Below the pieces are notes generated by a model that made no database searches, had not been told where the DNA came from, and saw only the letters and a program-made list of their open reading frames with translations. Positions 1-64,000 of a stretch of DNA of 64,000 nucleotides are shown piece after piece. The position numbers and the translations under genes are program-made. Positions within the stretch are counted from its first letter, which is position 1. Every line of letters begins with the position of its first letter. The DNA is from Marinitoga aeolica (GTDB lineage Bacteria > Thermotogota > Thermotogae > Petrotogales > Petrotogaceae): positions 1,240,001 through 1,304,000 of the forward strand of contig NZ_CP069362.1 in assembly GCF_029910535.1 (NCBI RefSeq), read 5' to 3'.

Positions 1-615
1 AACCCCATCAATTTATATGGTGGTACCAAATTAGTCTCAGATAAATTATTTATTTCAGCTAATGCTTATTCGGGAAGCAAAAATACAATATTTTCAATAG
101 TTAGATATGGAAATGTTGCTGGTAGTAGAGGATCAGTAATTCCATTTTTTAAAGAATTAATTGAAAAAGGAATAAAAGAATTACCTATAACAGATTTTAG
201 AATGACTAGATTTTGGATAACCTTAGAACAAGGGGTTGATCTTGTTATCAAAGCATTAAAAGAATCAAAAGGTGGGGAAACATATATATCCAAAATACCA
301 TCATTTAAAATTACAGATTTAGCTCAAGCAATGTTACCTGGATGCAAAATGAAAGAGATTGGTATTAGAGAAGGGGAAAAATTACATGAAGTTATGATAA
401 CAAAAGATGATTCTAGAACAACATATGAATATGAAAAACATTATATAATTTATCCACATTTTGACTGGTGGAACTTTGAAAGCCATTTTACTCCTGGAGG
501 AAAGTTAATAGAAGAAGGATTTGAATATAATTCTGGAAATAACTCAGAATGGTTGACTGTAGAAGATTTAAGAGATTGGCTAATCAAATTGAATCTAATG
601 CCAAATATTGAGTGA
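1..615 (+). CDS. pseB: UDP-N-acetylglucosamine 4,6-dehydratase (inverting), 3' part
   Basis: C-terminal part of the first enzyme of pseudaminic acid synthesis, an NAD(P)-dependent short-chain dehydrogenase/reductase acting on UDP-GlcNAc in the cytoplasm. The frame is open from base 1, so the gene starts outside the window. Visible PseB signatures are NPINLYGGTKL (the YxxxK catalytic pair, Y and K), RYGNVAGSRGSVIPFF, and LPITDFRMTRFWITLEQGV. An internal ATG at 202 is not a start, because the conserved protein continues upstream of it. The gene overlaps the next one slightly or abuts it, and the order pseB-pseC-pseI-pseH-pseG-pseF makes the assignment firm. A LegB-type dehydratase is the main alternative, but the partner genes fit Pse better. 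Confidence 0.93.
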   Translation, partial: NPINLYGGTKLVSDKLFISANAYSGSKNTIFSIVRYGNVAGSRGSVIPFFKELIEKGIKELPITDFRMTRFWITLEQGVDLVIKALKESKGGETYISKIPSFKITDLAQAMLPGCKMKEIGIREGEKLHEVMITKDDSRTTYEYEKHYIIYPHFDWWNFESHFTPGGKLIEEGFEYNSGNNSEWLTVEDLRDWLIKLNLMPNIE

Positions 616-625
616 AGGTGATACT

Positions 626-1765
626 GTGAAAATTCCATATGGCAAACAATGGATTGATGAAAAAGATATAAAAGAAGTAGTGAAAATACTGGAAAATGAC
701 TGGATAACTCAAGGACCAATGGTAGAGAAATTCGAACAAAAAGTTGCAGAATATTGTGGAGTTAAATATGCTGTAGCTGTTAATTCTGGTACTGCAGCAT
801 TACATGCAGCATATTTTGCAGCAGGACTAAAATCTGAAGATGAAATAATAACATCTCCTATTACATTTACTGCAACTTCAAATGCGGCATTGTATTTAGG
901 AGCAAAACCAATATTTTGCGATATAGATATTAAAACATATTGCATTGATATTGAAAAAATTGAAGAAAAAATAACCGATAAAACTAAAATAATAACTCCA
1001 GTATCGTATGCAGGATATCCTGTAAACATAGATAAAATAAAAGAAATAGCAGATAAATATAATTTGATAGTCATTGAAGATGCTGCTCATGCACTTGGTG
1101 CAATCAGGAACGGAAAAAAAGTTGGAATTGATGCAGATATGACAATATTATCTTTTCACCCGGTTAAGCATATAACAACTGGCGAAGGTGGTATGATATT
1201 GACAAATGATGAAAAATATTATGAAAAATTAAAATTATTTAGAACTCATGGAATTACCAAAGATAAAAATAAAATGTTAAAAAACGATGGAGCTTGGTAT
1301 TATGAAATGCATGAATTGGGATATAATTATAGAATACCAGATATATTATCTGCATTAGGTTATTCACAAATGGACAAATTAGAAATGTTTATAGAAAGAA
1401 GAAATTATATAGCAAAAAGGTATAATGAAGCATTTAGAAATAATCATAAAATAACAATTCCACCGGTAGTAGATAATAATTCTAGACATGCATATCATTT
1501 ATATCCATTATTGATTAATGATAAAAATAAAAGAAAATATGTATTTGATAGATTAAGAGAAGAAGGAATATACGCTCAAGTGCATTATATCCCTGTACAT
1601 TTACAACCATATTATCAAAAAAATTTGGGTTATAAAAAAGGAGATTATCCTATTGCAGAAGATTTTTATTCCAAAGAAATATCATTACCAATGTATCCAA
1701 AAATGACAGAAGAAGAAATTAATTATGTAATAAATACTGTAGATAAAATATTAAAAGAAATATAA
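626..1765 (+). CDS. pseC: UDP-4-amino-4,6-dideoxy-N-acetyl-beta-L-altrosamine transaminase
   Basis: PLP-dependent aminotransferase of the DegT/DnrJ/EryC1 family that transfers an amino group to the PseB 4-keto product. The protein opens MKIPYGKQWID, the usual PseC opening. The PLP lysine is in SFHPVKHITTGEGG (about residue 181), and IEDAAHALGA is the cofactor-binding segment. I chose GTG at 626 because AAGGTGAT lies just upstream at the same spacing used by pseI. A TTG at 608 would only add six residues (SEGDTV) that are the translated ribosome site and would overlap pseB. Length (379 aa) is normal for the family. It is co-transcribed with pseB and pseI. Confidence 0.92.
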   Translation: MKIPYGKQWIDEKDIKEVVKILENDWITQGPMVEKFEQKVAEYCGVKYAVAVNSGTAALHAAYFAAGLKSEDEIITSPITFTATSNAALYLGAKPIFCDIDIKTYCIDIEKIEEKITDKTKIITPVSYAGYPVNIDKIKEIADKYNLIVIEDAAHALGAIRNGKKVGIDADMTILSFHPVKHITTGEGGMILTNDEKYYEKLKLFRTHGITKDKNKMLKNDGAWYYEMHELGYNYRIPDILSALGYSQMDKLEMFIERRNYIAKRYNEAFRNNHKITIPPVVDNNSRHAYHLYPLLINDKNKRKYVFDRLREEGIYAQVHYIPVHLQPYYQKNLGYKKGDYPIAEDFYSKEISLPMYPKMTEEEINYVINTVDKILKEI

Positions 1766-1778
1766 AGAAGGTGATTCG

Positions 1779-2846
1779 ATGGAATCCTTTAAAATAAAAA
1801 ATAAAGAAATAGGTGGTACTTCACCCGTATTTATAATTGCAGAAATGTCGGGGAATCATTTACAAAAATATGAAAACGCTGAAAAACTTGTAGTAGAGGC
1901 TGCAAAATCTGGAGCGGATGCAATTAAATTACAAACATACACTCCAGATACTATAACATTAAATGTTGATAATGAATATTTTAGAATAAAGCAAGGAACA
2001 ATTTGGGATGGAAGAACATTATATGATTTATACAAAGAAGCATATACTCCGTGGGAATGGCAACCCAAATTAAAAAAAGTAGCAGAAGATTTAGGATTAA
2101 TATGTTTTTCAACTCCATTTGATAAAACAGCAGTTGATTTTTTGGAAGATATGAATGTTGAATTATATAAAATTGCATCATTTGAAATTACAGATATTCC
2201 ATTAATAGAATATGTTGCTAAAAAAGGAAAACCTATAATATTATCTACAGGAATTGCAGAATTATCTGATATAGAGTTAGCGTTAAAAACAATAAGAAAT
2301 ATAGGAAATAATAAAATAGCATTATTAAAGTGTACTAGTGCATATCCTGCCCCTATAGAAGAAGCTAATTTAAAAACTATATCAAATATGATGGAAACTT
2401 TTGATGTGATATCAGGATTATCAGATCATACAGAAGGTATCGTTGCACCTATTACAGCAGTGGCACTAGGGGCAAAAATAATAGAAAAACACATGTGTTT
2501 AGATAGGAGTCTAGGAGGACCTGATGCTAAATTTTCTTTAGAACCTGAAGAATTTAGAGAAATGGTAAATGCTGTTAGAAATGCTGAAAAAGCTATTGGT
2601 AAAGTATCATATGAATTAACAGAAAAACAAAAAAGCGGAAGGGAGTTCTCCAAATCTATATTTGTATCGAAAGATATAAAAAAAGGTGAAATTTTTACAA
2701 AAGAAAATATTAAGGTAGTTAGACCTGGATATGGTTTACATCCCAAATATTATAATTATATTTTAGGGAAAAAATCTTTGATGGATATAAAAAGAGGTAC
2801 ACCTATGAGATTAGACATGTTAAAAATAGAAGGTGGAAATTTATGA
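1779..2846 (+). CDS. pseI: Pseudaminic acid synthase (NeuB/PseI family)
   Basis: Condenses 2,4-diacetamido-2,4,6-trideoxy-L-altrose with phosphoenolpyruvate to give pseudaminic acid. The N-terminal NeuB TIM barrel shows IIAEMSGNH, AIKLQTYTPDT and CFSTPFDKTAVDFL; the SDHT and EKHMCLDRSLGGPDAKFSLEP segments are family hallmarks. The C-terminal 60 residues (from about IFVSKDIKKGEIFT) form the SAF/antifreeze-like domain. At 355 aa it is full length. The start follows AAGAAGGTGATTCG. It overlaps pseH by four bases (ATGA), indicating translational coupling. The residues around the active site match PseI rather than sialic acid synthase NeuB, and the neighbours agree. Confidence 0.93.
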   Translation: MESFKIKNKEIGGTSPVFIIAEMSGNHLQKYENAEKLVVEAAKSGADAIKLQTYTPDTITLNVDNEYFRIKQGTIWDGRTLYDLYKEAYTPWEWQPKLKKVAEDLGLICFSTPFDKTAVDFLEDMNVELYKIASFEITDIPLIEYVAKKGKPIILSTGIAELSDIELALKTIRNIGNNKIALLKCTSAYPAPIEEANLKTISNMMETFDVISGLSDHTEGIVAPITAVALGAKIIEKHMCLDRSLGGPDAKFSLEPEEFREMVNAVRNAEKAIGKVSYELTEKQKSGREFSKSIFVSKDIKKGEIFTKENIKVVRPGYGLHPKYYNYILGKKSLMDIKRGTPMRLDMLKIEGGNL

Positions 2847-3370
2847 TAAAAGTAAATGAAAATATAATATTAAAACCTATAAGTGAAAAGGATACGGAGT
2901 TTATAATTGAATCTAGAAACGAAAAGGATATTTACTTAACTTCATTTTCTAACTTTCCTTTTTATGATTTTCAACATAGAAAATGGCTTAATAATGCATC
3001 AAATATTTTAGATTATGTAATATATTATAATAATGAGAAGTCTGGGAGAATTAATATTTCTAATATAGATTTTCAAAATCAAAAAGGAGAGTATGGAATA
3101 TTTATTATAAAAAAATATAGGGGATTAGGAATAGCTTTTAAAGCATCAAAAACATTAATTGACTTTACTTTTTCTAATTTAAATATAAATAAAATATATT
3201 TAAAAGTTTTTTCCGATAACATTAAAGCAATTAGATTATACGAAAAATTAGGATTTGAAAAAGAAGGCGTTTTAAAAAAGGAAATATATAAAAATGGAGA
3301 ATTTAAAGATGTAATAATAATGGCAATTTTCAAAGAGAAATGGATGAAAGAAAATGAAAATAGTATTTAG
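2843..3370 (+). CDS. pseH: GNAT N-acetyltransferase, probable PseH
   Basis: A 175-residue GNAT-fold acetyltransferase that probably acetylates the 4-amino group of UDP-4-amino-4,6-dideoxy-AltNAc using acetyl-CoA. The GNAT acetyl-CoA loop is seen as KKYRGLGIAFKA (about residues 91-102), followed by IYLKVFSDNIKAIRLYEKLGF, the RimJ/RimL-type motif B. By sequence alone it could be another small GNAT enzyme, but its place between pseI and pseG, with overlaps on both sides, makes PseH by far the best reading. It lacks any membrane segment, so it should act in the cytoplasm. Confidence 0.85.
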   Translation: MIKVNENIILKPISEKDTEFIIESRNEKDIYLTSFSNFPFYDFQHRKWLNNASNILDYVIYYNNEKSGRINISNIDFQNQKGEYGIFIIKKYRGLGIAFKASKTLIDFTFSNLNINKIYLKVFSDNIKAIRLYEKLGFEKEGVLKKEIYKNGEFKDVIIMAIFKEKWMKENENSI

Positions 3371-4337
3371 AACAAATGGTGGAAAAAGTATAGGCCTTGG
3401 GCATGTATTCAGATGTATATCATTAGCTAAAGCAATAAGGGTGATTAATCCAAATGCAAGGATTGTTTTTATCTCAAATGATGAAACAAAAGAATTAATA
3501 ACAAAAAATGATTTTGAATATGTTAATTCAGAGAATTTTTCAGATATAAATTCAATACATAAAGAAAACCCAGATTTAATTGTTTTTGATTCATATCTTG
3601 CAAATAATAATTATTTAGTGAAATTAAAGAAAATATCAAAATTAGCGATTTTTGATGATAATAATGATATATATGATAGTTCTATACCAGATATAATAAT
3701 AAATGGAAATATACATGCTTTTAATTTAAAATATGATGAAAATCCAAAAAAATTATTAGGACCTAAGTATTTAGTAATGAAAGAAGAATATTGGAATAAC
3801 GATTCTAAAAGCTCAAAAAAATGTGTAAATAATAATATATTAATTACTACAGGTGGAAGTGATCCAAATAAATTAATGATTAAATTTGTTGAAGCTTTGA
3901 GCGATATTGATATAAATAAAAAAATTATAATAGGTCCTATGTATGAAGAAAAATATATTGAAATAATAAAAAATAAAATTAATGATTCTTTTGATTTAAT
4001 ATATAAACCATTATTTCTAAAGGATTATATTGATAATTCAGATATAGTAATTACATCAGCTGGTTCAACAATTTATGAAGTGTTAACTTTGAAAAAAACA
4101 CCTATAATATATACTATAGCTAAAAATCAAGAATTAATAGCTAAAGAATTAGAAAAATTTGGAGTTATTAATTTTGGAAATTATAAGAATATAGATTTTG
4201 AAAAATTAGGAGATTTTATTAATGAAATTGCTAGTAGTATAAAGTTATATTCCAATAAAATACAAAATTTATCTGATTTATATGATGGAAAAGGAGCTTT
4301 GAGAGTTGCAAAAACAATATTGGAGGAATTTTTATGA
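3354..4337 (+). CDS. pseG: UDP-2,4-diacetamido-2,4,6-trideoxy-beta-L-altropyranose hydrolase
   Basis: GT-B-fold nucleotide-sugar hydrolase that removes UDP before the PseI step. The N terminus reads FRTNGGKSIGLGHVFRC, with the GxGHxxRC motif of PseG (catalytic His), and the C-terminal half carries ITTGGSDPNKL and SDIVITSAGSTIYEVL, the UDP-binding segment resembling MurG. Length of 327 aa is typical. The start lies inside the end of pseH (17-base overlap) and the stop overlaps pseF by four bases, so all six pse genes look like one translation-coupled operon. Confidence 0.9.
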   Translation: MKIVFRTNGGKSIGLGHVFRCISLAKAIRVINPNARIVFISNDETKELITKNDFEYVNSENFSDINSIHKENPDLIVFDSYLANNNYLVKLKKISKLAIFDDNNDIYDSSIPDIIINGNIHAFNLKYDENPKKLLGPKYLVMKEEYWNNDSKSSKKCVNNNILITTGGSDPNKLMIKFVEALSDIDINKKIIIGPMYEEKYIEIIKNKINDSFDLIYKPLFLKDYIDNSDIVITSAGSTIYEVLTLKKTPIIYTIAKNQELIAKELEKFGVINFGNYKNIDFEKLGDFINEIASSIKLYSNKIQNLSDLYDGKGALRVAKTILEEFL

Positions 4338-5056
4338 AAAATTTAGCAATAATACCAGCAAGAGGTGGAAGTAAAAGAATTCCTAGAAAAAACATAAAAA
4401 AATTTTATGGAAAACCAATTATTTCTTATTCAATTGAGGCAGCTATAAAAAGTAATATTTTTGATGAAATAATGGTTTCAACAGAAGATGGGGAAATTGC
4501 TGAAATAGCAAAAAGTTATGGAGCAAAAATTCCTTTTTTAAGAAGCAAAGATAATTCTAATGATTATGCAACATTAGTGGATGTTTGTTTGGAGGTAATT
4601 GAGGAATATGAAAAAAACGATGTTTTTTTTGATTATGCTTGTTGTATATTACCAACAGCACCTTTAATTAATTATGAAAATATAATAAAAGCATATAAAT
4701 TACTAAGCGAAAAGAATTTTGATTCTGTAATAACAGTTACAGAATATAGTTTTCCAATCCAGAGATCATTTAAATTAAAAAATAATAAATTGGAAATGAA
4801 TTGGCCAGAAAATATGATGAAAAGATCCCAAGATTTAGAAAAAACATATCATGATGCTGGGCAATTTATTTTTTTTAAAATTGAAGAATTAAAAAAACAA
4901 AAAGTATTATATATGAAAAATATGGGTGGGATAATTTTAAGTAATATAGAAGTTCAGGATATTGATAATGAAATAGATTGGAAATTAGCAGAGTTAAAAT
5001 ATGAATTGTTAAAAAAATATCTGGATGGTGATGAAAATAAATCAGATAATAAATAA
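4334..5056 (+). CDS. pseF: CMP-pseudaminic acid cytidylyltransferase
   Basis: Activates pseudaminic acid with CTP, the last cytosolic step before transfer to glycan or protein. The CTP-binding motif IIPARGGSKRIPRKNI is at the N terminus, followed by MVSTEDGEIAEIA, ILPTAPL and HDAGQFIFF, all typical of PseF/NeuA-type cytidylyltransferases. Its 240 aa are normal length. The 3' end overlaps the start of the flippase gene by about 25-30 bases. With this gene the window encodes the whole pathway from UDP-GlcNAc to CMP-pseudaminic acid; the acceptor (flagellin or surface polysaccharide) cannot be told from the window. Confidence 0.92.
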   Translation: MKNLAIIPARGGSKRIPRKNIKKFYGKPIISYSIEAAIKSNIFDEIMVSTEDGEIAEIAKSYGAKIPFLRSKDNSNDYATLVDVCLEVIEEYEKNDVFFDYACCILPTAPLINYENIIKAYKLLSEKNFDSVITVTEYSFPIQRSFKLKNNKLEMNWPENMMKRSQDLEKTYHDAGQFIFFKIEELKKQKVLYMKNMGGIILSNIEVQDIDNEIDWKLAELKYELLKKYLDGDENKSDNK

Positions 5057-6466
5057 AATTAAAAATAGCACTACAATAAAATCAGGAATATGGTATACAA
5101 TAACAGATTTTTTATTAAAAGGAATGGCATTTATAACCATTCCTATTTTTACAAGATTATTATCAGTTAAAGAGTATGGAATTGTTTCAGTTTACTTAAC
5201 ATTTGTAAGTGTTTTTTCAGTTATTACAGGGTTAGATATACAAGCTTCAATAGGAACAGGAATAAATGATTTTAAAGAAAAAAAGAAAGAATTTTTATCT
5301 TCTGTATTATTTTTATCATTATTAAGTTTTATCTCAGTTTTTATTATTATTTATATATTTAGAGAATTATTATCCAATGTATTTAATATAGAGAGTAATA
5401 TATTAATTTTTTCAGTAATATCAGGATATTTCGCTTTTATATTTAATTATTATATAACAATAAAAGTATTTGAAAAAAATTATAAAGTAAAATCATTATT
5501 GAGTTTATTAAAAGCAATATCTACAGTTATATTGTCTATAATACTTGTAATAATAATAAAAAACAATAAATATTTTGGAAGAATATACGGTGAGTTAATT
5601 GTAGGAATTATAATCTCAACTATTTTATTTTTTTTAATATTAGCAAAAGGTAAGAAGATCATATGGATAAAAGCGTGGAAATATTCATTATTAATTGGAA
5701 TACCATTAATATTACATAATTTATCAGGTATAATATTATCTCAATTTGATAGACTAGCAATACAAAAAATTATAGGATCAGAGAAAGTAGGATTATATAG
5801 TTATGCATATACCTTAGGAATGATACCCCTAATAATTTTGGGAGCTACTAATTTAGCATGGGTACCATGGTTTTATGATAAAATGTATAAAAATAAGAAG
5901 GAAGAAATATGGAATAAAGTAAAATATTATAATGAAATATTCTTATTATTATTGCTATTAATTTTTATTCTAACACCAGAGTTAGGTATTATAATGGCTC
6001 CAAAAAATTATAGTACTGCTTTAATAATAGTTCCAGTGATAATAGCATCATATTTTATGCAATTCTTATATACAATATATGTAAGTTTTGCGTTTTTCTA
6101 TAAAAAAACGGGATCAATATCAATAGGAACATTATTGTCTGGTATAATAAATATAGGACTAAACATTTGGTTAATACCAATATTGGATACGAGATTGCTG
6201 CACTCACAACATTAATATCATACTTCTTTTTATTACTATTTCATGCACTAAATGTTAGAATAAACTTAAAAGATAAAACAATATCAGCAAAATATATATT
6301 TTCCTGGGCAACTTTGATAATTCTATTGAGTTTGATACAATATGTAATTTCAAAAAAATTTGGAATGTTTTCTATTCAAGAAAGGCTTTTAAGAATTTTA
6401 ATTTTTGGTTCTTTAGGATTATTTATTAGTATTAAATTATTTAAAAAAGTTAGAAAATTAATATAG
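5031..6466 (+). pseudogene. Polysaccharide flippase (MATE/Wzx-like), single frameshift
   Basis: Oligosaccharide flippase-like integral membrane protein with at least ten hydrophobic helices. It opens with KSGIWYTITDFLLKGMAFITIPIFTRLL, the usual Wzx/PST start shortened here in the N-terminal helix. The frame from 5031 runs to about 6185 (…GLNIWLIP) and continues in another frame (GYEIAALTTLISYFF…) to 6466. Inserting one base near 6181-6187 restores the usual Wzx continuation, so this is one gene with a one-base loss. Either a true recent inactivation or an assembly error is possible. It follows pseF with overlap and probably exported a pseudaminic-acid-containing unit. ATG 5031 is preferred over 5025, but neither has a clear ribosome site. 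Confidence 0.8.
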
Positions 6467-6467
6467 T

Positions 6468-6492
6468 AAAATCCCGGAAAATCCGGGATTTT
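6468..6492. terminator. Bidirectional rho-independent terminator
   Basis: An 11-bp perfect stem, AAAATCCCGGA/TCCGGGATTTT, with a 3-base A loop sits between the flippase stop (6466) and the stop of the small minus-strand gene (6492). The flanking A and T runs let it work in both directions, serving two converging transcripts. Confidence 0.88.
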
Positions 6493-6698
6493 CATTCTCC
6501 AATATCAAATTCCCCAAAAGCATCATGGAAAATGTTATATAATTTCAACAAATCTTCTTCCTTATAAAACCTCATGCCTCTTGTTTCTAGATCACCAGTT
6601 ACTGGTTGAATGTTTAGGTGTTTTACTAATTTTCTTAATAAGTCTGGATTGTTGAAATTATACTTTCTACAAAAATAAGGTATAGTAATTAATCCCAT
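6492..6698 (-). CDS. Small hypothetical protein, possible MerR/excisionase-like DNA-binding fold
   Basis: A 68-residue protein of unknown function. It has a strong ribosome site (GGGGGAGGTTTTATT) before ATG 6698. The layout PYFCRKYNF…LRKLVKHLNI…RFYKEEDLLKL resembles the short winged helix of MerR or excisionase proteins, where a helix-turn-helix is followed by a two-stranded wing and a 'Y.E.DL' helix. That is a pattern resemblance only. It is last in a minus-strand run of four small genes and ends at the shared terminator. Confidence 0.6.
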   Translation of the reverse strand: MGLITIPYFCRKYNFNNPDLLRKLVKHLNIQPVTGDLETRGMRFYKEEDLLKLYNIFHDAFGEFDIGE

Positions 6699-6828
6699 AA
6701 TAAAACCTCCCCCGATTTTTTATTATTTGGAATAATATAGTTATATTATACTACAAAATAGTCGAATGTTAATAGTTGTATATTTAATTTTTAGTAAAAT
6801 CTTATTGAATAATAAATTTATATGTTAT

Positions 6829-7053
6829 TTAATTTTCGATTTCTTCGATTTCATCCTTTATTTCATCTAATTTTTCGTCTATTTCTGATGATAATATTTT
6901 TATTTGTTTGTCGAGTTCTTTGTTGAAATTTTCCTGTAACTCTTTTAATTCATTTATTTTTTCTTTTTTATCCTCTTCGTTTATAATCATTGCAAGCATT
7001 TTAAAGAATTGATCCATTATATTTATTAATACCATTTTTAAAAAATCCCACAT
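6829..7053 (-). CDS. Small amphipathic/coiled-coil protein
   Basis: A 74-residue protein beginning MWDFLKMVLINIMDQFFKM. The first 24 residues form a hydrophobic or amphipathic helix that could lie on the membrane, and the rest (about 27-74) is a highly charged Glu/Lys heptad-rich coiled coil. ATG 7053 is chosen because GGAGGTG lies seven bases upstream; a GTG at 7062 would fall in the spacer. I do not recognise the family. Its position beside DUF2922 and DUF1659 genes recalls the small YvrJ-type membrane protein often found with that pair in Firmicutes, but no YvrJ motif is evident. Confidence 0.65.
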   Translation of the reverse strand: MWDFLKMVLINIMDQFFKMLAMIINEEDKKEKINELKELQENFNKELDKQIKILSSEIDEKLDEIKDEIEEIEN

Positions 7054-7125
7054 TGTATACACCTCCAGTATGATAATTGTTTGATTTTTAATTAAAAGCT
7101 AAAAATAATAATGAATGTTTGAAAT

Positions 7126-7150
7126 AAACCGGGCTAGGAGCGCCCGGTTT
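7126..7150 (-). terminator. Rho-independent terminator after the DUF2922 gene
   Basis: Stem AAACCGGGC/GCCCGGTTT with a 7-base loop lies just downstream of the DUF2922 stop (7155). On the minus strand it is followed by TTTATTTC. A transcript ending here would separate the coiled-coil gene from the two DUF genes. Confidence 0.75.
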
Positions 7151-7154
7151 TGAT

Positions 7155-7367
7155 TTAGTTGATTAAATCAAAGAGTTCGTTTGATGTAGTGTCTACAATG
7201 GTAGCATTGTCTTTTTCATATCCTGTTGGAACAATTACACCAATGAAGGAATCCATTGCGTTTTGTACTTCTGTGTCTGTTAGGTCTGGTTTTGGGTCAT
7301 TTAAATATATGGTTTTTCTTTTGCCATCTACTGTATTTACAAAGGACATTCTTAATTTTTTTGCCAT
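7155..7367 (-). CDS. DUF2922 domain protein
   Basis: A 70-residue protein matching the DUF2922 pattern: a two-stranded start (LRMSFVNTVDGKRKTIYL), then NDPKPDLTDTEVQNAMDSFI, then a short strand with TIVDTTSNELFDL. The function of the family is unknown; it is usually found next to DUF1659, as here. The start ATG 7367 is preceded by GGAGGTGAGACT, identical to the leader of the DUF1659 gene, which suggests duplicated or jointly maintained translation signals. No signal peptide or membrane segment is present. Confidence 0.88.
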   Translation of the reverse strand: MAKKLRMSFVNTVDGKRKTIYLNDPKPDLTDTEVQNAMDSFIGVIVPTGYEKDNATIVDTTSNELFDLIN

Positions 7368-7460
7368 AGTCTCACCTCCGGTGTGGAATTGGAATTTTTA
7401 ATTTTGTTATTTTTGTTGTTTTGGATGTTTTAATAGTCAAAACATATTTCACTCATATAA

Positions 7461-7649
7461 TTTTGAAAATAATATGTTCATACATACGGTGAAAATTCTA
7501 AATCCTCAAAAATATTCATTCCCACTGGTCGTTTAGACTCCGCGTCGTGCGTCGGCTGCACTCAATTTTGCATCCGTGCAAAATTGACCAGCTTCATTCA
7601 TATTTTTTCGGGAATTTTCAAGTATTTCTTCACATATTATTTTTCAAAA
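7461..7649. repeat. Palindromic dispersed element, copy A
   Basis: A roughly 189-bp non-coding element filling the 334-bp gap between the DUF1659 and DUF2922 genes. Its ends are inverted repeats (TTTTGAAAATAATATGT at 7461 and its complement ending at 7649, one A-run base different). Inside are TGAAAATTC/GAATTTTCA arms and a central perfect 11-bp hairpin, TCAATTTTGCA-tccg-TGCAAAATTGA (7562-7587), framed by CTGG/CCAG. The same core is at 42422-42615, with partial copies near 28.9 and 29.6 kb. No coding frame is evident; it looks like a MITE- or REP-type element. Confidence 0.85.
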
Positions 7650-7701
7650 ATGGGTTCAAAAAATTAATGATAATTAGTTATCGATGTCAAAAGAGTTTGG
7701 G

Positions 7702-7917
7702 TTAGGCTTGGAGTTCGTAGTTTTCAATTTTTTCAATTTCGATTAATGATTTTTCACATAATGAAGCAAAGTTATTTGCTGCAGTGTATACTTGATCATC
7801 AGTTGCACCAGATATAATGCTGAATGATTTTCTTTTTACAATTTGTTTTCCATTCCCATCTAAACCATAGTCAAAAGAAATTCTTACTTTGTCACCCAAA
7901 TTAACTTTAGTTGCCAT
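7702..7917 (-). CDS. DUF1659 domain protein
   Basis: A 71-residue protein with the DUF1659 layout: KVRISFDYGLDGNGKQIVKRKSFS, then ISGATDDQVYTAANNFASL and a C-terminal strand around LIEIEKIENYEL. Family function is unknown; partners are usually DUF2922 and YvrJ. The start ATG 7917 follows GGAGGTGAGACT. It is the first gene of the minus-strand run, separated from DUF2922 by the palindromic element at 7461-7649. The upstream 7971-8028 region is rich in palindromes that may hold its control sites. Confidence 0.88.
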   Translation of the reverse strand: MATKVNLGDKVRISFDYGLDGNGKQIVKRKSFSIISGATDDQVYTAANNFASLCEKSLIEIEKIENYELQA

Positions 7918-7970
7918 AGTCTCACCTCCGTGAAAAATTTTGATGATGTTTTTGTTTTAATTGTTAAATA

Positions 7971-8028
7971 TCTGCCGGCAGAATATTTTTAAAAACTTGA
8001 TAAAAAATTTCATTTTTATCAGCGCTGA
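7971..8028. promoter_or_regulatory. Cluster of three palindromes in a divergent intergenic region
   Basis: Between the divergent DUF1659 gene and the first ATPase-nuclease gene lie TCTGCCGGCAGA (7971-7982, perfect 12-bp palindrome), TGATAAAAA-6 nt-TTTTTATCA (7998-8021) and TCAGCGCTGA (8019-8028). They could be operators or cruciform/terminator-like structures; the sequence does not say which. Confidence 0.45.
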
Positions 8029-8102
8029 CGATTGTAGTATAAAATATTATTTTTGCACGGGAATAGTTGATGAATTATTGGCAAATATCGTTACTGAATT
8101 GT

Positions 8103-8110
8103 GATATAAT
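8103..8110 (+). promoter_or_regulatory. Extended -10 promoter of the first ATPase-nuclease gene
   Basis: TGATATAAT-type extended -10 (TGn-TATAAT read here as TG A TATAAT, TATAAT at 8105-8110) stands 8 bases before GGAGGTGG. No good -35 is seen. The same module precedes every family 3 gene. Confidence 0.7.
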
Positions 8111-8131
8111 TCAGTTGTGGAGGTGGAACTG

Positions 8132-9676
8132 ATGAAAAAATTACCAATAGGAATACAGGATTATAAGGAGATTATAGAGGGGAATTATATATATATAGAT
8201 AAAACAAAATATATATTTGATTTAATAGATAAAGGAAAATATTATTTTCTATCTCGACCAAGAAGATTTGGAAAAAGTTTAACAATATCGACATTATATT
8301 ACATATTCAAAGGCGAAAAAGAATTATTTAAAGATACATACATATATGATAAATGGGAATTCAAAGAATATCCAATAATAAGATTAAACATTTTATTAGC
8401 AGCAACAGATAATGAAGAGAGATTTAAAAAGAGTTTGACAAAATTAATAAAGCAAGAAGGTCAAAGGAATAATGTAGAAATAATAGAAGAAGATTATAAA
8501 TTTGCATTTGATGAATTAATAATAAAACTTTCCAAAAAAGGAAAAGTAGTAATATTAGTAGATGAATATGAAAAACCGATATTAGATAATATAAATAATA
8601 AAGAAAAAGCAGAAAGATATAGAGAAATACTAAGAGATTTCTATGTAACAATTAAATCAAGAGATGAATATATAAAATTCGTTTTTCTAACTGGAATAAC
8701 AAAATTTACAAAAACAGGTGTATTTTCAGCATTAAACAATTTAAATGATATATCATTAGACAATGACTATTCACAGATGTTAGGATACACCCAAGAAGAA
8801 TTGGAATATTATTTTGCTGAGTACATAAAAGAAACAGCAGAAAAATTAGAAATAACAGAAAAAGAATTATTGCAAGAAATGAAAAAATATTATAATGGAT
8901 TCTCATTTGATGGGGAACATTTCGTATATAACCCATTTTCAATATTAAAATTCTTCCAAAAAAAGAAATTTCAAAACTATTGGTTTGAAAGTGGTTCGCC
9001 ATCATTTATATATGAGTATGTAAAAGGAAGAAAAATAGAATATGAGGATTTAGTAAAATACACAGTAAATTCATTAGATTTTACAACAAGAGAAATAGAA
9101 GATGCAAATGCAAACATATTCTTTGCACAAGCAGGATATTTAACCTTTAAAGGAAAAGAAAAATATGGTCTTGAAGAAGAGTATATATTAGACTATCCAA
9201 ATTTAGAAGTAAAAAATAGTTTTTCAAAATTAATATTAGAAGCAAATTATAATTTAGAAAATGATAAAATAAAAGAATTAAATAAAACAATATGGAAATT
9301 ATTATCAAAAAATAAAATAGAGGAATTAATAGAAGAAATAAAAAGAATAATAAGTGCGATACCGTATAACTTACATCAAAAAAGAGAAAGTTATTATCAC
9401 TCATTAATATATACAATATTAGCATCAGCAGGATTAAACGTAACAGCAGAAGAATTAACGAATCTTGGAAGAAGTGACTTAGTATTAGAACACAATGACA
9501 AAATATATCTCTTTGAAATAAAATTAGATAAAAGTGCAAAAGAAGCGATAGAACAAATAAAAGAAAAGAAATATCATGAAAAATACAAAATTAAAAATAA
9601 TGAAATATACATAATAGGAATAAATATAAACTCAGAAAAAAGAAACATTGAGGATTATATAATAGAAAAAATATAA
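8132..9676 (+). CDS. AAA-ATPase-like/PD-(D/E)XK protein, family 1 (PF09820 + PF08011 type)
   Basis: A 514-residue predicted ATPase with a C-terminal nuclease domain. The N terminus (KKLPIGIQDYKEIIEGN…YIDKT) and Walker A RPRRFGKS match the AAA-ATPase-like family, with Walker B VVILVDEYEKP near residue 150. The C terminus has the PD-(D/E)XK pattern GRSDLVLE…YLFEIKLDKSAKEAIEQI, giving D and ExK catalytic residues. Its DNA or RNA substrate is unknown; such paralogs multiply in many anaerobes and are suspected to be selfish or defensive. ATG 8132 follows GGAGGTGGAACTG; GTG 8117 would translate the ribosome site. A close paralog is encoded at 60645-62189. It heads the 13-kb array. Confidence 0.85.
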   Translation: MKKLPIGIQDYKEIIEGNYIYIDKTKYIFDLIDKGKYYFLSRPRRFGKSLTISTLYYIFKGEKELFKDTYIYDKWEFKEYPIIRLNILLAATDNEERFKKSLTKLIKQEGQRNNVEIIEEDYKFAFDELIIKLSKKGKVVILVDEYEKPILDNINNKEKAERYREILRDFYVTIKSRDEYIKFVFLTGITKFTKTGVFSALNNLNDISLDNDYSQMLGYTQEELEYYFAEYIKETAEKLEITEKELLQEMKKYYNGFSFDGEHFVYNPFSILKFFQKKKFQNYWFESGSPSFIYEYVKGRKIEYEDLVKYTVNSLDFTTREIEDANANIFFAQAGYLTFKGKEKYGLEEEYILDYPNLEVKNSFSKLILEANYNLENDKIKELNKTIWKLLSKNKIEELIEEIKRIISAIPYNLHQKRESYYHSLIYTILASAGLNVTAEELTNLGRSDLVLEHNDKIYLFEIKLDKSAKEAIEQIKEKKYHEKYKIKNNEIYIIGININSEKRNIEDYIIEKI

Positions 9677-9743
9677 ATACTTTAGTTGATTTGAACATAT
9701 GATGGTGTTTTGAGCGAAATTGATAGCTTCGGAGGTGGAACTG

Positions 9744-11402
9744 ATGAAAAAATTACCGATAGGAGAAAGTGATTTTAAAAGTATAATAGAAGATAATATG
9801 TATTATATAGATAAGAGTTTATTAATAAAAGAAATTTTATCTGGTGGAAGAGTAATATTAATAACCAGGCCAAGAAGGTTTGGAAAAACATTAAATATGA
9901 GCATGATGAAATATTTTTTTAGAAATGACCAGGATAATAAACATTTATTTGAAGGACTAAAAATCTGGAATGAAAAAGAGATAATAGAAAAGTATTTAAA
10001 TAAATATCCTGTTATATATATAACGTTTAAAGATTTAAAACAAAATAATTATGAAGATATGATAAAATCAGTAAAATATACAATAACGAATTTATATAGA
10101 AAGCACAAAGAATCAGTAGATGTATTGGAAGAATTTGAAAAAGAAGATTATATAGAAATAGCAAAAGGTATTGCAGATAATGTAAAATATGAAAATAGCC
10201 TAAAAAATCTAAGTGAATATCTCTACCGATATTACAAACAAAAAGTAATATTATTAATAGACGAATATGACACACCAATACAACAATCATATTTAAATGG
10301 ATACTATAATGAATTCATAAATTTCATGGGAAATATATTAGGAAATGCATTAAAAGACAATGAGTATTTAGAAAAAGGAGTATTAACAGGAATAACAAGA
10401 GTAGCAAAAGAAAGTATATTCACAGGAGTAAATAATCTTGATGTATCAACAATATTAGGAAAACTATTCAATGATAAATTTGGATTAACATGGGAAGAAG
10501 TAGAAGAAACATTAAGATATTATGGATTAGAATATGAAAAAGAAAAAGTAATAGAATGGTATAATGGATATAATTTTGGAGGATTAGAAATATACAATCC
10601 ATATTCAATAATAAATCTGGCAAGAAATAAAGGTGAAATAAAATACTATTGGATAAATAGCAGTGGAAATTCATTAATAAAACAATTAATAAGACAAAGT
10701 ACAGCAGAAGTAAAAACAAAAATAGAAGAATTAATAGAAGGAAAAGAAATAGAAAGCAGTATAGATGAAAATTTAGTATATGGAGACCTAGATAAAAGCA
10801 CAGAAGAAAGCATATGGACATTATTTCTATTTACAGGATACTTAACCTGGACAAAACATACAGGCGAAGAAGGAGAACCGAGATATAGTCTTAAAATAAC
10901 AAACAAAGAAACATTACAATTCTTCAAAAAAACAGTGGTGGATATAATAAAAGAAACAAAGATAGAACTTGAAAGTATAATACAGAATATAATAATAGGG
11001 AAATACAAAGAATTTGGGATAAAATTCAAAAAAATAGTAAAAGAAACATTGAGTTATTATGATATAAGTGGAGAAGAACCAGAAAGATTTTATCATGGAT
11101 TAATACTGGGAATGGTAGTAGGATTAAGTAAAAAATACATAGTAAAAAGCAACAGAGAAACAGGATATGGAAGAGCGGATTTAATATTAATCCCCAAAGA
11201 AAAAACAGAACCAGGAATAATATTTGAATTCAAAAAATATAGTATAGATTTTGATAAAGATTTAAAAGACAGTGCAGAAAAGGGAATAAAACAAATAGAA
11301 GAAAAAGGATATGAAGAAGAAATAAAGAGTTATGGAATAGAGAAAATAATAAAAGTTGCAATTGCTTTTGATAAGAAGAATGTGGAAATTATAGTAAAAT
11401 AA
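9744..11402 (+). CDS. AAA-ATPase-like/PD-(D/E)XK protein, family 2
   Basis: A 552-residue PF09820-type ATPase-nuclease of a second subfamily, marked by KKLPIGESDFKSIIEDNMYYIDKS. Walker A is TRPRRFGKT (about 41-49), Walker B VILLIDEYDTPIQQ, and the C-terminal nuclease core GRADLILIP…GIIFEFKK supplies D and ExK. Residues about 105-155, between Walker A and B, differ completely from the paralogs at 13034 and 19599, while the remaining 400 residues are nearly the same as in 13034. ATG 9744 is set by GGAGGTGGAACTG. No promoter is obvious in the 67-base gap, so it may be read from the upstream gene. A terminator follows. Confidence 0.85.
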   Translation: MKKLPIGESDFKSIIEDNMYYIDKSLLIKEILSGGRVILITRPRRFGKTLNMSMMKYFFRNDQDNKHLFEGLKIWNEKEIIEKYLNKYPVIYITFKDLKQNNYEDMIKSVKYTITNLYRKHKESVDVLEEFEKEDYIEIAKGIADNVKYENSLKNLSEYLYRYYKQKVILLIDEYDTPIQQSYLNGYYNEFINFMGNILGNALKDNEYLEKGVLTGITRVAKESIFTGVNNLDVSTILGKLFNDKFGLTWEEVEETLRYYGLEYEKEKVIEWYNGYNFGGLEIYNPYSIINLARNKGEIKYYWINSSGNSLIKQLIRQSTAEVKTKIEELIEGKEIESSIDENLVYGDLDKSTEESIWTLFLFTGYLTWTKHTGEEGEPRYSLKITNKETLQFFKKTVVDIIKETKIELESIIQNIIIGKYKEFGIKFKKIVKETLSYYDISGEEPERFYHGLILGMVVGLSKKYIVKSNRETGYGRADLILIPKEKTEPGIIFEFKKYSIDFDKDLKDSAEKGIKQIEEKGYEEEIKSYGIEKIIKVAIAFDKKNVEIIVK

Positions 11403-11423
11403 TTAAATGATAATAATGAAATA

Positions 11424-11456
11424 ACAAAGCCGGGTTTGATGCCCGGTTTTTGTTAT
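11424..11456 (+). terminator. Rho-independent terminator
   Basis: AACAAAGCCGGG-tttgat-GCCCGGTTTTTGTT forms a GC stem extended by A/T pairs, followed directly by the promoter of the next gene. The same sequence recurs at 14761-14792 after the paralogous gene. Confidence 0.85.
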
Positions 11457-11463
11457 TTAAATG

Positions 11464-11472
11464 TGATATAAT
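11464..11472 (+). promoter_or_regulatory. Extended -10 promoter (family 3 module)
   Basis: TGATATAAT lies 8 bases before GGAGGTGAAAAG, so the mRNA leader is only about 10-20 bases. The terminator of the preceding gene occupies the -35 area. Confidence 0.7.
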
Positions 11473-11492
11473 TTAGTTATGGAGGTGAAAAG

Positions 11493-13016
11493 ATGAGACG
11501 ATTCTGTACAAGTGGACCTGTTGATAGAAAAACATGTTACTATGTAGAAAGACCAGAATTGATGAAAGAAGCAATTGATCATATAGAAAATTGGAGATAT
11601 TTCACAGTATCAGCACCAAGACAGAGCGGAAAAACAACATTCTTGAATGATATAGTTGAGAAAATAAAAGACAAATATTTGCCGATATTTATATCTTTTG
11701 AAAGTTTTGGGAATATAAAAATTGAAGAAAAGTTTATAAAACAATTCACTAAAAAGATTAAAAATTTCTTTGATTTTAATATGAAGATAGAATTTGAACC
11801 AAAAAAGATAGCAGCAATAAGCGATCTGGATGAATATATAATGGATATAAATGAAAAATTTGGAAAAGAAGTAATATTAATGATAGATGAATTTGAAATA
11901 TTAGAAGAAAAATTAATGAATGAATTTTTGCATGTAATAAGAGATATATATCATTCAAGGCAAGGTTATAAACTAAGAAGCGTAATATTAATAAGTGTAG
12001 GATATTTAAGTGGAGTATTGGAAGACAATGCAAGTCCGTTTAACATAGCAGAACATATGGAAGTTCCATATTTTACAAAAGAACAGGTATATGACTTATT
12101 AAACCAACATGAAAAAGAAACAGGGCAGGTGTTTGAAGAAAAAGTAAAAGGACTAATATGGCATAATGCGGGAGGGCAGCCGGGATTAACCAATGCACTG
12201 GCATATGATTTAGTGGCAAAAAAGGCAAAAGGAGAAAAGATAATAACAGAAAAACATTTTGAAAAAACATTATATGATTTTATGCATCAATATATAGATA
12301 AAAATATATCAAATATAATATCAAAAGCAGAAAAAGAAAAAGAATTAATAATGAAAATATTATTTGAACCAGAAAGTGTTGAATTTAATATATATGATGA
12401 AAGGATAAACTACTTATATTTAAATGGAGTAATAGATAATTGTGAAGGGAAATGTTGTGTAAGAGTACCATTATACTACAAAGCATTATATGATAGATTT
12501 AAGCCACAAATAAATGGTGAAAAAGATAAAATGAAACCATTTGGAGAAACAGTCAAGAATTACATAAATAACGGTGTATTAGACCTAAATAAATTGATGA
12601 AAAGATATACAACATATGTAAAACAAAGAGGAGCAATAATGTTTAAAGGAAGGAATTATTATGAAGGTGTATATCAATATAATCTTGATCAATTTTTAAG
12701 TTTATATGTAGAAGCAGCAGAAGGAAAAGTATATCCTGAAACACAAGTAGGTGGAGGAAGAATAGATTTATTAATAAATTTAAATAATAGAGAATATTTA
12801 ATAGAAGTAAAAGCAAATATAGATAGTGATGAATATGAAAAAGCGAAAAAACAATTATTTGAATACGTAACAAGAAGAGGATTAAAAGAAGGATGGTTGA
12901 TAATATACTCAAACACAATAGAAGATTTTAAATATTTAATGGAAGAAAAAGATGGAGTAAAAATTCATGTGTGGTTTATTAAAACAAATTTTGAAAATCC
13001 ATCTGAAGTGAAATAG
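11493..13016 (+). CDS. AAA_35-like ATPase with C-terminal PD-(D/E)XK nuclease, family 3
   Basis: A 507-residue predicted ATPase-nuclease. The start CTSGPVDRKTCYYVERPEL and Walker A APRQSGKTTF (41-50) fit the AAA-like PF14516 group; Walker B VILMIDEFE places D132/E133. The C terminus shows GGGRIDLL…YLIEVKANI, giving PD-(D/E)XK residues near D425, E438 and K440. A conserved CxGxCC patch (about 320-325) precedes it. The stretch from residue 72 to about 125 is variable between paralogs: this copy has the 'GNIKIEEKF' type a, with C-terminal type x (MKPFGETVKNYI…). Its a-region is identical to the copy at 18024. Substrate and role are unknown. Confidence 0.83.
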   Translation: MRRFCTSGPVDRKTCYYVERPELMKEAIDHIENWRYFTVSAPRQSGKTTFLNDIVEKIKDKYLPIFISFESFGNIKIEEKFIKQFTKKIKNFFDFNMKIEFEPKKIAAISDLDEYIMDINEKFGKEVILMIDEFEILEEKLMNEFLHVIRDIYHSRQGYKLRSVILISVGYLSGVLEDNASPFNIAEHMEVPYFTKEQVYDLLNQHEKETGQVFEEKVKGLIWHNAGGQPGLTNALAYDLVAKKAKGEKIITEKHFEKTLYDFMHQYIDKNISNIISKAEKEKELIMKILFEPESVEFNIYDERINYLYLNGVIDNCEGKCCVRVPLYYKALYDRFKPQINGEKDKMKPFGETVKNYINNGVLDLNKLMKRYTTYVKQRGAIMFKGRNYYEGVYQYNLDQFLSLYVEAAEGKVYPETQVGGGRIDLLINLNNREYLIEVKANIDSDEYEKAKKQLFEYVTRRGLKEGWLIIYSNTIEDFKYLMEEKDGVKIHVWFIKTNFENPSEVK

Positions 13017-13033
13017 ACCCGGGGGTGGGATTG

Positions 13034-14740
13034 ATGAATTTAAAAAGACTACCAATAGGACGAAGTGATTTTAAAAGTATAATAGAAGATAACATGTATT
13101 ATATAGATAAAAGTATGCTGATAAAAGAAATAATAGAAAGTGGAGATGTAATATTAATAACCAGGCCAAGAAGGTTTGGAAAAACATTAAATATGAGCAT
13201 GATGAAATATTTTTTTAGAAATGACCAGGATAATAAACATTTATTTGAAGGACTAAAGATATGGAAAAAAAAAGAGATAATAGAAAAATATTTAAATAAA
13301 TATCCTGTTATATATTTAACCTTTAAAGATGCTAAACAAGAAGATTTTCTAACAATGTATTCCAAAATAAAAATGATTATAAGAGATGTCTATGATGAAT
13401 TTAATTATTTGCTAAATAAAAATATATTAAGTGAAATAGAGAAAAAAGATTATATGAGAGTATTAGGATTAGAGGAAATTAAAGGAAATACTATAGAAGA
13501 AAAACGGTCAAACGAAAAAACAATGTTTGAAGAAAGCATAAAAAAATTAAGTGAATATCTCTACCGATATTACAAACAAAAAGTAATATTATTAATAGAC
13601 GAATACGACACGCCAATACAACAATCATATTTAAATGGATACTATAATGAATTTATAAATTTCATGGGAAATATATTAGGAAATGCGTTAAAAGACAATG
13701 AGTATTTAGAAAAAGGAGTATTAACAGGAATAACAAGAGTAGCAAAAGAAAGTATATTCACAGGAGTAAATAATCTTGATGTATCAACAATATTAGGAAA
13801 ACTATTCAATGACAAATTTGGATTAACATGGGAAGAAGTAGAAGAAACATTAAGATATTATGGATTAGAATATGAAAAAGAAAAAGTAATAGAATGGTAT
13901 AATGGATATAATTTTGGTGGAAAAGAAATATACAATCCATATTCAATAATAAATCTGGCAAGAAATAAAGGTGAAATAAAATACTATTGGATAAATAGCA
14001 GTGGAAATGCATTAATAAAACAATTAATAAGACAGAGTACAGCAGAAGTAAAAACAAAAATAGAAGAATTAATAGAAGGAAAAGAAATAGAAAGTAGTAT
14101 AGATGAAAATTTAGTATATGGAGACCTAGATAAAAGCACAGAAGAAAGCATATGGACATTATTTCTATTTACAGGATACTTAACCTGGACAAAACATACA
14201 GGCGAAGAAGGAGAACCGAGATATAGTCTTAAAATAACAAACAAAGAAACATTACAATTCTTCAAAAAAACAGTGGTGGATATAATAAAAGAAACAAAGA
14301 TAGAACTTGAAAGTATAATACAGAATATAATAATAGGGAAATACAAAGAATTTGGGATAAAATTCAAAAAAATAGTAAAAGAAACATTGAGTTATTATGA
14401 TATAAGTGGAGAAGAACCAGAAAGATTTTATCATGGATTAATACTGGGAATGGTAGTAGGATTAAGTAAAAAATACATAGTAAAAAGCAACAGAGAAACA
14501 GGATATGGAAGAGCGGATTTAATATTAATCCCCAAAGAAAAAACAGAACCAGGAATAATATTTGAATTCAAAAAATATAGTATAGATTTTGATAAAGATT
14601 TAAAAGACAGTGCAGAAAAGGGAATAAAACAAATAGAAGAAAAAGGATATGAAGAAGAAATAAAGAGTTATGGAATAGAGAAAATAATAAAAGTTGCAAT
14701 TGCTTTTGATAAGAAGAATGTGGAAATTATAGTAAAATAA
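13034..14740 (+). CDS. AAA-ATPase-like/PD-(D/E)XK protein, family 2, tandem duplicate
   Basis: A 568-residue paralog of the gene at 9744. Walker A (TRPRRFGKT), Walker B (VILLIDEYDTP) and the GRADLILIP…FEFKK nuclease core are all intact. From LSEYLYRYYKQK to the stop it differs from 9744 by only a few residues (for example GGKEIY for GGLEIY and GNALIK for GNSLIK), but its segment between about residues 103 and 175 is unrelated and longer. ATG 13034 has GGGGGTGG upstream. Only 17 bases separate it from the preceding stop, and no terminator is seen between them, so the pair is probably co-transcribed. Confidence 0.85.
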   Translation: MNLKRLPIGRSDFKSIIEDNMYYIDKSMLIKEIIESGDVILITRPRRFGKTLNMSMMKYFFRNDQDNKHLFEGLKIWKKKEIIEKYLNKYPVIYLTFKDAKQEDFLTMYSKIKMIIRDVYDEFNYLLNKNILSEIEKKDYMRVLGLEEIKGNTIEEKRSNEKTMFEESIKKLSEYLYRYYKQKVILLIDEYDTPIQQSYLNGYYNEFINFMGNILGNALKDNEYLEKGVLTGITRVAKESIFTGVNNLDVSTILGKLFNDKFGLTWEEVEETLRYYGLEYEKEKVIEWYNGYNFGGKEIYNPYSIINLARNKGEIKYYWINSSGNALIKQLIRQSTAEVKTKIEELIEGKEIESSIDENLVYGDLDKSTEESIWTLFLFTGYLTWTKHTGEEGEPRYSLKITNKETLQFFKKTVVDIIKETKIELESIIQNIIIGKYKEFGIKFKKIVKETLSYYDISGEEPERFYHGLILGMVVGLSKKYIVKSNRETGYGRADLILIPKEKTEPGIIFEFKKYSIDFDKDLKDSAEKGIKQIEEKGYEEEIKSYGIEKIIKVAIAFDKKNVEIIVK

Positions 14741-14760
14741 TTAAATGATAATAATGAAAT

Positions 14761-14792
14761 AACAAAGCCGGGTTTGATGCCCGGTTTTTGTT
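14761..14792 (+). terminator. Rho-independent terminator
   Basis: Same GCCGGG-tttgat-GCCCGGTTTTTG hairpin as at 11424, duplicated along with the flanking genes. Confidence 0.85.
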
Positions 14793-14801
14793 ATTGAAAT
14801 G

Positions 14802-14810
14802 TGATATAAT
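14802..14810 (+). promoter_or_regulatory. Extended -10 promoter (family 3 module)
   Basis: TGATATAAT followed by TTAGTTATGGAGGTG, identical to the module before 11493. Confidence 0.7.
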
Positions 14811-14830
14811 TTAGTTATGGAGGTGAAAAG

Positions 14831-16360
14831 ATGAGAAGATTTTGTACAAGCGGACCTGTTGATAAGAAAACATGTTACTATGTAGAAAGACCAGAATTGA
14901 TGAAAGAAGCAATTGATCATATAGAAAATTGGAGATACTTTACAGTATCAGCACCAAGACAAACAGGAAAAACAACATTTTTAAACGAAATAGTGGAAAA
15001 AATAAAAGACAAATATTTGCCTATATTTATTTCATTTGAGAGTTATATGAATAAAGATGAAAAAGATTTTCTTGAAACATTAGTAGAGGATATTAACAGG
15101 TCATATAAAAAGATATATAAAGAAGAAAAATTAATTGAAAAAACACCAAAAAATATTGATGATATAAGGAATACAATAGAAAAATTGTACATAACAAAAG
15201 GTAAAGAATTAGTGTTAATGATAGATGAATTTGAAAGGTTTGATAATGAAAGATTAATGAATCAATTTTTGCATGTAATAAGAACAATATATCACAGCAG
15301 AGAAATATACGGATTAAGAAGTGTAATATTAATAAGTGTAGGATATTTAAGTGGGATATTAGAAGACAATGCAAGTCCGTTTAATATAGCAGAGCATATG
15401 GAAGTTCCATATTTTACTAAAGAACAGGTATATGACTTATTAAACCAACATGAAAAAGAAACAGGACAATTATTTGAAGAAGAAGTAAAGGAACTCATTT
15501 GGCATAATGCAGGAGGACAACCTGGATTAACCAATGCATTGGCATATGATTTAGTAGCAAAAAAAGCTAAGAATGAAAAGATAGTAACAAAATCTCACTT
15601 TGAAAAGACACTATATGATTTTCTGAAAAAGTATATAAATAAAAACATAGAAAATGTAATATCAAAAGCAAAGAATGAAAAAGATTTAATAATGCGGATT
15701 TTATTTGAACCGGATAAAATAGAATTTGATATAAGTGATGAAAGAATAAAATATTTATATTTAAATGGAGTAATAGATGAGTGTAATGGATATTGTTGTG
15801 TGAAAGTACCGTTATATTATAAAAAATTATACAATCATTTCAAACCACAAATAAATGGAGAAAAGAGTTACATGGCAACAATAAAAGATACAATAAAACC
15901 ATATATAAAAGAAGATGGCAGCTTAGATTTAAATAAATTAATAAGAAGATATATAAAATATATAAAACAAAGAGGAGCAATAATGTTTAAAGGAAGGAAT
16001 TATTATGAAGGAGTATATCAATATAATCTTGATCAATTTCTAAGTTTATACATAGAGGCAGGAGAAGGAAAAGTATATCCAGAAACACAGGTAGGAGGAG
16101 GAAGGATAGATTTATTAATTAACTTTAATAACAAAGAATATTTAATAGAAGTAAAGGCAGATATAACAGGAAATGAATATGAAAAAGCGAAAAAACAATT
16201 AATAGAATACATAAAAAGAAAAGGATTAAAAGAAGGATGGTTAATAGTATATTCAAGTTCAATAGAAGATTTTGAATATATATTGAAAAAATATGAAGAT
16301 AAAAAATTGCATATATGGTTTATAAAAACGAACTTTGAAAGTCCATCAAAAATCAGATAG
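14831..16360 (+). CDS. AAA_35-like ATPase/PD-(D/E)XK protein, family 3
   Basis: A 509-residue paralog with all key motifs: GPVDKKTCYYVERP, Walker A APRQTGKTTF, Walker B LVLMIDEFERF, and GGGRIDLL…YLIEVKADI. Its variable segment is type b (YMNKDEKDFLETLVED…), shared almost exactly with the copy at 50927, while its C-terminal third is type y (MATIKDTIKPYIKEDGS…TGNEYEKAKKQLIEYI), shared with 16429 and 18024. ATG 14831 is set by GGAGGTGAAAAG. It ends 4 bases before a terminator. Confidence 0.83.
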   Translation: MRRFCTSGPVDKKTCYYVERPELMKEAIDHIENWRYFTVSAPRQTGKTTFLNEIVEKIKDKYLPIFISFESYMNKDEKDFLETLVEDINRSYKKIYKEEKLIEKTPKNIDDIRNTIEKLYITKGKELVLMIDEFERFDNERLMNQFLHVIRTIYHSREIYGLRSVILISVGYLSGILEDNASPFNIAEHMEVPYFTKEQVYDLLNQHEKETGQLFEEEVKELIWHNAGGQPGLTNALAYDLVAKKAKNEKIVTKSHFEKTLYDFLKKYINKNIENVISKAKNEKDLIMRILFEPDKIEFDISDERIKYLYLNGVIDECNGYCCVKVPLYYKKLYNHFKPQINGEKSYMATIKDTIKPYIKEDGSLDLNKLIRRYIKYIKQRGAIMFKGRNYYEGVYQYNLDQFLSLYIEAGEGKVYPETQVGGGRIDLLINFNNKEYLIEVKADITGNEYEKAKKQLIEYIKRKGLKEGWLIVYSSSIEDFEYILKKYEDKKLHIWFIKTNFESPSKIR

Positions 16361-16363
16361 AAT

Positions 16364-16387
16364 AAAACCGGGCAAAAACCCGGTTTT
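16364..16387 (+). terminator. Rho-independent terminator
   Basis: AAAACCGGG-caaaaa-CCCGGTTTT, followed by TTGTTATTG and the next promoter. It recurs at 17959. Confidence 0.88.
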
Positions 16388-16399
16388 GTTATTGAATTG

Positions 16400-16408
16400 T
16401 GATATAAT
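16400..16408 (+). promoter_or_regulatory. Extended -10 promoter (family 3 module)
   Basis: TGATATAAT with TCAGTTGTGGAGGTG after it, immediately downstream of the terminator. Confidence 0.7.
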
Positions 16409-16428
16409 TCAGTTGTGGAGGTGAAAAG

Positions 16429-17955
16429 ATGAGACGATTCTGTACAAGCGGACCTGTTGATAAAAGAACATGTTATTATGTAGAAAGACTAGATATAATG
16501 GAAGAAGCACTTGATAAAATAGAAACATGGAGATATTTTACAGTATCAGCACCAAGACAAACAGGTAAGACTACATTTTTAAATGAAATAGTGGAAAAAA
16601 CAAAAGATAAATATTTGCCTATATTCATATCCTTTGAAAGTTATGATATAGAAAACAAACAACAATTTCTAAAGGTATTTACAGAGGATATAATTGAAGA
16701 TATTAATTATAGACATAATATAGATTTAGAATTAAAAATACCAACTATTACCGATGAAATAAAAGATTTAATAAAAGAAATACATATGAAAACAGGAAAA
16801 GAAATAATATTAATGATAGATGAGTTTGAAAGATTTAAAAGTTCTGAAATAATAAATGATTTTTTACATGCAATAAGAAGTATATATCATAAAAAAGAGT
16901 TACATAAATTAAGAAGTGTAATACTAATAAGCGTAGGATATTTAAGTGGGATATTAGAAGATAATGCAAGTCCATTTAATATAGCAGAGCATATGGAAGT
17001 GCCATATTTTACAAAAGAACAGGTATATGACTTATTAAACCAACATGAAAAAGAAACGGGGCAGGTGTTTGAAGAAGAAGTAAAAGAACTCATCTGGCAT
17101 AATGCAGGAGGACAACCAGGATTAACCAATGCATTGGCATATGATTTAGTAGAAAAAAAAGCAAAAAATGAAAAGATAATAACAGAAGAGCATTTTGAAA
17201 AAACATTAAATGATTTTATGTATGTATATATAGATAAAAATATATCAAATATAATATCAAAAGCAGAAAAAGAAAAAGAATTAATAATGAAAATATTATT
17301 TGAACCAGAAGGTGTAAAATTTGCAATATATGATGAGAGAATAAAATACCTATATTTAAATGGTGTAATAGATAATTGCGATGGGGAATGTTGTGTGAAA
17401 GTACCATTGTATTACAAAACATTATATGCAAAATTCAAACCACAAATAAATGGAGAAAAGAATTATATGGCAACGTTAAAAGATACAGTAAGGGAATATA
17501 TAAAAAAAGATGGAAGTTTGGAACTAAATAAATTATTGAAAAGATATATAGAATATATAAAACAAAGAAGAGCAATAATGTTTAAAGGAAGGAATTATTA
17601 TGAAGGAGTATATCAATATAATCTTGATCAATTTTTAAGTTTATACATAGAAGCCGCAGAAGGAAAAGTATATCCAGAAACACAAGTAGGTGGAGGAAGA
17701 ATAGACTTATTAATAAACTTTAATAATAAAGAGTATTTAATAGAAGTAAAAGCAAATATAACAGGAAATGAATATGAAAAAGCAAAAAAACAATTAATAG
17801 AATACATAAAAAGAAAAAGATTAAAAGAAGGATGGATAATAGTATATTCAAGTTCAATAGAAGATTTTGAATATATATTGGAAAAATATGAAGATAAAAA
17901 ATTGCATATATGGTTTATAAAAACGAACTTTGAAAGTCCATCAAAAATCAGATAG
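16429..17955 (+). CDS. AAA_35-like ATPase/PD-(D/E)XK protein, family 3
   Basis: A 508-residue paralog with Walker A APRQTGKTTF, Walker B IILMIDEFERF and the GGGRIDLL…YLIEVKANI nuclease core. Its variable segment (about 72-125) is a third type, c (YDIENKQQFLKVFTEDI…), found nowhere else in the window. The C-terminal third is type y. It departs from the others near the N terminus too (ERLDIMEEALDKIETW in place of ERPELMKEAIDHIENW) and has KQRRAIMF where the rest have KQRGAIMF. ATG 16429 follows GGAGGTGAAAAG. Confidence 0.83.
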   Translation: MRRFCTSGPVDKRTCYYVERLDIMEEALDKIETWRYFTVSAPRQTGKTTFLNEIVEKTKDKYLPIFISFESYDIENKQQFLKVFTEDIIEDINYRHNIDLELKIPTITDEIKDLIKEIHMKTGKEIILMIDEFERFKSSEIINDFLHAIRSIYHKKELHKLRSVILISVGYLSGILEDNASPFNIAEHMEVPYFTKEQVYDLLNQHEKETGQVFEEEVKELIWHNAGGQPGLTNALAYDLVEKKAKNEKIITEEHFEKTLNDFMYVYIDKNISNIISKAEKEKELIMKILFEPEGVKFAIYDERIKYLYLNGVIDNCDGECCVKVPLYYKTLYAKFKPQINGEKNYMATLKDTVREYIKKDGSLELNKLLKRYIEYIKQRRAIMFKGRNYYEGVYQYNLDQFLSLYIEAAEGKVYPETQVGGGRIDLLINFNNKEYLIEVKANITGNEYEKAKKQLIEYIKRKRLKEGWIIVYSSSIEDFEYILEKYEDKKLHIWFIKTNFESPSKIR

Positions 17956-17958
17956 AAT

Positions 17959-17982
17959 AAAACCGGGCAAAAACCCGGTTTT
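17959..17982 (+). terminator. Rho-independent terminator
   Basis: AAAACCGGG-caaaaa-CCCGGTTTT; the DNA from the end of the gene through the next promoter copies the 16340-16430 interval almost exactly. Confidence 0.88.
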
Positions 17983-17994
17983 GTTATTGAATTG

Positions 17995-18003
17995 TGATAT
18001 AAT
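17995..18003 (+). promoter_or_regulatory. Extended -10 promoter (family 3 module)
   Basis: TGATATAAT, then TCAGTTGTGGAGGTGAAAAG and ATG 18024. Confidence 0.7.
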
Positions 18004-18023
18004 TCAGTTGTGGAGGTGAAAAG

Positions 18024-19550
18024 ATGAGACGATTCTGTACAAGTGGACCTGTTGATAGAAAAACATGTTACTATGTAGAAAGACCAGAATTGATGAAAGA
18101 AGCAATTGATCATATAGAAAATTGGAGATACTTCACAGTATCAGCACCAAGGCAAACAGGAAAGACTACATTTTTGAATGATATAGTTGAGAAAATAAAA
18201 GACAAATATTTGCCGATATTTATATCTTTTGAAAGTTTTGGGAATATAAAAATTGAAGAAAAGTTTATAAAACAATTCACTAAAAAGATTAAAAATTTCT
18301 TTGATTTTAATATGAAGATAGAATTTGAACCAAAAAAGATAGCAGCAATAAGCGATCTGGATGAATATATAATGGATATAAATGAAAAATTTGGAAAAGA
18401 AGTAATATTAATGATAGATGAATTTGAAATATTAGAAGAAAAATTAATGAATGAATTTTTGCATGTAATAAGAGATATATATCATTCAAGGCAAGGTTAT
18501 AAACTAAGAAGTGTAATACTAATAAGTGTAGGATATTTAAGTGGAGTATTGGAAGACAATGCAAGTCCGTTTAATATAGCAGAGCATATGGAAGTGCCAT
18601 ATTTTACAAAAGAACAGGTATATGACTTATTAAACCAACATGAAAAAGAAACGGGGCAAACATTTGATGATAAAGTGAAAGAGCTAATTTGGGAAAATGC
18701 AGCAGGACAACCAGGATTAACCAATGCATTAGCATATGATTTAGTGGCAAAAAAAGCAAAAGGAGAAAAGATAATAACAGAAAAACATTTTGAAAAAACA
18801 TTATATGATTTTATGCATCAATATATAGATAAAAATATATCAAATATAATATCAAAAGCAGAAAAAGAAAAAGAATTAATAATGAAAATATTATTTGAAC
18901 CAGAAAGTGTTGAATTCAATATATATGATGAAAGAATAAATTACTTATACTTAAATGGAGTAATAGATAATTGTGAAGGAAAATGTTGTGTAAGAGTACC
19001 GTTATACTATAAAGCATTATATGATAGATTTAAACCACAGATAAATGGAGAAAAGAATTATATGGCAACTATAAAAGATACAATAAAGCCATATATAAAA
19101 GAAGATGGAAGTTTGGAACTAAATAAATTATTGAAAAGATATATAGAATATATAAAACAAAGAGGAGCAATAATGTTTAAAGGAAGGAATTATTATGAAG
19201 GAGTATATCAATATAATCTTGATCAATTTTTAAGTTTATACATAGAGGCAGGAGAAGGAAAAGTATATCCAGAAACACAGGTAGGAGGAGGAAGAATAGA
19301 CTTATTAATTAACTTTAATAACAAAGAATATTTAATAGAAGTAAAAGCAAATATAACAGGAAATGAATATGAAAAAGCAAAAAAACAATTAATAGAATAC
19401 ATAAAAAGAAAAAGATTAAAAGAAGGATGGTTAATAGTATATTCAAGTTCAATAGAAGATTTTGAATATATATTGGAAAAATATGAAGATAAAAAATTGC
19501 ATATATGGTTTATAAAAACGAACTTTGAAGTACCATCGAAAATTGTGTGA
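18024..19550 (+). CDS. AAA_35-like ATPase/PD-(D/E)XK protein, family 3 (a-y mosaic)
   Basis: A 508-residue paralog with complete Walker A (APRQTGKTTF), Walker B (VILMIDEFE) and GGGRIDLL…YLIEVKANI motifs. The first half, including variable type a, matches 11493 almost residue for residue, yet the C-terminal third (MATIKDTIKPYIKEDGS…KRKRLKEGW) matches 14831/16429 type y. A short patch around GQTFDDKVKELIWENAAGQ is unlike all others. The gene therefore looks like a recombinant of two paralogs. No GC-rich terminator follows; family 2 comes 48 bases later. Confidence 0.83.
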   Translation: MRRFCTSGPVDRKTCYYVERPELMKEAIDHIENWRYFTVSAPRQTGKTTFLNDIVEKIKDKYLPIFISFESFGNIKIEEKFIKQFTKKIKNFFDFNMKIEFEPKKIAAISDLDEYIMDINEKFGKEVILMIDEFEILEEKLMNEFLHVIRDIYHSRQGYKLRSVILISVGYLSGVLEDNASPFNIAEHMEVPYFTKEQVYDLLNQHEKETGQTFDDKVKELIWENAAGQPGLTNALAYDLVAKKAKGEKIITEKHFEKTLYDFMHQYIDKNISNIISKAEKEKELIMKILFEPESVEFNIYDERINYLYLNGVIDNCEGKCCVRVPLYYKALYDRFKPQINGEKNYMATIKDTIKPYIKEDGSLELNKLLKRYIEYIKQRGAIMFKGRNYYEGVYQYNLDQFLSLYIEAGEGKVYPETQVGGGRIDLLINFNNKEYLIEVKANITGNEYEKAKKQLIEYIKRKRLKEGWLIVYSSSIEDFEYILEKYEDKKLHIWFIKTNFEVPSKIV

Positions 19551-19598
19551 ATTATTATATAATAAAAAAATGGAAATAAAAAATCAGAGGTGGAAACG

Positions 19599-21251
19599 AT
19601 GAAAAAATTACCAATAGGAAGAAGTGACTTTAAAAGCATAATAGAAGATAATATGTATTATATAGATAAAAGTATGCTGATAAAAGAAATAATAGAAAGT
19701 GGAGATGTAATATTAATAACCAGGCCAAGAAGGTTTGGAAAAACATTAAATATGAGCATGATGAAATATTTTTTTAGAAATGATCAAGATAATAAACATT
19801 TATTTGAAGGACTAAAGATATGGAAAGAAAAAGAGGTAATAGAAAAGTATTTAAATAAATATCCTGTTATATATTTGACGTTTAAAGATGCTAAAGCAAA
19901 TAATATAGAGTTATTAAAAAAAATAATAATAGAAGAAATAACAAAGATATATATATTAAATGAAAAAATTATGGAAAAACTATATGAACCAGAAAAAGAA
20001 ATATACAATAAAATAATGTTTAAAAAAGCAGACGAAAGTGAATACATGAACAGTCTAAAAAATCTAAGTGAATATCTCTACCGATATTACAAACAAAAAG
20101 TAATATTATTAATAGACGAATACGACACGCCAATACAACAATCATATTTAAATGGATATTATGATGAATTTATAAATTTCATGGGAAATGTATTAGGAAA
20201 TGCATTAAAAGACAATGAGTATTTAGAAAAAGGAGTATTAACAGGAATAACAAGAGTAGCAAAAGAAAGCATATTTACAGGAGTAAATAATCTTCAAGCA
20301 TCAACAGTATTGAGTGAATTATTCAATGACAAATTTGGATTAACATGGAAAGAAGTAGAAGAAACATTAAGATATTATGGATTAGAATATGAAAAAGGAA
20401 AAGTAATAGAATGGTATAATGGATATAATTTTGGAGGATTAGAAATATACAATCCATATTCAATAATAAATTTAGCAGATGAAAAAGAAATAAAATACTA
20501 TTGGATAAACAGCAGTGGGAATGAATTAATAAAACAACTAATAAGACAGAGTACAGCAGAAGTAAAAACAAAAATAGAAGAATTAATAGAAGGAAAAGAA
20601 ATAGAAAGCAGTATAGATGAAAATTTAGTATATGGGGATTTAGATAAAAGCACAGAAGAAAGCATATGGACATTATTTCTATTCACAGGATACTTAACCT
20701 GGACAAAACATACAGGAGAAGAAGGAGAACCGAGATATAGTCTTAAAATAACAAACAAAGAAACATTACAATTCTTCAAAAAAACAGTGGTAGATATAAT
20801 AAAAGAAAGTAAAATACATTATGAAAGCATATTAATGGAATTAATACATGAAAACTATGAAGAATTTAAAATAGCATTTAAAAAGATAGTAGAAAGAACA
20901 ATAAGTTATTTTGATGTAAGTGGAGAAGAACCAGAAAGGTTTTATCATGGATTAATACTGGGAATGGTAGTGGGACTAAGCAAAAAATACATAGTAAAAA
21001 GCAATAGAGAAGCAGGATATGGAAGAGCAGATGTAATATTAATCCCAAAAGAAAAAAAAGAACCGGGAATAATATTTGAATTCAAAAAACATTACATAAA
21101 AGAAGGGGATTTAAAAAACAGTGCAGAATTAGGAATAAAACAAATAGAAGAAAAAGGATATGAAGAAGAAATAAAAAGTTATGGAATAGAGAAAATAATA
21201 AAAGTTGCAATTGCTTTTGATAAGAAAAATGTGGAAATTATAGTAAAATAA
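19599..21251 (+). CDS. AAA-ATPase-like/PD-(D/E)XK protein, family 2
   Basis: A 550-residue third copy of family 2, with Walker A TRPRRFGKT, Walker B VILLIDEYDTP and nuclease GRADVILIP…IIFEFKK. The segment between Walker A and B (about 103-155) is again unrelated to the other two copies, and the body is more diverged (NLQASTVLSELF for NLDVSTILGKLF; a changed patch at ESKIHYESILMELIHENY). ATG 19599 follows GAGGTGGAAACG; GTG 19590 would lie in the ribosome site. A TATAATA sequence about 45 bases upstream could be its promoter. It closes the array. Confidence 0.85.
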   Translation: MKKLPIGRSDFKSIIEDNMYYIDKSMLIKEIIESGDVILITRPRRFGKTLNMSMMKYFFRNDQDNKHLFEGLKIWKEKEVIEKYLNKYPVIYLTFKDAKANNIELLKKIIIEEITKIYILNEKIMEKLYEPEKEIYNKIMFKKADESEYMNSLKNLSEYLYRYYKQKVILLIDEYDTPIQQSYLNGYYDEFINFMGNVLGNALKDNEYLEKGVLTGITRVAKESIFTGVNNLQASTVLSELFNDKFGLTWKEVEETLRYYGLEYEKGKVIEWYNGYNFGGLEIYNPYSIINLADEKEIKYYWINSSGNELIKQLIRQSTAEVKTKIEELIEGKEIESSIDENLVYGDLDKSTEESIWTLFLFTGYLTWTKHTGEEGEPRYSLKITNKETLQFFKKTVVDIIKESKIHYESILMELIHENYEEFKIAFKKIVERTISYFDVSGEEPERFYHGLILGMVVGLSKKYIVKSNREAGYGRADVILIPKEKKEPGIIFEFKKHYIKEGDLKNSAELGIKQIEEKGYEEEIKSYGIEKIIKVAIAFDKKNVEIIVK

Positions 21252-21299
21252 TTGAATAATAGTAGTCTGTGAGATAAAAGAAAATTTGGAGGTGTTGTT

Positions 21300-22139
21300 A
21301 TGAAAAAAGTTATGGTTATTATTATGATAATATTTTCTTTATTTGCTTTTGGTTTTAATCTTGATATAAGTAAAAATAATATTTCTATTTCGAAAAATAT
21401 ATGGGAAGTTGGTGATAATTCAAATATTGGAGTTTGGTTGAGTTATCCTGTAGACTTTTCTGATTTTAATTTACCTGGTATTGGAATAAATTATAATGAT
21501 AAGAATGAATTTTTTACATATCAAAAGGTGTTTTTTAAGAAAATAAAATTAAAAGCAGGAGAAAGGTATTTTGGTTTAAATGTGGGATATGATTTTAATA
21601 ATGATTCTATTGTGTTAGCAACGGAAGTAAAAAAGTATAAAAACGATTTAATATCAAAGAGTTTTTCTTATTCATATACATCTGTATTTAAAGGTGGTAG
21701 TGAAGAAAGAAAAATAAGTCTTGATAGGTTTTTGGTTCCAACTGTAGCAAAAGCTTCAATTTTTTCTATTTCATATGATAATTTAGGTTCTGGTAATAAC
21801 GTTTCAAATTATGGTATTCAATTACAAAGATATTTCACCATACCTTTTGTTATAGGAAGTTCTGATTTGGGTTATTCATTATCTATACCAATAGGTGTAA
21901 TTGATGATAAATATATTTCTGGATATTTTGCATATGGTGTGTTATATGATGGAGAATATTCACCTGAATTTAGTTTTCAAACGCCATTTAAGGTAAATAA
22001 AAAGGATTATTATATGGGAATGCAATTAAAAATGAATAGCAATGCAAAATTTATTGCTTATTTAACGAAAGTGAATATAGACAATCCATTTACAATAATA
22101 ATTACAAATAATGGAGGTAGTTTTTTCTTTGAATACTGA
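21300..22139 (+). CDS. Secreted hypothetical protein, possible outer-membrane beta-barrel
   Basis: A 279-residue protein with a clear signal peptide (MKKVMVIIMIIFSLFAFGF). The mature part alternates polar and hydrophobic residues in beta-strand style with many aromatic residues, and it ends SFFFEY, an aromatic C terminus as in outer-membrane barrels. I do not recognise the family, and the barrel idea is inference. Start ATG 21300 follows GGAGGTG. There is no terminator between the last array gene and this one, so read-through is possible. It overlaps the start of the HemW-like gene. Confidence 0.65.
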   Translation: MKKVMVIIMIIFSLFAFGFNLDISKNNISISKNIWEVGDNSNIGVWLSYPVDFSDFNLPGIGINYNDKNEFFTYQKVFFKKIKLKAGERYFGLNVGYDFNNDSIVLATEVKKYKNDLISKSFSYSYTSVFKGGSEERKISLDRFLVPTVAKASIFSISYDNLGSGNNVSNYGIQLQRYFTIPFVIGSSDLGYSLSIPIGVIDDKYISGYFAYGVLYDGEYSPEFSFQTPFKVNKKDYYMGMQLKMNSNAKFIAYLTKVNIDNPFTIIITNNGGSFFFEY

Positions 22140-23274
22140 AATAGGATTATATATTCATATACCTTTTTGTAAATCAAAATGTTTATACTGTGATTATCCT
22201 TCAACAACAAATAATAGAATTCAGGATAAATATTTTGAGTATTTATTAAAAGAAATAGATTTGGTTAATTATAATGGAAAAATAAAAACGGTGTTTTTAG
22301 GTGGTGGAACACCAACATATGTTAGTATAAAACATATAGATAGATTATTTAGAAAATTAAATAATTTATATAGTGAGTTTGATCCTATAGAGATAACAAT
22401 AGAGTCAAACCCTGAAACATTGAATGAAGAAAAATTACATGAATATTATTCTCTTGGTATAAATAGATTGAGTATGGGAATACAGACATTTGATAATGAT
22501 ATTTTAAAAGCAATGAATAGATTATATAATAATGAAATTATAGAGAGGAATTATTATTTAGCGAGAAGATATTTTTCAAATATCAATTTTGATTTTATTC
22601 TGGGATTGCCTGGAGACAATATGAAAATACTGGAAAATAATTTAAGGTTAGTTGAAAGGTTAAAACCCGATCATGTTTCATATTATATTTTTGATGATGA
22701 TCATGATACACCATTGAAAAGATTATTGGAAAAAGGAAAAATGAAATTGCCAGATGATGAATTTATAGAAAATGGTTTTGATTTAGTGATTGATGAATTA
22801 AAAAGAATGGGTTATAAAAGATATGAAATATCTAATTGGGCTAAAGAAGGATATGAATGCAAGCATAATTTGATATATTGGAATAATGAAGATTATCATG
22901 GTTTTGGTTTATCTGCAGGGGGACATATTGGAAATATTAGATATACTAAAACATGGGATTTTAGAAAATATTTTGATATGATAAATAATAATAAAATTCC
23001 ATATGATCATTATAATGAAAATTCAAAGCTTGATGAATTAACAGAGGAACTATTTATGGGATTGAGATTAATAGAAGGAATAAATGTTGATGGGTTGCAG
23101 AAAAAATATGGGAAATTATATGAAGAATTTTTCAAAAATCTTTTTCAAATGGTTTCAGGCTTAATTAAAGTGGATGATAGGATTAGAATGTCCAAAAAGG
23201 GCCTGGATTTATCTAAAATGGTATTTGAAAAAATCTTAGAAGTGAGGGAAAATATACATGGATATGAAGGATAG
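22129..23274 (+). CDS. hemW: Radical SAM protein, HemW/coproporphyrinogen oxidase-like
   Basis: A radical SAM protein of the HemW group, which binds heme or acts in heme trafficking. It opens [14 protein letters not shown], and the 4Fe-4S motif [12 protein letters not shown] has the expected CxxxCxxC spacing. [28 protein letters not shown] and DFILGLPGD follow in family order, and a HemN C-terminal domain closes it. I chose TTG 22129 because GGAGGT lies about 10 bases upstream, whereas ATG 22111 would put that ribosome site inside the gene. The 5' end overlaps the preceding gene by 11 bases. Heme pathway genes are not seen nearby, so a different cellular role is possible. Confidence 0.85.
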
Positions 23275-23767
23275 GGTGGAAAAGTATATAACGGATTTTA
23301 TGAATATGAATTTTCCAGAGAAGGATAATTCTGAGGAATGGGACAAATATTTTATGAAAATAGCCTTTCTTGTTAGTGAAAGGTCTTCTTGTACTCATAG
23401 GAAAGTAGGAGCTGTTATTGTAAAAGATAAAAGGATATTGGCAACAGGATATAATCAACCACCATCTGGATTTCCGCATTGTAATGAAATAGGGTGTATT
23501 AGGGATGATTTGAATATTAAAAGCGGTGAATATCAGGAGATATGTTATGGATTGCATGCAGAACAAAATGCACTTATGCAGGCAGCTAAATTTGGTATTT
23601 CAACAGATGGTGCATCAATATATGTAACACATCAACCATGTTCTATTTGTGCAAGATTAATAATTAATGCGGGGATAAAGAAAGTGATATATGGTGGTAA
23701 TTATCCTGACGCATTAACTAAGTTATTTTTTAAACAAACAGGTGTAGAATTTAGGATGATGAAATAA
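23258..23767 (+). CDS. dCMP deaminase (ComEB-like cytidine deaminase)
   Basis: A zinc-dependent deoxycytidylate deaminase that makes dUMP for thymidylate synthesis. The zinc and catalytic signatures are HAEQNA (His ligand, Glu) and PCSICARLI (two Cys ligands). The N-terminal [12 protein letters not shown] and [12 protein letters not shown] segments are typical of ComEB-type dCMP deaminases, the latter a substrate/zinc loop. At 169 aa it is full length. ATG 23258 overlaps hemW by 17 bases; ATG 23264 is an alternative. Thymidylate kinase lies elsewhere in the window at 41740. Confidence 0.9.
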
Positions 23768-23782
23768 ATTCGGAGGTGTGTT

Positions 23783-24610
23783 ATGCCTAATCAAAAGTAT
23801 TTTGAATATGTAAGAAAAGACAGACTACCAAATGTTTGGTGTCCAGGTTGTGGTAATGGTATTATAATGAAATCATTTATTGAAGCAGCATATAACCTTA
23901 AATTAGATAAAAATAAGGTTGCTGTAGTTTCTGGTATAGGATGTTCTTCCAGGGTTACAGGATATCTTGATTTTAACACATTGCATACTTTGCATGGAAG
24001 AGCAATTCCTTTTGCAACTGGTGTTAAGTTAGCAAGGCCGGATTTAGAAGTTGTTGTCATGGGTGGAGATGGCGATATGTTGGCCATAGGTGGTAATCAC
24101 TTTATCCACGCATGTAGAAGAAATATGGATATGACAGTAATATTATTTAATAATACAATTTATGGTATGACTGGTGGGCAATACTCACCAACTACACCAC
24201 ATGAGGCTATTGCTTCAACAGCACCATATGGTAATTTAGAAAATAATTTTGATCCTGTGAAAATGGCAATATCTTCTGGAGCTACTTATGTTGCAAGAAG
24301 TACAGTGTATCATTATACACAAAGTGTAAAATATATAGAAAATGCTATTAAACACAAAGGAATGTCCGTTGTTGAAATATTGTCTAATTGTCATACATAT
24401 TTCGGTAGATATAATGGTATGAGTAAACCTGCTCAATTTATGGAATATTTTAAGAAAAATGTAGTTACATTATCAAAAGCAAAAAATATGCCACACGAGG
24501 AATTAGAAGGCAAGATTGTAATAGGCGAATTCTATAATAATGAAAGCAAAAAGACATATCTTGAACTATATGAAGAATTATCCAGAGAATTAGGTGGTGT
24601 TGCAAAATGA
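23783..24610 (+). CDS. korB: 2-oxoacid:ferredoxin oxidoreductase, beta (TPP-binding) subunit
   Basis: The thiamine diphosphate-binding subunit of a KorABC-type 2-oxoacid:ferredoxin oxidoreductase, which oxidatively decarboxylates 2-oxoglutarate or a related acid to its CoA thioester. NVWCPGCGNG at the start, VSGIGCSSRV, HTLHGRAIPFATG and the TPP motif GGDGDMLAIGGNH…NNTIYGMTGGQYSPTT are all family hallmarks. Its 275 aa are normal. It overlaps the gamma subunit by four bases. No alpha subunit is present on either side, which is unusual; substrate cannot be fixed from this gene alone. Confidence 0.9.
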   Translation: MPNQKYFEYVRKDRLPNVWCPGCGNGIIMKSFIEAAYNLKLDKNKVAVVSGIGCSSRVTGYLDFNTLHTLHGRAIPFATGVKLARPDLEVVVMGGDGDMLAIGGNHFIHACRRNMDMTVILFNNTIYGMTGGQYSPTTPHEAIASTAPYGNLENNFDPVKMAISSGATYVARSTVYHYTQSVKYIENAIKHKGMSVVEILSNCHTYFGRYNGMSKPAQFMEYFKKNVVTLSKAKNMPHEELEGKIVIGEFYNNESKKTYLELYEELSRELGGVAK

Positions 24611-25200
24611 ATTTAAAGGAACCAAGAAGTATCAGAATTAGTGGTATGGGTGGTCAGGGAAACATACTTATGGGGCTTATTCTTGCAGAATCTCTTGTGA
24701 GCGAAGGTTATTGGGTTGTACAGTCACAGCATTATGGGGCTCAAGTTAGAGGTGGATTGTCTTTTTGTGATGTGTTATATTCAGACGAGGTTATTGATTA
24801 TCCAAAAGCAGAAGCTTTTGATGTTTTATATATTATGAATGATATAGCATTTCCACATTTGTCAATGGTAAAAAACAATGGAATAGTTTTCTATGATAGC
24901 TCATATATAAAAGCATTGCCACAAACAGTTTCAAGAATTACAAAAAAGATAGTTGCAATACCAGCATCAAAATTAGCATATGAAGAACTAGGAAATACCA
25001 ATGTAGCTAATATGATAGGACTTGGAGCTATTGCAAAAAATTGTGAAATAGTGAAATTGGATACATTGATTAAAGTAATGAAAAAACGGGTTAATCCAAG
25101 ATTTTTTGAAATAGATGAAAAAGCTTTAAAAATAGGGTATAACTATACAAATAAGAAGTATGAAATAAAAACAAATGAAAAAAATGGAAGAGGATTGTGA
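24607..25200 (+). CDS. korC: 2-oxoacid:ferredoxin oxidoreductase, gamma subunit
   Basis: Gamma subunit partner of the preceding beta subunit. It opens RISGMGGQGNILMGLILAES and contains QSQHYGAQVRGGLSFCDV, the strongly conserved PorG/KorC motifs. At 197 aa it is full length. The coupled ATGA overlap with korB and another with dgkA show one transcript. It should bridge the alpha and beta subunits in the complex, so a separate alpha gene is expected elsewhere in the genome. Confidence 0.9.
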   Translation: MNLKEPRSIRISGMGGQGNILMGLILAESLVSEGYWVVQSQHYGAQVRGGLSFCDVLYSDEVIDYPKAEAFDVLYIMNDIAFPHLSMVKNNGIVFYDSSYIKALPQTVSRITKKIVAIPASKLAYEELGNTNVANMIGLGAIAKNCEIVKLDTLIKVMKKRVNPRFFEIDEKALKIGYNYTNKKYEIKTNEKNGRGL

Positions 25201-25643
25201 TGAAAAAATTTTCGAGAAGTTTTTCTTTTGCAATAAAAGGACTTTTTGAAGTTTTTAGGTCACAGAGAAATTTTAAGATTCAAACGGTATTTGCTTTAAC
25301 AGCATTTATCCTGGCTTTTACATTAAACCTTGATGAAGGACAAATATTATGGATAACCCTTTCGGTTTCAATAGTGTTGATACTTGAAACGGTTAATACA
25401 TTAATTGAAAAAATGATGGATTTGATACATCCTCATTATAATCCAGTTGTAGGTGTAATAAAAGATTTAGGAGCTGCTGCGGTTTTAATCGCAGCAACTT
25501 TTTCTATTGTGGTTGCAGTGGTGATATTTGGGGGTAAGGTTTTTAATTGGCCACCTAAGTATGGTATAATTATAGGTATAGCGTTTATTATTTTTATTAT
25601 GATGGGAAGTCTCTTTAAAGGGAGGGAAAAAAATGGCCGATGA
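25200..25643 (+). CDS. dgkA: Diacylglycerol/undecaprenol kinase family membrane protein
   Basis: A small integral membrane lipid kinase of the DgkA family. Three hydrophobic helices are visible (about 28-47, 51-66 and 94-120). The catalytic signature is LETVNTLIEKMMDL (ETxNTAIE-type) followed by VIKDLGAAAVLI, with HPHYNPVVGVIKD between. An N-terminal SFSFAIKGLFEVFRSQRNFKIQ segment is usual for the Gram-positive undecaprenol kinase branch. About 147 aa, slightly long at the C-terminal end, which has an extra helix. ATG 25200 overlaps the korC stop (ATGA), and its end overlaps the cheB start by 11 bases. Confidence 0.85.
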   Translation: MKKFSRSFSFAIKGLFEVFRSQRNFKIQTVFALTAFILAFTLNLDEGQILWITLSVSIVLILETVNTLIEKMMDLIHPHYNPVVGVIKDLGAAAVLIAATFSIVVAVVIFGGKVFNWPPKYGIIIGIAFIIFIMMGSLFKGREKNGR

Positions 25644-26682
25644 TGTAATAAAAGTTTTGATAGTAGACGATTCAGGATTTATGAGGATGGTTTTAAAGGA
25701 TATTATAGAAAAACAATCTGATATGAAGGTTATTGGAATTGCTAAAACAGGCCTTGAAGGTGTGGAAAAAGCCATAGAATTAAAACCAGATGTTATAACT
25801 ATGGATGTTGAAATGCCGGAATTAAATGGTCTTGAAGCTGTAAAGCTTATAATGAAAAAGAATCCTACGCCTATTATTATGGTAAGTAGCTTAACATCAA
25901 AGGATTCTGAAATAACAATAGAAGCTCTTGAAAATGGTGCAGTTGACTTTATACAAAAACCAGCTGGTAGCGTGTCATGGACATTCAGGTCTGTAGCAGA
26001 TGAATTATTAGAAAAGATAAGAAGCGCTTCTAAAGTTGACCCTACGAAATTAACTAGAAAAGTAACAATCAGACCCAAGAAACCAAGAATTACTTCCCTT
26101 TTAAGAGGAAAAAAGATAGTATTGATTGCTTCATCTACAGGTGGCCCAAGGTCATTAGATGCTATTATACCTAATTTACCTAAAGGTATTAATGTTCCAG
26201 TTGTTGTAGTTCAACATATGCCTCCGGGATTTACAAAATCACTTGCAGATAGATTAAATAGAATTTCTGAATTAACGGTAAAAGAGGCGGAGGATAATGA
26301 AGAACTTAAACCTGATACAGTATATATTGCACCGGGTAATTATCATTTAGGATTAAAGGCTAATGGTTCGAGGGTTTATACATATCTGGATAAGTCAGAC
26401 AAGATAAATAATGTAAGACCCGCTGCTGATTTCACCTTTAATGATGCAGCAGAAATATATAAGGGAAATATAGTTGCTGCTGTTTTAACTGGTATGGGAA
26501 AAGATGGGGCAAAAGGAGCATTTAAAATAAAACATTATGGTGGGAAGATTATAGCAGAATCTCCAAAAACATGTGTTGTATATGGTATGCCCAAAGCAGT
26601 GGTTGAAGAAAACTATGCAGATTTTATCCTTCCAAACTATGATATAGCAGAAAAAATAGTTGAATTGTTAGGAGGAAAGTGA
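25633..26682 (+). CDS. cheB: Chemotaxis response regulator/protein-glutamate methylesterase
   Basis: CheB removes methyl groups from (and deamidates) chemoreceptors during adaptation. The receiver domain (1-125) has VDDSGFMR, the phospho-acceptor in DVITMDVEMP (Asp near 56) and IMVSSLTSKDS. After a linker, the methylesterase domain (about 160-345) carries the catalytic SSTGGPRSL (Ser), VVQHMPPGF (His) and TGMGKDGAKG (Asp). Full length at 349 aa. The start is preceded by GGGAGGG. No other che genes are nearby, so it is an isolated member inside an envelope-gene operon. Confidence 0.95.
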   Translation: MADDVIKVLIVDDSGFMRMVLKDIIEKQSDMKVIGIAKTGLEGVEKAIELKPDVITMDVEMPELNGLEAVKLIMKKNPTPIIMVSSLTSKDSEITIEALENGAVDFIQKPAGSVSWTFRSVADELLEKIRSASKVDPTKLTRKVTIRPKKPRITSLLRGKKIVLIASSTGGPRSLDAIIPNLPKGINVPVVVVQHMPPGFTKSLADRLNRISELTVKEAEDNEELKPDTVYIAPGNYHLGLKANGSRVYTYLDKSDKINNVRPAADFTFNDAAEIYKGNIVAAVLTGMGKDGAKGAFKIKHYGGKIIAESPKTCVVYGMPKAVVEENYADFILPNYDIAEKIVELLGGK

Positions 26683-27503
26683 TGAAAACACGGTTGATTT
26701 TATTATTTTTATTTTTTCCATTATTAATCTTTTCTATAAAAACATATACTTATACCATTCAAAGTGGTGACTCTTTGGAAAAGATTGCGTTCAAGCTCAA
26801 TATACCATTATCTATTATTATTGATTATAATCCTGAATATGCATACAGAAAATATATATATGCTGGAGAAAAATTAATTATACCAGAAAAGCCAGTATAT
26901 GTATATAGTGTTAAATCTGGAGATAGTTTGAGTTATATAGCTAAAACGTTTTTTTCAGATGCGAGTTTAATAGCGGAATATAATAATATACAAAATCCAA
27001 ATTTGTTATATATAGGACAAAAATTGGAAATTCCATATGAATATATAGGATTGAGTTTTAATAGAAATGTTGCTGTTTCGTGGCCAGTATGGGGAGAATT
27101 AACTTCATTATATGGTTGGAGAATACATCCAATATATCATGACAGAAGGTTTCATTCTGGAATTGATATTGCTTTAAGTGAAGGATTACCAATTTTATCT
27201 GCTGTTACGGGGAAAGTTGTTGAAGTGAAAAAAGATAGAGGGTATGGTATATATGTAAAAATTAAAGCTGGCAGTCATTATTATATTTTTGCTCATATGT
27301 CAAAAGCATTGGCTGTTCCTGGAGAGATAGTAAAAAAGGGTGAATTAATTGGTAGAGTTGGTTCTACAGGTATATCCACAGGTCCCCATGTTCATTTTGA
27401 AGTGAGAACACTGGCTGATAAATCAGTAGACCCAATGGGATTATTACCTGGGTTTAAATATGCACATGTTCCAATAGAAAAACATTATATGGGTGGTAAT
27501 TGA
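26682..27503 (+). CDS. LysM-M23 family peptidoglycan endopeptidase
   Basis: Exported murein hydrolase or amidase-activator of the LytM type. A signal peptide (residues 1-17, LILLFLFFPLLIFS) is followed by two LysM domains: YTIQSGDSLEKIAFKLN and YSVKSGDSLSYIAKTFF. The M23 domain (about 130-265) has the zinc motif HSGIDIAL (HxxxD) and the catalytic/zinc HVHFEVRT (HxH). All ligands are present, so it may be active. ATG 26682 overlaps the cheB stop, with GGAGG just upstream. It precedes an amidase gene; the pair likely remodels the septum or envelope. Confidence 0.92.
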   Translation: MKTRLILLFLFFPLLIFSIKTYTYTIQSGDSLEKIAFKLNIPLSIIIDYNPEYAYRKYIYAGEKLIIPEKPVYVYSVKSGDSLSYIAKTFFSDASLIAEYNNIQNPNLLYIGQKLEIPYEYIGLSFNRNVAVSWPVWGELTSLYGWRIHPIYHDRRFHSGIDIALSEGLPILSAVTGKVVEVKKDRGYGIYVKIKAGSHYYIFAHMSKALAVPGEIVKKGELIGRVGSTGISTGPHVHFEVRTLADKSVDPMGLLPGFKYAHVPIEKHYMGGN

Positions 27504-27505
27504 GA

Positions 27506-28870
27506 ATGAAAAAGAAAATAACTTTAATGATTTTAGCATTATTAGTATCTTTTGTATTTTCTAAAGACCTTTTTCTTCAATGGAAAAAAGTTGATAAAAA
27601 TAACTATATTGAGAAAAACAAAAAAGTTTTTCTCAATATTTCTTATTTGGAAAAGCTTGGCTATAATATTATGGGAACTTCAGAAAATCTGTTTATTATC
27701 AAATTTGATGATACATGGTCTGCTGTTGTTTTCCCAAAAGCTGGAATTGCCATTATTAATTCATCAGAAAGTGTAGCTTTGGATTTTGATGATTTTATTT
27801 TTCAAAATAAAACATATTTTGTAAAGGTGAGTGTTCTTGCAAAGTTGGCAAATCTTGAATACTTTGAAAATTCCAAAGGATATTATTTGAATTATAAACT
27901 TGCAAAATTAAAAAGTATAGACGGTTTTTTGGTAAATGATAAACTCAGAGTTATAATGGAATTTTCTTCGCAACCAGAAAAATATGAAGTTTATCCTTTA
28001 ACTTCTGTTCCCGGGTATTTAATTAAGGTTCATGGAGTAGAAATACCTGAAGTTTCATTTTCTAAGGAATTCAATAATAAATTTTTGAGCCGAATTAAGG
28101 CTATGCAGCATTCACAAAAAGAAATATGGGTGACTATAATCCTTGGTGCTGAAGCAAAAAAATATACAAAAATAGAAGAAAATGGAAGAATTATTCTTGA
28201 CATAGAAATGACTGAGGACTTTACCAAACCAGTAGTGGTTCTCGATCCTGGACATGGAGATTTTGATCCTGGAACAATGGGATATCTTGGGACAAAAGAA
28301 AAAGACATGGCATTGAAGGTTGCTTTAAAAACTAAAGAATTATTAAAGAAGAATAAAAATATAAGGGTATATTTGACAAGAGATACGGATAAATTTATTG
28401 AATTATATAATAGAGCAAAAATAGCAAATGATTTACATGCAGATTTGTTTGTTAGTATTCATTTGAATTCTTATCTTGAAAATAGAAGTATTAGAGGATC
28501 GGAAATATATTATTTTGCATTTTCTGATGACAAATATGCAAGGAAGATAGCCAGAAAAGAAAACTTAGATATGAATGATAATAAGGATATTATAGAATCA
28601 AGGGTTGTTGAAAAGAAGAATTCTATACCAGAAAGTAAAAAAATGGCTGAACTTTTAAAAAAACATGTAAAAGAAAATAAAATTCCTTTTAGGTCTATTA
28701 AAGCCGCAGAATTTGCAGTTTTAGCTTATACAAAATGTCCAGCTGTTCTTTTTGAACTTGAGTTTTTATCTAATCCTACAGTTGAGGTTAATTTTATGTC
28801 AGGGAAATATGTTGATCTTTTTGCAAAGATAATTGCAAATTCTATATTAGAGTATTTTAATATAAAATAA
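27506..28870 (+). CDS. N-acetylmuramoyl-L-alanine amidase (Amidase_3, AMIN-like N domain)
   Basis: Zinc amidase that cuts the lactyl-peptide bond of peptidoglycan. A signal peptide (KKKITLMILALLVSFVFS) is followed by a copper-amine-oxidase-N/AMIN-like beta domain (about 20-220), then Amidase_3 beginning VVLDPGHGDFDPGTMG (first zinc His), with DLFVSIHLNS (second His) and the catalytic Glu in VLFELEFLSN. Length 454 aa. ATG 27506 is chosen over TTG 27500 because it follows GGGTGG at good distance. It is the last gene of the operon; the sequence just beyond is repeat-rich. Confidence 0.92.
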   Translation: MKKKITLMILALLVSFVFSKDLFLQWKKVDKNNYIEKNKKVFLNISYLEKLGYNIMGTSENLFIIKFDDTWSAVVFPKAGIAIINSSESVALDFDDFIFQNKTYFVKVSVLAKLANLEYFENSKGYYLNYKLAKLKSIDGFLVNDKLRVIMEFSSQPEKYEVYPLTSVPGYLIKVHGVEIPEVSFSKEFNNKFLSRIKAMQHSQKEIWVTIILGAEAKKYTKIEENGRIILDIEMTEDFTKPVVVLDPGHGDFDPGTMGYLGTKEKDMALKVALKTKELLKKNKNIRVYLTRDTDKFIELYNRAKIANDLHADLFVSIHLNSYLENRSIRGSEIYYFAFSDDKYARKIARKENLDMNDNKDIIESRVVEKKNSIPESKKMAELLKKHVKENKIPFRSIKAAEFAVLAYTKCPAVLFELEFLSNPTVEVNFMSGKYVDLFAKIIANSILEYFNIK

Positions 28871-28880
28871 ATTAGAATGA

Positions 28881-28954
28881 AGAAAATTATAAAATAATGC
28901 TCTTCACCAGGTGGAAATTCTAAATCCTCAAAGTTGGAATCAAAATAAAACTCA
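28881..28954 (+). repeat. Palindromic dispersed element, copy B, left arm
   Basis: The terminal part (AGAAAATTATAAAATAATGCTCTTCACCAGGTG) is near identical to the left end of the element at 42422; it continues with the TTGGAATCAAAATAAAAC arm that also occurs at 42345-42388. Its right arm is at 29090-29131. The rest of the 28871-29321 gap holds A/T-rich sequence, a hairpin, and the tRNA promoter. Confidence 0.75.
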
Positions 28955-28960
28955 AACATA

Positions 28961-28983
28961 TTTTTAATGCGCAGCATTAAAAA
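28961..28983. terminator. A/T-rich hairpin, possible terminator
   Basis: TTTTTAATGC-gca-GCATTAAAAA is a perfect 10-bp stem inside the repeat region after the amidase gene. It could end the upstream operon, but the stem is weak and the distance from the stop is 90 bases. Confidence 0.4.
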
Positions 28984-29089
28984 TAGATAAAGGGTTACAT
29001 ATAAAAAAAATAAAATAAAAAATATAGGTTATAAATAAAGCAATTATTTTAGTTTATAATATTTAAAATTTCGCGAAGCGAAGCTTAGG

Positions 29090-29131
29090 CAATCATCGAG
29101 TTTTCATTCGTTTTATTTTTGAATTCCAATA
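29090..29131 (+). repeat. Palindromic dispersed element, copy B, right arm
   Basis: CAATCATCGAGTTTTCATTC… through GAATTCCAATA matches 42631-42672 with one mismatch in 42 bases. The GTTTTATTTTTGAATTCCAA segment is the inverted partner of the left arm at 28935-28953, so the two arms could form one long stem around the intervening 140 bases. Confidence 0.75.
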
Positions 29132-29276
29132 TATTCAACTCCATTCACATTTTTTTAGGCAATCTTCGAATCTTCACAACTTTTAAACTTTTTTGACAGT
29201 ATAAAAGTAAGTTAAAATATTGATCAAAGAAATATCGGTATAGATAAAATTAACAATTTAGTAGCGAAAAATTTTC

Positions 29277-29305
29277 TTGATTTATAACATTTCTTATGTT
29301 ATAAT
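29277..29305 (+). promoter_or_regulatory. Promoter of tRNA-Asn
   Basis: TTGATT (29277-29282), 17-base spacer, TATAAT (29300-29305), 16 bases before the tRNA. A perfect TATAACAT/ATGTTATA inverted repeat (29283-29303) fills the spacer and could be a control site or simply part of the promoter. Confidence 0.75.
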
Positions 29306-29321
29306 ATACCTCGGAAGTTGT

Positions 29322-29396
29322 TCCGGCGTAGCTCAACGGTAGAGCGGGTGGCTGTTAACCACTAGGCTGGGGGTTCGAATCCCTCCGCCGGAGCCA
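29322..29396 (+). tRNA. tRNA-Asn (GTT anticodon)
   Basis: A 75-base tRNA with encoded CCA. The acceptor stem TCCGGCG/CGCCGGA closes at 29322-29328 and 29386-29392, followed by discriminator G and CCA (29394-29396). The anticodon stem-loop is GTGG-CTGTTAA-CCAC, so the anticodon is GTT, decoding AAC/AAU. The T arm has GGGGGTTCGAATCCC. It stands between two dispersed repeats. The nearby gatBA genes encode the enzyme that can make Asn-tRNA(Asn) from Asp-tRNA(Asn). Confidence 0.97.
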
Positions 29397-29402
29397 TAAC
29401 CA

Positions 29403-29430
29403 CAAGTCCAGCGAAAGCTGGACTTGTTTT
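29403..29430 (+). terminator. Rho-independent terminator of tRNA-Asn
   Basis: AAGTCCAGC-gaaa-GCTGGACTT followed by GTTTTT: a 9-bp perfect stem with a GNRA loop, right after the tRNA. Confidence 0.88.
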
Positions 29431-29528
29431 TATTTAATAATGATTTCTACATTTTTCTTATCAAAAGCAATTGCAACTTTTATAATTTTTTCTATTCTGT
29501 ATATTGGTAATCGTTTCAATTTTTTCAT
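29430..29528 (-). pseudogene. 32-codon internally deleted remnant of a family 2 ATPase-nuclease gene
   Basis: Reading leftward from ATG 29528 after GGAGGTGGAAACT, the frame gives MKKLKRLPIY then RIEKIIKVAIAFDKKNVEI, ending IIK and stop. The first part equals the start of the family 2 genes (K-L-K-R-L-P-I as at 13034) and the second equals their last 22 residues (IEKIIKVAIAFDKKNVEIIVK). About 520 internal codons are missing but the frame is kept and the ribosome site is intact. It is most likely a deletion relic; a translated micropeptide cannot be excluded. Its stop adjoins the tRNA terminator. Confidence 0.85.
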
Positions 29529-29559
29529 AGTTTCCACCTCCAAAACTATCAATACTAAT

Positions 29560-29660
29560 CAAAACCGAACACGGATGTGAGTTTGAGCGACAGGCAAGAA
29601 TGAGCATTTTTGAGGAATAAGAATTTTCACCGGATGAACGAATATTATTTTGAATATTTT
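29560..29660 (-). repeat. Palindromic dispersed element, half copy D
   Basis: On the minus strand, CGGTGAAAATTCTTATTCCTCAAAAATGC… to CACATCCGTGTTCGGTTTTG matches the left half of the element at 42450-42520, including the ACTCACATCCGTGTTCGGTTT segment. The half that would complete the palindrome is absent; the copy breaks off 30 bases before the remnant gene. Confidence 0.75.
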
Positions 29661-29684
29661 ATTTTGTACTTTGTCTACAAACTG

Positions 29685-29710
29685 AAGGCAGCAAAAGCTG
29701 CCTTTTAGGC
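29685..29710. terminator. Hairpin with GTACTTTG-CTACAAAC motif beside it
   Basis: AAGGCAGC-aaaa-GCTGCCTT, followed on the plus strand by TTAGGCTTTT and preceded by GTACTTTGTCTACAAACTG (29666-29684). A related motif with a hairpin stands at 62252-62292. Which transcript it serves is unclear. Confidence 0.55.
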
Positions 29711-29720
29711 TTTTGACAAA

Positions 29721-29746
29721 AATAACGGGGCATTAGCCCCGTTATT
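29721..29746 (-). terminator. Rho-independent terminator of the gatB operon
   Basis: AATAACGGGGC-atta-GCCCCGTTATT (11-bp stem) includes the gatB stop codon, and on the minus strand runs into TTATTTTTG. Confidence 0.88.
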
Positions 29747-31175
29747 CATCTAATAATTTTTTAACTATTTGATTAGCTTTTTGCGGATTAGCTTTTCCTT
29801 TTGTTTCTTTCATAACCTGACCAACAAAGAAACCAAATAATTTTGTTTTACCATTTTTATATTGTTGATATTGTTTTTGATTGCTTTCAATAATTTTTCT
29901 TACAATTTCTTCTATTACAGAATCATCATCAATTTGTTCTAATCCCTTTTCTTTAACAATTTCTGATGGCATTTTTCCATTTTCAAACATTTCTACAAAT
30001 ACATCTTTTGCTATTTTTGTTGATATTTTTCCGGAATCTATTAATTCTTCTAATTCTTTATAATGTTCTGGTTTTATTTTTACATCTTTTAATTCTATAT
30101 TATTTTTATTCATTTCTCTCATTAAATCGGTAATAATTAAATTACTTACAAATTGTGGGTTCTTAACCACTTTTGCAGCTTTTTCAAAATAATTAGCTAA
30201 TTCTTTATCGCCTGCTAAAATTTCTGCATCATATGCTTTTATTTTGTATTGTTCAACAAATCTTTTAGCTTTTTCATCTATCATTTCTGGCATAGTTTTT
30301 CTAATTTCTTCAATTTTTTCTTGGGTAACAATAACTGGTGGTATGTCTGGTTCAGGGAAATATCTATAATCAGCTTCTTCTTCTTTTGATCTCATTGAGA
30401 ATGTTGATCTTGTTGAGAAGTTCCAGCCTCTTGTTTCTTTTGGAATATTTTCCCCTTTTTCCATTGCTTCAATTATTCTATTTCTTTCGTATTCGAGAGC
30501 TTTTTCTACGAATTTAAATGAGTTTATATTTTTGATTTCCACTCTGTTGCTTTGTATATTTTTTTCTGTATCTGTTATAGAGATATTAGCATCACATCTT
30601 AAAGCGCCTTTTTCCATATCCCCCGATGATATACCGGCATATCTCAATATATTTCTTAATTTTTCCATGAAATTTCTTGCTTCTTCTGGTGATTCTATAT
30701 CTGGTTCTGTAACTATTTCTATTAGAGGTATACCACTTCTGTTATAATCAACATAACTATATGAAGCATTTTCCAGGTCTTCCCCTTCGTGGAACATTTT
30801 TCCAGAGTCTTCTTCTAAATGCATTCTTTGTATTCTTATTTTTTTTCCATCTATTTCTATATATCCATTATTTGCCAAAGGATAAAAATATTGTGTAATT
30901 TGATAACCTTTAGGAAGGTCAGGATAGAAATAATTTTTTCTATCAAACCTTGAATATTCATTGATTTCTGCATTTAAAGCAATGGCTGCTTTTATTCCTA
31001 AATTTAATGCTTCTTCATTGAATACTGGCAATGCACCAGGTTGTCCTGTACATACAGGACAGATATTTGTGTTTGGTTCGCTTTCAAAAGCGTTTGCAGA
31101 ACAGGAACAAAATGCTTTGGTTTTTGTTAGTAGTTGAGTGTGTATTTCAAGGCCAATTGTTGTTTTATATTTCAT
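29742..31175 (-). CDS. gatB: Asp-tRNA(Asn)/Glu-tRNA(Gln) amidotransferase subunit B
   Basis: Subunit B of GatCAB, which phosphorylates and amidates mischarged Glu-tRNA(Gln) or Asp-tRNA(Asn) with ammonia delivered by GatA. Signatures are [11 protein letters not shown] near the N terminus, [55 protein letters not shown], and a C-terminal YqeY-like tail domain ending [16 protein letters not shown]. At 477 aa it is full length. Start ATG 31175 follows GGAGGTGAATT and overlaps gatA by 11 bases. The gatC gene is not in this cluster. Confidence 0.95.
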
Positions 31176-32517
31176 AATTCACCTCCGGTAGTTCTAAAGT
31201 TCCAAAAATATCTTCAAATTGTTTTGCTATTCTTAATAATTTAGCATCGTTTAAAGGTTTGGAAATTAAATGAATTCCAAATGGCAAGTCATTTATTTTT
31301 CCTGCTGGAATACTAATTGCAGGAGCTCCAATCATATTTGCTGGTATTGTAAATAAATCCATTAAGTAGTATTGTAAAGGTGATTTTAATTCACCAATTT
31401 TTGGTGGTAATGTTGGTGATGTTGGAGTTAAAATTGCATCATATTTTTCAAAGGCTTTTTCAAAATCCTGATTTAATAAATTTCTAATTTTTGCTGCTTT
31501 TGCAAAATATGCATCATAATATGCAGAACTCAATGTAAATGCTCCCATGAATATTCTTCTTTTAACCTCTATTCCAAAACCTGAGTCTCTTGTTTGCATA
31601 TAAGTTTCTTTTAATGATTCTTTTTCATCTCTTAAGCCATATCTCATACCATCATATCTTGAAAGATTAGAACTTGCTTCAGATGGGGCTATAATATAGT
31701 AAATTGATACAGTATATTTTAAATGAGGAATATTTATTTCTTCAATTTCCACACCGTTTTTCTTTAATGTTTCAATATTTTCTTTGAATTTGTTTAGAAC
31801 ATCTTCATCTATTCCATCTAATTCAAATACTTCTTTTGGAACAGCGACTTTTAGTTTTTCTAATTTATTATTTAATTGTGAGGTTAAATCCCATTTTATA
31901 TCCAAAGATGTTGAATCTTTTTCATCTTTACCACTCATTGTTTCTACCACAATCGCAGCATTTTCAACATTATTTGCTAAAACTCCTATTTGATCTAATG
32001 ATGATGCAAATGCTGATAATCCATATCTTGAAATAGCTCCATATGTGGGTTTATAGCCAACAATTCCACAAAAGGAAGCTGGTTGTCTTACTGATCCGCC
32101 TGTATCTGATCCTAATGCAAATGGAACCATTTTTGCTGCAACTGCTGCTGCAGATCCACCACTTGAACCACCAGGGATTCTTTCCAGGTCCCATGGATTT
32201 TTTACAGGACCAAATGCGGAATTTTCATTAGAACCTCCCATTGCGAATTCATCAAGGTTTGTTTTTCCAACAACCGTAAATCCTGCATTTAACAATTTTC
32301 GAACAGCAGTTGCTGTATATGTTGAATTATAATTTTCTAATATTTTTGAGCCACATGTATTTTTTGTACCTAATACTTGAATGTTATCTTTAACTAAAAA
32401 AGGTGTTGAGTAATATTCTCCTTCTTTATTTCCTTCTACTGTAGTGAATTCTAATACAGCATTTATCTTTTCATTAATTTTTTTTGCTTTTTCAATATCA
32501 AATTTAAAATTTTTCAT
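31165..32517 (-). CDS. gatA: Asp-tRNA(Asn)/Glu-tRNA(Gln) amidotransferase subunit A
   Basis: Amidase-family subunit that hydrolyses glutamine and channels ammonia to GatB. The Ser-cisSer-Lys triad is visible: Lys in [12 protein letters not shown], Ser in [13 protein letters not shown] and in [12 protein letters not shown]. 450 aa. I place the start at ATG 32517, after GGAGGAATCAA, rather than seven codons earlier, where the codons read through the ribosome site. It follows the HD-hydrolase gene by 11 bases and is coupled to gatB. Confidence 0.95.
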
Positions 32518-32528
32518 TTGATTCCTCC

Positions 32529-34046
32529 TTACCATCTTGTTGTAATATTGATCCCACCAACTTTTGGTATTAAATTTAATCTTTTTAATATTTCACGTTT
32601 ATCTTCGGTAAGATAAATTCTTGAAATTTGAATTAAATTGCTTTCCATAAATTTATAAGCAGGATATCGTTCAAATACTTCGTCAAACCTTAATACATCA
32701 CCATTATAATCAAGTATTGATACGTCTGTTGATAAAAATTCTTTTGGATGCATTAAGGCGAGTTTATATGGTGTGTCTATGATGAAAAGATTATCAAAAT
32801 TATCTAAAATATAAGATAATTCCTGTTTATCTTCTTTAGAAATATCTGTTTTCATAACTTTTTCAATATTTTCTTTTAATTGTTTTAAGACGTTTTCTGC
32901 AACGCTTACGCTGATAACAGATGGATCTAATCCTGTAGTGGAAAATGGAATTTCTATTAATAATTTCCACAAATCTCTTGATTTTAATCTTTTTACCAAT
33001 TCATGGGCTCTGGCTACTTTATCAGCTTTTTGCATTAATTCTGGGCTTATATTGAATAATTCATTATCTTTCTTTTCATACAATTGTTCATATACTATTT
33101 CTATTTCATTGATTATTCTTTGATCCGTTAATGAATTGAATTTATCAAGATTGCGTACTCTTTCTTTTAAATCAAGTATATCATCAGCTAATCTTAATAT
33201 TTCCTGGATCATCTGGTCTGCAGCTCTTGAGGTTTTGTGGAAATATACATTTTTATACATCATAAATCTTGCAAATAATACGGTATAAATATTATCAATA
33301 ATTTTTATGTTATAACATAACTTTTCTTTTCCATTTACAGTTTTTATTGAAGCATTTCTAATTATTCTATCTAAATCTCCTGTTCCGAAATCTCTTGTTC
33401 CTGCATAATATGAATCTCTTAATACAAAATCCAGTCTATCTGCACCTAAAGGGCCTTGGACAATATTGAATTCAGGGCTACCACCAGTATTTTCTGCTTC
33501 GAATAGGTCATTTATCATACTCATTACTTCTTTTAAACCATCTTTTATATCTTTTTCTTTATCTTTAATATCTTTATTTAATGTAAGAGATAAATCTTTT
33601 AAAAAATCTTTTTTTGTTCGTGGATCATTTAATTTATTATATACTTCATATGCTTGATCTATTAATTTTGTATTTAATATTTTTTTTCTATATTCATCGT
33701 GGCCGTCTTTAAGTCCCATTCTTTTATATATAACATCATCAAATTGATGACTATATGGTCCGTGTCCTAAATCATGTAATAATCCAGCCAATCTCAAAAT
33801 CCTGGTTTTTTGGTGATTATTTTCAAAAAGTTTTTTTGCATATAATCCAGAAATATGCATTACACCAAGCGAATGGCTAAATCTTGTATGTGTGGCGCTT
33901 GGATATACATATTCTGCCCCTGCTAATTGGCTGAGATATCTTAATCTTTGAACCAATGGTGTATCTGCTATTACTATTTCTAAAGGATAGATAAAAATTT
34001 CAGAATATATAGGATCCCTCGATACTTTAAAGTATAGATTTTCCAT
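32529..34046 (-). CDS. HD-domain phosphohydrolase (COG1078 type, dNTPase-like)
   Basis: A 505-residue HD superfamily phosphohydrolase related to SAMHD1/dGTPase-type enzymes. The N terminus has RLRYLSQLAGAEYVYPSATHTRFSHSLG with a first metal His, then LLHDLGHGPYSHQFD containing the HD pair, and RLDFVLRDSYYAGT carrying the final Asp. The C-terminal half is helical. Nucleotide substrate cannot be named from sequence. It lies 3 bases from the rhomboid stop, in the same leftward operon. Confidence 0.88.
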   Translation of the reverse strand: MENLYFKVSRDPIYSEIFIYPLEIVIADTPLVQRLRYLSQLAGAEYVYPSATHTRFSHSLGVMHISGLYAKKLFENNHQKTRILRLAGLLHDLGHGPYSHQFDDVIYKRMGLKDGHDEYRKKILNTKLIDQAYEVYNKLNDPRTKKDFLKDLSLTLNKDIKDKEKDIKDGLKEVMSMINDLFEAENTGGSPEFNIVQGPLGADRLDFVLRDSYYAGTRDFGTGDLDRIIRNASIKTVNGKEKLCYNIKIIDNIYTVLFARFMMYKNVYFHKTSRAADQMIQEILRLADDILDLKERVRNLDKFNSLTDQRIINEIEIVYEQLYEKKDNELFNISPELMQKADKVARAHELVKRLKSRDLWKLLIEIPFSTTGLDPSVISVSVAENVLKQLKENIEKVMKTDISKEDKQELSYILDNFDNLFIIDTPYKLALMHPKEFLSTDVSILDYNGDVLRFDEVFERYPAYKFMESNLIQISRIYLTEDKREILKRLNLIPKVGGINITTRW

Positions 34047-34049
34047 TTT

Positions 34050-34769
34050 TTAGCCCCCTATTAAATATTGAATATCAAAAATCAAAAGCCATATAAATGA
34101 AGCAGTAATCAAACCAAAACTGATATATCCTAAGATTTTCCATTTTTTATATGAGGTGTAAGTATCTGAAACGGAGGTTAGCCATCCGAATGTAAATCCA
34201 GTTATTAATCCACCAATATGTGCAAAATTATTTATTCCAGATGCGGTAAATCCAAGAACTAAATTGATAATTATTACTGGTAATAAAGCTGTTCCCGTCA
34301 TTGGCTTCAACATTGGTGGTGTGTCATCTCTGAATCCGGCGCCAAATAATAATCCAATAAGGCCGAAAATAGCACCACTGGCTCCAACTGAAAATGCATT
34401 TGGCATGAAAAGCTGTGTTAACGCAGCTCCTCCAATACCTGAAGCGAGATAAATTGTTATAAACTTATATGGTCCATATACCCTTTCTACTATATTTCCG
34501 ATGTAATATAATGCATACATATTAAAGAATATATGCAAAAAACCTCCATGAACGAACATAGAAGTGATGAATCTAAAATATTGATGCGAAATGGTTATTA
34601 ATTTTCCATATTGAGCACCTGCAAAGATTAATGTATAAACATTTGAGAAAGCATGAAATCCACCACCAAAAACAAACATTAATACAAAAATTAGAATATT
34701 CCATGTGAATATTTTTTGAGTAACATTATCAAAATTAAAAAACTTTTTTATATAATCCATAAAATTCAC
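34050..34769 (-). CDS. Rhomboid-family intramembrane serine protease
   Basis: A 239-residue membrane protease. Seven or so hydrophobic segments are evident, with the rhomboid motifs RFITSMFVHGGFLHIFFNM, the catalytic serine in GASGAIFG (about Ser131) and the histidine in NFAHIGGLITGF (about His184). Serine and histidine are both present, so it should be active within the membrane. Substrates cannot be read from sequence. Start ATG 34769 lies 5 bases after the ROK kinase stop, with GAGGTGAATTTT upstream. Confidence 0.92.
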   Translation of the reverse strand: MNFMDYIKKFFNFDNVTQKIFTWNILIFVLMFVFGGGFHAFSNVYTLIFAGAQYGKLITISHQYFRFITSMFVHGGFLHIFFNMYALYYIGNIVERVYGPYKFITIYLASGIGGAALTQLFMPNAFSVGASGAIFGLIGLLFGAGFRDDTPPMLKPMTGTALLPVIIINLVLGFTASGINNFAHIGGLITGFTFGWLTSVSDTYTSYKKWKILGYISFGLITASFIWLLIFDIQYLIGG

Positions 34770-34774
34770 CTCAA

Positions 34775-35719
34775 CTATCTGGAATGATACATTGCAGCAG
34801 CAGATGCGCCTAAGATTCCAGCATCTTCTACCAATGATGATAACATAATTTTAAATGAATTTCTAAATGATGGCATTAGATATAGATTAACTTTTTCTCT
34901 TATTGGGTTGATTAGGAATTTTCCAGCTTTACTCATTCCACCACCAATAATAATCATTTCAGGATTAAAAATATGAACAAAATTAGCTATAGCTTTTGCT
35001 AAAGCATCTGTTATTTTGTCAACAACCATTTGTGCAACGAAATCTCCTTGCTCTAATGCCATGAACACATGTTTTGATTCAATGGCATCTATACTACCAG
35101 CTAATTCTACTACTTTATTATCTGGAATTTTTACTGTAAATTCTTTTGCCCATCTTGCAGTATTTTTTGCAGAAGCAATAGCTTCAATACATCCTCTTGA
35201 TCCACAACCACATAATGGTCCGTCTGGATCTACTATAACATGACCTAATTCAGTTCCAATGCCGTCTTTTCCGGTGATGAGTATTCCGTGAGAAACTACA
35301 CCTCCACCAATTCCTGTTCCCAATGTTAGAGCGACGAAATGTTTTAATCCTTGAGCTGAACCAAAATACCATTCTCCTAAAGCGAAAGCATTTGCATCAT
35401 TTTCAACAAATGTTGGAATTTTTAGTTCTTCTGAGATAGAATGTGCTAATTCAAAGTTGTGAAATGGAAGGTTTGGTGCATATCTTACAATTCCATGGTC
35501 TCTATCTATTGATCCCGGAGAACCAATTCCTATACCTTCCACCCTATTTAGATTATCTTCAGCAACTAATTTTATTGTTTTTATAATGTTTTCAGTAACC
35601 TTTTTAGCCCCAAGATTAGCTTCTGTTGGGATAGCAACTTTGTTGATAATTCCTTTGTCTTTTGAAACCAGTCCTGTTTTTATTTCGGTTCCTCCAAGGT
35701 CAACTCCAATTAAATACAT
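34775..35719 (-). CDS. ROK-family sugar kinase, probable glucokinase
   Basis: A 314-residue ROK kinase that phosphorylates glucose or a related hexose with ATP. The phosphate-binding start is GVDLGGTEIKTGLV; VENDANAFALGEW contains the catalytic Asp; TLGTGIGGGVV binds ATP; and the ROK zinc motif is seen as the H in ELGHVIVDPDG and CGCGSRGCIEAIAS. No HTH domain is present, so it is a kinase and not a regulator. It heads the minus-strand operon running to gatB. GGGAGAG precedes ATG 35719. The exact sugar is uncertain. Confidence 0.88.
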   Translation of the reverse strand: MYLIGVDLGGTEIKTGLVSKDKGIINKVAIPTEANLGAKKVTENIIKTIKLVAEDNLNRVEGIGIGSPGSIDRDHGIVRYAPNLPFHNFELAHSISEELKIPTFVENDANAFALGEWYFGSAQGLKHFVALTLGTGIGGGVVSHGILITGKDGIGTELGHVIVDPDGPLCGCGSRGCIEAIASAKNTARWAKEFTVKIPDNKVVELAGSIDAIESKHVFMALEQGDFVAQMVVDKITDALAKAIANFVHIFNPEMIIIGGGMSKAGKFLINPIREKVNLYLMPSFRNSFKIMLSSLVEDAGILGASAAAMYHSR

Positions 35720-35776
35720 TATACTCTCTCCCTTCTTTCTTAATCTGTTAATTGTAATTTTAACATATTTATGTAG

Positions 35777-35782
35777 TATAAT
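35777..35782 (+). promoter_or_regulatory. Candidate -10 upstream of ispD
   Basis: TATAAT 64 bases before ispD, in the divergent gap with the ROK kinase. The best -35 (TTGTAA at 35752) has a 19-base spacer, so the promoter is only a candidate. Confidence 0.4.
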
Positions 35783-35845
35783 AAAAATGAAACTATTTAA
35801 AATTTAATTTTGTAGATTAAAGATGATAATTTTTGAGGTGATTAT

Positions 35846-36541
35846 ATGAATGTTGGTATTATTGTTGCTGCTGGTAAAGGCGAAAGGACAAAATTAACTT
35901 ATCCTAAACAATTTTACCAGATTTTGGATAAAAGTTTGTTAAGAATTGCATTAGAAAAATATGAATATTCAAAATTAATAGATAAGATAATTGTAGTTGC
36001 CAATGAAAATTTTATGGAAAAAACGAAAAAAGAATGTTATGGAATTAACAAAGTGTATGATATAATTAAGGGAGGAGATTCCAGACAGGAGTCTGTATTT
36101 AATGGCTTGAAATATATATATAACGTTTTTGGTTTTGATGTTTCTATTGTATCAATTCACGATGCGGCAAGACCTTTTGTTAGTATTGATAAAATTGATG
36201 AAAGTATAGAAATTGCTATTAAAAACGGTTCGGCAGTTTTAGCTTTGCCTGAAAAAAATTCTGTTTCTCATGTGATAGGGGATGTTATAGATAAAATTTT
36301 AGATAGAAATGAGATATATTTACATCAAACACCACAAACATTTGATTTTCAAAAATTATATAAAGCGTATATGAACTTTGAGAATGAATTAAAAAGTTTT
36401 ACAGATGATGCGAGTATATTTCACAAAGCGGGAAATTTTGTAAGAATTATTCCAGGTGAAGAATATAATATAAAAATAACAACGGATTTTGATATAAAAT
36501 TTGCAAAATGGTTAATAAAGGAAGGTAAAATAAATGTTTAA
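35846..36541 (+). CDS. ispD: 2-C-methyl-D-erythritol 4-phosphate cytidylyltransferase
   Basis: CTP-dependent enzyme of the non-mevalonate isoprenoid pathway. The nucleotide-binding start IIVAAGKGERTKLTYPKQF, GGDSRQESVFNGL, SIHDAARPFVS and LHQTPQTFDF are the IspD motifs; DDASIFHKAG and GEEYNIKITTDFD close it. 231 aa, full length. Start ATG 35846 follows GAGGTGATT. The nfo start overlaps its end by eight bases. A ribitol-phosphate cytidylyltransferase (TarI) is the chief alternative, less likely without teichoic-acid genes. Confidence 0.9.
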   Translation: MNVGIIVAAGKGERTKLTYPKQFYQILDKSLLRIALEKYEYSKLIDKIIVVANENFMEKTKKECYGINKVYDIIKGGDSRQESVFNGLKYIYNVFGFDVSIVSIHDAARPFVSIDKIDESIEIAIKNGSAVLALPEKNSVSHVIGDVIDKILDRNEIYLHQTPQTFDFQKLYKAYMNFENELKSFTDDASIFHKAGNFVRIIPGEEYNIKITTDFDIKFAKWLIKEGKINV

Positions 36542-37397
36542 AATTGGAGCTCACATGAGTACTTCTAAAGGATTTCACAAGGTGCCAGAAGCAACGAGAA
36601 ATATAGGCGGTAATACATTTCAGATTTTTTGTCATAGTCCAAGAACATGGAAAGTTAAAGAACCAAAAGAATCAGATGTTGTTAAATTTAAAGAAAAAAT
36701 GAAAGAATTTGATATATCTTTTGATGATGTGCTTGTTCATTCTGGATATTTGATTAATCTTGCAACACCAAAGGATGAAAATTGGGAAAAATCCATTAAT
36801 TTAATGAAAGAAGAAATAAAAATCACAGCGCATCTGGGTATTAAATATTTTAATGTACATCCTGGTTCTCATCTTGGTGAAGGTGATGAATTTGGATATG
36901 ATAGAATTGCTAAAGCGTTGGATATTATTTTAGAAGAATTAAAGAATTTAGATGTTGTTATCCTTCTTGAAAATGTTGCAAAAAAAGGTGGAAATATAGG
37001 TTGGAATATGAAACAACTTGGTGAAATAATAAAAAGAAGCAATTTTCAAGATAAATTGGGTATTACATATGATACATGTCATGGCTTTGATTCTAATTAT
37101 GATATAAGAGATAAAGAGGATGTGAAAAGATTATTAGATGAAATAGATAAATATATAGGATTAGAAAAGTTTAAAATGATTCATTTGAATGACTCTAAAT
37201 TTCCATTGGGTGCCGGTAAAGATAGACATGAGTTTATTGGAAAAGGTGAAATAGGGATAAAAGGGTTTGAAACATTTTTATCTTTTGATGAAATTATTAA
37301 ACTGCCGATGCATCTTGAGACGCCTGGTGATGATTCAGAACATGCTGAAGATATCAAGGTAGTAAAAGGCATATTTGAGAAACTAAATACCAGGTAA
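36534..37397 (+). CDS. nfo: Endonuclease IV (AP endonuclease)
   Basis: Zinc-dependent apurinic/apyrimidinic endonuclease of base excision repair. Opening FKIGAHMSTSKGFHKVPE, GGNTFQIFCHSPRTW, NVHPGSHLGEG, ILLENVAKKG, ITYDTCHGFDSNYDIRD, MIHLNDSKFPLGAGKDRHEFIGKG and HLETPGDD hold the H, E, D and H zinc ligands in order. 287 aa. Coupled to ispD by overlap. Confidence 0.95.
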   Translation: MFKIGAHMSTSKGFHKVPEATRNIGGNTFQIFCHSPRTWKVKEPKESDVVKFKEKMKEFDISFDDVLVHSGYLINLATPKDENWEKSINLMKEEIKITAHLGIKYFNVHPGSHLGEGDEFGYDRIAKALDIILEELKNLDVVILLENVAKKGGNIGWNMKQLGEIIKRSNFQDKLGITYDTCHGFDSNYDIRDKEDVKRLLDEIDKYIGLEKFKMIHLNDSKFPLGAGKDRHEFIGKGEIGIKGFETFLSFDEIIKLPMHLETPGDDSEHAEDIKVVKGIFEKLNTR

Positions 37398-37447
37398 GAA
37401 TATAAAAAAATAAAATTTTAAATTAAACACCGGAAAGGGGTGGGAGT

Positions 37448-38431
37448 ATGACAGACAACTTTGAGATTTTTGATGTTGAAGAGGAAAAGCCAAAGAAAAG
37501 AAAAAGCTTTTTCAAGAGAATACTATGGCTGATTATTGTTTTATTGGTTTTAGGTTATTTTAGTACAAGTATTTATCAAGTTGGGCCATCGGAAATGGGA
37601 TTAGTTTTGACTTTTGGTAAATATACAGCAAGCACAGGCCCTGGAATTCATTGGCATTTGCCTTATCCATTTCAAACACATAGAATAGTGGATATTAAAA
37701 CGTTGAAAAAGATTGAAATTGGATTTAGAACAGTGAATTATAGGGGGAAAATAGAGTATCAGCCGGTTTCGGAAGAGGCATTAATGATTACAGGCGATGA
37801 AAACATTGTAAGTCTTGAAGCTGTTGTACAATATAGAATTTCAGATCCAGCAAAGTTTGCATTCAGGATATTAAATGGTTTTGATATGGTGAAATTTGCT
37901 ACTGAAAGTGTATTAAGAGAAATGGTAGCAATTAATCCTATTGATGATGTTTTAACTTCTGAAAGGGATAGAATAGCTATGGAAACAGCAGCTAAAGTAC
38001 AAAAGATATTAGATTCATATGGTGCTGGTATTAAAGTTGAAAATGTTTATTTGCAGGAAGTTGCTCCGCCAGATGAAGTAGTTAAAGCATTTGATGATGT
38101 TAATAGTGCAAAGCAGGATAAAGAGAAATTTATAAACGAAGCAAATAGATATGCAAATGATGTTATTCCTAAAGCTGAAGGACAAGCACAAAAAATATTA
38201 AGAGATGCAGAAGCATATGCATATGAAAAGGTAGCAATAGCAACTGGTGAAGCTAAAAGATTTAAAGCAATGTTAAAAGAGTATAATATGTCTAAAGATA
38301 TTACAAAGAAAAGAATAATACTCGAAGCAATTCAAGATTTATTGGAAAATGCAAAGCAAAAAATTATTGTTGATAGTTCTGAAACACTTAAATTGCTTAA
38401 CTTACCTGAATTAGGTGGTGGTACAAAATGA
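37448..38431 (+). CDS. hflK: FtsH protease regulator HflK
   Basis: SPFH/prohibitin-domain membrane protein that, with HflC, surrounds and modulates FtsH. One membrane helix (about 24-42, ILWLIIVLLVLGYF) is followed by VGPSEMGLVLTFGKY and the SPFH domain, ending in a long Ala/Glu coiled coil (KAEGQAQKILRDAEAYAYEKV). 327 aa. GGAAAGGGGTGGG precedes ATG 37448. Overlap of four bases with hflC indicates coupling. Confidence 0.92.
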   Translation: MTDNFEIFDVEEEKPKKRKSFFKRILWLIIVLLVLGYFSTSIYQVGPSEMGLVLTFGKYTASTGPGIHWHLPYPFQTHRIVDIKTLKKIEIGFRTVNYRGKIEYQPVSEEALMITGDENIVSLEAVVQYRISDPAKFAFRILNGFDMVKFATESVLREMVAINPIDDVLTSERDRIAMETAAKVQKILDSYGAGIKVENVYLQEVAPPDEVVKAFDDVNSAKQDKEKFINEANRYANDVIPKAEGQAQKILRDAEAYAYEKVAIATGEAKRFKAMLKEYNMSKDITKKRIILEAIQDLLENAKQKIIVDSSETLKLLNLPELGGGTK

Positions 38432-39288
38432 AAAAAACAACCAAATTTACAATATTAGGCATAATTATAGTTATTGTTATATTATTTATAACAACTTCTT
38501 TGTTTATTGTTAATCAGGAACAGCAAGCTGTAGTGTTAAGATTTGGTCAAATTAAGAAAGTTGTTACAGAACCTGGGATAAGTTTTAAAACACCATTTAT
38601 TGATAATGTGGTAAAATTTGAAAAAAGGCTAATGTTATATGATATTGAACCAGAAAGAATTATTACAGCAGATAAAAAAACAGTTATTGTTGATACATAC
38701 ACAATCTGGAGAATTAATGATCCAAAAACATTTATGGAGAGTATGAGGTCTGTTCAATTGGCTTTAACAAGAATAGATGATGTAGTATATTCAAATGTTA
38801 GAGACCTGGTAGCTAAATATACATTAGATGAAGTTTTATCCAAAAAAAGAGAAGAGATGTTAACCGAGATTACAAAACGTAGTGGTGAAAATCTAAAACA
38901 GTTTGGTATTGAAATTGTAGATGTTAGAGTTAAAAGAACAGATTTGCCACCAGATATTTCAAAATCTGTATATAATAGAATGATGGCAGAAAGATATTCA
39001 ATTGCTGCACAAATAAGAGCAGAAGGTCAGAGAGAAGCAGAAATTATTAAAGCAGAAGCTGATAAAAAAGTAAAAATAATAACTTCAGAAGCACAAAAGA
39101 ATGCAGAAATTATCAGAGGTACAGCAGATGCAAGTATAATATCAATATATGCTGAAGCATATAATAAAAGTCCAGATTTCTTTGAATTAAGAAGATTGGC
39201 AGACATTTATCAGCAATCATTTAAAGATGGTATGTTGATATTATCACCAGATTCACCAATTTTAAAATTTTTATATGAGGGAAAATAA
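38428..39288 (+). CDS. hflC: FtsH protease regulator HflC
   Basis: Partner of HflK. N-terminal membrane helix (about 7-28) then VNQEQQAVVLRFGQIKKVVTEPG, typical of HflC, the SPFH domain with ITADKKTVIVDTYTIWRI, and a C-terminal coiled coil (RAEGQREAEIIKAEADKK). 286 aa. The lipoprotein gene starts at the next base after the stop. Confidence 0.92.
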   Translation: MKKTTKFTILGIIIVIVILFITTSLFIVNQEQQAVVLRFGQIKKVVTEPGISFKTPFIDNVVKFEKRLMLYDIEPERIITADKKTVIVDTYTIWRINDPKTFMESMRSVQLALTRIDDVVYSNVRDLVAKYTLDEVLSKKREEMLTEITKRSGENLKQFGIEIVDVRVKRTDLPPDISKSVYNRMMAERYSIAAQIRAEGQREAEIIKAEADKKVKIITSEAQKNAEIIRGTADASIISIYAEAYNKSPDFFELRRLADIYQQSFKDGMLILSPDSPILKFLYEGK

Positions 39289-41058
39289 ATGAAAAAGGTT
39301 TTAATTCCATTATTGTTTTTAGTATTATTGTTAAGCTCATGTTTTAATCCAGAAAAAAAGGTAAATATAACAATTGAAGGTGACGTTGTGTCACCTTCTT
39401 TTCCCATAAAAATTGATGTGAATATTGATAATTATGATTTAAAATTTTTTGACGAAAATAATATGCAAATTAATGTGAAAAAAGAAGGAAATTATTATTA
39501 TTTTTCTGATTTAAAAGAAGGTAAAAATGAAGTTTTGATATCCGTGTTTTCTGAGAATAAGAAAATTTTTGATAAGAAATTTACCATTTATTTTGATGAT
39601 ATACCACCAAATATAGTATTTTTGAATTATTATTTAAAAGGTGGCGAATTAAACTTAACAGCTTCATCCCCAGCTACAGATTTAGAAAAATTTATATTGG
39701 AAAATGGTAATAAGAAATATAATTTTAATATTAGTTTAAAAATACCTATAGAAAAAAATAAGGGAATTATTAAATATAGATTATATGCTAAGGATAAATA
39801 TGGTAATAAATCTAAACCACAAATAATAGAAATAAATACTGATAATGATGAAAGGCCTAAAATTTTAAATGATGATTTAAAGATATCATTGTTTGGTAAA
39901 ACTAATATTAAAGTATCAGATGATTGGACACCTACGAATAATCTGAACATATTACTTGAAACTGAAAAAAATAGTTATTCACTGATAAATATAGATGAAG
40001 TATTATTAGAAGGTTCTAAAGAAGGAACATTAGTTGTTATTGACAACGGAAACAATTATGCAGAAAAAAAGGTAAATATAGAGTTGGAAAATAATATTCC
40101 GTCAATTGCAACTGGTAATCCAAGATTAATAGATTTTTCTGTGGACACATTTGGGTGGAATTATGAAACAGATGTTGATTCATATGTGGTTGAAGTGCCA
40201 TACAAATATGGTTGGAAACAGGAATTAGAAACAAAAGCGGCATATGCCAGATTGACAGATTCAAATGTAGCTATGATAAGGAAAAAGAGTAAATACGGAA
40301 CATTAAGCTTTCCATCTCGACCAACAATAAGATTTTCAGGGACATTTGTACATCTTGTAAGAAATATACTTGAGTCTTCTGAAGAAAATCTATATTTGCC
40401 GCAAATAAATTCTGAATTTTTAATTGGAGGCCAAACAGTCCTTGGTGAAAAAAGTATTGTTATGGTTGAATCTGGAAGTGTTTTAAAATTTGTATCAAAT
40501 TCTAAATTGATAATAAAAGGTTTGTTTTTTATTATGCCGGGAGCTGGTAAATCGTTAATTAGTGGTAATGGTGAAATTATAGTAGATGGTGGTATTTTTA
40601 TTGCATCAAAAACTATTTTTGATAAAATTAAAGTGATTGGTAAAAATGCGAAATTAATATATTTAGAGGATTCTGAATTTTTAGAAGGGTCAGATTTGCT
40701 TTCAACAAATGATTTTAGAGTGTGCTTATATAATACGCTGGGATATAAAAGTAATTTGAATTTTCATAATACTGAGGAAATCTATATTAAAGAAAGTACA
40801 TTTAATAATTTGAACTTTCAAAATGTAAATATTTTTGATTCAGAAAAATCTTCTTTTGTTGATATGTATATAAATGGTTTAAGCAAGATTTTTTTGGATA
40901 AAACCAATGTAAAGAAGATAAAACAGGATGAATTTTCATGGTCTAAAATAATGAATTCCAATATTGATTCAATAGATATTTCAGGATACTCCAGAAGTGT
41001 ATTATATAAAACCAGAGTGGCGACGATTACAGAGAATACGAGTGTGGTGGTAAAGTGA
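39289..41058 (+). CDS. Large lipoprotein of unknown function
   Basis: A 589-residue lipoprotein: KKVLIPLLFLVLLLSSCFN has a signal peptide with lipobox LLSSC, so the mature chain should be lipidated on Cys 17. Residues about 30-200 look like two Ig-like beta domains; the last 200 residues (INGLSK…, NLNFQNVNIFDSEKSS) have a short repeating strand-turn pattern like a right-handed beta-helix. I do not recognise the family. Starts immediately after hflC and overlaps the methyltransferase by four bases, so it is part of the same operon. Confidence 0.75.
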   Translation: MKKVLIPLLFLVLLLSSCFNPEKKVNITIEGDVVSPSFPIKIDVNIDNYDLKFFDENNMQINVKKEGNYYYFSDLKEGKNEVLISVFSENKKIFDKKFTIYFDDIPPNIVFLNYYLKGGELNLTASSPATDLEKFILENGNKKYNFNISLKIPIEKNKGIIKYRLYAKDKYGNKSKPQIIEINTDNDERPKILNDDLKISLFGKTNIKVSDDWTPTNNLNILLETEKNSYSLINIDEVLLEGSKEGTLVVIDNGNNYAEKKVNIELENNIPSIATGNPRLIDFSVDTFGWNYETDVDSYVVEVPYKYGWKQELETKAAYARLTDSNVAMIRKKSKYGTLSFPSRPTIRFSGTFVHLVRNILESSEENLYLPQINSEFLIGGQTVLGEKSIVMVESGSVLKFVSNSKLIIKGLFFIMPGAGKSLISGNGEIIVDGGIFIASKTIFDKIKVIGKNAKLIYLEDSEFLEGSDLLSTNDFRVCLYNTLGYKSNLNFHNTEEIYIKESTFNNLNFQNVNIFDSEKSSFVDMYINGLSKIFLDKTNVKKIKQDEFSWSKIMNSNIDSIDISGYSRSVLYKTRVATITENTSVVVK

Positions 41059-41729
41059 ATTTAGATGAAGTTTTTAGACAATTAAATTTAAAATCACCTA
41101 ATAAATTTCATTCACCAACACACGGAACAACATTTCTTATTGAAATCTCAAAGTTTTTAAAAAATGAAAAGAAAATATTGGAATTAGGTTCTGGAATCGG
41201 CAGTGTATCACTTGCATTAGCAAAGATATACAAAGATATCGAAGTTACTGGTTTTGAGCTACAAAAAGAACCATATGATTACTCTATTATGAATTTGAAA
41301 GAGAATGATCTTCAGGATAGAGTGAAATTTATAAACGATGATATTGAAAATATTTCAAAATATATAGAGAGAGAATCCATAGATTGTATTGTTACCAACC
41401 CACCACATTATTCAGATAAATCATTGAAAAGCCCCTTTGAAGACAGAAAAAAGGCAAGGACATTTGATAAGAATAATCTGGAAAAATTCTTTAAAACTGC
41501 AAGTTATGCATTAAAAAACAAAAAGAGAATGATTTTTGTATATCATCCTACATATTTTATAACCTTCCTAAATTTAGCCAAAAAGTATAATTTTATGCTT
41601 CAAGAAATGTATATAGCTTATGGAAATAAAAATGGGACAGCGCAGCTAATAGGTGGAGTTTTAAGAAAAAATGGAGGAGAGAATTTAAAAATATATCCAC
41701 CTGTATTTCTAAAAAGTAGCGGAGAATAA
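41055..41729 (+). CDS. SAM-dependent methyltransferase, TrmN6/YfiC-like
   Basis: A 224-residue class I methyltransferase. Motif I is ILELGSGIGSVSLALA, motif II GFELQKEPYDY, and motif IV VTNPPHY marks an N6-adenine or similar amino methyltransferase of the YfiC/TrmN6 group that modifies A37 of tRNA(Val) in E. coli. KKRMIFVYHPTY is also family-like. The exact substrate is inference. Overlaps the lipoprotein by four bases; tmk follows after 10 bases. Confidence 0.85.
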   Translation: MNLDEVFRQLNLKSPNKFHSPTHGTTFLIEISKFLKNEKKILELGSGIGSVSLALAKIYKDIEVTGFELQKEPYDYSIMNLKENDLQDRVKFINDDIENISKYIERESIDCIVTNPPHYSDKSLKSPFEDRKKARTFDKNNLEKFFKTASYALKNKKRMIFVYHPTYFITFLNLAKKYNFMLQEMYIAYGNKNGTAQLIGGVLRKNGGENLKIYPPVFLKSSGE

Positions 41730-41739
41730 GGAGGTAATT

Positions 41740-42339
41740 ATGCTTATAACTTTTGAGGGAATAGAAAGTTCAGGAAAATCAACATTATCTAAAAAATTAG
41801 TGGAATATTTTAAATTAAAAGATTATCCTGTTATCTGGAATAGAGAACCCGGTGGAACAGAATTAGGCGAAAAAATAAGAGAATTACTTTTGGGAAATTA
41901 TAATATATGTCACGTCAGTGAAGCATTGTTGTTTGCAGCCAGTAGGGCACAATTAATAGAAGAATTAATTAAACCAAACATGGATAAAATTATTATTTTA
42001 GATAGATTTGTTGATTCATCGATAGTTTATCAGGGATATGCAAGAGAATTAGGATGGAAAGAAGTGTATGAAATAAATAAACATGCTTTAGATGGAGTTA
42101 TGCCAGATTTAACCATTGTTGTTGATGTTTCTGTTGAAACGTCTTTTAAAAGAATGGCGAATAAAAATAGGGATAGGATAGAAAGTGAAGGAAAAGAGTT
42201 TTTTGAAAAGACAAGAGAAGGATTTTTGAAATTAAAAGATTGGTTCCCTGAAAGAAATATTGAAATAATCAGTGGTGAAATGGATTTAAATGAAGAATTT
42301 AATATTTTATTGAATATTATAAAAAAGTACATGAGATAA
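41740..42339 (+). CDS. tmk: Thymidylate kinase
   Basis: Converts dTMP to dTDP. P-loop FEGIESSGKSTLSKKL, then WNREPGGTELGEKIRELLL, the DR motif IILDRFVDSSIVYQGYARELG, and VVDVSVETSFKRMANKNRDRIE (lid region). 199 aa, normal. GGAGGTAATT precedes ATG 41740. It is the last gene of the operon; no GC-rich terminator is seen before the repeat region. Confidence 0.94.
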   Translation: MLITFEGIESSGKSTLSKKLVEYFKLKDYPVIWNREPGGTELGEKIRELLLGNYNICHVSEALLFAASRAQLIEELIKPNMDKIIILDRFVDSSIVYQGYARELGWKEVYEINKHALDGVMPDLTIVVDVSVETSFKRMANKNRDRIESEGKEFFEKTREGFLKLKDWFPERNIEIISGEMDLNEEFNILLNIIKKYMR

Positions 42340-42344
42340 GAAGA

Positions 42345-42388
42345 GTGGGAAATTCTAATCCTTAAAATTGGAATCAAAATAAAACTTA
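42345..42388 (+). repeat. Outer dispersed element, left arm (copy C-outer)
   Basis: GTGGGAAATTCTAATCCTTAAAATTGGAATCAAAATAAAAC corresponds to the left arm of copy B. Its right arm is at 42631-42735; a complete inner element (42422-42615) separates the two. Confidence 0.75.
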
Positions 42389-42421
42389 TTCAAACGATTG
42401 ATTGCTAATCTGAAAAAACTA

Positions 42422-42615
42422 AGAAAGTTATAAAATAATGCTCTTCACCAGGTGAAAATTCTGAGTCCTCAAAAATTCTCATTTTCACAGGTCGTATCAA
42501 ACTCACATCCGTGTTCGGTTTCACTCAATTTTGCATCCATGCAAAATTGACCTGCTTCATTCGAATTTTCTCGGGAATTTTCAATGGTTCATCACATTAT
42601 TTTTATAAACTTTCT
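42422..42615. repeat. Palindromic dispersed element, copy C-inner
   Basis: A 194-bp element with terminal inverted repeats AGAAAGTTATAAAATAATG / CATTATTTTTATAAACTTTCT, TGAAAATTC/GAATTTTCA inner arms, CAGGTC/GACCTG arms (42488-42493, 42549-42554) and the perfect 11-bp core hairpin TCAATTTTGCA-tcca-TGCAAAATTGA (42525-42550). Copy A has CTGG/CCAG where this copy has CAGG/CCTG, a paired change. Complete and nested inside another element. Confidence 0.87.
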
Positions 42616-42624
42616 TTTATGAAA

Positions 42625-42735
42625 ACCTAACAATCTTCGAGTTTTCATTCGTTTTATTTTTGAATTCCAATAATATACTGCTTCATTCATATTTTTTCGA
42701 GAATTTTCAAGTATTCGCTCATATTATTTTTTTGA
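42625..42735 (+). repeat. Outer dispersed element, right arm (copy C-outer)
   Basis: 42631-42672 matches copy B right arm (one mismatch in 42). From 42680 on, GCTTCATTCATATTTTTTCGAGAATTTTCAAG… matches the right end of copy A, showing that the sub-types share terminal sequence. The remaining 42740-43492 holds a 9-bp inverted repeat (GTCCTGTTT…AAACAGGAC, 42803-42835), a terminator-like hairpin and no convincing gene. Confidence 0.75.
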
Positions 42736-43209
42736 AAATACTTTATCGATAGTTTAAATGTTAAAATAGTATAAAGTTTTTATAAATAAAAAGAAAACAA
42801 ATGTCCTGTTTGACTATTTTGGTTCAAAACAGGACAAAAATTACGAAAAATGATTTCAAGAAAAAAATTAATAGCCTGGAAACCAGAAGGACGTTGGTTA
42901 ATTTATCCTGGAGAAATGAAAAAATAATAATTCAATTTATTAATTTATTCCCATCTAAAAAGGAGTATTTACACAAAAAAATACATGCTACCGAAATAGA
43001 AAAACCTAAAAAAATGATGGATTCAGAAGAGTTTAAAGAAAAATACTTCTAAAACACGCATGAATAGCTAAAAGAGGGAGATGTGTGTCTAATTTCTCTT
43101 TTTTGCAAAAAGTTAACAATTGCTATTTTTCTTATTATTTCTCTTTTTGAGAGATTAAATTATAAAAGCTCTGTCAAAGTCAGGAGGAATAAATATTATA
43201 CTAAAAACT

Positions 43210-43228
43210 GGCCGGGTGAACCCCGGCC
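43210..43228. terminator. GC-rich hairpin without an obvious gene upstream
   Basis: GGCCGGG-tgaac-CCCGGCC, followed by TAAATTATTTTATT. It resembles the terminators of the ATPase-nuclease genes and is followed by ATATTAAGCCAAAGAATTC, which echoes the sequence after the 50793 terminator. It may be a leftover from a lost gene of that kind. Confidence 0.6.
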
Positions 43229-43492
43229 TAAATTATTTTATTATATTAAGCCAAAGAATTCATAATCTTTTTACAATAACTACGAATACTTGTGTAAATG
43301 AGGAGATTTATGATAAAATTATAGTGTAATAAAATAAAAGTTATAAAAAATTTAATCAATAATAAAAAGGTAAGAAATTCGACCTTTTGAAAAAAGAAAG
43401 AATTATAGAAATAGCAGAAAATTTGTTTGATATAAATAAGTTGAAGAAATTCTTATTTGCGTAAGATTCATAATTATTTGGAGGAAAAGAAA

Positions 43493-44755
43493 ATGAAAAT
43501 AAAAAAATTAAAGGTTAAAAATTTTAAAAGTTTTAATGAATTAGAAGTTGAACTCAAAAATTTTAATGTATTAATAGGTGCGAATGCAGGTGGAAAATCC
43601 AATTTCATTCATATTTTTGAATTTTTGAGAGATATCGCAAAGTTAGGATTAGATAACGCTATTTCTATACAAGGTGATGTTGAATATATTAGAAATATAA
43701 ATATTGGCTCAGCAGAAAATTTGTCTATAGAATCTGTATTTTCTTTTGATGAAGATAGAATTTTTCTTGAGAAGGTTAAAGATGAATTTTTTTTAATAAA
43801 AATTCATGAAATATTTTATGAATTTGAATTAGAGTTCTATAAAAGAAGTTCAAAATATAAAATTGTAAAAGATAAATTGGTTCAAAAACTTAAAATTTTT
43901 AAATCTGAAGAAAAGAGCAAAAAACTGAAAGAAGATAATTTTCTTGGTGAGGGAAAACTCATTATATCAAGAGAAAATAATGGTAAAATAAAAATACACC
44001 TTGAAAGTCCTGATAATGTCTCCATAAAAGAAGATAGTATATATCCTCAATTTTTTATAAAAGAAAAGTTGTCTAATAATATTCTTTTGATAAATACTCC
44101 TTATTTTATTATTCCATTTCCTTTAATAGAAGCTTTTGGAGATATTTCGATTTATGATTTTGATCCAAAACTGCCAAAAAAAGCTATTCCAATTACAGGA
44201 AAAGCCGAATTAGAGGAAGATGGAAGTAACTTATCAATTATTCTCAATAATATTATAAAAAATACGAATAAGAAAAAGAAACTTTTTAATCTTGTAAAAG
44301 ACATTTTGCCATTTATATCTAATCTTGATGTAGAAAAATTAGCGGATAAATCTTTGCTTTTTAAATTAGAAGAGAAATATTTTAAGAATAATTATATACC
44401 AGCATCTTTAATCTCGGATGGAACTATAAATATAATAGCTTTAATTATAACCTTATATTTTGAGAAAAAAAATCTAACTATTATTGAAGAACCAGAACGA
44501 AATATTCATCCTTATCTTATTTCAAAAATGGTAGAAATGATGGAAGATGCATCACAAAGGAAGCAAATTATTGTTACAACACATAATCCAGAAATAGTAA
44601 AATATACAAATTTAGATAACATTTTATTAGTTTCTCGTGATAATAAAGGGTTTTCTACGATTTCCAGGCCAGCAGATAAAGAAGAAGTGAAAATATTTTT
44701 AGAAAACGAAATAGGAATTGAAGAATTATTTATTCAGAATTTACTCAGGGGGTAG
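43493..44755 (+). CDS. AAA ATPase, OLD/ABC-like (predicted defence protein)
   Basis: A 420-residue ABC-type ATPase of the AAA_21/OLD-like kind. IKKLKVKNFKSFNELEVEL and the Walker A GANAGGKSNFIHIFEFLRD are at the N terminus; ASLISDGTINIIALI is the signature region; IIEEPERNIHPYLI is Walker B; and IVTTHNPEIV holds the H-loop. No TOPRIM domain is fused to it; instead a TOPRIM-like gene follows 3 bases after its stop. The layout recalls AriA/AriB (PARIS) or other two-gene ATPase-TOPRIM phage-defence modules, by analogy only. ATG 43493 has GGAGG upstream; a TTG at 43457 has none. Confidence 0.85.
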   Translation: MKIKKLKVKNFKSFNELEVELKNFNVLIGANAGGKSNFIHIFEFLRDIAKLGLDNAISIQGDVEYIRNINIGSAENLSIESVFSFDEDRIFLEKVKDEFFLIKIHEIFYEFELEFYKRSSKYKIVKDKLVQKLKIFKSEEKSKKLKEDNFLGEGKLIISRENNGKIKIHLESPDNVSIKEDSIYPQFFIKEKLSNNILLINTPYFIIPFPLIEAFGDISIYDFDPKLPKKAIPITGKAELEEDGSNLSIILNNIIKNTNKKKKLFNLVKDILPFISNLDVEKLADKSLLFKLEEKYFKNNYIPASLISDGTINIIALIITLYFEKKNLTIIEEPERNIHPYLISKMVEMMEDASQRKQIIVTTHNPEIVKYTNLDNILLVSRDNKGFSTISRPADKEEVKIFLENEIGIEELFIQNLLRG

Positions 44756-44758
44756 ATT

Positions 44759-45292
44759 ATGAGTTTTAAACAATTATATATTTTTGTTGAAGGGGAGGAT
44801 GATGAAAGATTTTTTGACAATATAATAAGATTTAAATTATCCAGCAAATATAATTCGATTAATATTATAAAATATGCAAAAATGAAAAAAGATAAGGTTA
44901 ATAATTTTATTATAAGTATAAAAAAAATGAATGCAGATTATATTTTTGCTCATGATATTGATAATACAGTTTCTACAACAAGTAAAAAAAGTGAAATAAA
45001 GCATATGTTGAAAAATATTGATGAAGATAAGATATTTATAGTTATAAAAGAAATTGAAAGTTGGTATCTTGCTGGATTGAGTAATGAAAAATGCCAAATG
45101 TTGAAAATTCCCATAATTAAAAATACCGATGAAATTACGAAAGAATCATTTAATAATATGATACCTGATAACTTTGATTCACGCATAGCCTTTATGATTG
45201 AAATTTTAAAAAATTTTTCTATTAAAGTTGCAATTCAAAAAAACAAATCGTTTAAATATTTTATTGATCAAATGAATATAATAGCTGATTAA
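44759..45292 (+). CDS. TOPRIM-like protein partnered with the ATPase
   Basis: A 177-residue protein with a TOPRIM-like opening (QLYIFVEGEDDERFFDNII, conserved Glu) and DYIFAHDID (D.D pair) about 60 residues on, then KEIESWYLAG. This is the pattern of DUF4435/DUF4276-type proteins that accompany OLD-like ATPases. It is shorter than AriB-type partners, so the exact family is uncertain. The start lies 3 bases past the ATPase stop, with CAGGGGGTAG as ribosome site. It is followed by a strong terminator. Confidence 0.75.
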   Translation: MSFKQLYIFVEGEDDERFFDNIIRFKLSSKYNSINIIKYAKMKKDKVNNFIISIKKMNADYIFAHDIDNTVSTTSKKSEIKHMLKNIDEDKIFIVIKEIESWYLAGLSNEKCQMLKIPIIKNTDEITKESFNNMIPDNFDSRIAFMIEILKNFSIKVAIQKNKSFKYFIDQMNIIAD

Positions 45293-45360
45293 ATATACTG
45301 GAAAAACTAAAAAATAAAATAATTGGTTTCTTTTGGTTTTAAAAATAACAATACAAACTG

Positions 45361-45388
45361 TAACCGGGCTTAAGCCCGGTTATTTTTT
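45361..45388 (+). terminator. Rho-independent terminator of the ATPase-TOPRIM pair
   Basis: TAACCGGGCTT/AAGCCCGGTTA, a perfect 22-base palindrome, followed by TTTTTT. Confidence 0.9.
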
Positions 45389-45496
45389 ACTGAACTAACT
45401 CAAAAAATTCATAAACATCAAAAGAAATCTTTACTTCATCTCTTTTTTTTTTCTACAAGCATTGATGGTTGTAGTAATTATATTTTCTTGTATGAC

Positions 45497-45531
45497 AATA
45501 GCTGATATATGATTGATAAATTTTGTTATTG
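45497..45531. repeat. 35-bp perfect direct repeat, left copy
   Basis: AATAGCTGATATATGATTGA through TTTGTTATTG, identical to 50858-50892, where it forms part of the promoter region of a family 3 gene. After the repeat this copy reads GAAGGGTAATGTAGAGG, a decayed form of the GATTGTGATATAATTCAG…GGAGG module. Confidence 0.9.
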
Positions 45532-45679
45532 AAGGGTAATGTAGAGGTTTTTTATTGTGAAAAAGTTAAATTTTTAATATATCAAGTGATATATTAATTT
45601 AAGTTAAAAAATAGTTAAAATTAGTTGATAATATAAACCAAATTTAATTTTATGGTAAAATTGGTATGGAGATATTAAT

Positions 45680-45799
45680 ATGAAAGTAAAGAAAATTATG
45701 AAAATTAAAGTAAGCAAAGAAAAATTTAAAATCAAAAAACTTTTAATTGAAGAATATGAGAGGTTTTTTGGTGTAGTATTTTATATAAAAATTGTGTGA
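45680..45799 (+). CDS. Possible 39-codon small protein
   Basis: MKVKKIMKIKVSKEKF… 39 codons, very Lys-rich, with GGAG eight bases before ATG 45680. Unrecognised; it may be spurious in this AT-rich gap. Apart from this, the 45293-45948 gap contains only the terminator and the direct repeat. Confidence 0.25.
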   Translation: MKVKKIMKIKVSKEKFKIKKLLIEEYERFFGVVFYIKIV

Positions 45800-45948
45800 T
45801 TTTAGTTTATCTAATTAAAATTAATTTTATTTTTGGAGACAAAAGAACATATAAAATAACAGTTTTAAAAATAATAACTATTTTAAGAAAGTATGTATGA
45901 GCAGTTAATATACGAAATAGCTAAACAATATTTTGGGAGGTGGAATAT

Positions 45949-46320
45949 ATGGAATTAACATTTTATGATAAAGAAGGTAGAGCAGTTGCATATACAGAAG
46001 ATAGACTACACATTTATCTTTTTGATGGAAGACCTGTGGCTTATATTAAAGACAACTCAATTTATGCGTATTCCGGGAAACATTTGGGTTGGCTTGAAGA
46101 TGGTTGGGTTATTGAACATTCAGGAAAATGTGTTTTCTTTACTGAAATTTCATCAGCATATGGTCCGATCAAACCTGTAAAACAAATAAAGCCTATCAAG
46201 AACATAAAACAAATAAATCCAATAAAAAGTATAAAAGAGATCCAACCTTTTAAACCTGTTAGACAACTATTATGGTCAGATTTTTCTGGAGAAGAATTCT
46301 TTTATCAATTATATATTTGA
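45949..46320 (+). CDS. 4-fold beta-flower family protein
   Basis: A 123-residue protein matching the 4-fold beta-flower family: four successive beta motifs (DKEGRAVAYTED, FDGRPVAYIKDNSIYAY, SGKHLGWLEDGWV, HSGKCVFF) and then a Pro/Lys/Ile-rich tail in which KPVKQIKPIKNIKQI-type heptads repeat, ending SWSDFSGEEFF-like (LLWSDFSGEEFF). The biochemical function is unknown; the fold is thought to bind ligands in its central face. ATG 45949 follows GGGAGGTGG. It stands beside a DUF4209 gene in a defence-like island. Confidence 0.83.
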   Translation: MELTFYDKEGRAVAYTEDRLHIYLFDGRPVAYIKDNSIYAYSGKHLGWLEDGWVIEHSGKCVFFTEISSAYGPIKPVKQIKPIKNIKQINPIKSIKEIQPFKPVRQLLWSDFSGEEFFYQLYI

Positions 46321-46358
46321 AATGTTATGTGCAATATTTCCAAATAAAAGGAGTAGGC

Positions 46359-48134
46359 ATGTTTATGGATAAAGAACATAAAAATAAAGAAATAAAAAAG
46401 TTTCTGTATGAGTTAGATGCAATATCAGAGAAAATATCAGAATATGAAATATCGCAAAAAATTAAAAGTTTTATAAAAAATGAGTTTGAAAAAGATCCTC
46501 CAGAAATTTTAATTTGGGAACAAATAGCTTTTGATTTGATAGAGAATTGCAATGATAATAAAATGTGTTGGGATACTTATTTTGGACCTTTTTCTGTTTG
46601 GTCAAATGAAAAAGGAGAAATGTTTGAATATCCCAGCATCCAGAAATTAAGCTCTGAAATCATCATCTATTGGGAAAAAAGAGCCAAAGAATCTAAACAT
46701 CCAATTCTTAGAGCGCGATATTCTAATTTAGTATGGGATTTTTCTTCTATAATTACGGGGAAAAAGCCTGATTATTCAATTGCTCAGATTTTTGTAGATA
46801 GTGTTGTAGAAATTATGGAAAAAGATTTACATAAATATACTATAGATGTAATAAAAAATAAAGCCAAGCGAGCTTTATCTATAGCATTAAGTATTAATGA
46901 TAAAAAACTAATAAATATATTAATAGATACAATCATTAATTACGAAGAAAAAATATCGGAGGATGATAAACCAGGTTTATGGGGATTTTCATATGAATTA
47001 CTTATTAAAAATAAAAATATAAAATTAAGTAAAGATAAAAAACAAATAATCATTGAGAGATTAGAAGAAAGATTTAAAAGATTATTAATGAGAAATGATT
47101 ATTGGGCAGTTAAAAGAGCAGTAGTTTTATTAGTAGATTATTATTCCAGACACCAAAAGAAAGAAAAAACAAAAGAGATATTAATTAATTTTGAAAAAGT
47201 AATTCAAAGACTATCTGGGCAAATTTCGTTTTTTACTAAGAGCTTTTTTCTTGAAGAATTGTATCATTTTTATATTAAGTATGGATTAAAAAAAGAGGCA
47301 GATAGAATTTCTTTTGAAATTAAAAAAATTGGTAAGAATGTAGTATCTGAATTAAAGACAATAGAAGCTTCCATAAAAATTTCAAATGAAGAAATTAAAA
47401 AATTCATTGACAATATAATAGTTAATGATTTAAGAAATTCTTTGAAAAAAGTTGCTTTATATTATATTCCTAAAAAAGAAGAAATTAAAACGCAATTAAG
47501 GGAATTATCTCAAGAAGCACCTCTTACATATTTATTTAGCAGAAAAATTATAGATAGAGAAGGGCGTGTAATTTGTTCAGTAGGCTCATTAGAAGAAGAT
47601 ATGGATGGACATATTAGTCTTCAAATCTCGCAAAATATGGGAATTGATGCATTTCTTTTAAATGAAACAATAAATACATTAATAAAAAAATTTGATTTAG
47701 ATGTTAAAAAGATTGTTGATTATTTTTATGAGTCACCTATTTTCGATGAAAAAAGAAGAGAATTTTTCATTCAAGGAATAGAAGCTTATTTAAATAAGGA
47801 ATTTATAAAAGCTTTACATATTTTGATTCCACAAATTGAAGCAATAATTAGAAATTTAGCAGAATTAATCGGAATCCCTGTTTTAAAGACTTCTTCTTCT
47901 GATGGATTTAATTATAAAACATTGGATGGTCTATTAAGAGAAAATAGAGCAATTGGCATTTTAACAGAGGATATGTCCTTGTATTTAAGAGTATTACTTA
48001 CTGATCCAAGAGGATGGAATCTTCGTAACAATATGTGTCACGGTATAAGTAACGTAGAAGATTTTAATCAAATTTCTGCTGATAGAATATTTCATGCACT
48101 TTTATGTTTAGCTTTGGTAAAAGAAGAAAAATGA
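46359..48134 (+). CDS. DUF4209 domain protein with HEPN-like C terminus
   Basis: A 591-residue largely helical protein. The last 110 residues (IEAIIRNLAELIGIP…YLRVLLTDPRGWNLRNNMCHGI) match DUF4209, and RNNMCH gives an R-x4-H pattern like the RNase centre of HEPN domains. The N-terminal 480 residues are TPR-like helices without a recognised domain. ATG 46359 is preceded by AAAGGAG at five bases; an in-frame start 29 codons earlier would run inside the previous gene. A role in RNA cleavage or phage defence is inference. Confidence 0.72.
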   Translation: MFMDKEHKNKEIKKFLYELDAISEKISEYEISQKIKSFIKNEFEKDPPEILIWEQIAFDLIENCNDNKMCWDTYFGPFSVWSNEKGEMFEYPSIQKLSSEIIIYWEKRAKESKHPILRARYSNLVWDFSSIITGKKPDYSIAQIFVDSVVEIMEKDLHKYTIDVIKNKAKRALSIALSINDKKLINILIDTIINYEEKISEDDKPGLWGFSYELLIKNKNIKLSKDKKQIIIERLEERFKRLLMRNDYWAVKRAVVLLVDYYSRHQKKEKTKEILINFEKVIQRLSGQISFFTKSFFLEELYHFYIKYGLKKEADRISFEIKKIGKNVVSELKTIEASIKISNEEIKKFIDNIIVNDLRNSLKKVALYYIPKKEEIKTQLRELSQEAPLTYLFSRKIIDREGRVICSVGSLEEDMDGHISLQISQNMGIDAFLLNETINTLIKKFDLDVKKIVDYFYESPIFDEKRREFFIQGIEAYLNKEFIKALHILIPQIEAIIRNLAELIGIPVLKTSSSDGFNYKTLDGLLRENRAIGILTEDMSLYLRVLLTDPRGWNLRNNMCHGISNVEDFNQISADRIFHALLCLALVKEEK

Positions 48135-48498
48135 TTTTAATAATTTTATATTTATTTTCATAAATTATTTTTATATGCAATAGCAAGTTTTATAAAATCA
48201 AAAATGTCATTATACTGTTATGTTTTTAAATGCGAAAAATATGTTTCTCATGATTATAATTTAATAGATATATTATGAAACATTTACTATTTTTAATCAA
48301 TATATGCAGGCATTTAAAAGAAGAAATAGAGGACTTTAAAGCTTAAATGTTTATTTGAAATAGAATCAATTAATGGTTTAAATTTAAAACAATCAAAAGG
48401 AAAATTCTAATAATTAGAATTTACCCTTTTAGTTTTCTTGCTTGTTAAATATAATAAATGAATTACAATAAAATATTATTAATTAGAAGGTGATAACA
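48135..48498. other. Gene-free interval
   Basis: 364 bases of A/T-rich sequence. I see one weak hairpin (AAATTCTAA/TTAGAATTT near 48404-48424), a GAAGGTGATAAC ribosome site at its end for the broken AbiJ gene, and no gene. Confidence 0.5.
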
Positions 48499-49149
48499 AT
48501 GCTATTTTCTGAAAAAAATGGATATAAACCTATTAAAAATTCTGTACAAATTGAGTCTATAGATGAAACTTTAAAACATAGATTATGGAATTCTATGCAA
48601 CTTTATTTTAAAGATATTGAAAAAAACATTTAGTTATGGTAACTTAAATCCTTTTATTTTTCAACTTTATGATAAATTTTTTAAAAAGTCAATTGATGAG
48701 ATACCATTTCATTATAGCAGTTTTGAGGAAAGAAAAATTTACTACTGGAATGATATTTATGAAAATATAAAAGATTATTTTTTTACCTGTAAGTGGTACG
48801 AAATATATGATTTTATCGAATTTACAATTAATAATTATTCCAATGATTATATCACTAAAAGTTTTATTAAATATTGTAATAAAGTTTTGGGAAAGGAAAA
48901 ATCAGGATATAGAATTATTGAAAAACAGATTGTTCCTATAATAGATGATATTGAGATAAAAGAGATTGAGAAGCATTGAAAAAACTATATGGATATACAA
49001 GTGATGAAAAAGGGATTAGACATGCGCTTCTTGAAGGAGAAAGTACGAATATATCTTTTGATGAAGCAAAGTTTATGTTGGTTTCTTGTTCTGCATATGT
49101 TAACTATCTTATTGAAAAAGTGTCAAAGATAGGGTTAATTGAAAAATAA
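48499..49149 (+). pseudogene. AbiJ-like abortive infection gene, frameshifted and internally deleted
   Basis: Three pieces of one protein. ATG 48499 gives MLFSEKNGYKP…VQIESIDETLKHRLWNSMQLYF, the standard start of the AbiJ N-terminal domain 4 group, and stops at 48633. The next frame (48617 on) continues IFQLYDKFFKKSIDEIPFH…KDYFFTCKWYEIYDFIEF up to a stop at 48979. The frame immediately beyond gives KKLYGYTSDEKGIRHALLEG and YVNYLIEK, the AbiJ C-terminal end, to 49149. A roughly 60-70-residue middle portion, normally between the second and third pieces, is missing. So the gene is dead by a frameshift and a deletion. Confidence 0.82.
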
Positions 49150-49220
49150 ATTGAATATTTATATTTTGGGGTGTTAACAGCTTTTTTCGGTTTTTAATTT
49201 TTGATGAGGAGTGAATATGA

Positions 49221-50639
49221 ATGAATAATCTGGGAATAATTGACTTAGAAAATTTACTACTTACAATTTTTGATGAAGAAGTTAAAAAACTTATGAAAGA
49301 AGCTATGATTTGTTATAATGTTGGAGCTTATAGAGCAGCTATTATTCTAACTTGGAACACAGTTTTATATGACACGTATAAAAAAATAAGTTACCTTGCT
49401 AAGTATTTTGAAGATAATGAAGCCCAAGAAATTCAGGAAGATATTGAAAAAAAATTAAATGAAGGGAAATATTTTAGTGAATGGAATTTGATTGAAGAAT
49501 ATCTATATAAAAAACTTGATTTAATTGATAAAGTTGATTGCAAAAAGCTTTCTTTTATTAAAGATTTAAGAAATATGTCGGCTCATTTATCGATGCATTT
49601 ATTAAAAGAAGAATTTTTTACTCCAACAGCAGAAGATGTAAGAATGGTTATAAGAAATGCAATTGAGATAATATTGTCCCAACCACCAATTTTAAATAAA
49701 AAAGCAACCAAATATCTATTCAAAGAGATTTTAGGACCTTATTTTCCAACATTATATGAAAAGTTTGAAAAAATAGTAATAGAAGAGTACCTTGAGAAAG
49801 GAGGAAAATACTTTTTAAGGAATTTGGTTATAGAGACAATAGAGAGATATTTATTTGGAGAAGCTAAGCATGAAAATCTTAAGAATTTATTTCTTGTTTT
49901 GCTTAGACATAAACAGAAATATTTTGAAGATGAAGCAGTTAAAAAATGTTTAAATAAAATAGCTTCCACTAAAGAGATAGAAAAACTAATTTGGATTATT
50001 ATTGAAGAGCCAGAGATATTGAATTATATATCAAAAGGGAAAGAAGTACTAATAAAATATCTTGAGGAACAGTTAACAATATTTGATGATCTTCCTCAAT
50101 GGAAAAGAGAATTTTTTCCAATTTTATTTATCATTTTTAAATTTCAAATGGGAAAAAATGATTATGAAAGCGTAAAAGAAATTACTAAAAAATATATTGA
50201 ATATATAAATTTGTTTGAGTTACAAAAATATAATATTTATATAAAGTATTTTAATGAAGAATTAAAAGAAATATTTTTAGAAAGTTCAATAGAACATCTA
50301 AAAAATCTTTCATGGTTTGATGGAGCATATAAGTTTATAAGGAATACAATTTCTCCTTTATTATATTTAGTTACAGATAGTGGACAATTAAAAACTTTAT
50401 TTACGAATATTGAAGAGAACAAAGGTCGTGGAAAAATAAATCAAATCCTTGAATCTTCTCATGCACTTGAAAATGTTGAAATAATTCTTAAAAATATTTC
50501 AAAAGATATTTTGAGAGAGAATAAAAAAATTGTCGAAACATTTTTAGATAATGTATGTTTAAGGTTAACCAATACAGGATTTTTTGATAAAGATATAAAA
50601 GAGTGTAAAAGATATTTTTTCGATGAATTATTAAATTGA
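49221..50639 (+). CDS. HEPN-like protein of unknown function (472 aa)
   Basis: A 472-residue all-helical protein. Its first 160 residues resemble HEPN domains: CYNVGAYRAAIILTWNTVLYD and, about 90 residues on, KDLRNMSAHLSM, where RNMSAH supplies R-x4-H. The remaining 300 residues are helical repeats with no recognised domain. No ATPase or STAND motif is seen. HEPN proteins often cleave RNA in toxin-antitoxin and phage-defence systems, so a role of that kind is plausible. Start ATG 49221 follows GAGGAGTGAATATGA; it stands 72 bases after the AbiJ remnant. Confidence 0.68.
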   Translation: MNNLGIIDLENLLLTIFDEEVKKLMKEAMICYNVGAYRAAIILTWNTVLYDTYKKISYLAKYFEDNEAQEIQEDIEKKLNEGKYFSEWNLIEEYLYKKLDLIDKVDCKKLSFIKDLRNMSAHLSMHLLKEEFFTPTAEDVRMVIRNAIEIILSQPPILNKKATKYLFKEILGPYFPTLYEKFEKIVIEEYLEKGGKYFLRNLVIETIERYLFGEAKHENLKNLFLVLLRHKQKYFEDEAVKKCLNKIASTKEIEKLIWIIIEEPEILNYISKGKEVLIKYLEEQLTIFDDLPQWKREFFPILFIIFKFQMGKNDYESVKEITKKYIEYINLFELQKYNIYIKYFNEELKEIFLESSIEHLKNLSWFDGAYKFIRNTISPLLYLVTDSGQLKTLFTNIEENKGRGKINQILESSHALENVEIILKNISKDILRENKKIVETFLDNVCLRLTNTGFFDKDIKECKRYFFDELLN

Positions 50640-50642
50640 AAT

Positions 50643-50699
50643 CTAAAATTAATTGAAGTATTTAAAGATAGTAAATTATATATTTGGTTTATAAAACAG
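50643..50699 (+). pseudogene. Fragment of a family 3 ATPase-nuclease 3' end
   Basis: Codons from 50643 read LKLIEVFKDSKLYIWFIKQ, clearly like the last 25 residues of the family 3 proteins (…YEDKKLHIWFIKTNF). A family-type terminator follows at 50793. The rest of the gene has gone, probably replaced by the HEPN-like gene. Confidence 0.55.
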
Positions 50700-50792
50700 A
50701 TTTTGTCTGTATCCACACAGCAGGTCTTTTTCTGTGTAAAAGCACATTCTTCAAATTCATGTCAAAGTAAAGTTTATATTTATTAAAATTGC

Positions 50793-50817
50793 CGGGTTTT
50801 TGAAACCCGTTTTTTTA
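50793..50817 (+). terminator. Rho-independent terminator
   Basis: CGGGTTT-ttg-AAACCCG followed by TTTTTTT; matches the position such terminators hold after family 3 genes. Confidence 0.85.
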
Positions 50818-50857
50818 TTACATTAAGTCAAAGAGGTATTGGTTTGTGTATCAACGG

Positions 50858-50892
50858 AATAGCTGATATATGATTGATAAATTTTGTTATTG
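50858..50892. repeat. 35-bp perfect direct repeat, right copy
   Basis: Identical to 45497-45531. It ends with TTGTTATTG, just before GATTGTGATATAATTCAG, the promoter of the family 3 gene at 50927. The two copies bracket 5.3 kb. Confidence 0.9.
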
Positions 50893-50897
50893 GATTG

Positions 50898-50906
50898 TGA
50901 TATAAT
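50898..50906 (+). promoter_or_regulatory. Extended -10 promoter (family 3 module)
   Basis: TGATATAAT, TCAGTTATGGAGGTGAAAAG, ATG 50927, the same module as in the array 30 kb away. Confidence 0.7.
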
Positions 50907-50926
50907 TCAGTTATGGAGGTGAAAAG

Positions 50927-52453
50927 ATGAGAAGATTTTGTACAAGCGGACCTGTTGATAAAAAAACATGTTACTATGTAGAAAGACCAGAATTGATGAA
51001 AGAAGCAATTGATCATATAGAGAATTGGAGATACTTTACAGTATCAGCGCCAAGACAAACAGGAAAAACAACATTTTTAAACGAAATAGTGGAAAAAATA
51101 AAAGACAAATATTTGCCTATATTTATTTCATTTGAGAGTTATATGAATAAAGATGAAAAAGATTTTCTTGAAACATTAGTAGAGGATATTAACAGGTCAT
51201 ATAAAAAGATATATAAAGAAGAAAAATTAATTGAAAAAACACCAAAAAATATTGATGATATAAGGAATACAATAGAAAAACTATACATAACAAAAGGTAA
51301 AGAATTAGTGTTAATGATAGATGAATTTGAAAGGTTTGATAATGAAAGAATAATGAATCAATTTTTGCATGTAATAAGAACAATATATCATAATAAAGAA
51401 GTATATGGATTAAGAAGTGTAATATTAATAAGCGTAGGATATTTAAGTGGGATATTAGAAGATAATGCAAGTCCATTTAATATAGCAGAGCATATGGAAG
51501 TGCCATATTTTACAAAAGAACAGGTATATGACTTATTAAACCAACATGAAAAAGAAACAGGGCAAATATTTGAAGAAGAAGTAAAAGAACTTATATGGCA
51601 TAATGCAGGAGGACAACCTGGATTAACCAATGCATTAGCATATGATTTAGTGGCAAAAAAAGCAAAAAATGAAAAGATAATAACAAAATCTCATTTTGAA
51701 AAGACATTGTATGATTATCTAAGAAAATATATAGATAAAAACATAGCCAATATAATAAACAAAGCAAAGAAAGAAAAAGAATTGGTAATGAAAATATTAT
51801 TTGAACCAGGAAGCGTTGAATTTAATATATATGATGAAAGGATAAACTACTTATATTTAAATGGAGTAATAGATAATTGTGAAGGGAAATGTTGTGTAAG
51901 AGTGCCGTTATACTATAAAGCATTATATGACAGATTTAAACCACAAATAAATAGCGAAAAAGAAAAAATGAAACCATTTGGAGAAACAGTCAAGAATTAC
52001 ATAAGTAACGGTATATTAGACCTAAATAAATTGATGAAAAGATATATAGAATATATAAAACAAAGAGGAGCAATAATGTTTAAAGGAAGGAATTATTATG
52101 AAGGAGTATATCAATATAATTTAGATCAATTTCTAAGTTTATATGTTGAAGCAACAGAAGGAAAAGTATATCCAGAAACACAAGTGGGTGGAGGAAGAAT
52201 AGATTTATTAATAAATCTAAATAATATGGAATATCTAATAGAAATAAAAGCCAACATAGATACAGATGAATATGAAAAAGCGAAAAAACAATTAATAGAA
52301 TATATAAAAAGAAAAGGATTAAAAGAAGGATGGTTGATAATATACTCAAACACAATAGAAGATTTTAAATATATAATAGAAGAAAAAGATGGAGTAAAAA
52401 TTCATGTGTGGTTTATAAAAACAAATTTTGAAAATCCATCCAAAATCAAATAG
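50927..52453 (+). CDS. AAA_35-like ATPase/PD-(D/E)XK protein, family 3 (b-x mosaic)
   Basis: A 508-residue copy with Walker A APRQTGKTTF, Walker B LVLMIDEFERF and nuclease GGGRIDLL…YLIEIKANI. Its variable segment is type b, almost identical to 14831, while its C-terminal third (MKPFGETVKNYI…VKIHVWFIKTNF) is type x as in 11493. It therefore completes the set of four a/b by x/y combinations. It lies at the edge of the defence island and converges on nagA across a perfect terminator. Confidence 0.83.
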   Translation: MRRFCTSGPVDKKTCYYVERPELMKEAIDHIENWRYFTVSAPRQTGKTTFLNEIVEKIKDKYLPIFISFESYMNKDEKDFLETLVEDINRSYKKIYKEEKLIEKTPKNIDDIRNTIEKLYITKGKELVLMIDEFERFDNERIMNQFLHVIRTIYHNKEVYGLRSVILISVGYLSGILEDNASPFNIAEHMEVPYFTKEQVYDLLNQHEKETGQIFEEEVKELIWHNAGGQPGLTNALAYDLVAKKAKNEKIITKSHFEKTLYDYLRKYIDKNIANIINKAKKEKELVMKILFEPGSVEFNIYDERINYLYLNGVIDNCEGKCCVRVPLYYKALYDRFKPQINSEKEKMKPFGETVKNYISNGILDLNKLMKRYIEYIKQRGAIMFKGRNYYEGVYQYNLDQFLSLYVEATEGKVYPETQVGGGRIDLLINLNNMEYLIEIKANIDTDEYEKAKKQLIEYIKRKGLKEGWLIIYSNTIEDFKYIIEEKDGVKIHVWFIKTNFENPSKIK

Positions 52454-52481
52454 ATAAAACCGGGTCACCCGGTTTTATCTA
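52451..52481. terminator. Bidirectional rho-independent terminator
   Basis: TAGATAAAACCGGG-tca-CCCGGTTTTATCTA, a 14-bp perfect stem between converging genes. Confidence 0.92.
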
Positions 52482-52510
52482 TTAACAAATCCACCTGTAC
52501 TTTTTTATGA

Positions 52511-53599
52511 TTATTTTTCATAAACAATATTACCGTGGAATATAGTTTTTTTGATTTCAAGATCTCTGTTTAGAAGGGCGAAATTGGCAATATATCCTTC
52601 TTTTATTCTTCCTTCATTTTTAATATTTAGATTTTGAAGAGCATTATAGGAAGAAACTTTTGCCAGTTCTTTTAATGAACATTGTGTAATATTATAAAAG
52701 TTCCTAACGCCATCATCAAAGGTTAATGTGCTTCCAGCTATTGTTCCATCTTCAAGTGTTGCTTTTTTATCTTTAACTATAACCTTTAATCCACCAAGAG
52801 AATATTCACCATCTTCCAAATTGGTTGCAGAAATAGAATCTGTGATTAGTATAATATCGTCAATATTTTTTGTTTTATATACCAATTTTATAAATTCAGG
52901 TGAAGAATGAATTTTATCCACAATCATTTCTAATTTAAATTTCTCAAGTAACCCTGCACCAACACCACCAATTGATCTATGATGTAATGATGTTATAGCA
53001 TTTGGAAAATGTGTAATTCTAATTATATTTTTTTCTAATGCTTTTTTAAATAATTCATAATTTGCATTTGAATGGCCCAAAGAAATAATCACACCATTTC
53101 CTTTTAAATAATCAATAACTTCAAAGAAATTTTCCACTTCAGGTGCCATAGTTATTAGTTTTACATTTTCGTTTATTATTTCTTTTAAGTCTTCTAATTT
53201 TGGGGGATATATATATGCTTCATTTTGTGCTCCTTTTTTTTCTTTATTTATGTAAGGACCTTCTAAATGTATTCCGGAAATAGAAAGTATAGATTGAAAA
53301 TTATTTACTATTTCTTTTAATTGTTTTTTTGATGCAGATACTGTTGTTGGATAAAATTTTGTTACACCATGAGAAAAGTTCAACTCTGCCCATCTTTTTA
53401 AATCTTCTTTAGGTGCATTCATAAAATCTACACCCATGTATCCATGTGTATGTGTATCAACAAATCCTGGCATTAAAATATAATCATAATAATTATTATC
53501 TTTTTTAATGATTTGTTTAATAATATCGTTTTCTATAATAATATCTCCAACATATTCACCATCAATAGGATCCACAATAAGAATATTTTTAATTTCCAT
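52511..53599 (-). CDS. nagA: N-acetylglucosamine-6-phosphate deacetylase
   Basis: Amidohydrolase-superfamily enzyme that removes acetate from GlcNAc-6-P. YILMPGFVDTHTHGYMGVDFMN carries the HxH metal motif, GVTKFYPTTVS and SGIHLEGPYINKEKKGAQNE the catalytic loop, ITHFPNAITSLHHRSIGGVG the substrate-binding His pair, and ILITDSISATNLEDG the catalytic Asp. 362 aa. ATG 53599 follows GAGGTGTATAAAT; an upstream codon at 53614 is not needed. Last gene of the GlcNAc operon. Confidence 0.94.
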   Translation of the reverse strand: MEIKNILIVDPIDGEYVGDIIIENDIIKQIIKKDNNYYDYILMPGFVDTHTHGYMGVDFMNAPKEDLKRWAELNFSHGVTKFYPTTVSASKKQLKEIVNNFQSILSISGIHLEGPYINKEKKGAQNEAYIYPPKLEDLKEIINENVKLITMAPEVENFFEVIDYLKGNGVIISLGHSNANYELFKKALEKNIIRITHFPNAITSLHHRSIGGVGAGLLEKFKLEMIVDKIHSSPEFIKLVYKTKNIDDIILITDSISATNLEDGEYSLGGLKVIVKDKKATLEDGTIAGSTLTFDDGVRNFYNITQCSLKELAKVSSYNALQNLNIKNEGRIKEGYIANFALLNRDLEIKKTIFHGNIVYEK

Positions 53600-53622
53600 A
53601 TTTATACACCTCATTAATTTTT

Positions 53623-54552
53623 TTAGTCTAAAATAACAGATTTACTTAAATTTCTTGGTTGATCAGGATTATATCCTTCAATTAATGCTTTTTTGTATCC
53701 AAGATATTGTGGAAGTATCATTCTTAATGGTGATTCAAATCCGTTGTTGTATGGTATATCTATATCCTTTTCTTTCCCTATTAGTATAACTTCTGCTCCC
53801 ATGTTTTTTAATTCTTTTGCTAATTTTGTTTCTTCTTCTGTATCTTTTGAGTTTATTATTACTAGTGTATGTTCATTTAATGTGGATTTTGGTCCATGTC
53901 TGTATTCTAACGGTTCATGATATTCTACATTTTGTATTGCCATTTCTTGTATTTTTAATGCTCCTTCTTTTGAAATACCATATTGTTCATCAAATCCAAG
54001 AAATACATAATGATTATATTTTTTTAAGTCTATTGTATCTATTCGTTCTTTTATATTTGATATTATTATTTCAGCATCCTTTGTTAAATCCGTATATTTT
54101 ATTCCATTTAGTAAGAAGTTAAGTATATATACAAATGATCCTGTCATTACAACACTTTCTTCATTAGCAAATTCAAATATATATGTTTCATCACATATTT
54201 TTGTTAATGAGGATTCAGGTGTGCATGTTATACCTATTGTTTTAATTTTTCTTTTTTTAAAGTTCTCAACAGCTTTTACCGTTTCTGTTGATTCTCCTGT
54301 TCTTGATATAAATATTGCTATATCTGTTTGAGGTACTTTGTCAAAAACTATTACTTCACCACCAGATATAGTATTTGATTTATAACCATATTTGTTTAAC
54401 ATTTTAGTTGTTATTAGTCCTAAATTATATGATGATCCACATCCAACAAAAGTATATTTTTTGTTTTTGTTATATGTTATTTTATATTCTTTCTCTTTTT
54501 CTAATAATTCTGGTATCCTGTTTATTTCTTTTATTGTGTATTTACCTTTCAT
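53623..54552 (-). CDS. SIS-domain sugar-phosphate isomerase/deaminase (NagB-II type)
   Basis: A 309-residue double-SIS-domain protein, like the isomerase half of GlmS and AgaS, here probably glucosamine-6-phosphate deaminase (NagB-II). The first SIS domain has FVGCGSSYNLG and ISRTGESTETVKAV; the second has FLGFDEQYGISKEGALKIQEM and EYRHGPKSTL; PRNLSKSVIL ends it. No glutaminase domain is present. I place the start at ATG 54552, which overlaps the permease stop (ATGA), because the upstream 37 codons fall inside the permease gene. With NagA it would yield fructose-6-P. Confidence 0.88.
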   Translation of the reverse strand: MKGKYTIKEINRIPELLEKEKEYKITYNKNKKYTFVGCGSSYNLGLITTKMLNKYGYKSNTISGGEVIVFDKVPQTDIAIFISRTGESTETVKAVENFKKRKIKTIGITCTPESSLTKICDETYIFEFANEESVVMTGSFVYILNFLLNGIKYTDLTKDAEIIISNIKERIDTIDLKKYNHYVFLGFDEQYGISKEGALKIQEMAIQNVEYHEPLEYRHGPKSTLNEHTLVIINSKDTEEETKLAKELKNMGAEVILIGKEKDIDIPYNNGFESPLRMILPQYLGYKKALIEGYNPDQPRNLSKSVILD

Positions 54553-55784
54553 CCTTTCACCGCTCCTTGTGTAATTCCAGAAATTATATGTTTCTGAAAT
54601 ACTAAAAATGCAATTATAACTGGTATTCCTATAATAGATGATGCTGCCATCAAAGTTGGCCATTCTACTTGATTAAACTTTTGAAATAATGCAAGTCCTA
54701 CTTGTACTGTTCTCATTTCTTTTGATGTAGTCATAACGAGAGGATAAAATAACATATTCCATGATGTAATAAATGTATTTATTCCCATTACAGCTATTGC
54801 TGGTTTGGATAATGGAAATATTATTTTAAATAATATCTGGAACGTATTTGCTCCATCTACATAAGCTGCTTGTTCTAACTCAATTGGTAATTGTTCAATA
54901 TATTGTTTGAGTAAAAATATTCCAAATGGTGTTACTAAAAATGGTATTGTTAAAGCATAATATGTATCAATCCATCCAAGGTTTTTCATGATTATAAATA
55001 CAGGTATAATAGTAGTTTGTGGTGGAATCATCATGGTAGCTAATACAATCATAAACAATATGTTTTTGCCAAAAAATTCTCTTCTTGCAAAACCATAGGC
55101 AACCATAGTAGAAAATATAATATTTCCTATAACTACAATAATAGCAACAATTAAACTATTAAATATATATCTTGCAAAATTATTTTCTTTCCATACATTT
55201 ATGAAATTTAATAATGTTGGATATTTATATTCTATTTTAAAATCATCCAAAAAAACACTTGCTTTTTGATTTGGTTTAAAAGAAAAAGCAATTTTAGTTA
55301 TATGTTTTAAATCAATTCCTTTATTTTTCAATGTTTTATAATTTACTGCAATTTTACTCCATTTATCTGAATTATTATTAATTTCAAGTTCTGTGGTTTT
55401 ACCATCGACATCATAAAATATAAGATTGAAATTTTTTATATTATTTGATTTAAAGTAAAACGTAAGATTTTTCATCACTCTTAAATCAAGATCATTAGTT
55501 AATAAAGCTACTCTTTGTGTTTTTGAAGGCAATAAATCAATTTTAATACTTTGTTTTGTTTCTGGAGAATCTTTAGAAATACTTAATTTCGCTCCATCAT
55601 ATGTTTTAACCTTTCTTTTTATATATTTAATGTATTTTATCTCAAAATCATTTAAATATTTTTCTTTTACCACATGGGTAAGATTTCCTTCTGGTATAAT
55701 AGCAGTATAAAACATTGTTATTAATGGAAATAGAGATACTATCAATAAAACAAACATAAAAGTTAGGAATAAAAATCTTTTCAT
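54549..55784 (-). CDS. Carbohydrate ABC transporter permease (MalG type) with extracytoplasmic insertion
   Basis: A 411-residue permease. TM1 (residues 5-25) is followed by a roughly 150-residue soluble insertion (about 32-185), then the usual helices and the EAA loop QLPIELEQAAYVDGANTFQIL. Typical MalG-type proteins are about 280 aa. The insertion contains TTELEINNNSDKWSKIAVNYKTL and ends VFLDDFKIEY, a pattern seen in carbohydrate-binding beta-sandwich domains (CBM4/11-like). It would lie outside the membrane, beside the binding protein. TAATG overlap with the other permease. Function with that partner is clear; the insertion's role is inference. Confidence 0.9.
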   Translation of the reverse strand: MKRFLFLTFMFVLLIVSLFPLITMFYTAIIPEGNLTHVVKEKYLNDFEIKYIKYIKRKVKTYDGAKLSISKDSPETKQSIKIDLLPSKTQRVALLTNDLDLRVMKNLTFYFKSNNIKNFNLIFYDVDGKTTELEINNNSDKWSKIAVNYKTLKNKGIDLKHITKIAFSFKPNQKASVFLDDFKIEYKYPTLLNFINVWKENNFARYIFNSLIVAIIVVIGNIIFSTMVAYGFARREFFGKNILFMIVLATMMIPPQTTIIPVFIIMKNLGWIDTYYALTIPFLVTPFGIFLLKQYIEQLPIELEQAAYVDGANTFQILFKIIFPLSKPAIAVMGINTFITSWNMLFYPLVMTTSKEMRTVQVGLALFQKFNQVEWPTLMAASSIIGIPVIIAFLVFQKHIISGITQGAVKG

Positions 55785-56659
55785 TATATATCACTCCTGA
55801 GAAGACGCTTTTGAATTATTGTAAAGAACATTATTATTGCCATTAAAATGTATGCTAATGCTGATGCATAACCCATATCAAATTGCCTAAATGATGTTTG
55901 ATAAAGATAATGAACCACAGTTTGTGTAGAATTTGAAGGTCCTCCTCCTGTCATTGTAAAAATTTCTGCAAATATCTGAAATGATCTAATTGTATTTAAT
56001 GAAATTATGAAAAATAAAGTTGGTTTTAATAATGGCAAAGTAATATTAAAAAATATTTGTTTTTTTGAAGCACCATCAATTGATGCAGCTTCATATACTT
56101 CATTCGGTATTCCCTGTAACCCAGCTAAAAACAATATGGTATAATATCCTATAGCTGCCCAAATATCCATTATCATTATAGACAATAAAGCCGTTTTAGT
56201 TGAAGCCAACCAACTTGTTCCTAAAGCGTTCATTCCAAATAGTTTCATCATATTGTTGAAAAAACCATTTGCACTATATAAATATGTCCATATTGTGGAT
56301 ATTACAACCATTGAAATTACTGATGGTAAAAAAAATCCAGCTTTAAAAAGGTCTTTTAACGGTAAATATTTGCTATTTATTAGTAAAGCGAGCAATAATG
56401 AAAATGTTGTTGTGAATGGAATAGTTCCAAGCACAAATATAAAAGTGTTTTTAAGAGCAATAAGAAATACTTCATCATGAAAAGCTCTTATATAATTTGA
56501 TAATCCAATAAAATTATAATGTGGATTTATTCCACTATAATCTGTAAAACTCATAAAAAAAGAATAAACTATAGGAAAAACACCGAAAATTAAAAAAATT
56601 ATTAAAAACGGTGAAAGCAATATAAGAGTTTCTATATTATATTTTTTATGTTTTTTCAT
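55784..56659 (-). CDS. Carbohydrate ABC transporter permease (MalF/UgpA type)
   Basis: A 291-residue inner-membrane permease with six helices and the EAA loop GIPNEVYEAASIDGASKKQIFFNITLPLL. It begins YNIETLILLSPFLIIFLIFG. With the MalG-type permease and the binding protein it makes a GlcNAc-oligosaccharide importer. No ATP-binding gene is in the cluster, so a shared MsmK-like ATPase from elsewhere is expected. Confidence 0.92.
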   Translation of the reverse strand: MKKHKKYNIETLILLSPFLIIFLIFGVFPIVYSFFMSFTDYSGINPHYNFIGLSNYIRAFHDEVFLIALKNTFIFVLGTIPFTTTFSLLLALLINSKYLPLKDLFKAGFFLPSVISMVVISTIWTYLYSANGFFNNMMKLFGMNALGTSWLASTKTALLSIMIMDIWAAIGYYTILFLAGLQGIPNEVYEAASIDGASKKQIFFNITLPLLKPTLFFIISLNTIRSFQIFAEIFTMTGGGPSNSTQTVVHYLYQTSFRQFDMGYASALAYILMAIIMFFTIIQKRLLRSDI

Positions 56660-56680
56660 TTTTTAGTCACTCCTTAAGAT

Positions 56681-56706
56681 GCCTGTGCAGGTGGGACTGC
56701 ACAGGC
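56681..56706 (-). promoter_or_regulatory. Intercistronic hairpin after the binding-protein gene
   Basis: GCCTGTGCAG-6 nt-CTGCACAGGC, a perfect 10-bp GC-rich stem without a proper T-run on the minus strand. It lies between the binding-protein stop and the permease start, where such stems often protect the upstream mRNA or attenuate read-through. Confidence 0.75.
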
Positions 56707-56713
56707 CACTTTT

Positions 56714-57922
56714 TTAATGATTTAACAATTGTTGTATTTTCAAATTGTAATATCTCAATGTATTTTCAACATCACCATTTTCAAGTACTATTTTTTCAAT
56801 AGCTTCTGTTAAGTATTGTTGTATCTTAAACCATTGTGGATGTGATGGTGCAGGTTTAGCATATTTATTTTGTTCATAAAATACTTGATGCATAGGATGA
56901 TCTTCAAACCAAGGATCTTTATCAGCACCTACAACTGATGGAAATACAGATGGAACTAATTTTGTTACTTGCATAGCAACATCAGATCTTAATAAGTATT
57001 CTATTAATTTTAAAGCGGCTTCTTTGTTTTTTGCTTGTTTTGTAACAGCTAAAACTTCTGCTCCTGCAAATGATGCATGATATCCACTCCATTTATTTGG
57101 TTTTGGTAATAATGCAACATCAAATAATATATTTGGATAATTGCTTTCTATACCAGAAATATCCCATGCGCCACTTACATACATACCTAATTTACCTTCA
57201 CCAAATGCTTTAGCTAAATCTGCTTGTTTTGTTTTTAAAGAATATTTAGATAATGCTTGATAGAATTTTGCTGTTTCTATAACTTTTGTTGAGTATAATA
57301 ATGATTTTTTCATATCTTTTGATAATATAGAAGCTTCATTTCCCCATACTGCAGGTAAGAACCATTGTTGCCATGGACTGAAGTTTTCTCCTGCACACAT
57401 CCCAAAACCATATATATCATCACCTAAAGAATCGATTTTTTGTGCAGCGTCATATAATTCTTCCCATGTTTCTGGAGGATTATTTGGATCTAGTCCTGCT
57501 TTTTCAAATAAGTCTAAGTTGAAGAATAAAGCTCTTGTTCCTAATAACCATGGTAATGCCCAATAGTGATCGTTGTAAGCAACAGAATCCCAACCGAAAT
57601 ATTTATCCTTTACTTTAGATGCATAATTATCCATTTTTAATATAGCATCTTGACTAGCAAAATTTGCAACCCATGTGTTTCCGAGTTCCACCACATCAGG
57701 AGCATTATTTGCAGCAATAGATGTAACAATTTTATCAAAACCATTTGACCATGCCAATTGAACATATTCTACTTCGATATCAGGATTTTCTTTCATAAAT
57801 TCACCTAAAATCTTTGCAGAAGATTCGTCATCAAGCATAAATCCCCAAAATGTAATCTTAGTTTTTCCAAAGGCAAATACCAACAACATACTCAATAATA
57901 CTACAAGCACTAACTTTTTCAT
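56714..57922 (-). CDS. Sugar ABC transporter substrate-binding protein
   Basis: A 402-residue family 1 extracellular solute-binding protein. A signal peptide (MKKLVLVVLLSMLLVFAFG) precedes the mature chain starting KTKITFWGFMLDDESSAKI; then APDVVELGNTWVANF and GKLGMYVSGAWDISGI are family-like. No lipobox Cys is seen, so it may be periplasmic and soluble. Start ATG 57922 follows GGGGAGGTAAGT and overlaps the GH3 stop by four bases. Chitobiose or GlcNAc as ligand is inferred from the neighbours. Confidence 0.93.
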   Translation of the reverse strand: MKKLVLVVLLSMLLVFAFGKTKITFWGFMLDDESSAKILGEFMKENPDIEVEYVQLAWSNGFDKIVTSIAANNAPDVVELGNTWVANFASQDAILKMDNYASKVKDKYFGWDSVAYNDHYWALPWLLGTRALFFNLDLFEKAGLDPNNPPETWEELYDAAQKIDSLGDDIYGFGMCAGENFSPWQQWFLPAVWGNEASILSKDMKKSLLYSTKVIETAKFYQALSKYSLKTKQADLAKAFGEGKLGMYVSGAWDISGIESNYPNILFDVALLPKPNKWSGYHASFAGAEVLAVTKQAKNKEAALKLIEYLLRSDVAMQVTKLVPSVFPSVVGADKDPWFEDHPMHQVFYEQNKYAKPAPSHPQWFKIQQYLTEAIEKIVLENGDVENTLRYYNLKIQQLLNH

Positions 57923-59349
57923 ACACTTACCTCCCCTTTCAAAAATTGTTTTTTAAAAGCTTTAATAGCTTGGTATAATGAAATTAATTTTGTTGAATTA
58001 GTTACAATATATGATTCTGAAAGATAATTTTCTAAATCTTCATCATTTCTAATAATTATATAAAGCACTTTGCTGGAAAAATGTTTTAATTTCTTTTGCA
58101 AGTTCAATTGTTTTTTAAACCTAAAAGAATCAAGAACAAAAGAAACTACACTTTCTTCTCTTTTTGGAAGTTTATTAACTGAACCAGTAAAAGGATCATA
58201 TTTTATTATTTTGCAATTTTTAAATTCTGAATTTATTAAATTTTCTAGTTTTTCTAAATCATTAGCCGTAGTATCTGCAGGGCTTAAGTTCTTAGCTTCC
58301 GGTATTAAAAAAGTTAAATTATCCTTATCAAAATTATTTTTTATATTTATTTTTAAAGCTCTTTTTGCAATATCCATTAATAATTCTCCTGAGTAATCTT
58401 TGTTATAATATTTTCTTTGTAAATCTTCTATTTTTTTAATCTTATTTTGAATCACATTTATCTTTATTTTTTTATCTTTAATAGCTTCTTCAAAAAAAGC
58501 ATATAATTTTTTGAAATTTTGTCTTGCTTCCGCCACCATTAAAATATCTCCACCGCTATTAAAAAATTTAATTACTCCTTCTTTTGAATAATAATTGTTA
58601 TAGAAAGCTTTCATTTCAATAGCATCACTAATAACAAGACCTTTGAATTTTAAATTTTCTTTTAAAAAATCATTAATAATTATTTTTGAAACACTTGCTA
58701 TGTCATTATCTACAGGTTCATAAATCACATGTGATGTCATTAAAATCTCTAATTCTTTCAATGATTTTTTAAATGGTATAATATCTTCATCATCAAATGA
58801 AAAATCATATACAATAGCATTTTCTTCATGAGAATCTTGTGCTGCCTTACCATGACCCGGAAAATGCTTCCCAGTTGGCAAAATTCCACTCTCCTTCAAA
58901 CCTCTTATATATTGAATTCCGTATTCTGCAACTACATCTGCAGATGTAGAAAATGCTCTAAATCCTGTAACTGCACTAGAACTTTTATGTAATACATCAA
59001 GTACAGGAGAAAATACCATATTAAAACCAAATTCTTTTAATTTTTCTCCAAGATACTTACCATACTTATATGCATATTCAGGCTTTCCCAATTTTCCCAT
59101 AGCATAATTCCCTGAAGAGGATAATATACCTGGTACGGTTTCTAATTGACCCCCCTCATGATCTGAAGATATTAGCAAAGGGATGTCCAAATTATAAAGT
59201 TTATCCATCGATATTTGTAATTCCTCAACACTTTTCATATTTCCTGGATAAAGGATAACTCCTGCAGGCTTGTATTTTCTTATTATTTCTAAAGCTTCAT
59301 CGTCAAACCCATCTGGAAATCCCAAAAAAAACAACTTTCCAAAATTCAT
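57919..59349 (-). CDS. nagZ: Glycoside hydrolase family 3, beta-N-acetylhexosaminidase
   Basis: A 476-residue GH3 enzyme that releases GlcNAc from chitooligosaccharides or muropeptides. SSDHEGGQLETV, VFSPVLDVL, GKHFPGHGKAAQDSH (the KHFPGHG motif with catalytic His) and LVISDAIEMKAF (nucleophile Asp) are the NagZ features. No signal peptide is present, so it acts in the cytoplasm after uptake. It adds about 120 C-terminal residues beyond minimal NagZ. ATG 59349 follows GAGGGGATAAT. Confidence 0.9.
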   Translation of the reverse strand: MNFGKLFFLGFPDGFDDEALEIIRKYKPAGVILYPGNMKSVEELQISMDKLYNLDIPLLISSDHEGGQLETVPGILSSSGNYAMGKLGKPEYAYKYGKYLGEKLKEFGFNMVFSPVLDVLHKSSSAVTGFRAFSTSADVVAEYGIQYIRGLKESGILPTGKHFPGHGKAAQDSHEENAIVYDFSFDDEDIIPFKKSLKELEILMTSHVIYEPVDNDIASVSKIIINDFLKENLKFKGLVISDAIEMKAFYNNYYSKEGVIKFFNSGGDILMVAEARQNFKKLYAFFEEAIKDKKIKINVIQNKIKKIEDLQRKYYNKDYSGELLMDIAKRALKINIKNNFDKDNLTFLIPEAKNLSPADTTANDLEKLENLINSEFKNCKIIKYDPFTGSVNKLPKREESVVSFVLDSFRFKKQLNLQKKLKHFSSKVLYIIIRNDEDLENYLSESYIVTNSTKLISLYQAIKAFKKQFLKGEVSV

Positions 59350-59350
59350 A

Positions 59351-60448
59351 TTATCCCCTCTTTTTCAAATATGTTGTCAAAAACCTTTCAATTCCTTCAT
59401 CAGTTGAAAATAATTTATGCAAAATAAGTGACGCTGCACCGTGTGAAGTTAAAAAATCTTGTGAAGATGCGTAGCTAATACATAATTTTCTATAATCATT
59501 TAAAAAAATATTGTTTTCTATATTTTTAATAAAAGTGTCTAAAAACTTTTTGGGTAACATGGTAATATTTCCGCCTATCAAAACAGCATCTGGATCAAAG
59601 ATACTAATAAACTTTGCTAATTCTTCTGAATAAAATTCTAAAAATTCATTTCCGTCATTTAAAAGTCTTTTTTCATCATAATTTAAAATATCCTTAAAAG
59701 TGATATTATTTTTTTCATTGAGTAACGGATGTTTTATTTCAACTTCACCAGATAAATTATTACTGCCATGATATAATTTATTTTTTAAAATAATCCCAAC
59801 CCCTATGCCAATAGAATGCTTAATGTAATATGGAACAGAAATATGAAAATACAACAAATTTTTTGCTTTTTTCTTATTATTTAAATTAAAATACAAAGCT
59901 CCACAATTACTATCATTTTCTATATATATTGGAATATTTATATGTTCTTCTATTTTATCTGCAAGGTTGAAGTTTGCTATTTTAAGTGCTTTAGAATGTA
60001 TAATAATTCCATGTTTTGAATCAACAATACCAGGAACAGAAATACCTATACCATACATATTTTCATCAATATTCTGATTTATAACTTTTAAAATTTCTTC
60101 TGTAATATTTTCTTCTAAAATTTCTTTATTTATTCTCTCCTTTTTTATCACTTCACCATTTAAATACGTAATAACATACTCAATTCCATCTTGCTCTACA
60201 GACATTCCAAGTATTTTACCAGCTGTGTAGTTGAGTGATAAAATATTTGTTTTCCTTCCGCCTTGTGGCGAAGCATCTGTTTCGCCTATTTTATTAACTA
60301 AATTTATTTCTTTTAATTTATTTAATGTTCTGGAAACTGTGGATTTTTCTAATTTCGTTTTTTTAGATATTTCCATTAATGAGGTTTTTTCATTTTTCCA
60401 AAGAAAGTTAAGAATTTTTATTAATGAATCAGTTATTTTTATCATCAT
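59351..60448 (-). CDS. ROK-family transcriptional regulator (NagC/XylR-like)
   Basis: A 365-residue regulator with an N-terminal winged helix (TSLMEISKKTKLEKSTVSRTLNKLKEINLV) and a ROK sugar-binding domain (VEQDGIEYVIT…, IGISVPGIVDSKHG, ENDSNCGALY, LSGEVEIKHPL). The Cys-rich zinc motif of ROK kinases is missing, fitting a regulator. It probably represses this GlcNAc operon and itself. A perfect 11-bp inverted repeat lies just upstream. GAGGTGAAAA precedes ATG 60448. Confidence 0.9.
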   Translation of the reverse strand: MMIKITDSLIKILNFLWKNEKTSLMEISKKTKLEKSTVSRTLNKLKEINLVNKIGETDASPQGGRKTNILSLNYTAGKILGMSVEQDGIEYVITYLNGEVIKKERINKEILEENITEEILKVINQNIDENMYGIGISVPGIVDSKHGIIIHSKALKIANFNLADKIEEHINIPIYIENDSNCGALYFNLNNKKKAKNLLYFHISVPYYIKHSIGIGVGIILKNKLYHGSNNLSGEVEIKHPLLNEKNNITFKDILNYDEKRLLNDGNEFLEFYSEELAKFISIFDPDAVLIGGNITMLPKKFLDTFIKNIENNIFLNDYRKLCISYASSQDFLTSHGAASLILHKLFSTDEGIERFLTTYLKKRG

Positions 60449-60460
60449 TTTTCACCTCTT

Positions 60461-60493
60461 TTAATTAGTTGGTTGTTTCAATCAACTAATTAA
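60461..60493. promoter_or_regulatory. Inverted-repeat operator of the GlcNAc operon
   Basis: TTAATTAGTTG-11 nt-CAACTAATTAA, a perfect 11-bp inverted repeat 13 bases upstream of the ROK regulator start codon. Its centre-to-centre spacing of 22 bases places the two halves on one face of the helix, as for a dimeric repressor. It overlaps the likely start of transcription. Confidence 0.8.
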
Positions 60494-60619
60494 TTTATAA
60501 CATAATTTTAGTAATATTTAAAATGATATTATAGAAGTTTAGAAAGATACAGAAGCAATTAAAAGTAAATAATTAGAAATATCGTTAAATTTATTATGTT
60601 TATAAATGTTAACATGTAT

Positions 60620-60645
60620 TAAAAAAACCAGGCATAATGCCTGGT
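60620..60645 (-). terminator. Rho-independent terminator of the family 1 gene
   Basis: ACCAGGCA-taa-TGCCTGGT; on the minus strand followed by TTTTTTTAAT. It adjoins the gene's stop codon. Confidence 0.88.
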
Positions 60646-62189
60646 CATATTTTTTCAATAATATATTTATCAATATTTCTTTTTTCTGAATCTATGTTTA
60701 TTCCTATTATGTATATTTCTTTTTCATTATTTTTACTCATATATTTTTCATAATATTTCTTTTCTTTTATTTGTTCTATTGCTTCTTTTGCACTTTTATC
60801 TAATTTTATTTCAAAAAGATATATTTTGTCATTGTGTTCTAATACTAAGTCACTTCTTCCAAGATTTGTCAGTTCTTCTGCTGTTACGTTTAATCCTGCT
60901 GATGCTAATATTGTATATATTAATGAGTGATAATAACTTTCTCTTTTTTGATGTAAGTTATACGGTATTGCACTTATTATCCTTTTTATTTCTTCTATTA
61001 TTTCTTCTATTTCATTTGTTTCTATTTTTTCATATATTTTATTTTCTATCTCTTCTATTTCCTCTAATCCATAATTTGCTTCTAATATTAATTCTGAAAA
61101 GCTATTTTTTACTTCTATGTTTGGATAGTCTAATATGTATTTTTTTCTTAGTCCATATCTTTTTATTCCTTTAAATGTTAAATAACCAGCCTGTGCGAAG
61201 AATATGTTTGCTTTTGCATCTTCTATTTCTCTTGTTGAGAAATCCATTGCACTTACTGGATATTTTGTTAATTCTTCATAGGTTACTTTTTTACCTTTTA
61301 TATATTCATATATGAATGATGGTGATCCACTTTCAAACCAGTAATTTTGAAATTCTTTTTTTTGAAAGAATTTTAATATTGAAAATGGATTATATACAAA
61401 GTGTTCCCCATCAAATGAAAATCCGTTATAATATTTTTTCATTTCCTGTAATAGTTCTTTTTCTGTTATTTTTAGTTTTTCTGCTGTTTCTTTTATATAT
61501 TCTTTAAAGTAACTTTCTAACTCTTCTTGTGTATAACCTAACATTTGTGAATAATCATTATCCAATGATATATCATTTAAATTATTCAATGCTGAAAATA
61601 CTCCTGTTTTTGTGAATTTTGTTATTCCAGTTAGAAAAACGAATTTTATATATTCATCCCTGGATTTGATTGTTACATAGAAATCTCTTAGTATTTCTCT
61701 ATATCTTTCTGCTTTTTCTTTGTTATTTATATTATCTAATATCGGTTTTTCATATTCATCTACTAATATTACTACTTTTCCTTTTTTGGAAAGTTTTATT
61801 ATTAATTCATCAAATGCAAATTTATAATCTTCTTCTATTATTTCTACATTATTCCTTTGACCTTCTTGTTTTATTAATTTTGTCAAACTTTTTTTAAATC
61901 TTTCTTCATTATCTGTTGCTGCTAATAGAACGTTTAATCTTATTATTGGATATTCTTTGAATTCCCATTTGTCATATATGTATGTATCTTTAAATAATTC
62001 TTTTTCTCCATTGAATATGTAATATAATGTCGATATTGTTAAGCTCTTCCCAAATCTTCTTGGGCGAGATAGAAATATTGGCACTTCTGAGCTTATTAAG
62101 TTATATATATATTTTGTTTTATCTACATATATATAATTACCTTCTATTATTTTTTTATAATCCTGTATCCCTATTGGTAATTTTTTCAT
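60645..62189 (-). CDS. AAA-ATPase-like/PD-(D/E)XK protein, family 1
   Basis: A 514-residue close relative of the gene at 8132, on the other strand 52 kb away. KKLPIGIQDYKKIIEGN, Walker A RPRRFGKS, Walker B VILVDEYEKP and GRSDLVLE…YLFEIKL are intact. Most of the protein is identical to 8132; differences sit at residues 30-40 (NLISSEVPIFL for DLIDKGKYYFL) and 300-400 (TYEELTKYPVSAMDF…, EEIEEIENKIYEK). ATG 62189 has GGAGGTGGAATCG upstream. Confidence 0.85.
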   Translation of the reverse strand: MKKLPIGIQDYKKIIEGNYIYVDKTKYIYNLISSEVPIFLSRPRRFGKSLTISTLYYIFNGEKELFKDTYIYDKWEFKEYPIIRLNVLLAATDNEERFKKSLTKLIKQEGQRNNVEIIEEDYKFAFDELIIKLSKKGKVVILVDEYEKPILDNINNKEKAERYREILRDFYVTIKSRDEYIKFVFLTGITKFTKTGVFSALNNLNDISLDNDYSQMLGYTQEELESYFKEYIKETAEKLKITEKELLQEMKKYYNGFSFDGEHFVYNPFSILKFFQKKEFQNYWFESGSPSFIYEYIKGKKVTYEELTKYPVSAMDFSTREIEDAKANIFFAQAGYLTFKGIKRYGLRKKYILDYPNIEVKNSFSELILEANYGLEEIEEIENKIYEKIETNEIEEIIEEIKRIISAIPYNLHQKRESYYHSLIYTILASAGLNVTAEELTNLGRSDLVLEHNDKIYLFEIKLDKSAKEAIEQIKEKKYYEKYMSKNNEKEIYIIGINIDSEKRNIDKYIIEKI

Positions 62190-62208
62190 CGATTCCACCT
62201 CCGATTCA

Positions 62209-62217
62209 ATTATACCA
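62209..62217 (-). promoter_or_regulatory. Extended -10 promoter of the family 1 gene
   Basis: On the minus strand TGGTATAAT lies 6 bases before GGAGGTGG, matching the layout of the family 1 gene at 8132 though the flanks differ. Confidence 0.65.
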
Positions 62218-62226
62218 TATAAAAAT

Positions 62227-62250
62227 AAAATGAGGCTTTCACCTCATTTT
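62227..62250 (-). terminator. Rho-independent terminator after the GAF gene
   Basis: AAAATGAGG-tgaaag-CCTCATTTT on the minus strand, followed by ATTTTTA, just before the next promoter. A second stem, GGAGTTC-ttac-GAACTCC (62274-62291), adjoins the GAF stop. Confidence 0.75.
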
Positions 62251-62293
62251 AGTACTTTGACTACAAACCGTAAGGAGTTCTTACGAACTCCTC

Positions 62294-63232
62294 TTAAATT
62301 AACTCTTTTAATTCCTCTATATTTTTTAAATCTTCTGGTATGTTATAAAAATTATATTCGAATTTTGGATAAATTTCAGTATTCCAAAAAATTGGTTTTT
62401 CCAATTCTTCTTTTAACTCTGTTTTGAAAAAATAATCAGAAATATATTCGGATAAAATATAAAAAGTATTGTCTTCATATGCAACTATATCTTCCTCAAA
62501 TAATTTATTTATTCTATGAAAAATTGATTCCAAACTTTTCTCATCTAATTTATTCTTTATAGTTATCATTACAAAAATGAATTCTTCATATTTTTCAAAA
62601 AAGTCTTCGAGAGATTTAAGTAAAAATGTTTTATTATATAATATACCATTTGAAATCTTTGAATTATTTAAAAGCTTCTCTTTAATTTTTAAGTTTCTCT
62701 TGTCTTTTATATTTTCATATATATGTCCCATAAACTTAGCAAAAAGTTTAGCAATATTAATTATCTCACCATCGATAAATATATTTTTTTCTGAATAATT
62801 GTCTATATTCAAAAATCCTACAACTTCATTTTTTACTAAAATTGGAACTGAAAGATACGATTTTAATCTTAATAAGTTTCCACCTTTTACTAATAAATCT
62901 AATTGTTCTGTTGTTTCCCTTTCAATTCGAGAAGTAATAATGTGAGCTCCATGAAATTTTTCTTCAAAAATATGATTCTTTTTGAATCTAATATCTTTTA
63001 ATATATTCATATTATGACCTTTGACAGCAACATATCTAAAATATCCATCATCATCTCTTAAAATAACACTGCCTGTAGTTAATCTACTATCAAAATCCAT
63101 TATGGATATTAATATATATTCGAATATATTTTTCATATCTAAAAATTCATTATATTCTTTTTCAGAAATCATTTCAAATACTTTTGAAAAAATATTTATG
63201 AATTTTCTATTAATTATTTTAACCATCCCCAT
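62294..63232 (-). CDS. GAF-domain protein, possible degenerate signalling protein
   Basis: A 312-residue cytoplasmic protein. An N-terminal helical part (1-40) precedes a GAF domain (about 40-175) with GSVILRDDDGYFRYVAVKGH, LKSYLSVPILVKNEVVGFLNIDN, the usual GAF core. The last 120 residues (LLKSLEDFFEKYEEFIFVMITIKN… ) recall a GGDEF fold without the GGDEF motif, so cyclase activity is not expected. The ligand is unknown. No close functional partner is next to it. Confidence 0.72.
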   Translation of the reverse strand: MGMVKIINRKFINIFSKVFEMISEKEYNEFLDMKNIFEYILISIMDFDSRLTTGSVILRDDDGYFRYVAVKGHNMNILKDIRFKKNHIFEEKFHGAHIITSRIERETTEQLDLLVKGGNLLRLKSYLSVPILVKNEVVGFLNIDNYSEKNIFIDGEIINIAKLFAKFMGHIYENIKDKRNLKIKEKLLNNSKISNGILYNKTFLLKSLEDFFEKYEEFIFVMITIKNKLDEKSLESIFHRINKLFEEDIVAYEDNTFYILSEYISDYFFKTELKEELEKPIFWNTEIYPKFEYNFYNIPEDLKNIEELKELI

Positions 63233-63320
63233 ATAAAAATTTATTTATATTTATTATATCAATAATTACATGGTTTTGTCAAATTAAAAAAATATAATTC
63301 TAATTTTTAACATAAATAAC

Positions 63321-63344
63321 ATAAAACTCCCGAAGGAGTTTTAT
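63321..63344 (-). terminator. Rho-independent terminator of the suf operon
   Basis: On the minus strand ATAAAACTCC-ttcg-GGAGTTTTAT, a 10-bp stem with a stable TTCG loop, overlapping the sufU stop. Confidence 0.9.
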
Positions 63345-63766
63345 TCTTCAAGTTCTTCTATTGAATTTTCAAGCGTATGCCACGCAAGTGTAAAACATTT
63401 TACCCTAAGTGGAAACTTTGATATTTCAGAATATACAGCTACATTTCCAATTATTTCTTCATTAAATTCTTCGCCCTGAGCCATTTTTTCCACTTCTTCT
63501 AATATTTCTTCTGCTTCTTTTAATGTTTTTCCTTCAATAGCTTCACATAATAATGCCGCAGATGATTGACTTACTATACATCCATGACCACTAAATTTAG
63601 CATCTTTAATTATTCCATTTTCAACTTTTAAATAAAGAGTTATTTCATCTCCGCAGGATAGATTTTTCCCATCTTCTTTTATCGTTGCATCTGGTATTTC
63701 TCCCTGAAATTGTGGATTTCTTGCATAATCCAATATAATATCAGAATATAAATCTTCCAGGCTCAT
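63341..63766 (-). CDS. sufU: SUF Fe-S cluster assembly scaffold SufU
   Basis: A 141-residue NifU-N-like protein of the SufU group, a zinc protein that accepts sulfur from SufS. LYSDIILDYARNPQFQG, LSCGDEITLYL (first Cys), GHGCIVSQSSAAL (second Cys) and FPLRVKCFTLAWHTL (third Cys with Lys before it) are the family motifs. Start ATG 63766 overlaps the sufS stop. It is last in the operon. Confidence 0.94.
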   Translation of the reverse strand: MSLEDLYSDIILDYARNPQFQGEIPDATIKEDGKNLSCGDEITLYLKVENGIIKDAKFSGHGCIVSQSSAALLCEAIEGKTLKEAEEILEEVEKMAQGEEFNEEIIGNVAVYSEISKFPLRVKCFTLAWHTLENSIEELEE

Positions 63767-64000
63767 TTAAACCACTCCCTGATATATTTTAAGCCTTCAA
63801 TTAATTGATCGACTTCTTCCTCTGTATTGTAAAAATAAAAACTGGCTCTACAAACAGATTTTGTTCCCATTTGTTTTAAAAGAGGTTGAGCGCATAAGTG
63901 TCCGCTTCTAACAGCTACACCGAATTTATCACTTAAAACCTGTGCAACATCATGTGGATGAACGCTATCAATATTAAATGTAATTATTGAAACTCTATCT
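63763..64000 (-). CDS. sufS: Cysteine desulfurase SufS, 3' part
   Basis: The C-terminal 78 codons of a PLP cysteine desulfurase; the 5' part lies beyond the window. DRVSIITFNIDSVHPHDVA, GVAVRSGHLCAQPLL (the catalytic Cys in RSGHxCAQP) and CRASFYFYNTEEEVDQLIEGL are standard for SufS. The stop overlaps the sufU start (ATGA), as usual for SufSU operons. Confidence 0.94.
   Translation of the reverse strand, partial: DRVSIITFNIDSVHPHDVAQVLSDKFGVAVRSGHLCAQPLLKQMGTKSVCRASFYFYNTEEEVDQLIEGLKYIREWFK

Follow-up and report, generated by a model that had tools for sequence, protein, structure and literature searches.

Two perfect direct repeats of 35 bp bracket a cassette of predicted defense genes in the vent bacterium Marinitoga aeolica, which raises the question of what these repeats are and how the cassette came to lie between them. 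The window, i.e., the whole stretch of DNA that was analyzed, is 64,000 nucleotides long. The exact copies of the 35-mer, AATAGCTGATATATGATTGATAAATTTTGTTATTG, are located at positions 45497-45531 and 50858-50892, both on the plus strand and 5,361 bp apart from start to start, as the earlier note had reported. A search of the entire genome, which that note had suggested, returned only these two copies in 2,444,241 bases (2.44 Mb) with up to 3 mismatches allowed, and none in the six other Marinitoga species searched (labeled G002, which is M. lauensis, G003 to G006, etc.). There were 0 copies in 100 dinucleotide shuffles, and the viral contigs searched contained neither the 35-mer nor the core of the leader described below. 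The identity ends abruptly on both sides: the flanking 20-mers match at only 6 to 9 positions of 20, and extending the pair to 47 nt lowers the identity to just 89%. At the right end it stops where two promoter types diverge, and at the left end it stops at a deletion scar. The following elements surround and separate the two copies.

43493-45292, plus strand: HEC-01A/HEC-01B-like ATPase-TOPRIM gene pair upstream of the left leader (PADLOC, HEC-01A E = 7e-52, HEC-01B E = 3e-8)
45361-45382, plus strand: terminator palindrome TAACCGGGCTTAAGCCCGGTTA, perfect over 22 nt, at which the HEC-01 unit and the leftward operon of small genes both end
45383-45412, minus strand: DUF2922 gene remnant (3' end), matching intact units in G005, G006, and G003
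45420-45443, minus strand: probable remnant of the 5' end of a DUF1659 gene, the scar of an internal deletion (18 of 24 nt identical to window positions 7873-7896)
45453-45531, plus strand: left leader copy, containing the exact 35-mer at 45497-45531
45532-45623, plus strand: type A continuation, GAAGGGTAAT..TTGTGAAAAAGTTAAATTTTTAATATATCAAGTGATATATTAATT, kept upstream of defense genes (five type A tails aligned)
45940-46320, plus strand: Bflower (4-fold beta flower) protein (PF21784, E = 3.7e-38)
46368-48134, plus strand: DUF4209 protein, PDC-S39 in PADLOC and PF13910 in Pfam
48617-48979, plus strand: broken AbiJ_NTD4 gene (PDC-S32), its frame covering only part of the family profile
49221-50639, plus strand: PD-T7-3 homolog (PADLOC, E = 4e-27)
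about 50650-50705, plus strand: family 3 gene remnant (3' end), recognized by similarity to family 3 gene ends
50790-50817, plus strand: terminator hairpin with a T-run, seen in the sequence and aligned to other units
50818-50857, minus strand: 3' scrap of a second DUF2922 gene, fused directly to the 35-mer (aligned to locus L097 on contig C31 of G005 and to intact units)
50858-50892, plus strand: right 35-mer copy, a truncated leader (69-bp match, 83% identical, with the intact leader and promoter at 8060-8128)
50893-50921, plus strand: type B promoter of the extended -10 kind, TGATATAAT, with a ribosome binding site; both are common to the ATPase-nuclease families
50927-52453, plus strand: family 3 gene, an AAA_35 ATPase (PF14516, E = 1e-22) with a C-terminal PD-(D/E)XK-like nuclease (weak PDDEXK_3 match, E = 0.003)

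The gene content of the cassette is as described in the earlier note, with the gene that it called HEPN-like now recognized as the PD-T7-3 homolog. Its assignment to defense comes from similarity to PADLOC and Pfam profiles, which makes the payloads discussed here predicted defense systems. Two of the cassette genes, those for the DUF4209 protein and the PD-T7-3 homolog, were searched for and are absent from all six congeners. No integrase, transposase, or recombinase was detected among the open reading frames of 45532-50857 in Pfam, PADLOC, or the list of frames itself. The family 3 fragment just inside the right end is short; it is 84% identical to family 3 gene ends over 32 bp (E of about 1e-5) and 88 to 91% identical to several copies in the congeners. 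The right copy of the 35-mer does lie, as had been stated, in the region upstream of a family 3 gene, and this gene is intact. On the other side, the HEC-01A/B-like pair has a 90% DNA match on contig C31 of G005, and in G006 an intact operon matches the left terminator and the adjoining operon end at 86% over 51 bp. The putative DUF1659 scrap finds its best match in the window, apart from itself, in the intact DUF1659 gene, with a score that was reached in 3 of 2,000 shuffles.

It was a sister species that revealed the origin of the repeat, through a match in G005 described below. An intact unit of the same kind is found elsewhere in the window (6829-8130), where a leader lies between a leftward operon of small genes and a rightward payload:

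7155-7917, minus strand: intact reference operon with DUF2922 (7155-7367; PF11148, E = 4e-16) and DUF1659 (7702-7917; PF07872, E = 3e-20)
8018-8116, plus strand: intact reference leader TCAGCGCTGACGATTGTAGTAT...AATAGTTGATGAATTATTGGCAAATATCGTTACTG which carries a type B promoter and is followed by the family 2 gene at 8132-9676

By alignment, the 35-mer is a diverged stretch of this divergent leader of roughly 100 bp and is not specific to family 3. It corresponds to the AATAGTTGA...GTTACTG part of the leader, in a form found only in these two copies, whereas the aligned leaders follow the pattern TCTGTCAGCGCTGACGATTGTAGTAT-n-GCATGGGAATAGTTGA-n-AATTATTGGCAAAT-n-GTTACTGAA. The 35-mer itself matches the leader consensus at 25 of 35 positions, so that its homology with the leader is carried by the flanks and the context. 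Conversely, leaders of different species can be identical at 33 to 34 of 35 positions, and the 35/35 match between the two copies is therefore no proof, by itself, of a recent event. The intact operator-leader is present in 6 of the 7 Marinitoga genomes versus 0 of 14 other genomes of the family. At its DUF1659 end, the leader carries a nearly perfectly conserved palindrome, GTCAGCGCTGAC (window 8018-8030 and eight leaders of the congeners), a candidate operator. A search of plasmids with the DUF2922, DUF1659, and leader DNA gave no match, and a literature search found no mention of DUF1659 together with DUF2922, and DUF1659 alone only in an unrelated context.

Ahead of each 35-mer copy come a terminator and a leftover DUF2922 3' end on the minus strand, and next to either copy intact DUF1659 and DUF2922 genes are replaced by scars. 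The two scars differ: at the left copy, the DUF2922 end is followed by the scrap resembling a DUF1659 start and then by a fuller leader, whereas the right copy has its 35-mer joined straight to the DUF2922 scrap. The left copy is thus the less truncated one, and the DNA that follows it is not the decayed family 3 promoter that it had been taken for. Indeed, window positions 45445-45623 match contig C42 of G005 (75% over 183 bp, E = 2.5e-27), where a complete leftward DUF2922/DUF1659 unit and the divergent leader are followed by a hypothetical gene, SIR2, and HerA. Truncated units of a similar kind are also found in G002, G003, G005, and G006.

The leaders that were aligned and read (n = 16) comprise 4 of type A, 11 of type B, and one in G004 that heads polysaccharide genes. 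Type A leaders continue with GAAGGGTAAC... and then with a conserved tail that includes ATATCAAGTGATAT, and all four (in M. aeolica, G003, G005, and G006) stand before defense genes: the Bflower/DUF4209/AbiJ/PD-T7-3 cassette in M. aeolica, an OLD/AriA-like ATPase in G003, SIR2-HerA in G005, and, in G006, a broken OLD/GajA-like gene with Kiwa behind it. One conserved flank is thereby associated with different defense systems in different genomes, as in a defense hot spot. The type A tail also occurs by itself, without the leader, before a PDC-S46 gene in G002. Type B leaders continue with the TGTGATATAAT promoter, usually with GGAGGTG; 8 of the 11 directly precede ATPase-nuclease genes, one precedes a broken family 2 start, and the other two lie before an unrelated hypothetical gene. 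Because the left copy was already known when type A was defined, and this type includes only four leaders, the division of payloads is a pattern to test and not a statistic. The palindrome ATATCAAGTGATAT (45574-45600 in the window), with its AT-rich flanks, occurs in many copies on either strand of each of the seven Marinitoga genomes, and it could be the operator of a broadly acting regulator.

The earlier note had explained the repeats by a tandem duplication of a family 3 gene together with the DNA upstream of it, after which the defense genes landed in the left gene and left only the 35-mer and a 3' stub of it. Such a history would account for the 3' remnant (50650-50705) that immediately precedes the right unit and for the family 3 gene behind the right copy, and tandem ATPase-nuclease units are known on contig C47 of G003. 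However, no 5' family 3 sequence was found after the left copy, which continues instead with the type A sequence of a defense locus, and the repeat turns out to be the diverged leader of a DUF1659/DUF2922 unit that also stands before family 2, defense, and polysaccharide genes. A family 3 duplication is accordingly considered unlikely. The earlier note allowed that the pair would be unremarkable if the 35-mer stood before most family 3 genes; it precedes only 1 of the 8 full copies in the M. aeolica genome, and a role as a general family 3 promoter was rejected on these grounds. Most family 3 copies share a promoter module that resembles the last 11 nt of the 35-mer, TTTTGTTATTG.

The explanation favored here is that duplicated leader units bracket defense and ATPase-nuclease payloads that have been swapped, probably by homologous recombination; its probability is put at about 0.68. 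The leader identity of the repeat, the operon scars, the two types of continuation, and the recurrence of the bracket are all read directly from the sequence. Such recurrence is clearest in G006, in which the order leader A, defense genes, leader B, ATPase-nuclease gene is found around Kiwa. There, on contig C12, leader A (34.7 kb) and leader B (24.4 kb) lie in the same orientation around OLD remnants, KwaA/KwaB, and a PemK-like toxin gene, and the second unit consists of full DUF2922 and DUF1659 genes, leader B, and then a family 3 gene at 24.3 kb. The bracket in G005 probably comprises leader A, SIR2, a split HerA gene, HEC-01AB, a terminator, a DUF2922 scrap, leader B, and family 2 and family 3 genes, and it spans an assembly gap between contigs C42 and C31. 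These contigs show no end overlap, and the two halves of HerA are complementary (profile positions 7-293 and 460-637 of 654), so that their adjacency is inferred only. On contig C31 itself (locus L097), HEC-01AB is followed by the terminator, the DUF2922 scrap, leader B, and the family 2 and family 3 genes. This is the layout that would be expected in M. aeolica after deletion of the cassette between the 35-mers, and the earlier suggestion that such a deletion would rejoin a family 3 context gains from it an arrangement resembling the product; the same junction, however, may equally represent the ancestral layout.

The island of M. aeolica is located between tmk and nagA. In M. lauensis (G002), this site contains a family 1 gene with a type B promoter and IS elements, and in G004 it contains other genes; in the stretches recovered from the remaining congeners, tmk and nagA do not appear together. 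The payload at this one site thus differs among close relatives, which is what characterizes a hot spot. Between tmk and the HEC-01 pair of M. aeolica lies a remnant of an IS transposase gene (42994-43185), 79 to 84% identical to several IS copies in M. lauensis. The nagA copy beside the tmk island of M. lauensis (contig C11, ~386.5-387.6 kb, locus L055) is broken by many stops; intact nagA copies are present on other contigs of this assembly, and the broken one may be assembly noise.

The ATPase-nuclease genes, which the earlier note had proposed as the mark of the hot spot, are less suitable for that purpose. Besides the eight full copies of family 3 in M. aeolica, there are several in each congener, and the family 3 genes at three other M. 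aeolica loci have no recognized defense genes among their listed neighbors (open reading frames read by eye). Given these stand-alone genes, the leader unit is a better marker of the hot spot than the ATPase-nuclease gene. A relative of family 3 with 91.6% identity is encoded on the M. okinawensis plasmid pMO1 (locus L143, OX370180.1, positions 608-2140), where it adjoins a type I restriction-modification system and has no leader. This plasmid also encodes a serine recombinase. The phage search returned no family 3 match.

Within the diverged ATPase-nuclease genes of the window (8131-21200, 50927-52453, and 60700-62200), there are identical tracts of 700, 338, and 231 bp, and their length suggests frequent gene conversion among these genes. 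By the same process, the leaders themselves could have been made identical, in which case the bracket would be a coincidence with no role in the gain or loss of the cassette. The tracts and the conservation of leaders across species agree with this possibility, but it leaves unexplained both why leaders A and B head different classes of payload and why the bracket recurs in G006, and it appears improbable. That the cassette is an integrative element, with the 35-mers as its attachment sites or target-site duplication, would suit perfect direct repeats at the two ends of a species-specific cassette and is very improbable, considering that no integrase or transposase is found among the cassette frames, that the repeats belong, as diverged copies, to an older family of leaders and have operon scars on their outer sides, and that their identity ends at the parting of the promoter types on the right and at the deletion scar on the left.

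The exchange of payloads between leader units could have proceeded as follows. In this reading, one conserved divergent leader unit has been duplicated and moved around within Marinitoga, the left leader (type A) here heads the defense payload and the right leader (type B) the ATPase-nuclease gene, and the small operons of both units have been reduced by deletion to scars. Homologous recombination between copies of the leader and operon, whether these copies lay in one chromosome or some came with incoming DNA, may then have brought about the gain, loss, and exchange of payloads; recombination between the multicopy ATPase-nuclease genes may also have taken part. An identical stretch of 35 bases alone recombines rarely, and a full unit of 600 to 900 bp does so more readily. 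The 35 bp would be the surviving identical core, through which the 5.36-kb cassette would on rare occasions be deleted. A further proposal, at present speculative and rather doubtful, is that the genus-specific leader, the GTCAGCGCTGAC palindrome, and the DUF1659/DUF2922 operon form a cassette system bounded by leaders, whose copies serve as a common expression signal and recombination handle for interchangeable payloads of defense and ATPase-nuclease genes, with the ATPase-nuclease possibly promoting exchange.

The closest described phenomenon is that of the core defense hot spots cDHS1 and cDHS2 of Pseudomonas aeruginosa, which have conserved flanks and variable anti-phage payloads, often without a detectable mobile gene, and for which exchange via the conserved flanks has likewise been proposed (PMC10250203). 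Marinitoga similarly has one chromosomal slot with conserved flanks and variable payloads, anti-phage by similarity. However, its flank is a duplicated divergent leader with a small-gene operon that also brackets payloads internally, this flank is found at a second locus (tmk-nagA), and a tRNA or tmRNA landing site is not among its recognized parts. Gene-cassette arrays of the integron type have a common recombination site between interchangeable payload genes. The repeated short sequence between interchangeable payloads in Marinitoga is comparable, but no integrase was found in the cassette, the leader is the promoter region upstream of its payload, and the payloads consist of several genes. 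By its ATPase domain, the right payload is a member of the multicopy AAA ATPase/PD-(D/E)XK-like genes (PF14516, AAA_35, and relatives), the stand-alone copies of which, unlike the right payload, have no leader.

For the question of how defense genes change places in the absence of obvious mobile elements, a short, recognizable leader provides a concrete handle. In sister species, this leader stands before quite different anti-virus genes and so seems to mark a slot for swapping. Its presence before unrelated defense systems and inside ATPase-nuclease arrays makes it usable in finding new defense genes of Marinitoga, and it gives the uncharacterized DUF1659 and DUF2922 genes of this genus a genomic context. 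It also allows a test of repeated regulatory DNA as a mediator of exchange.
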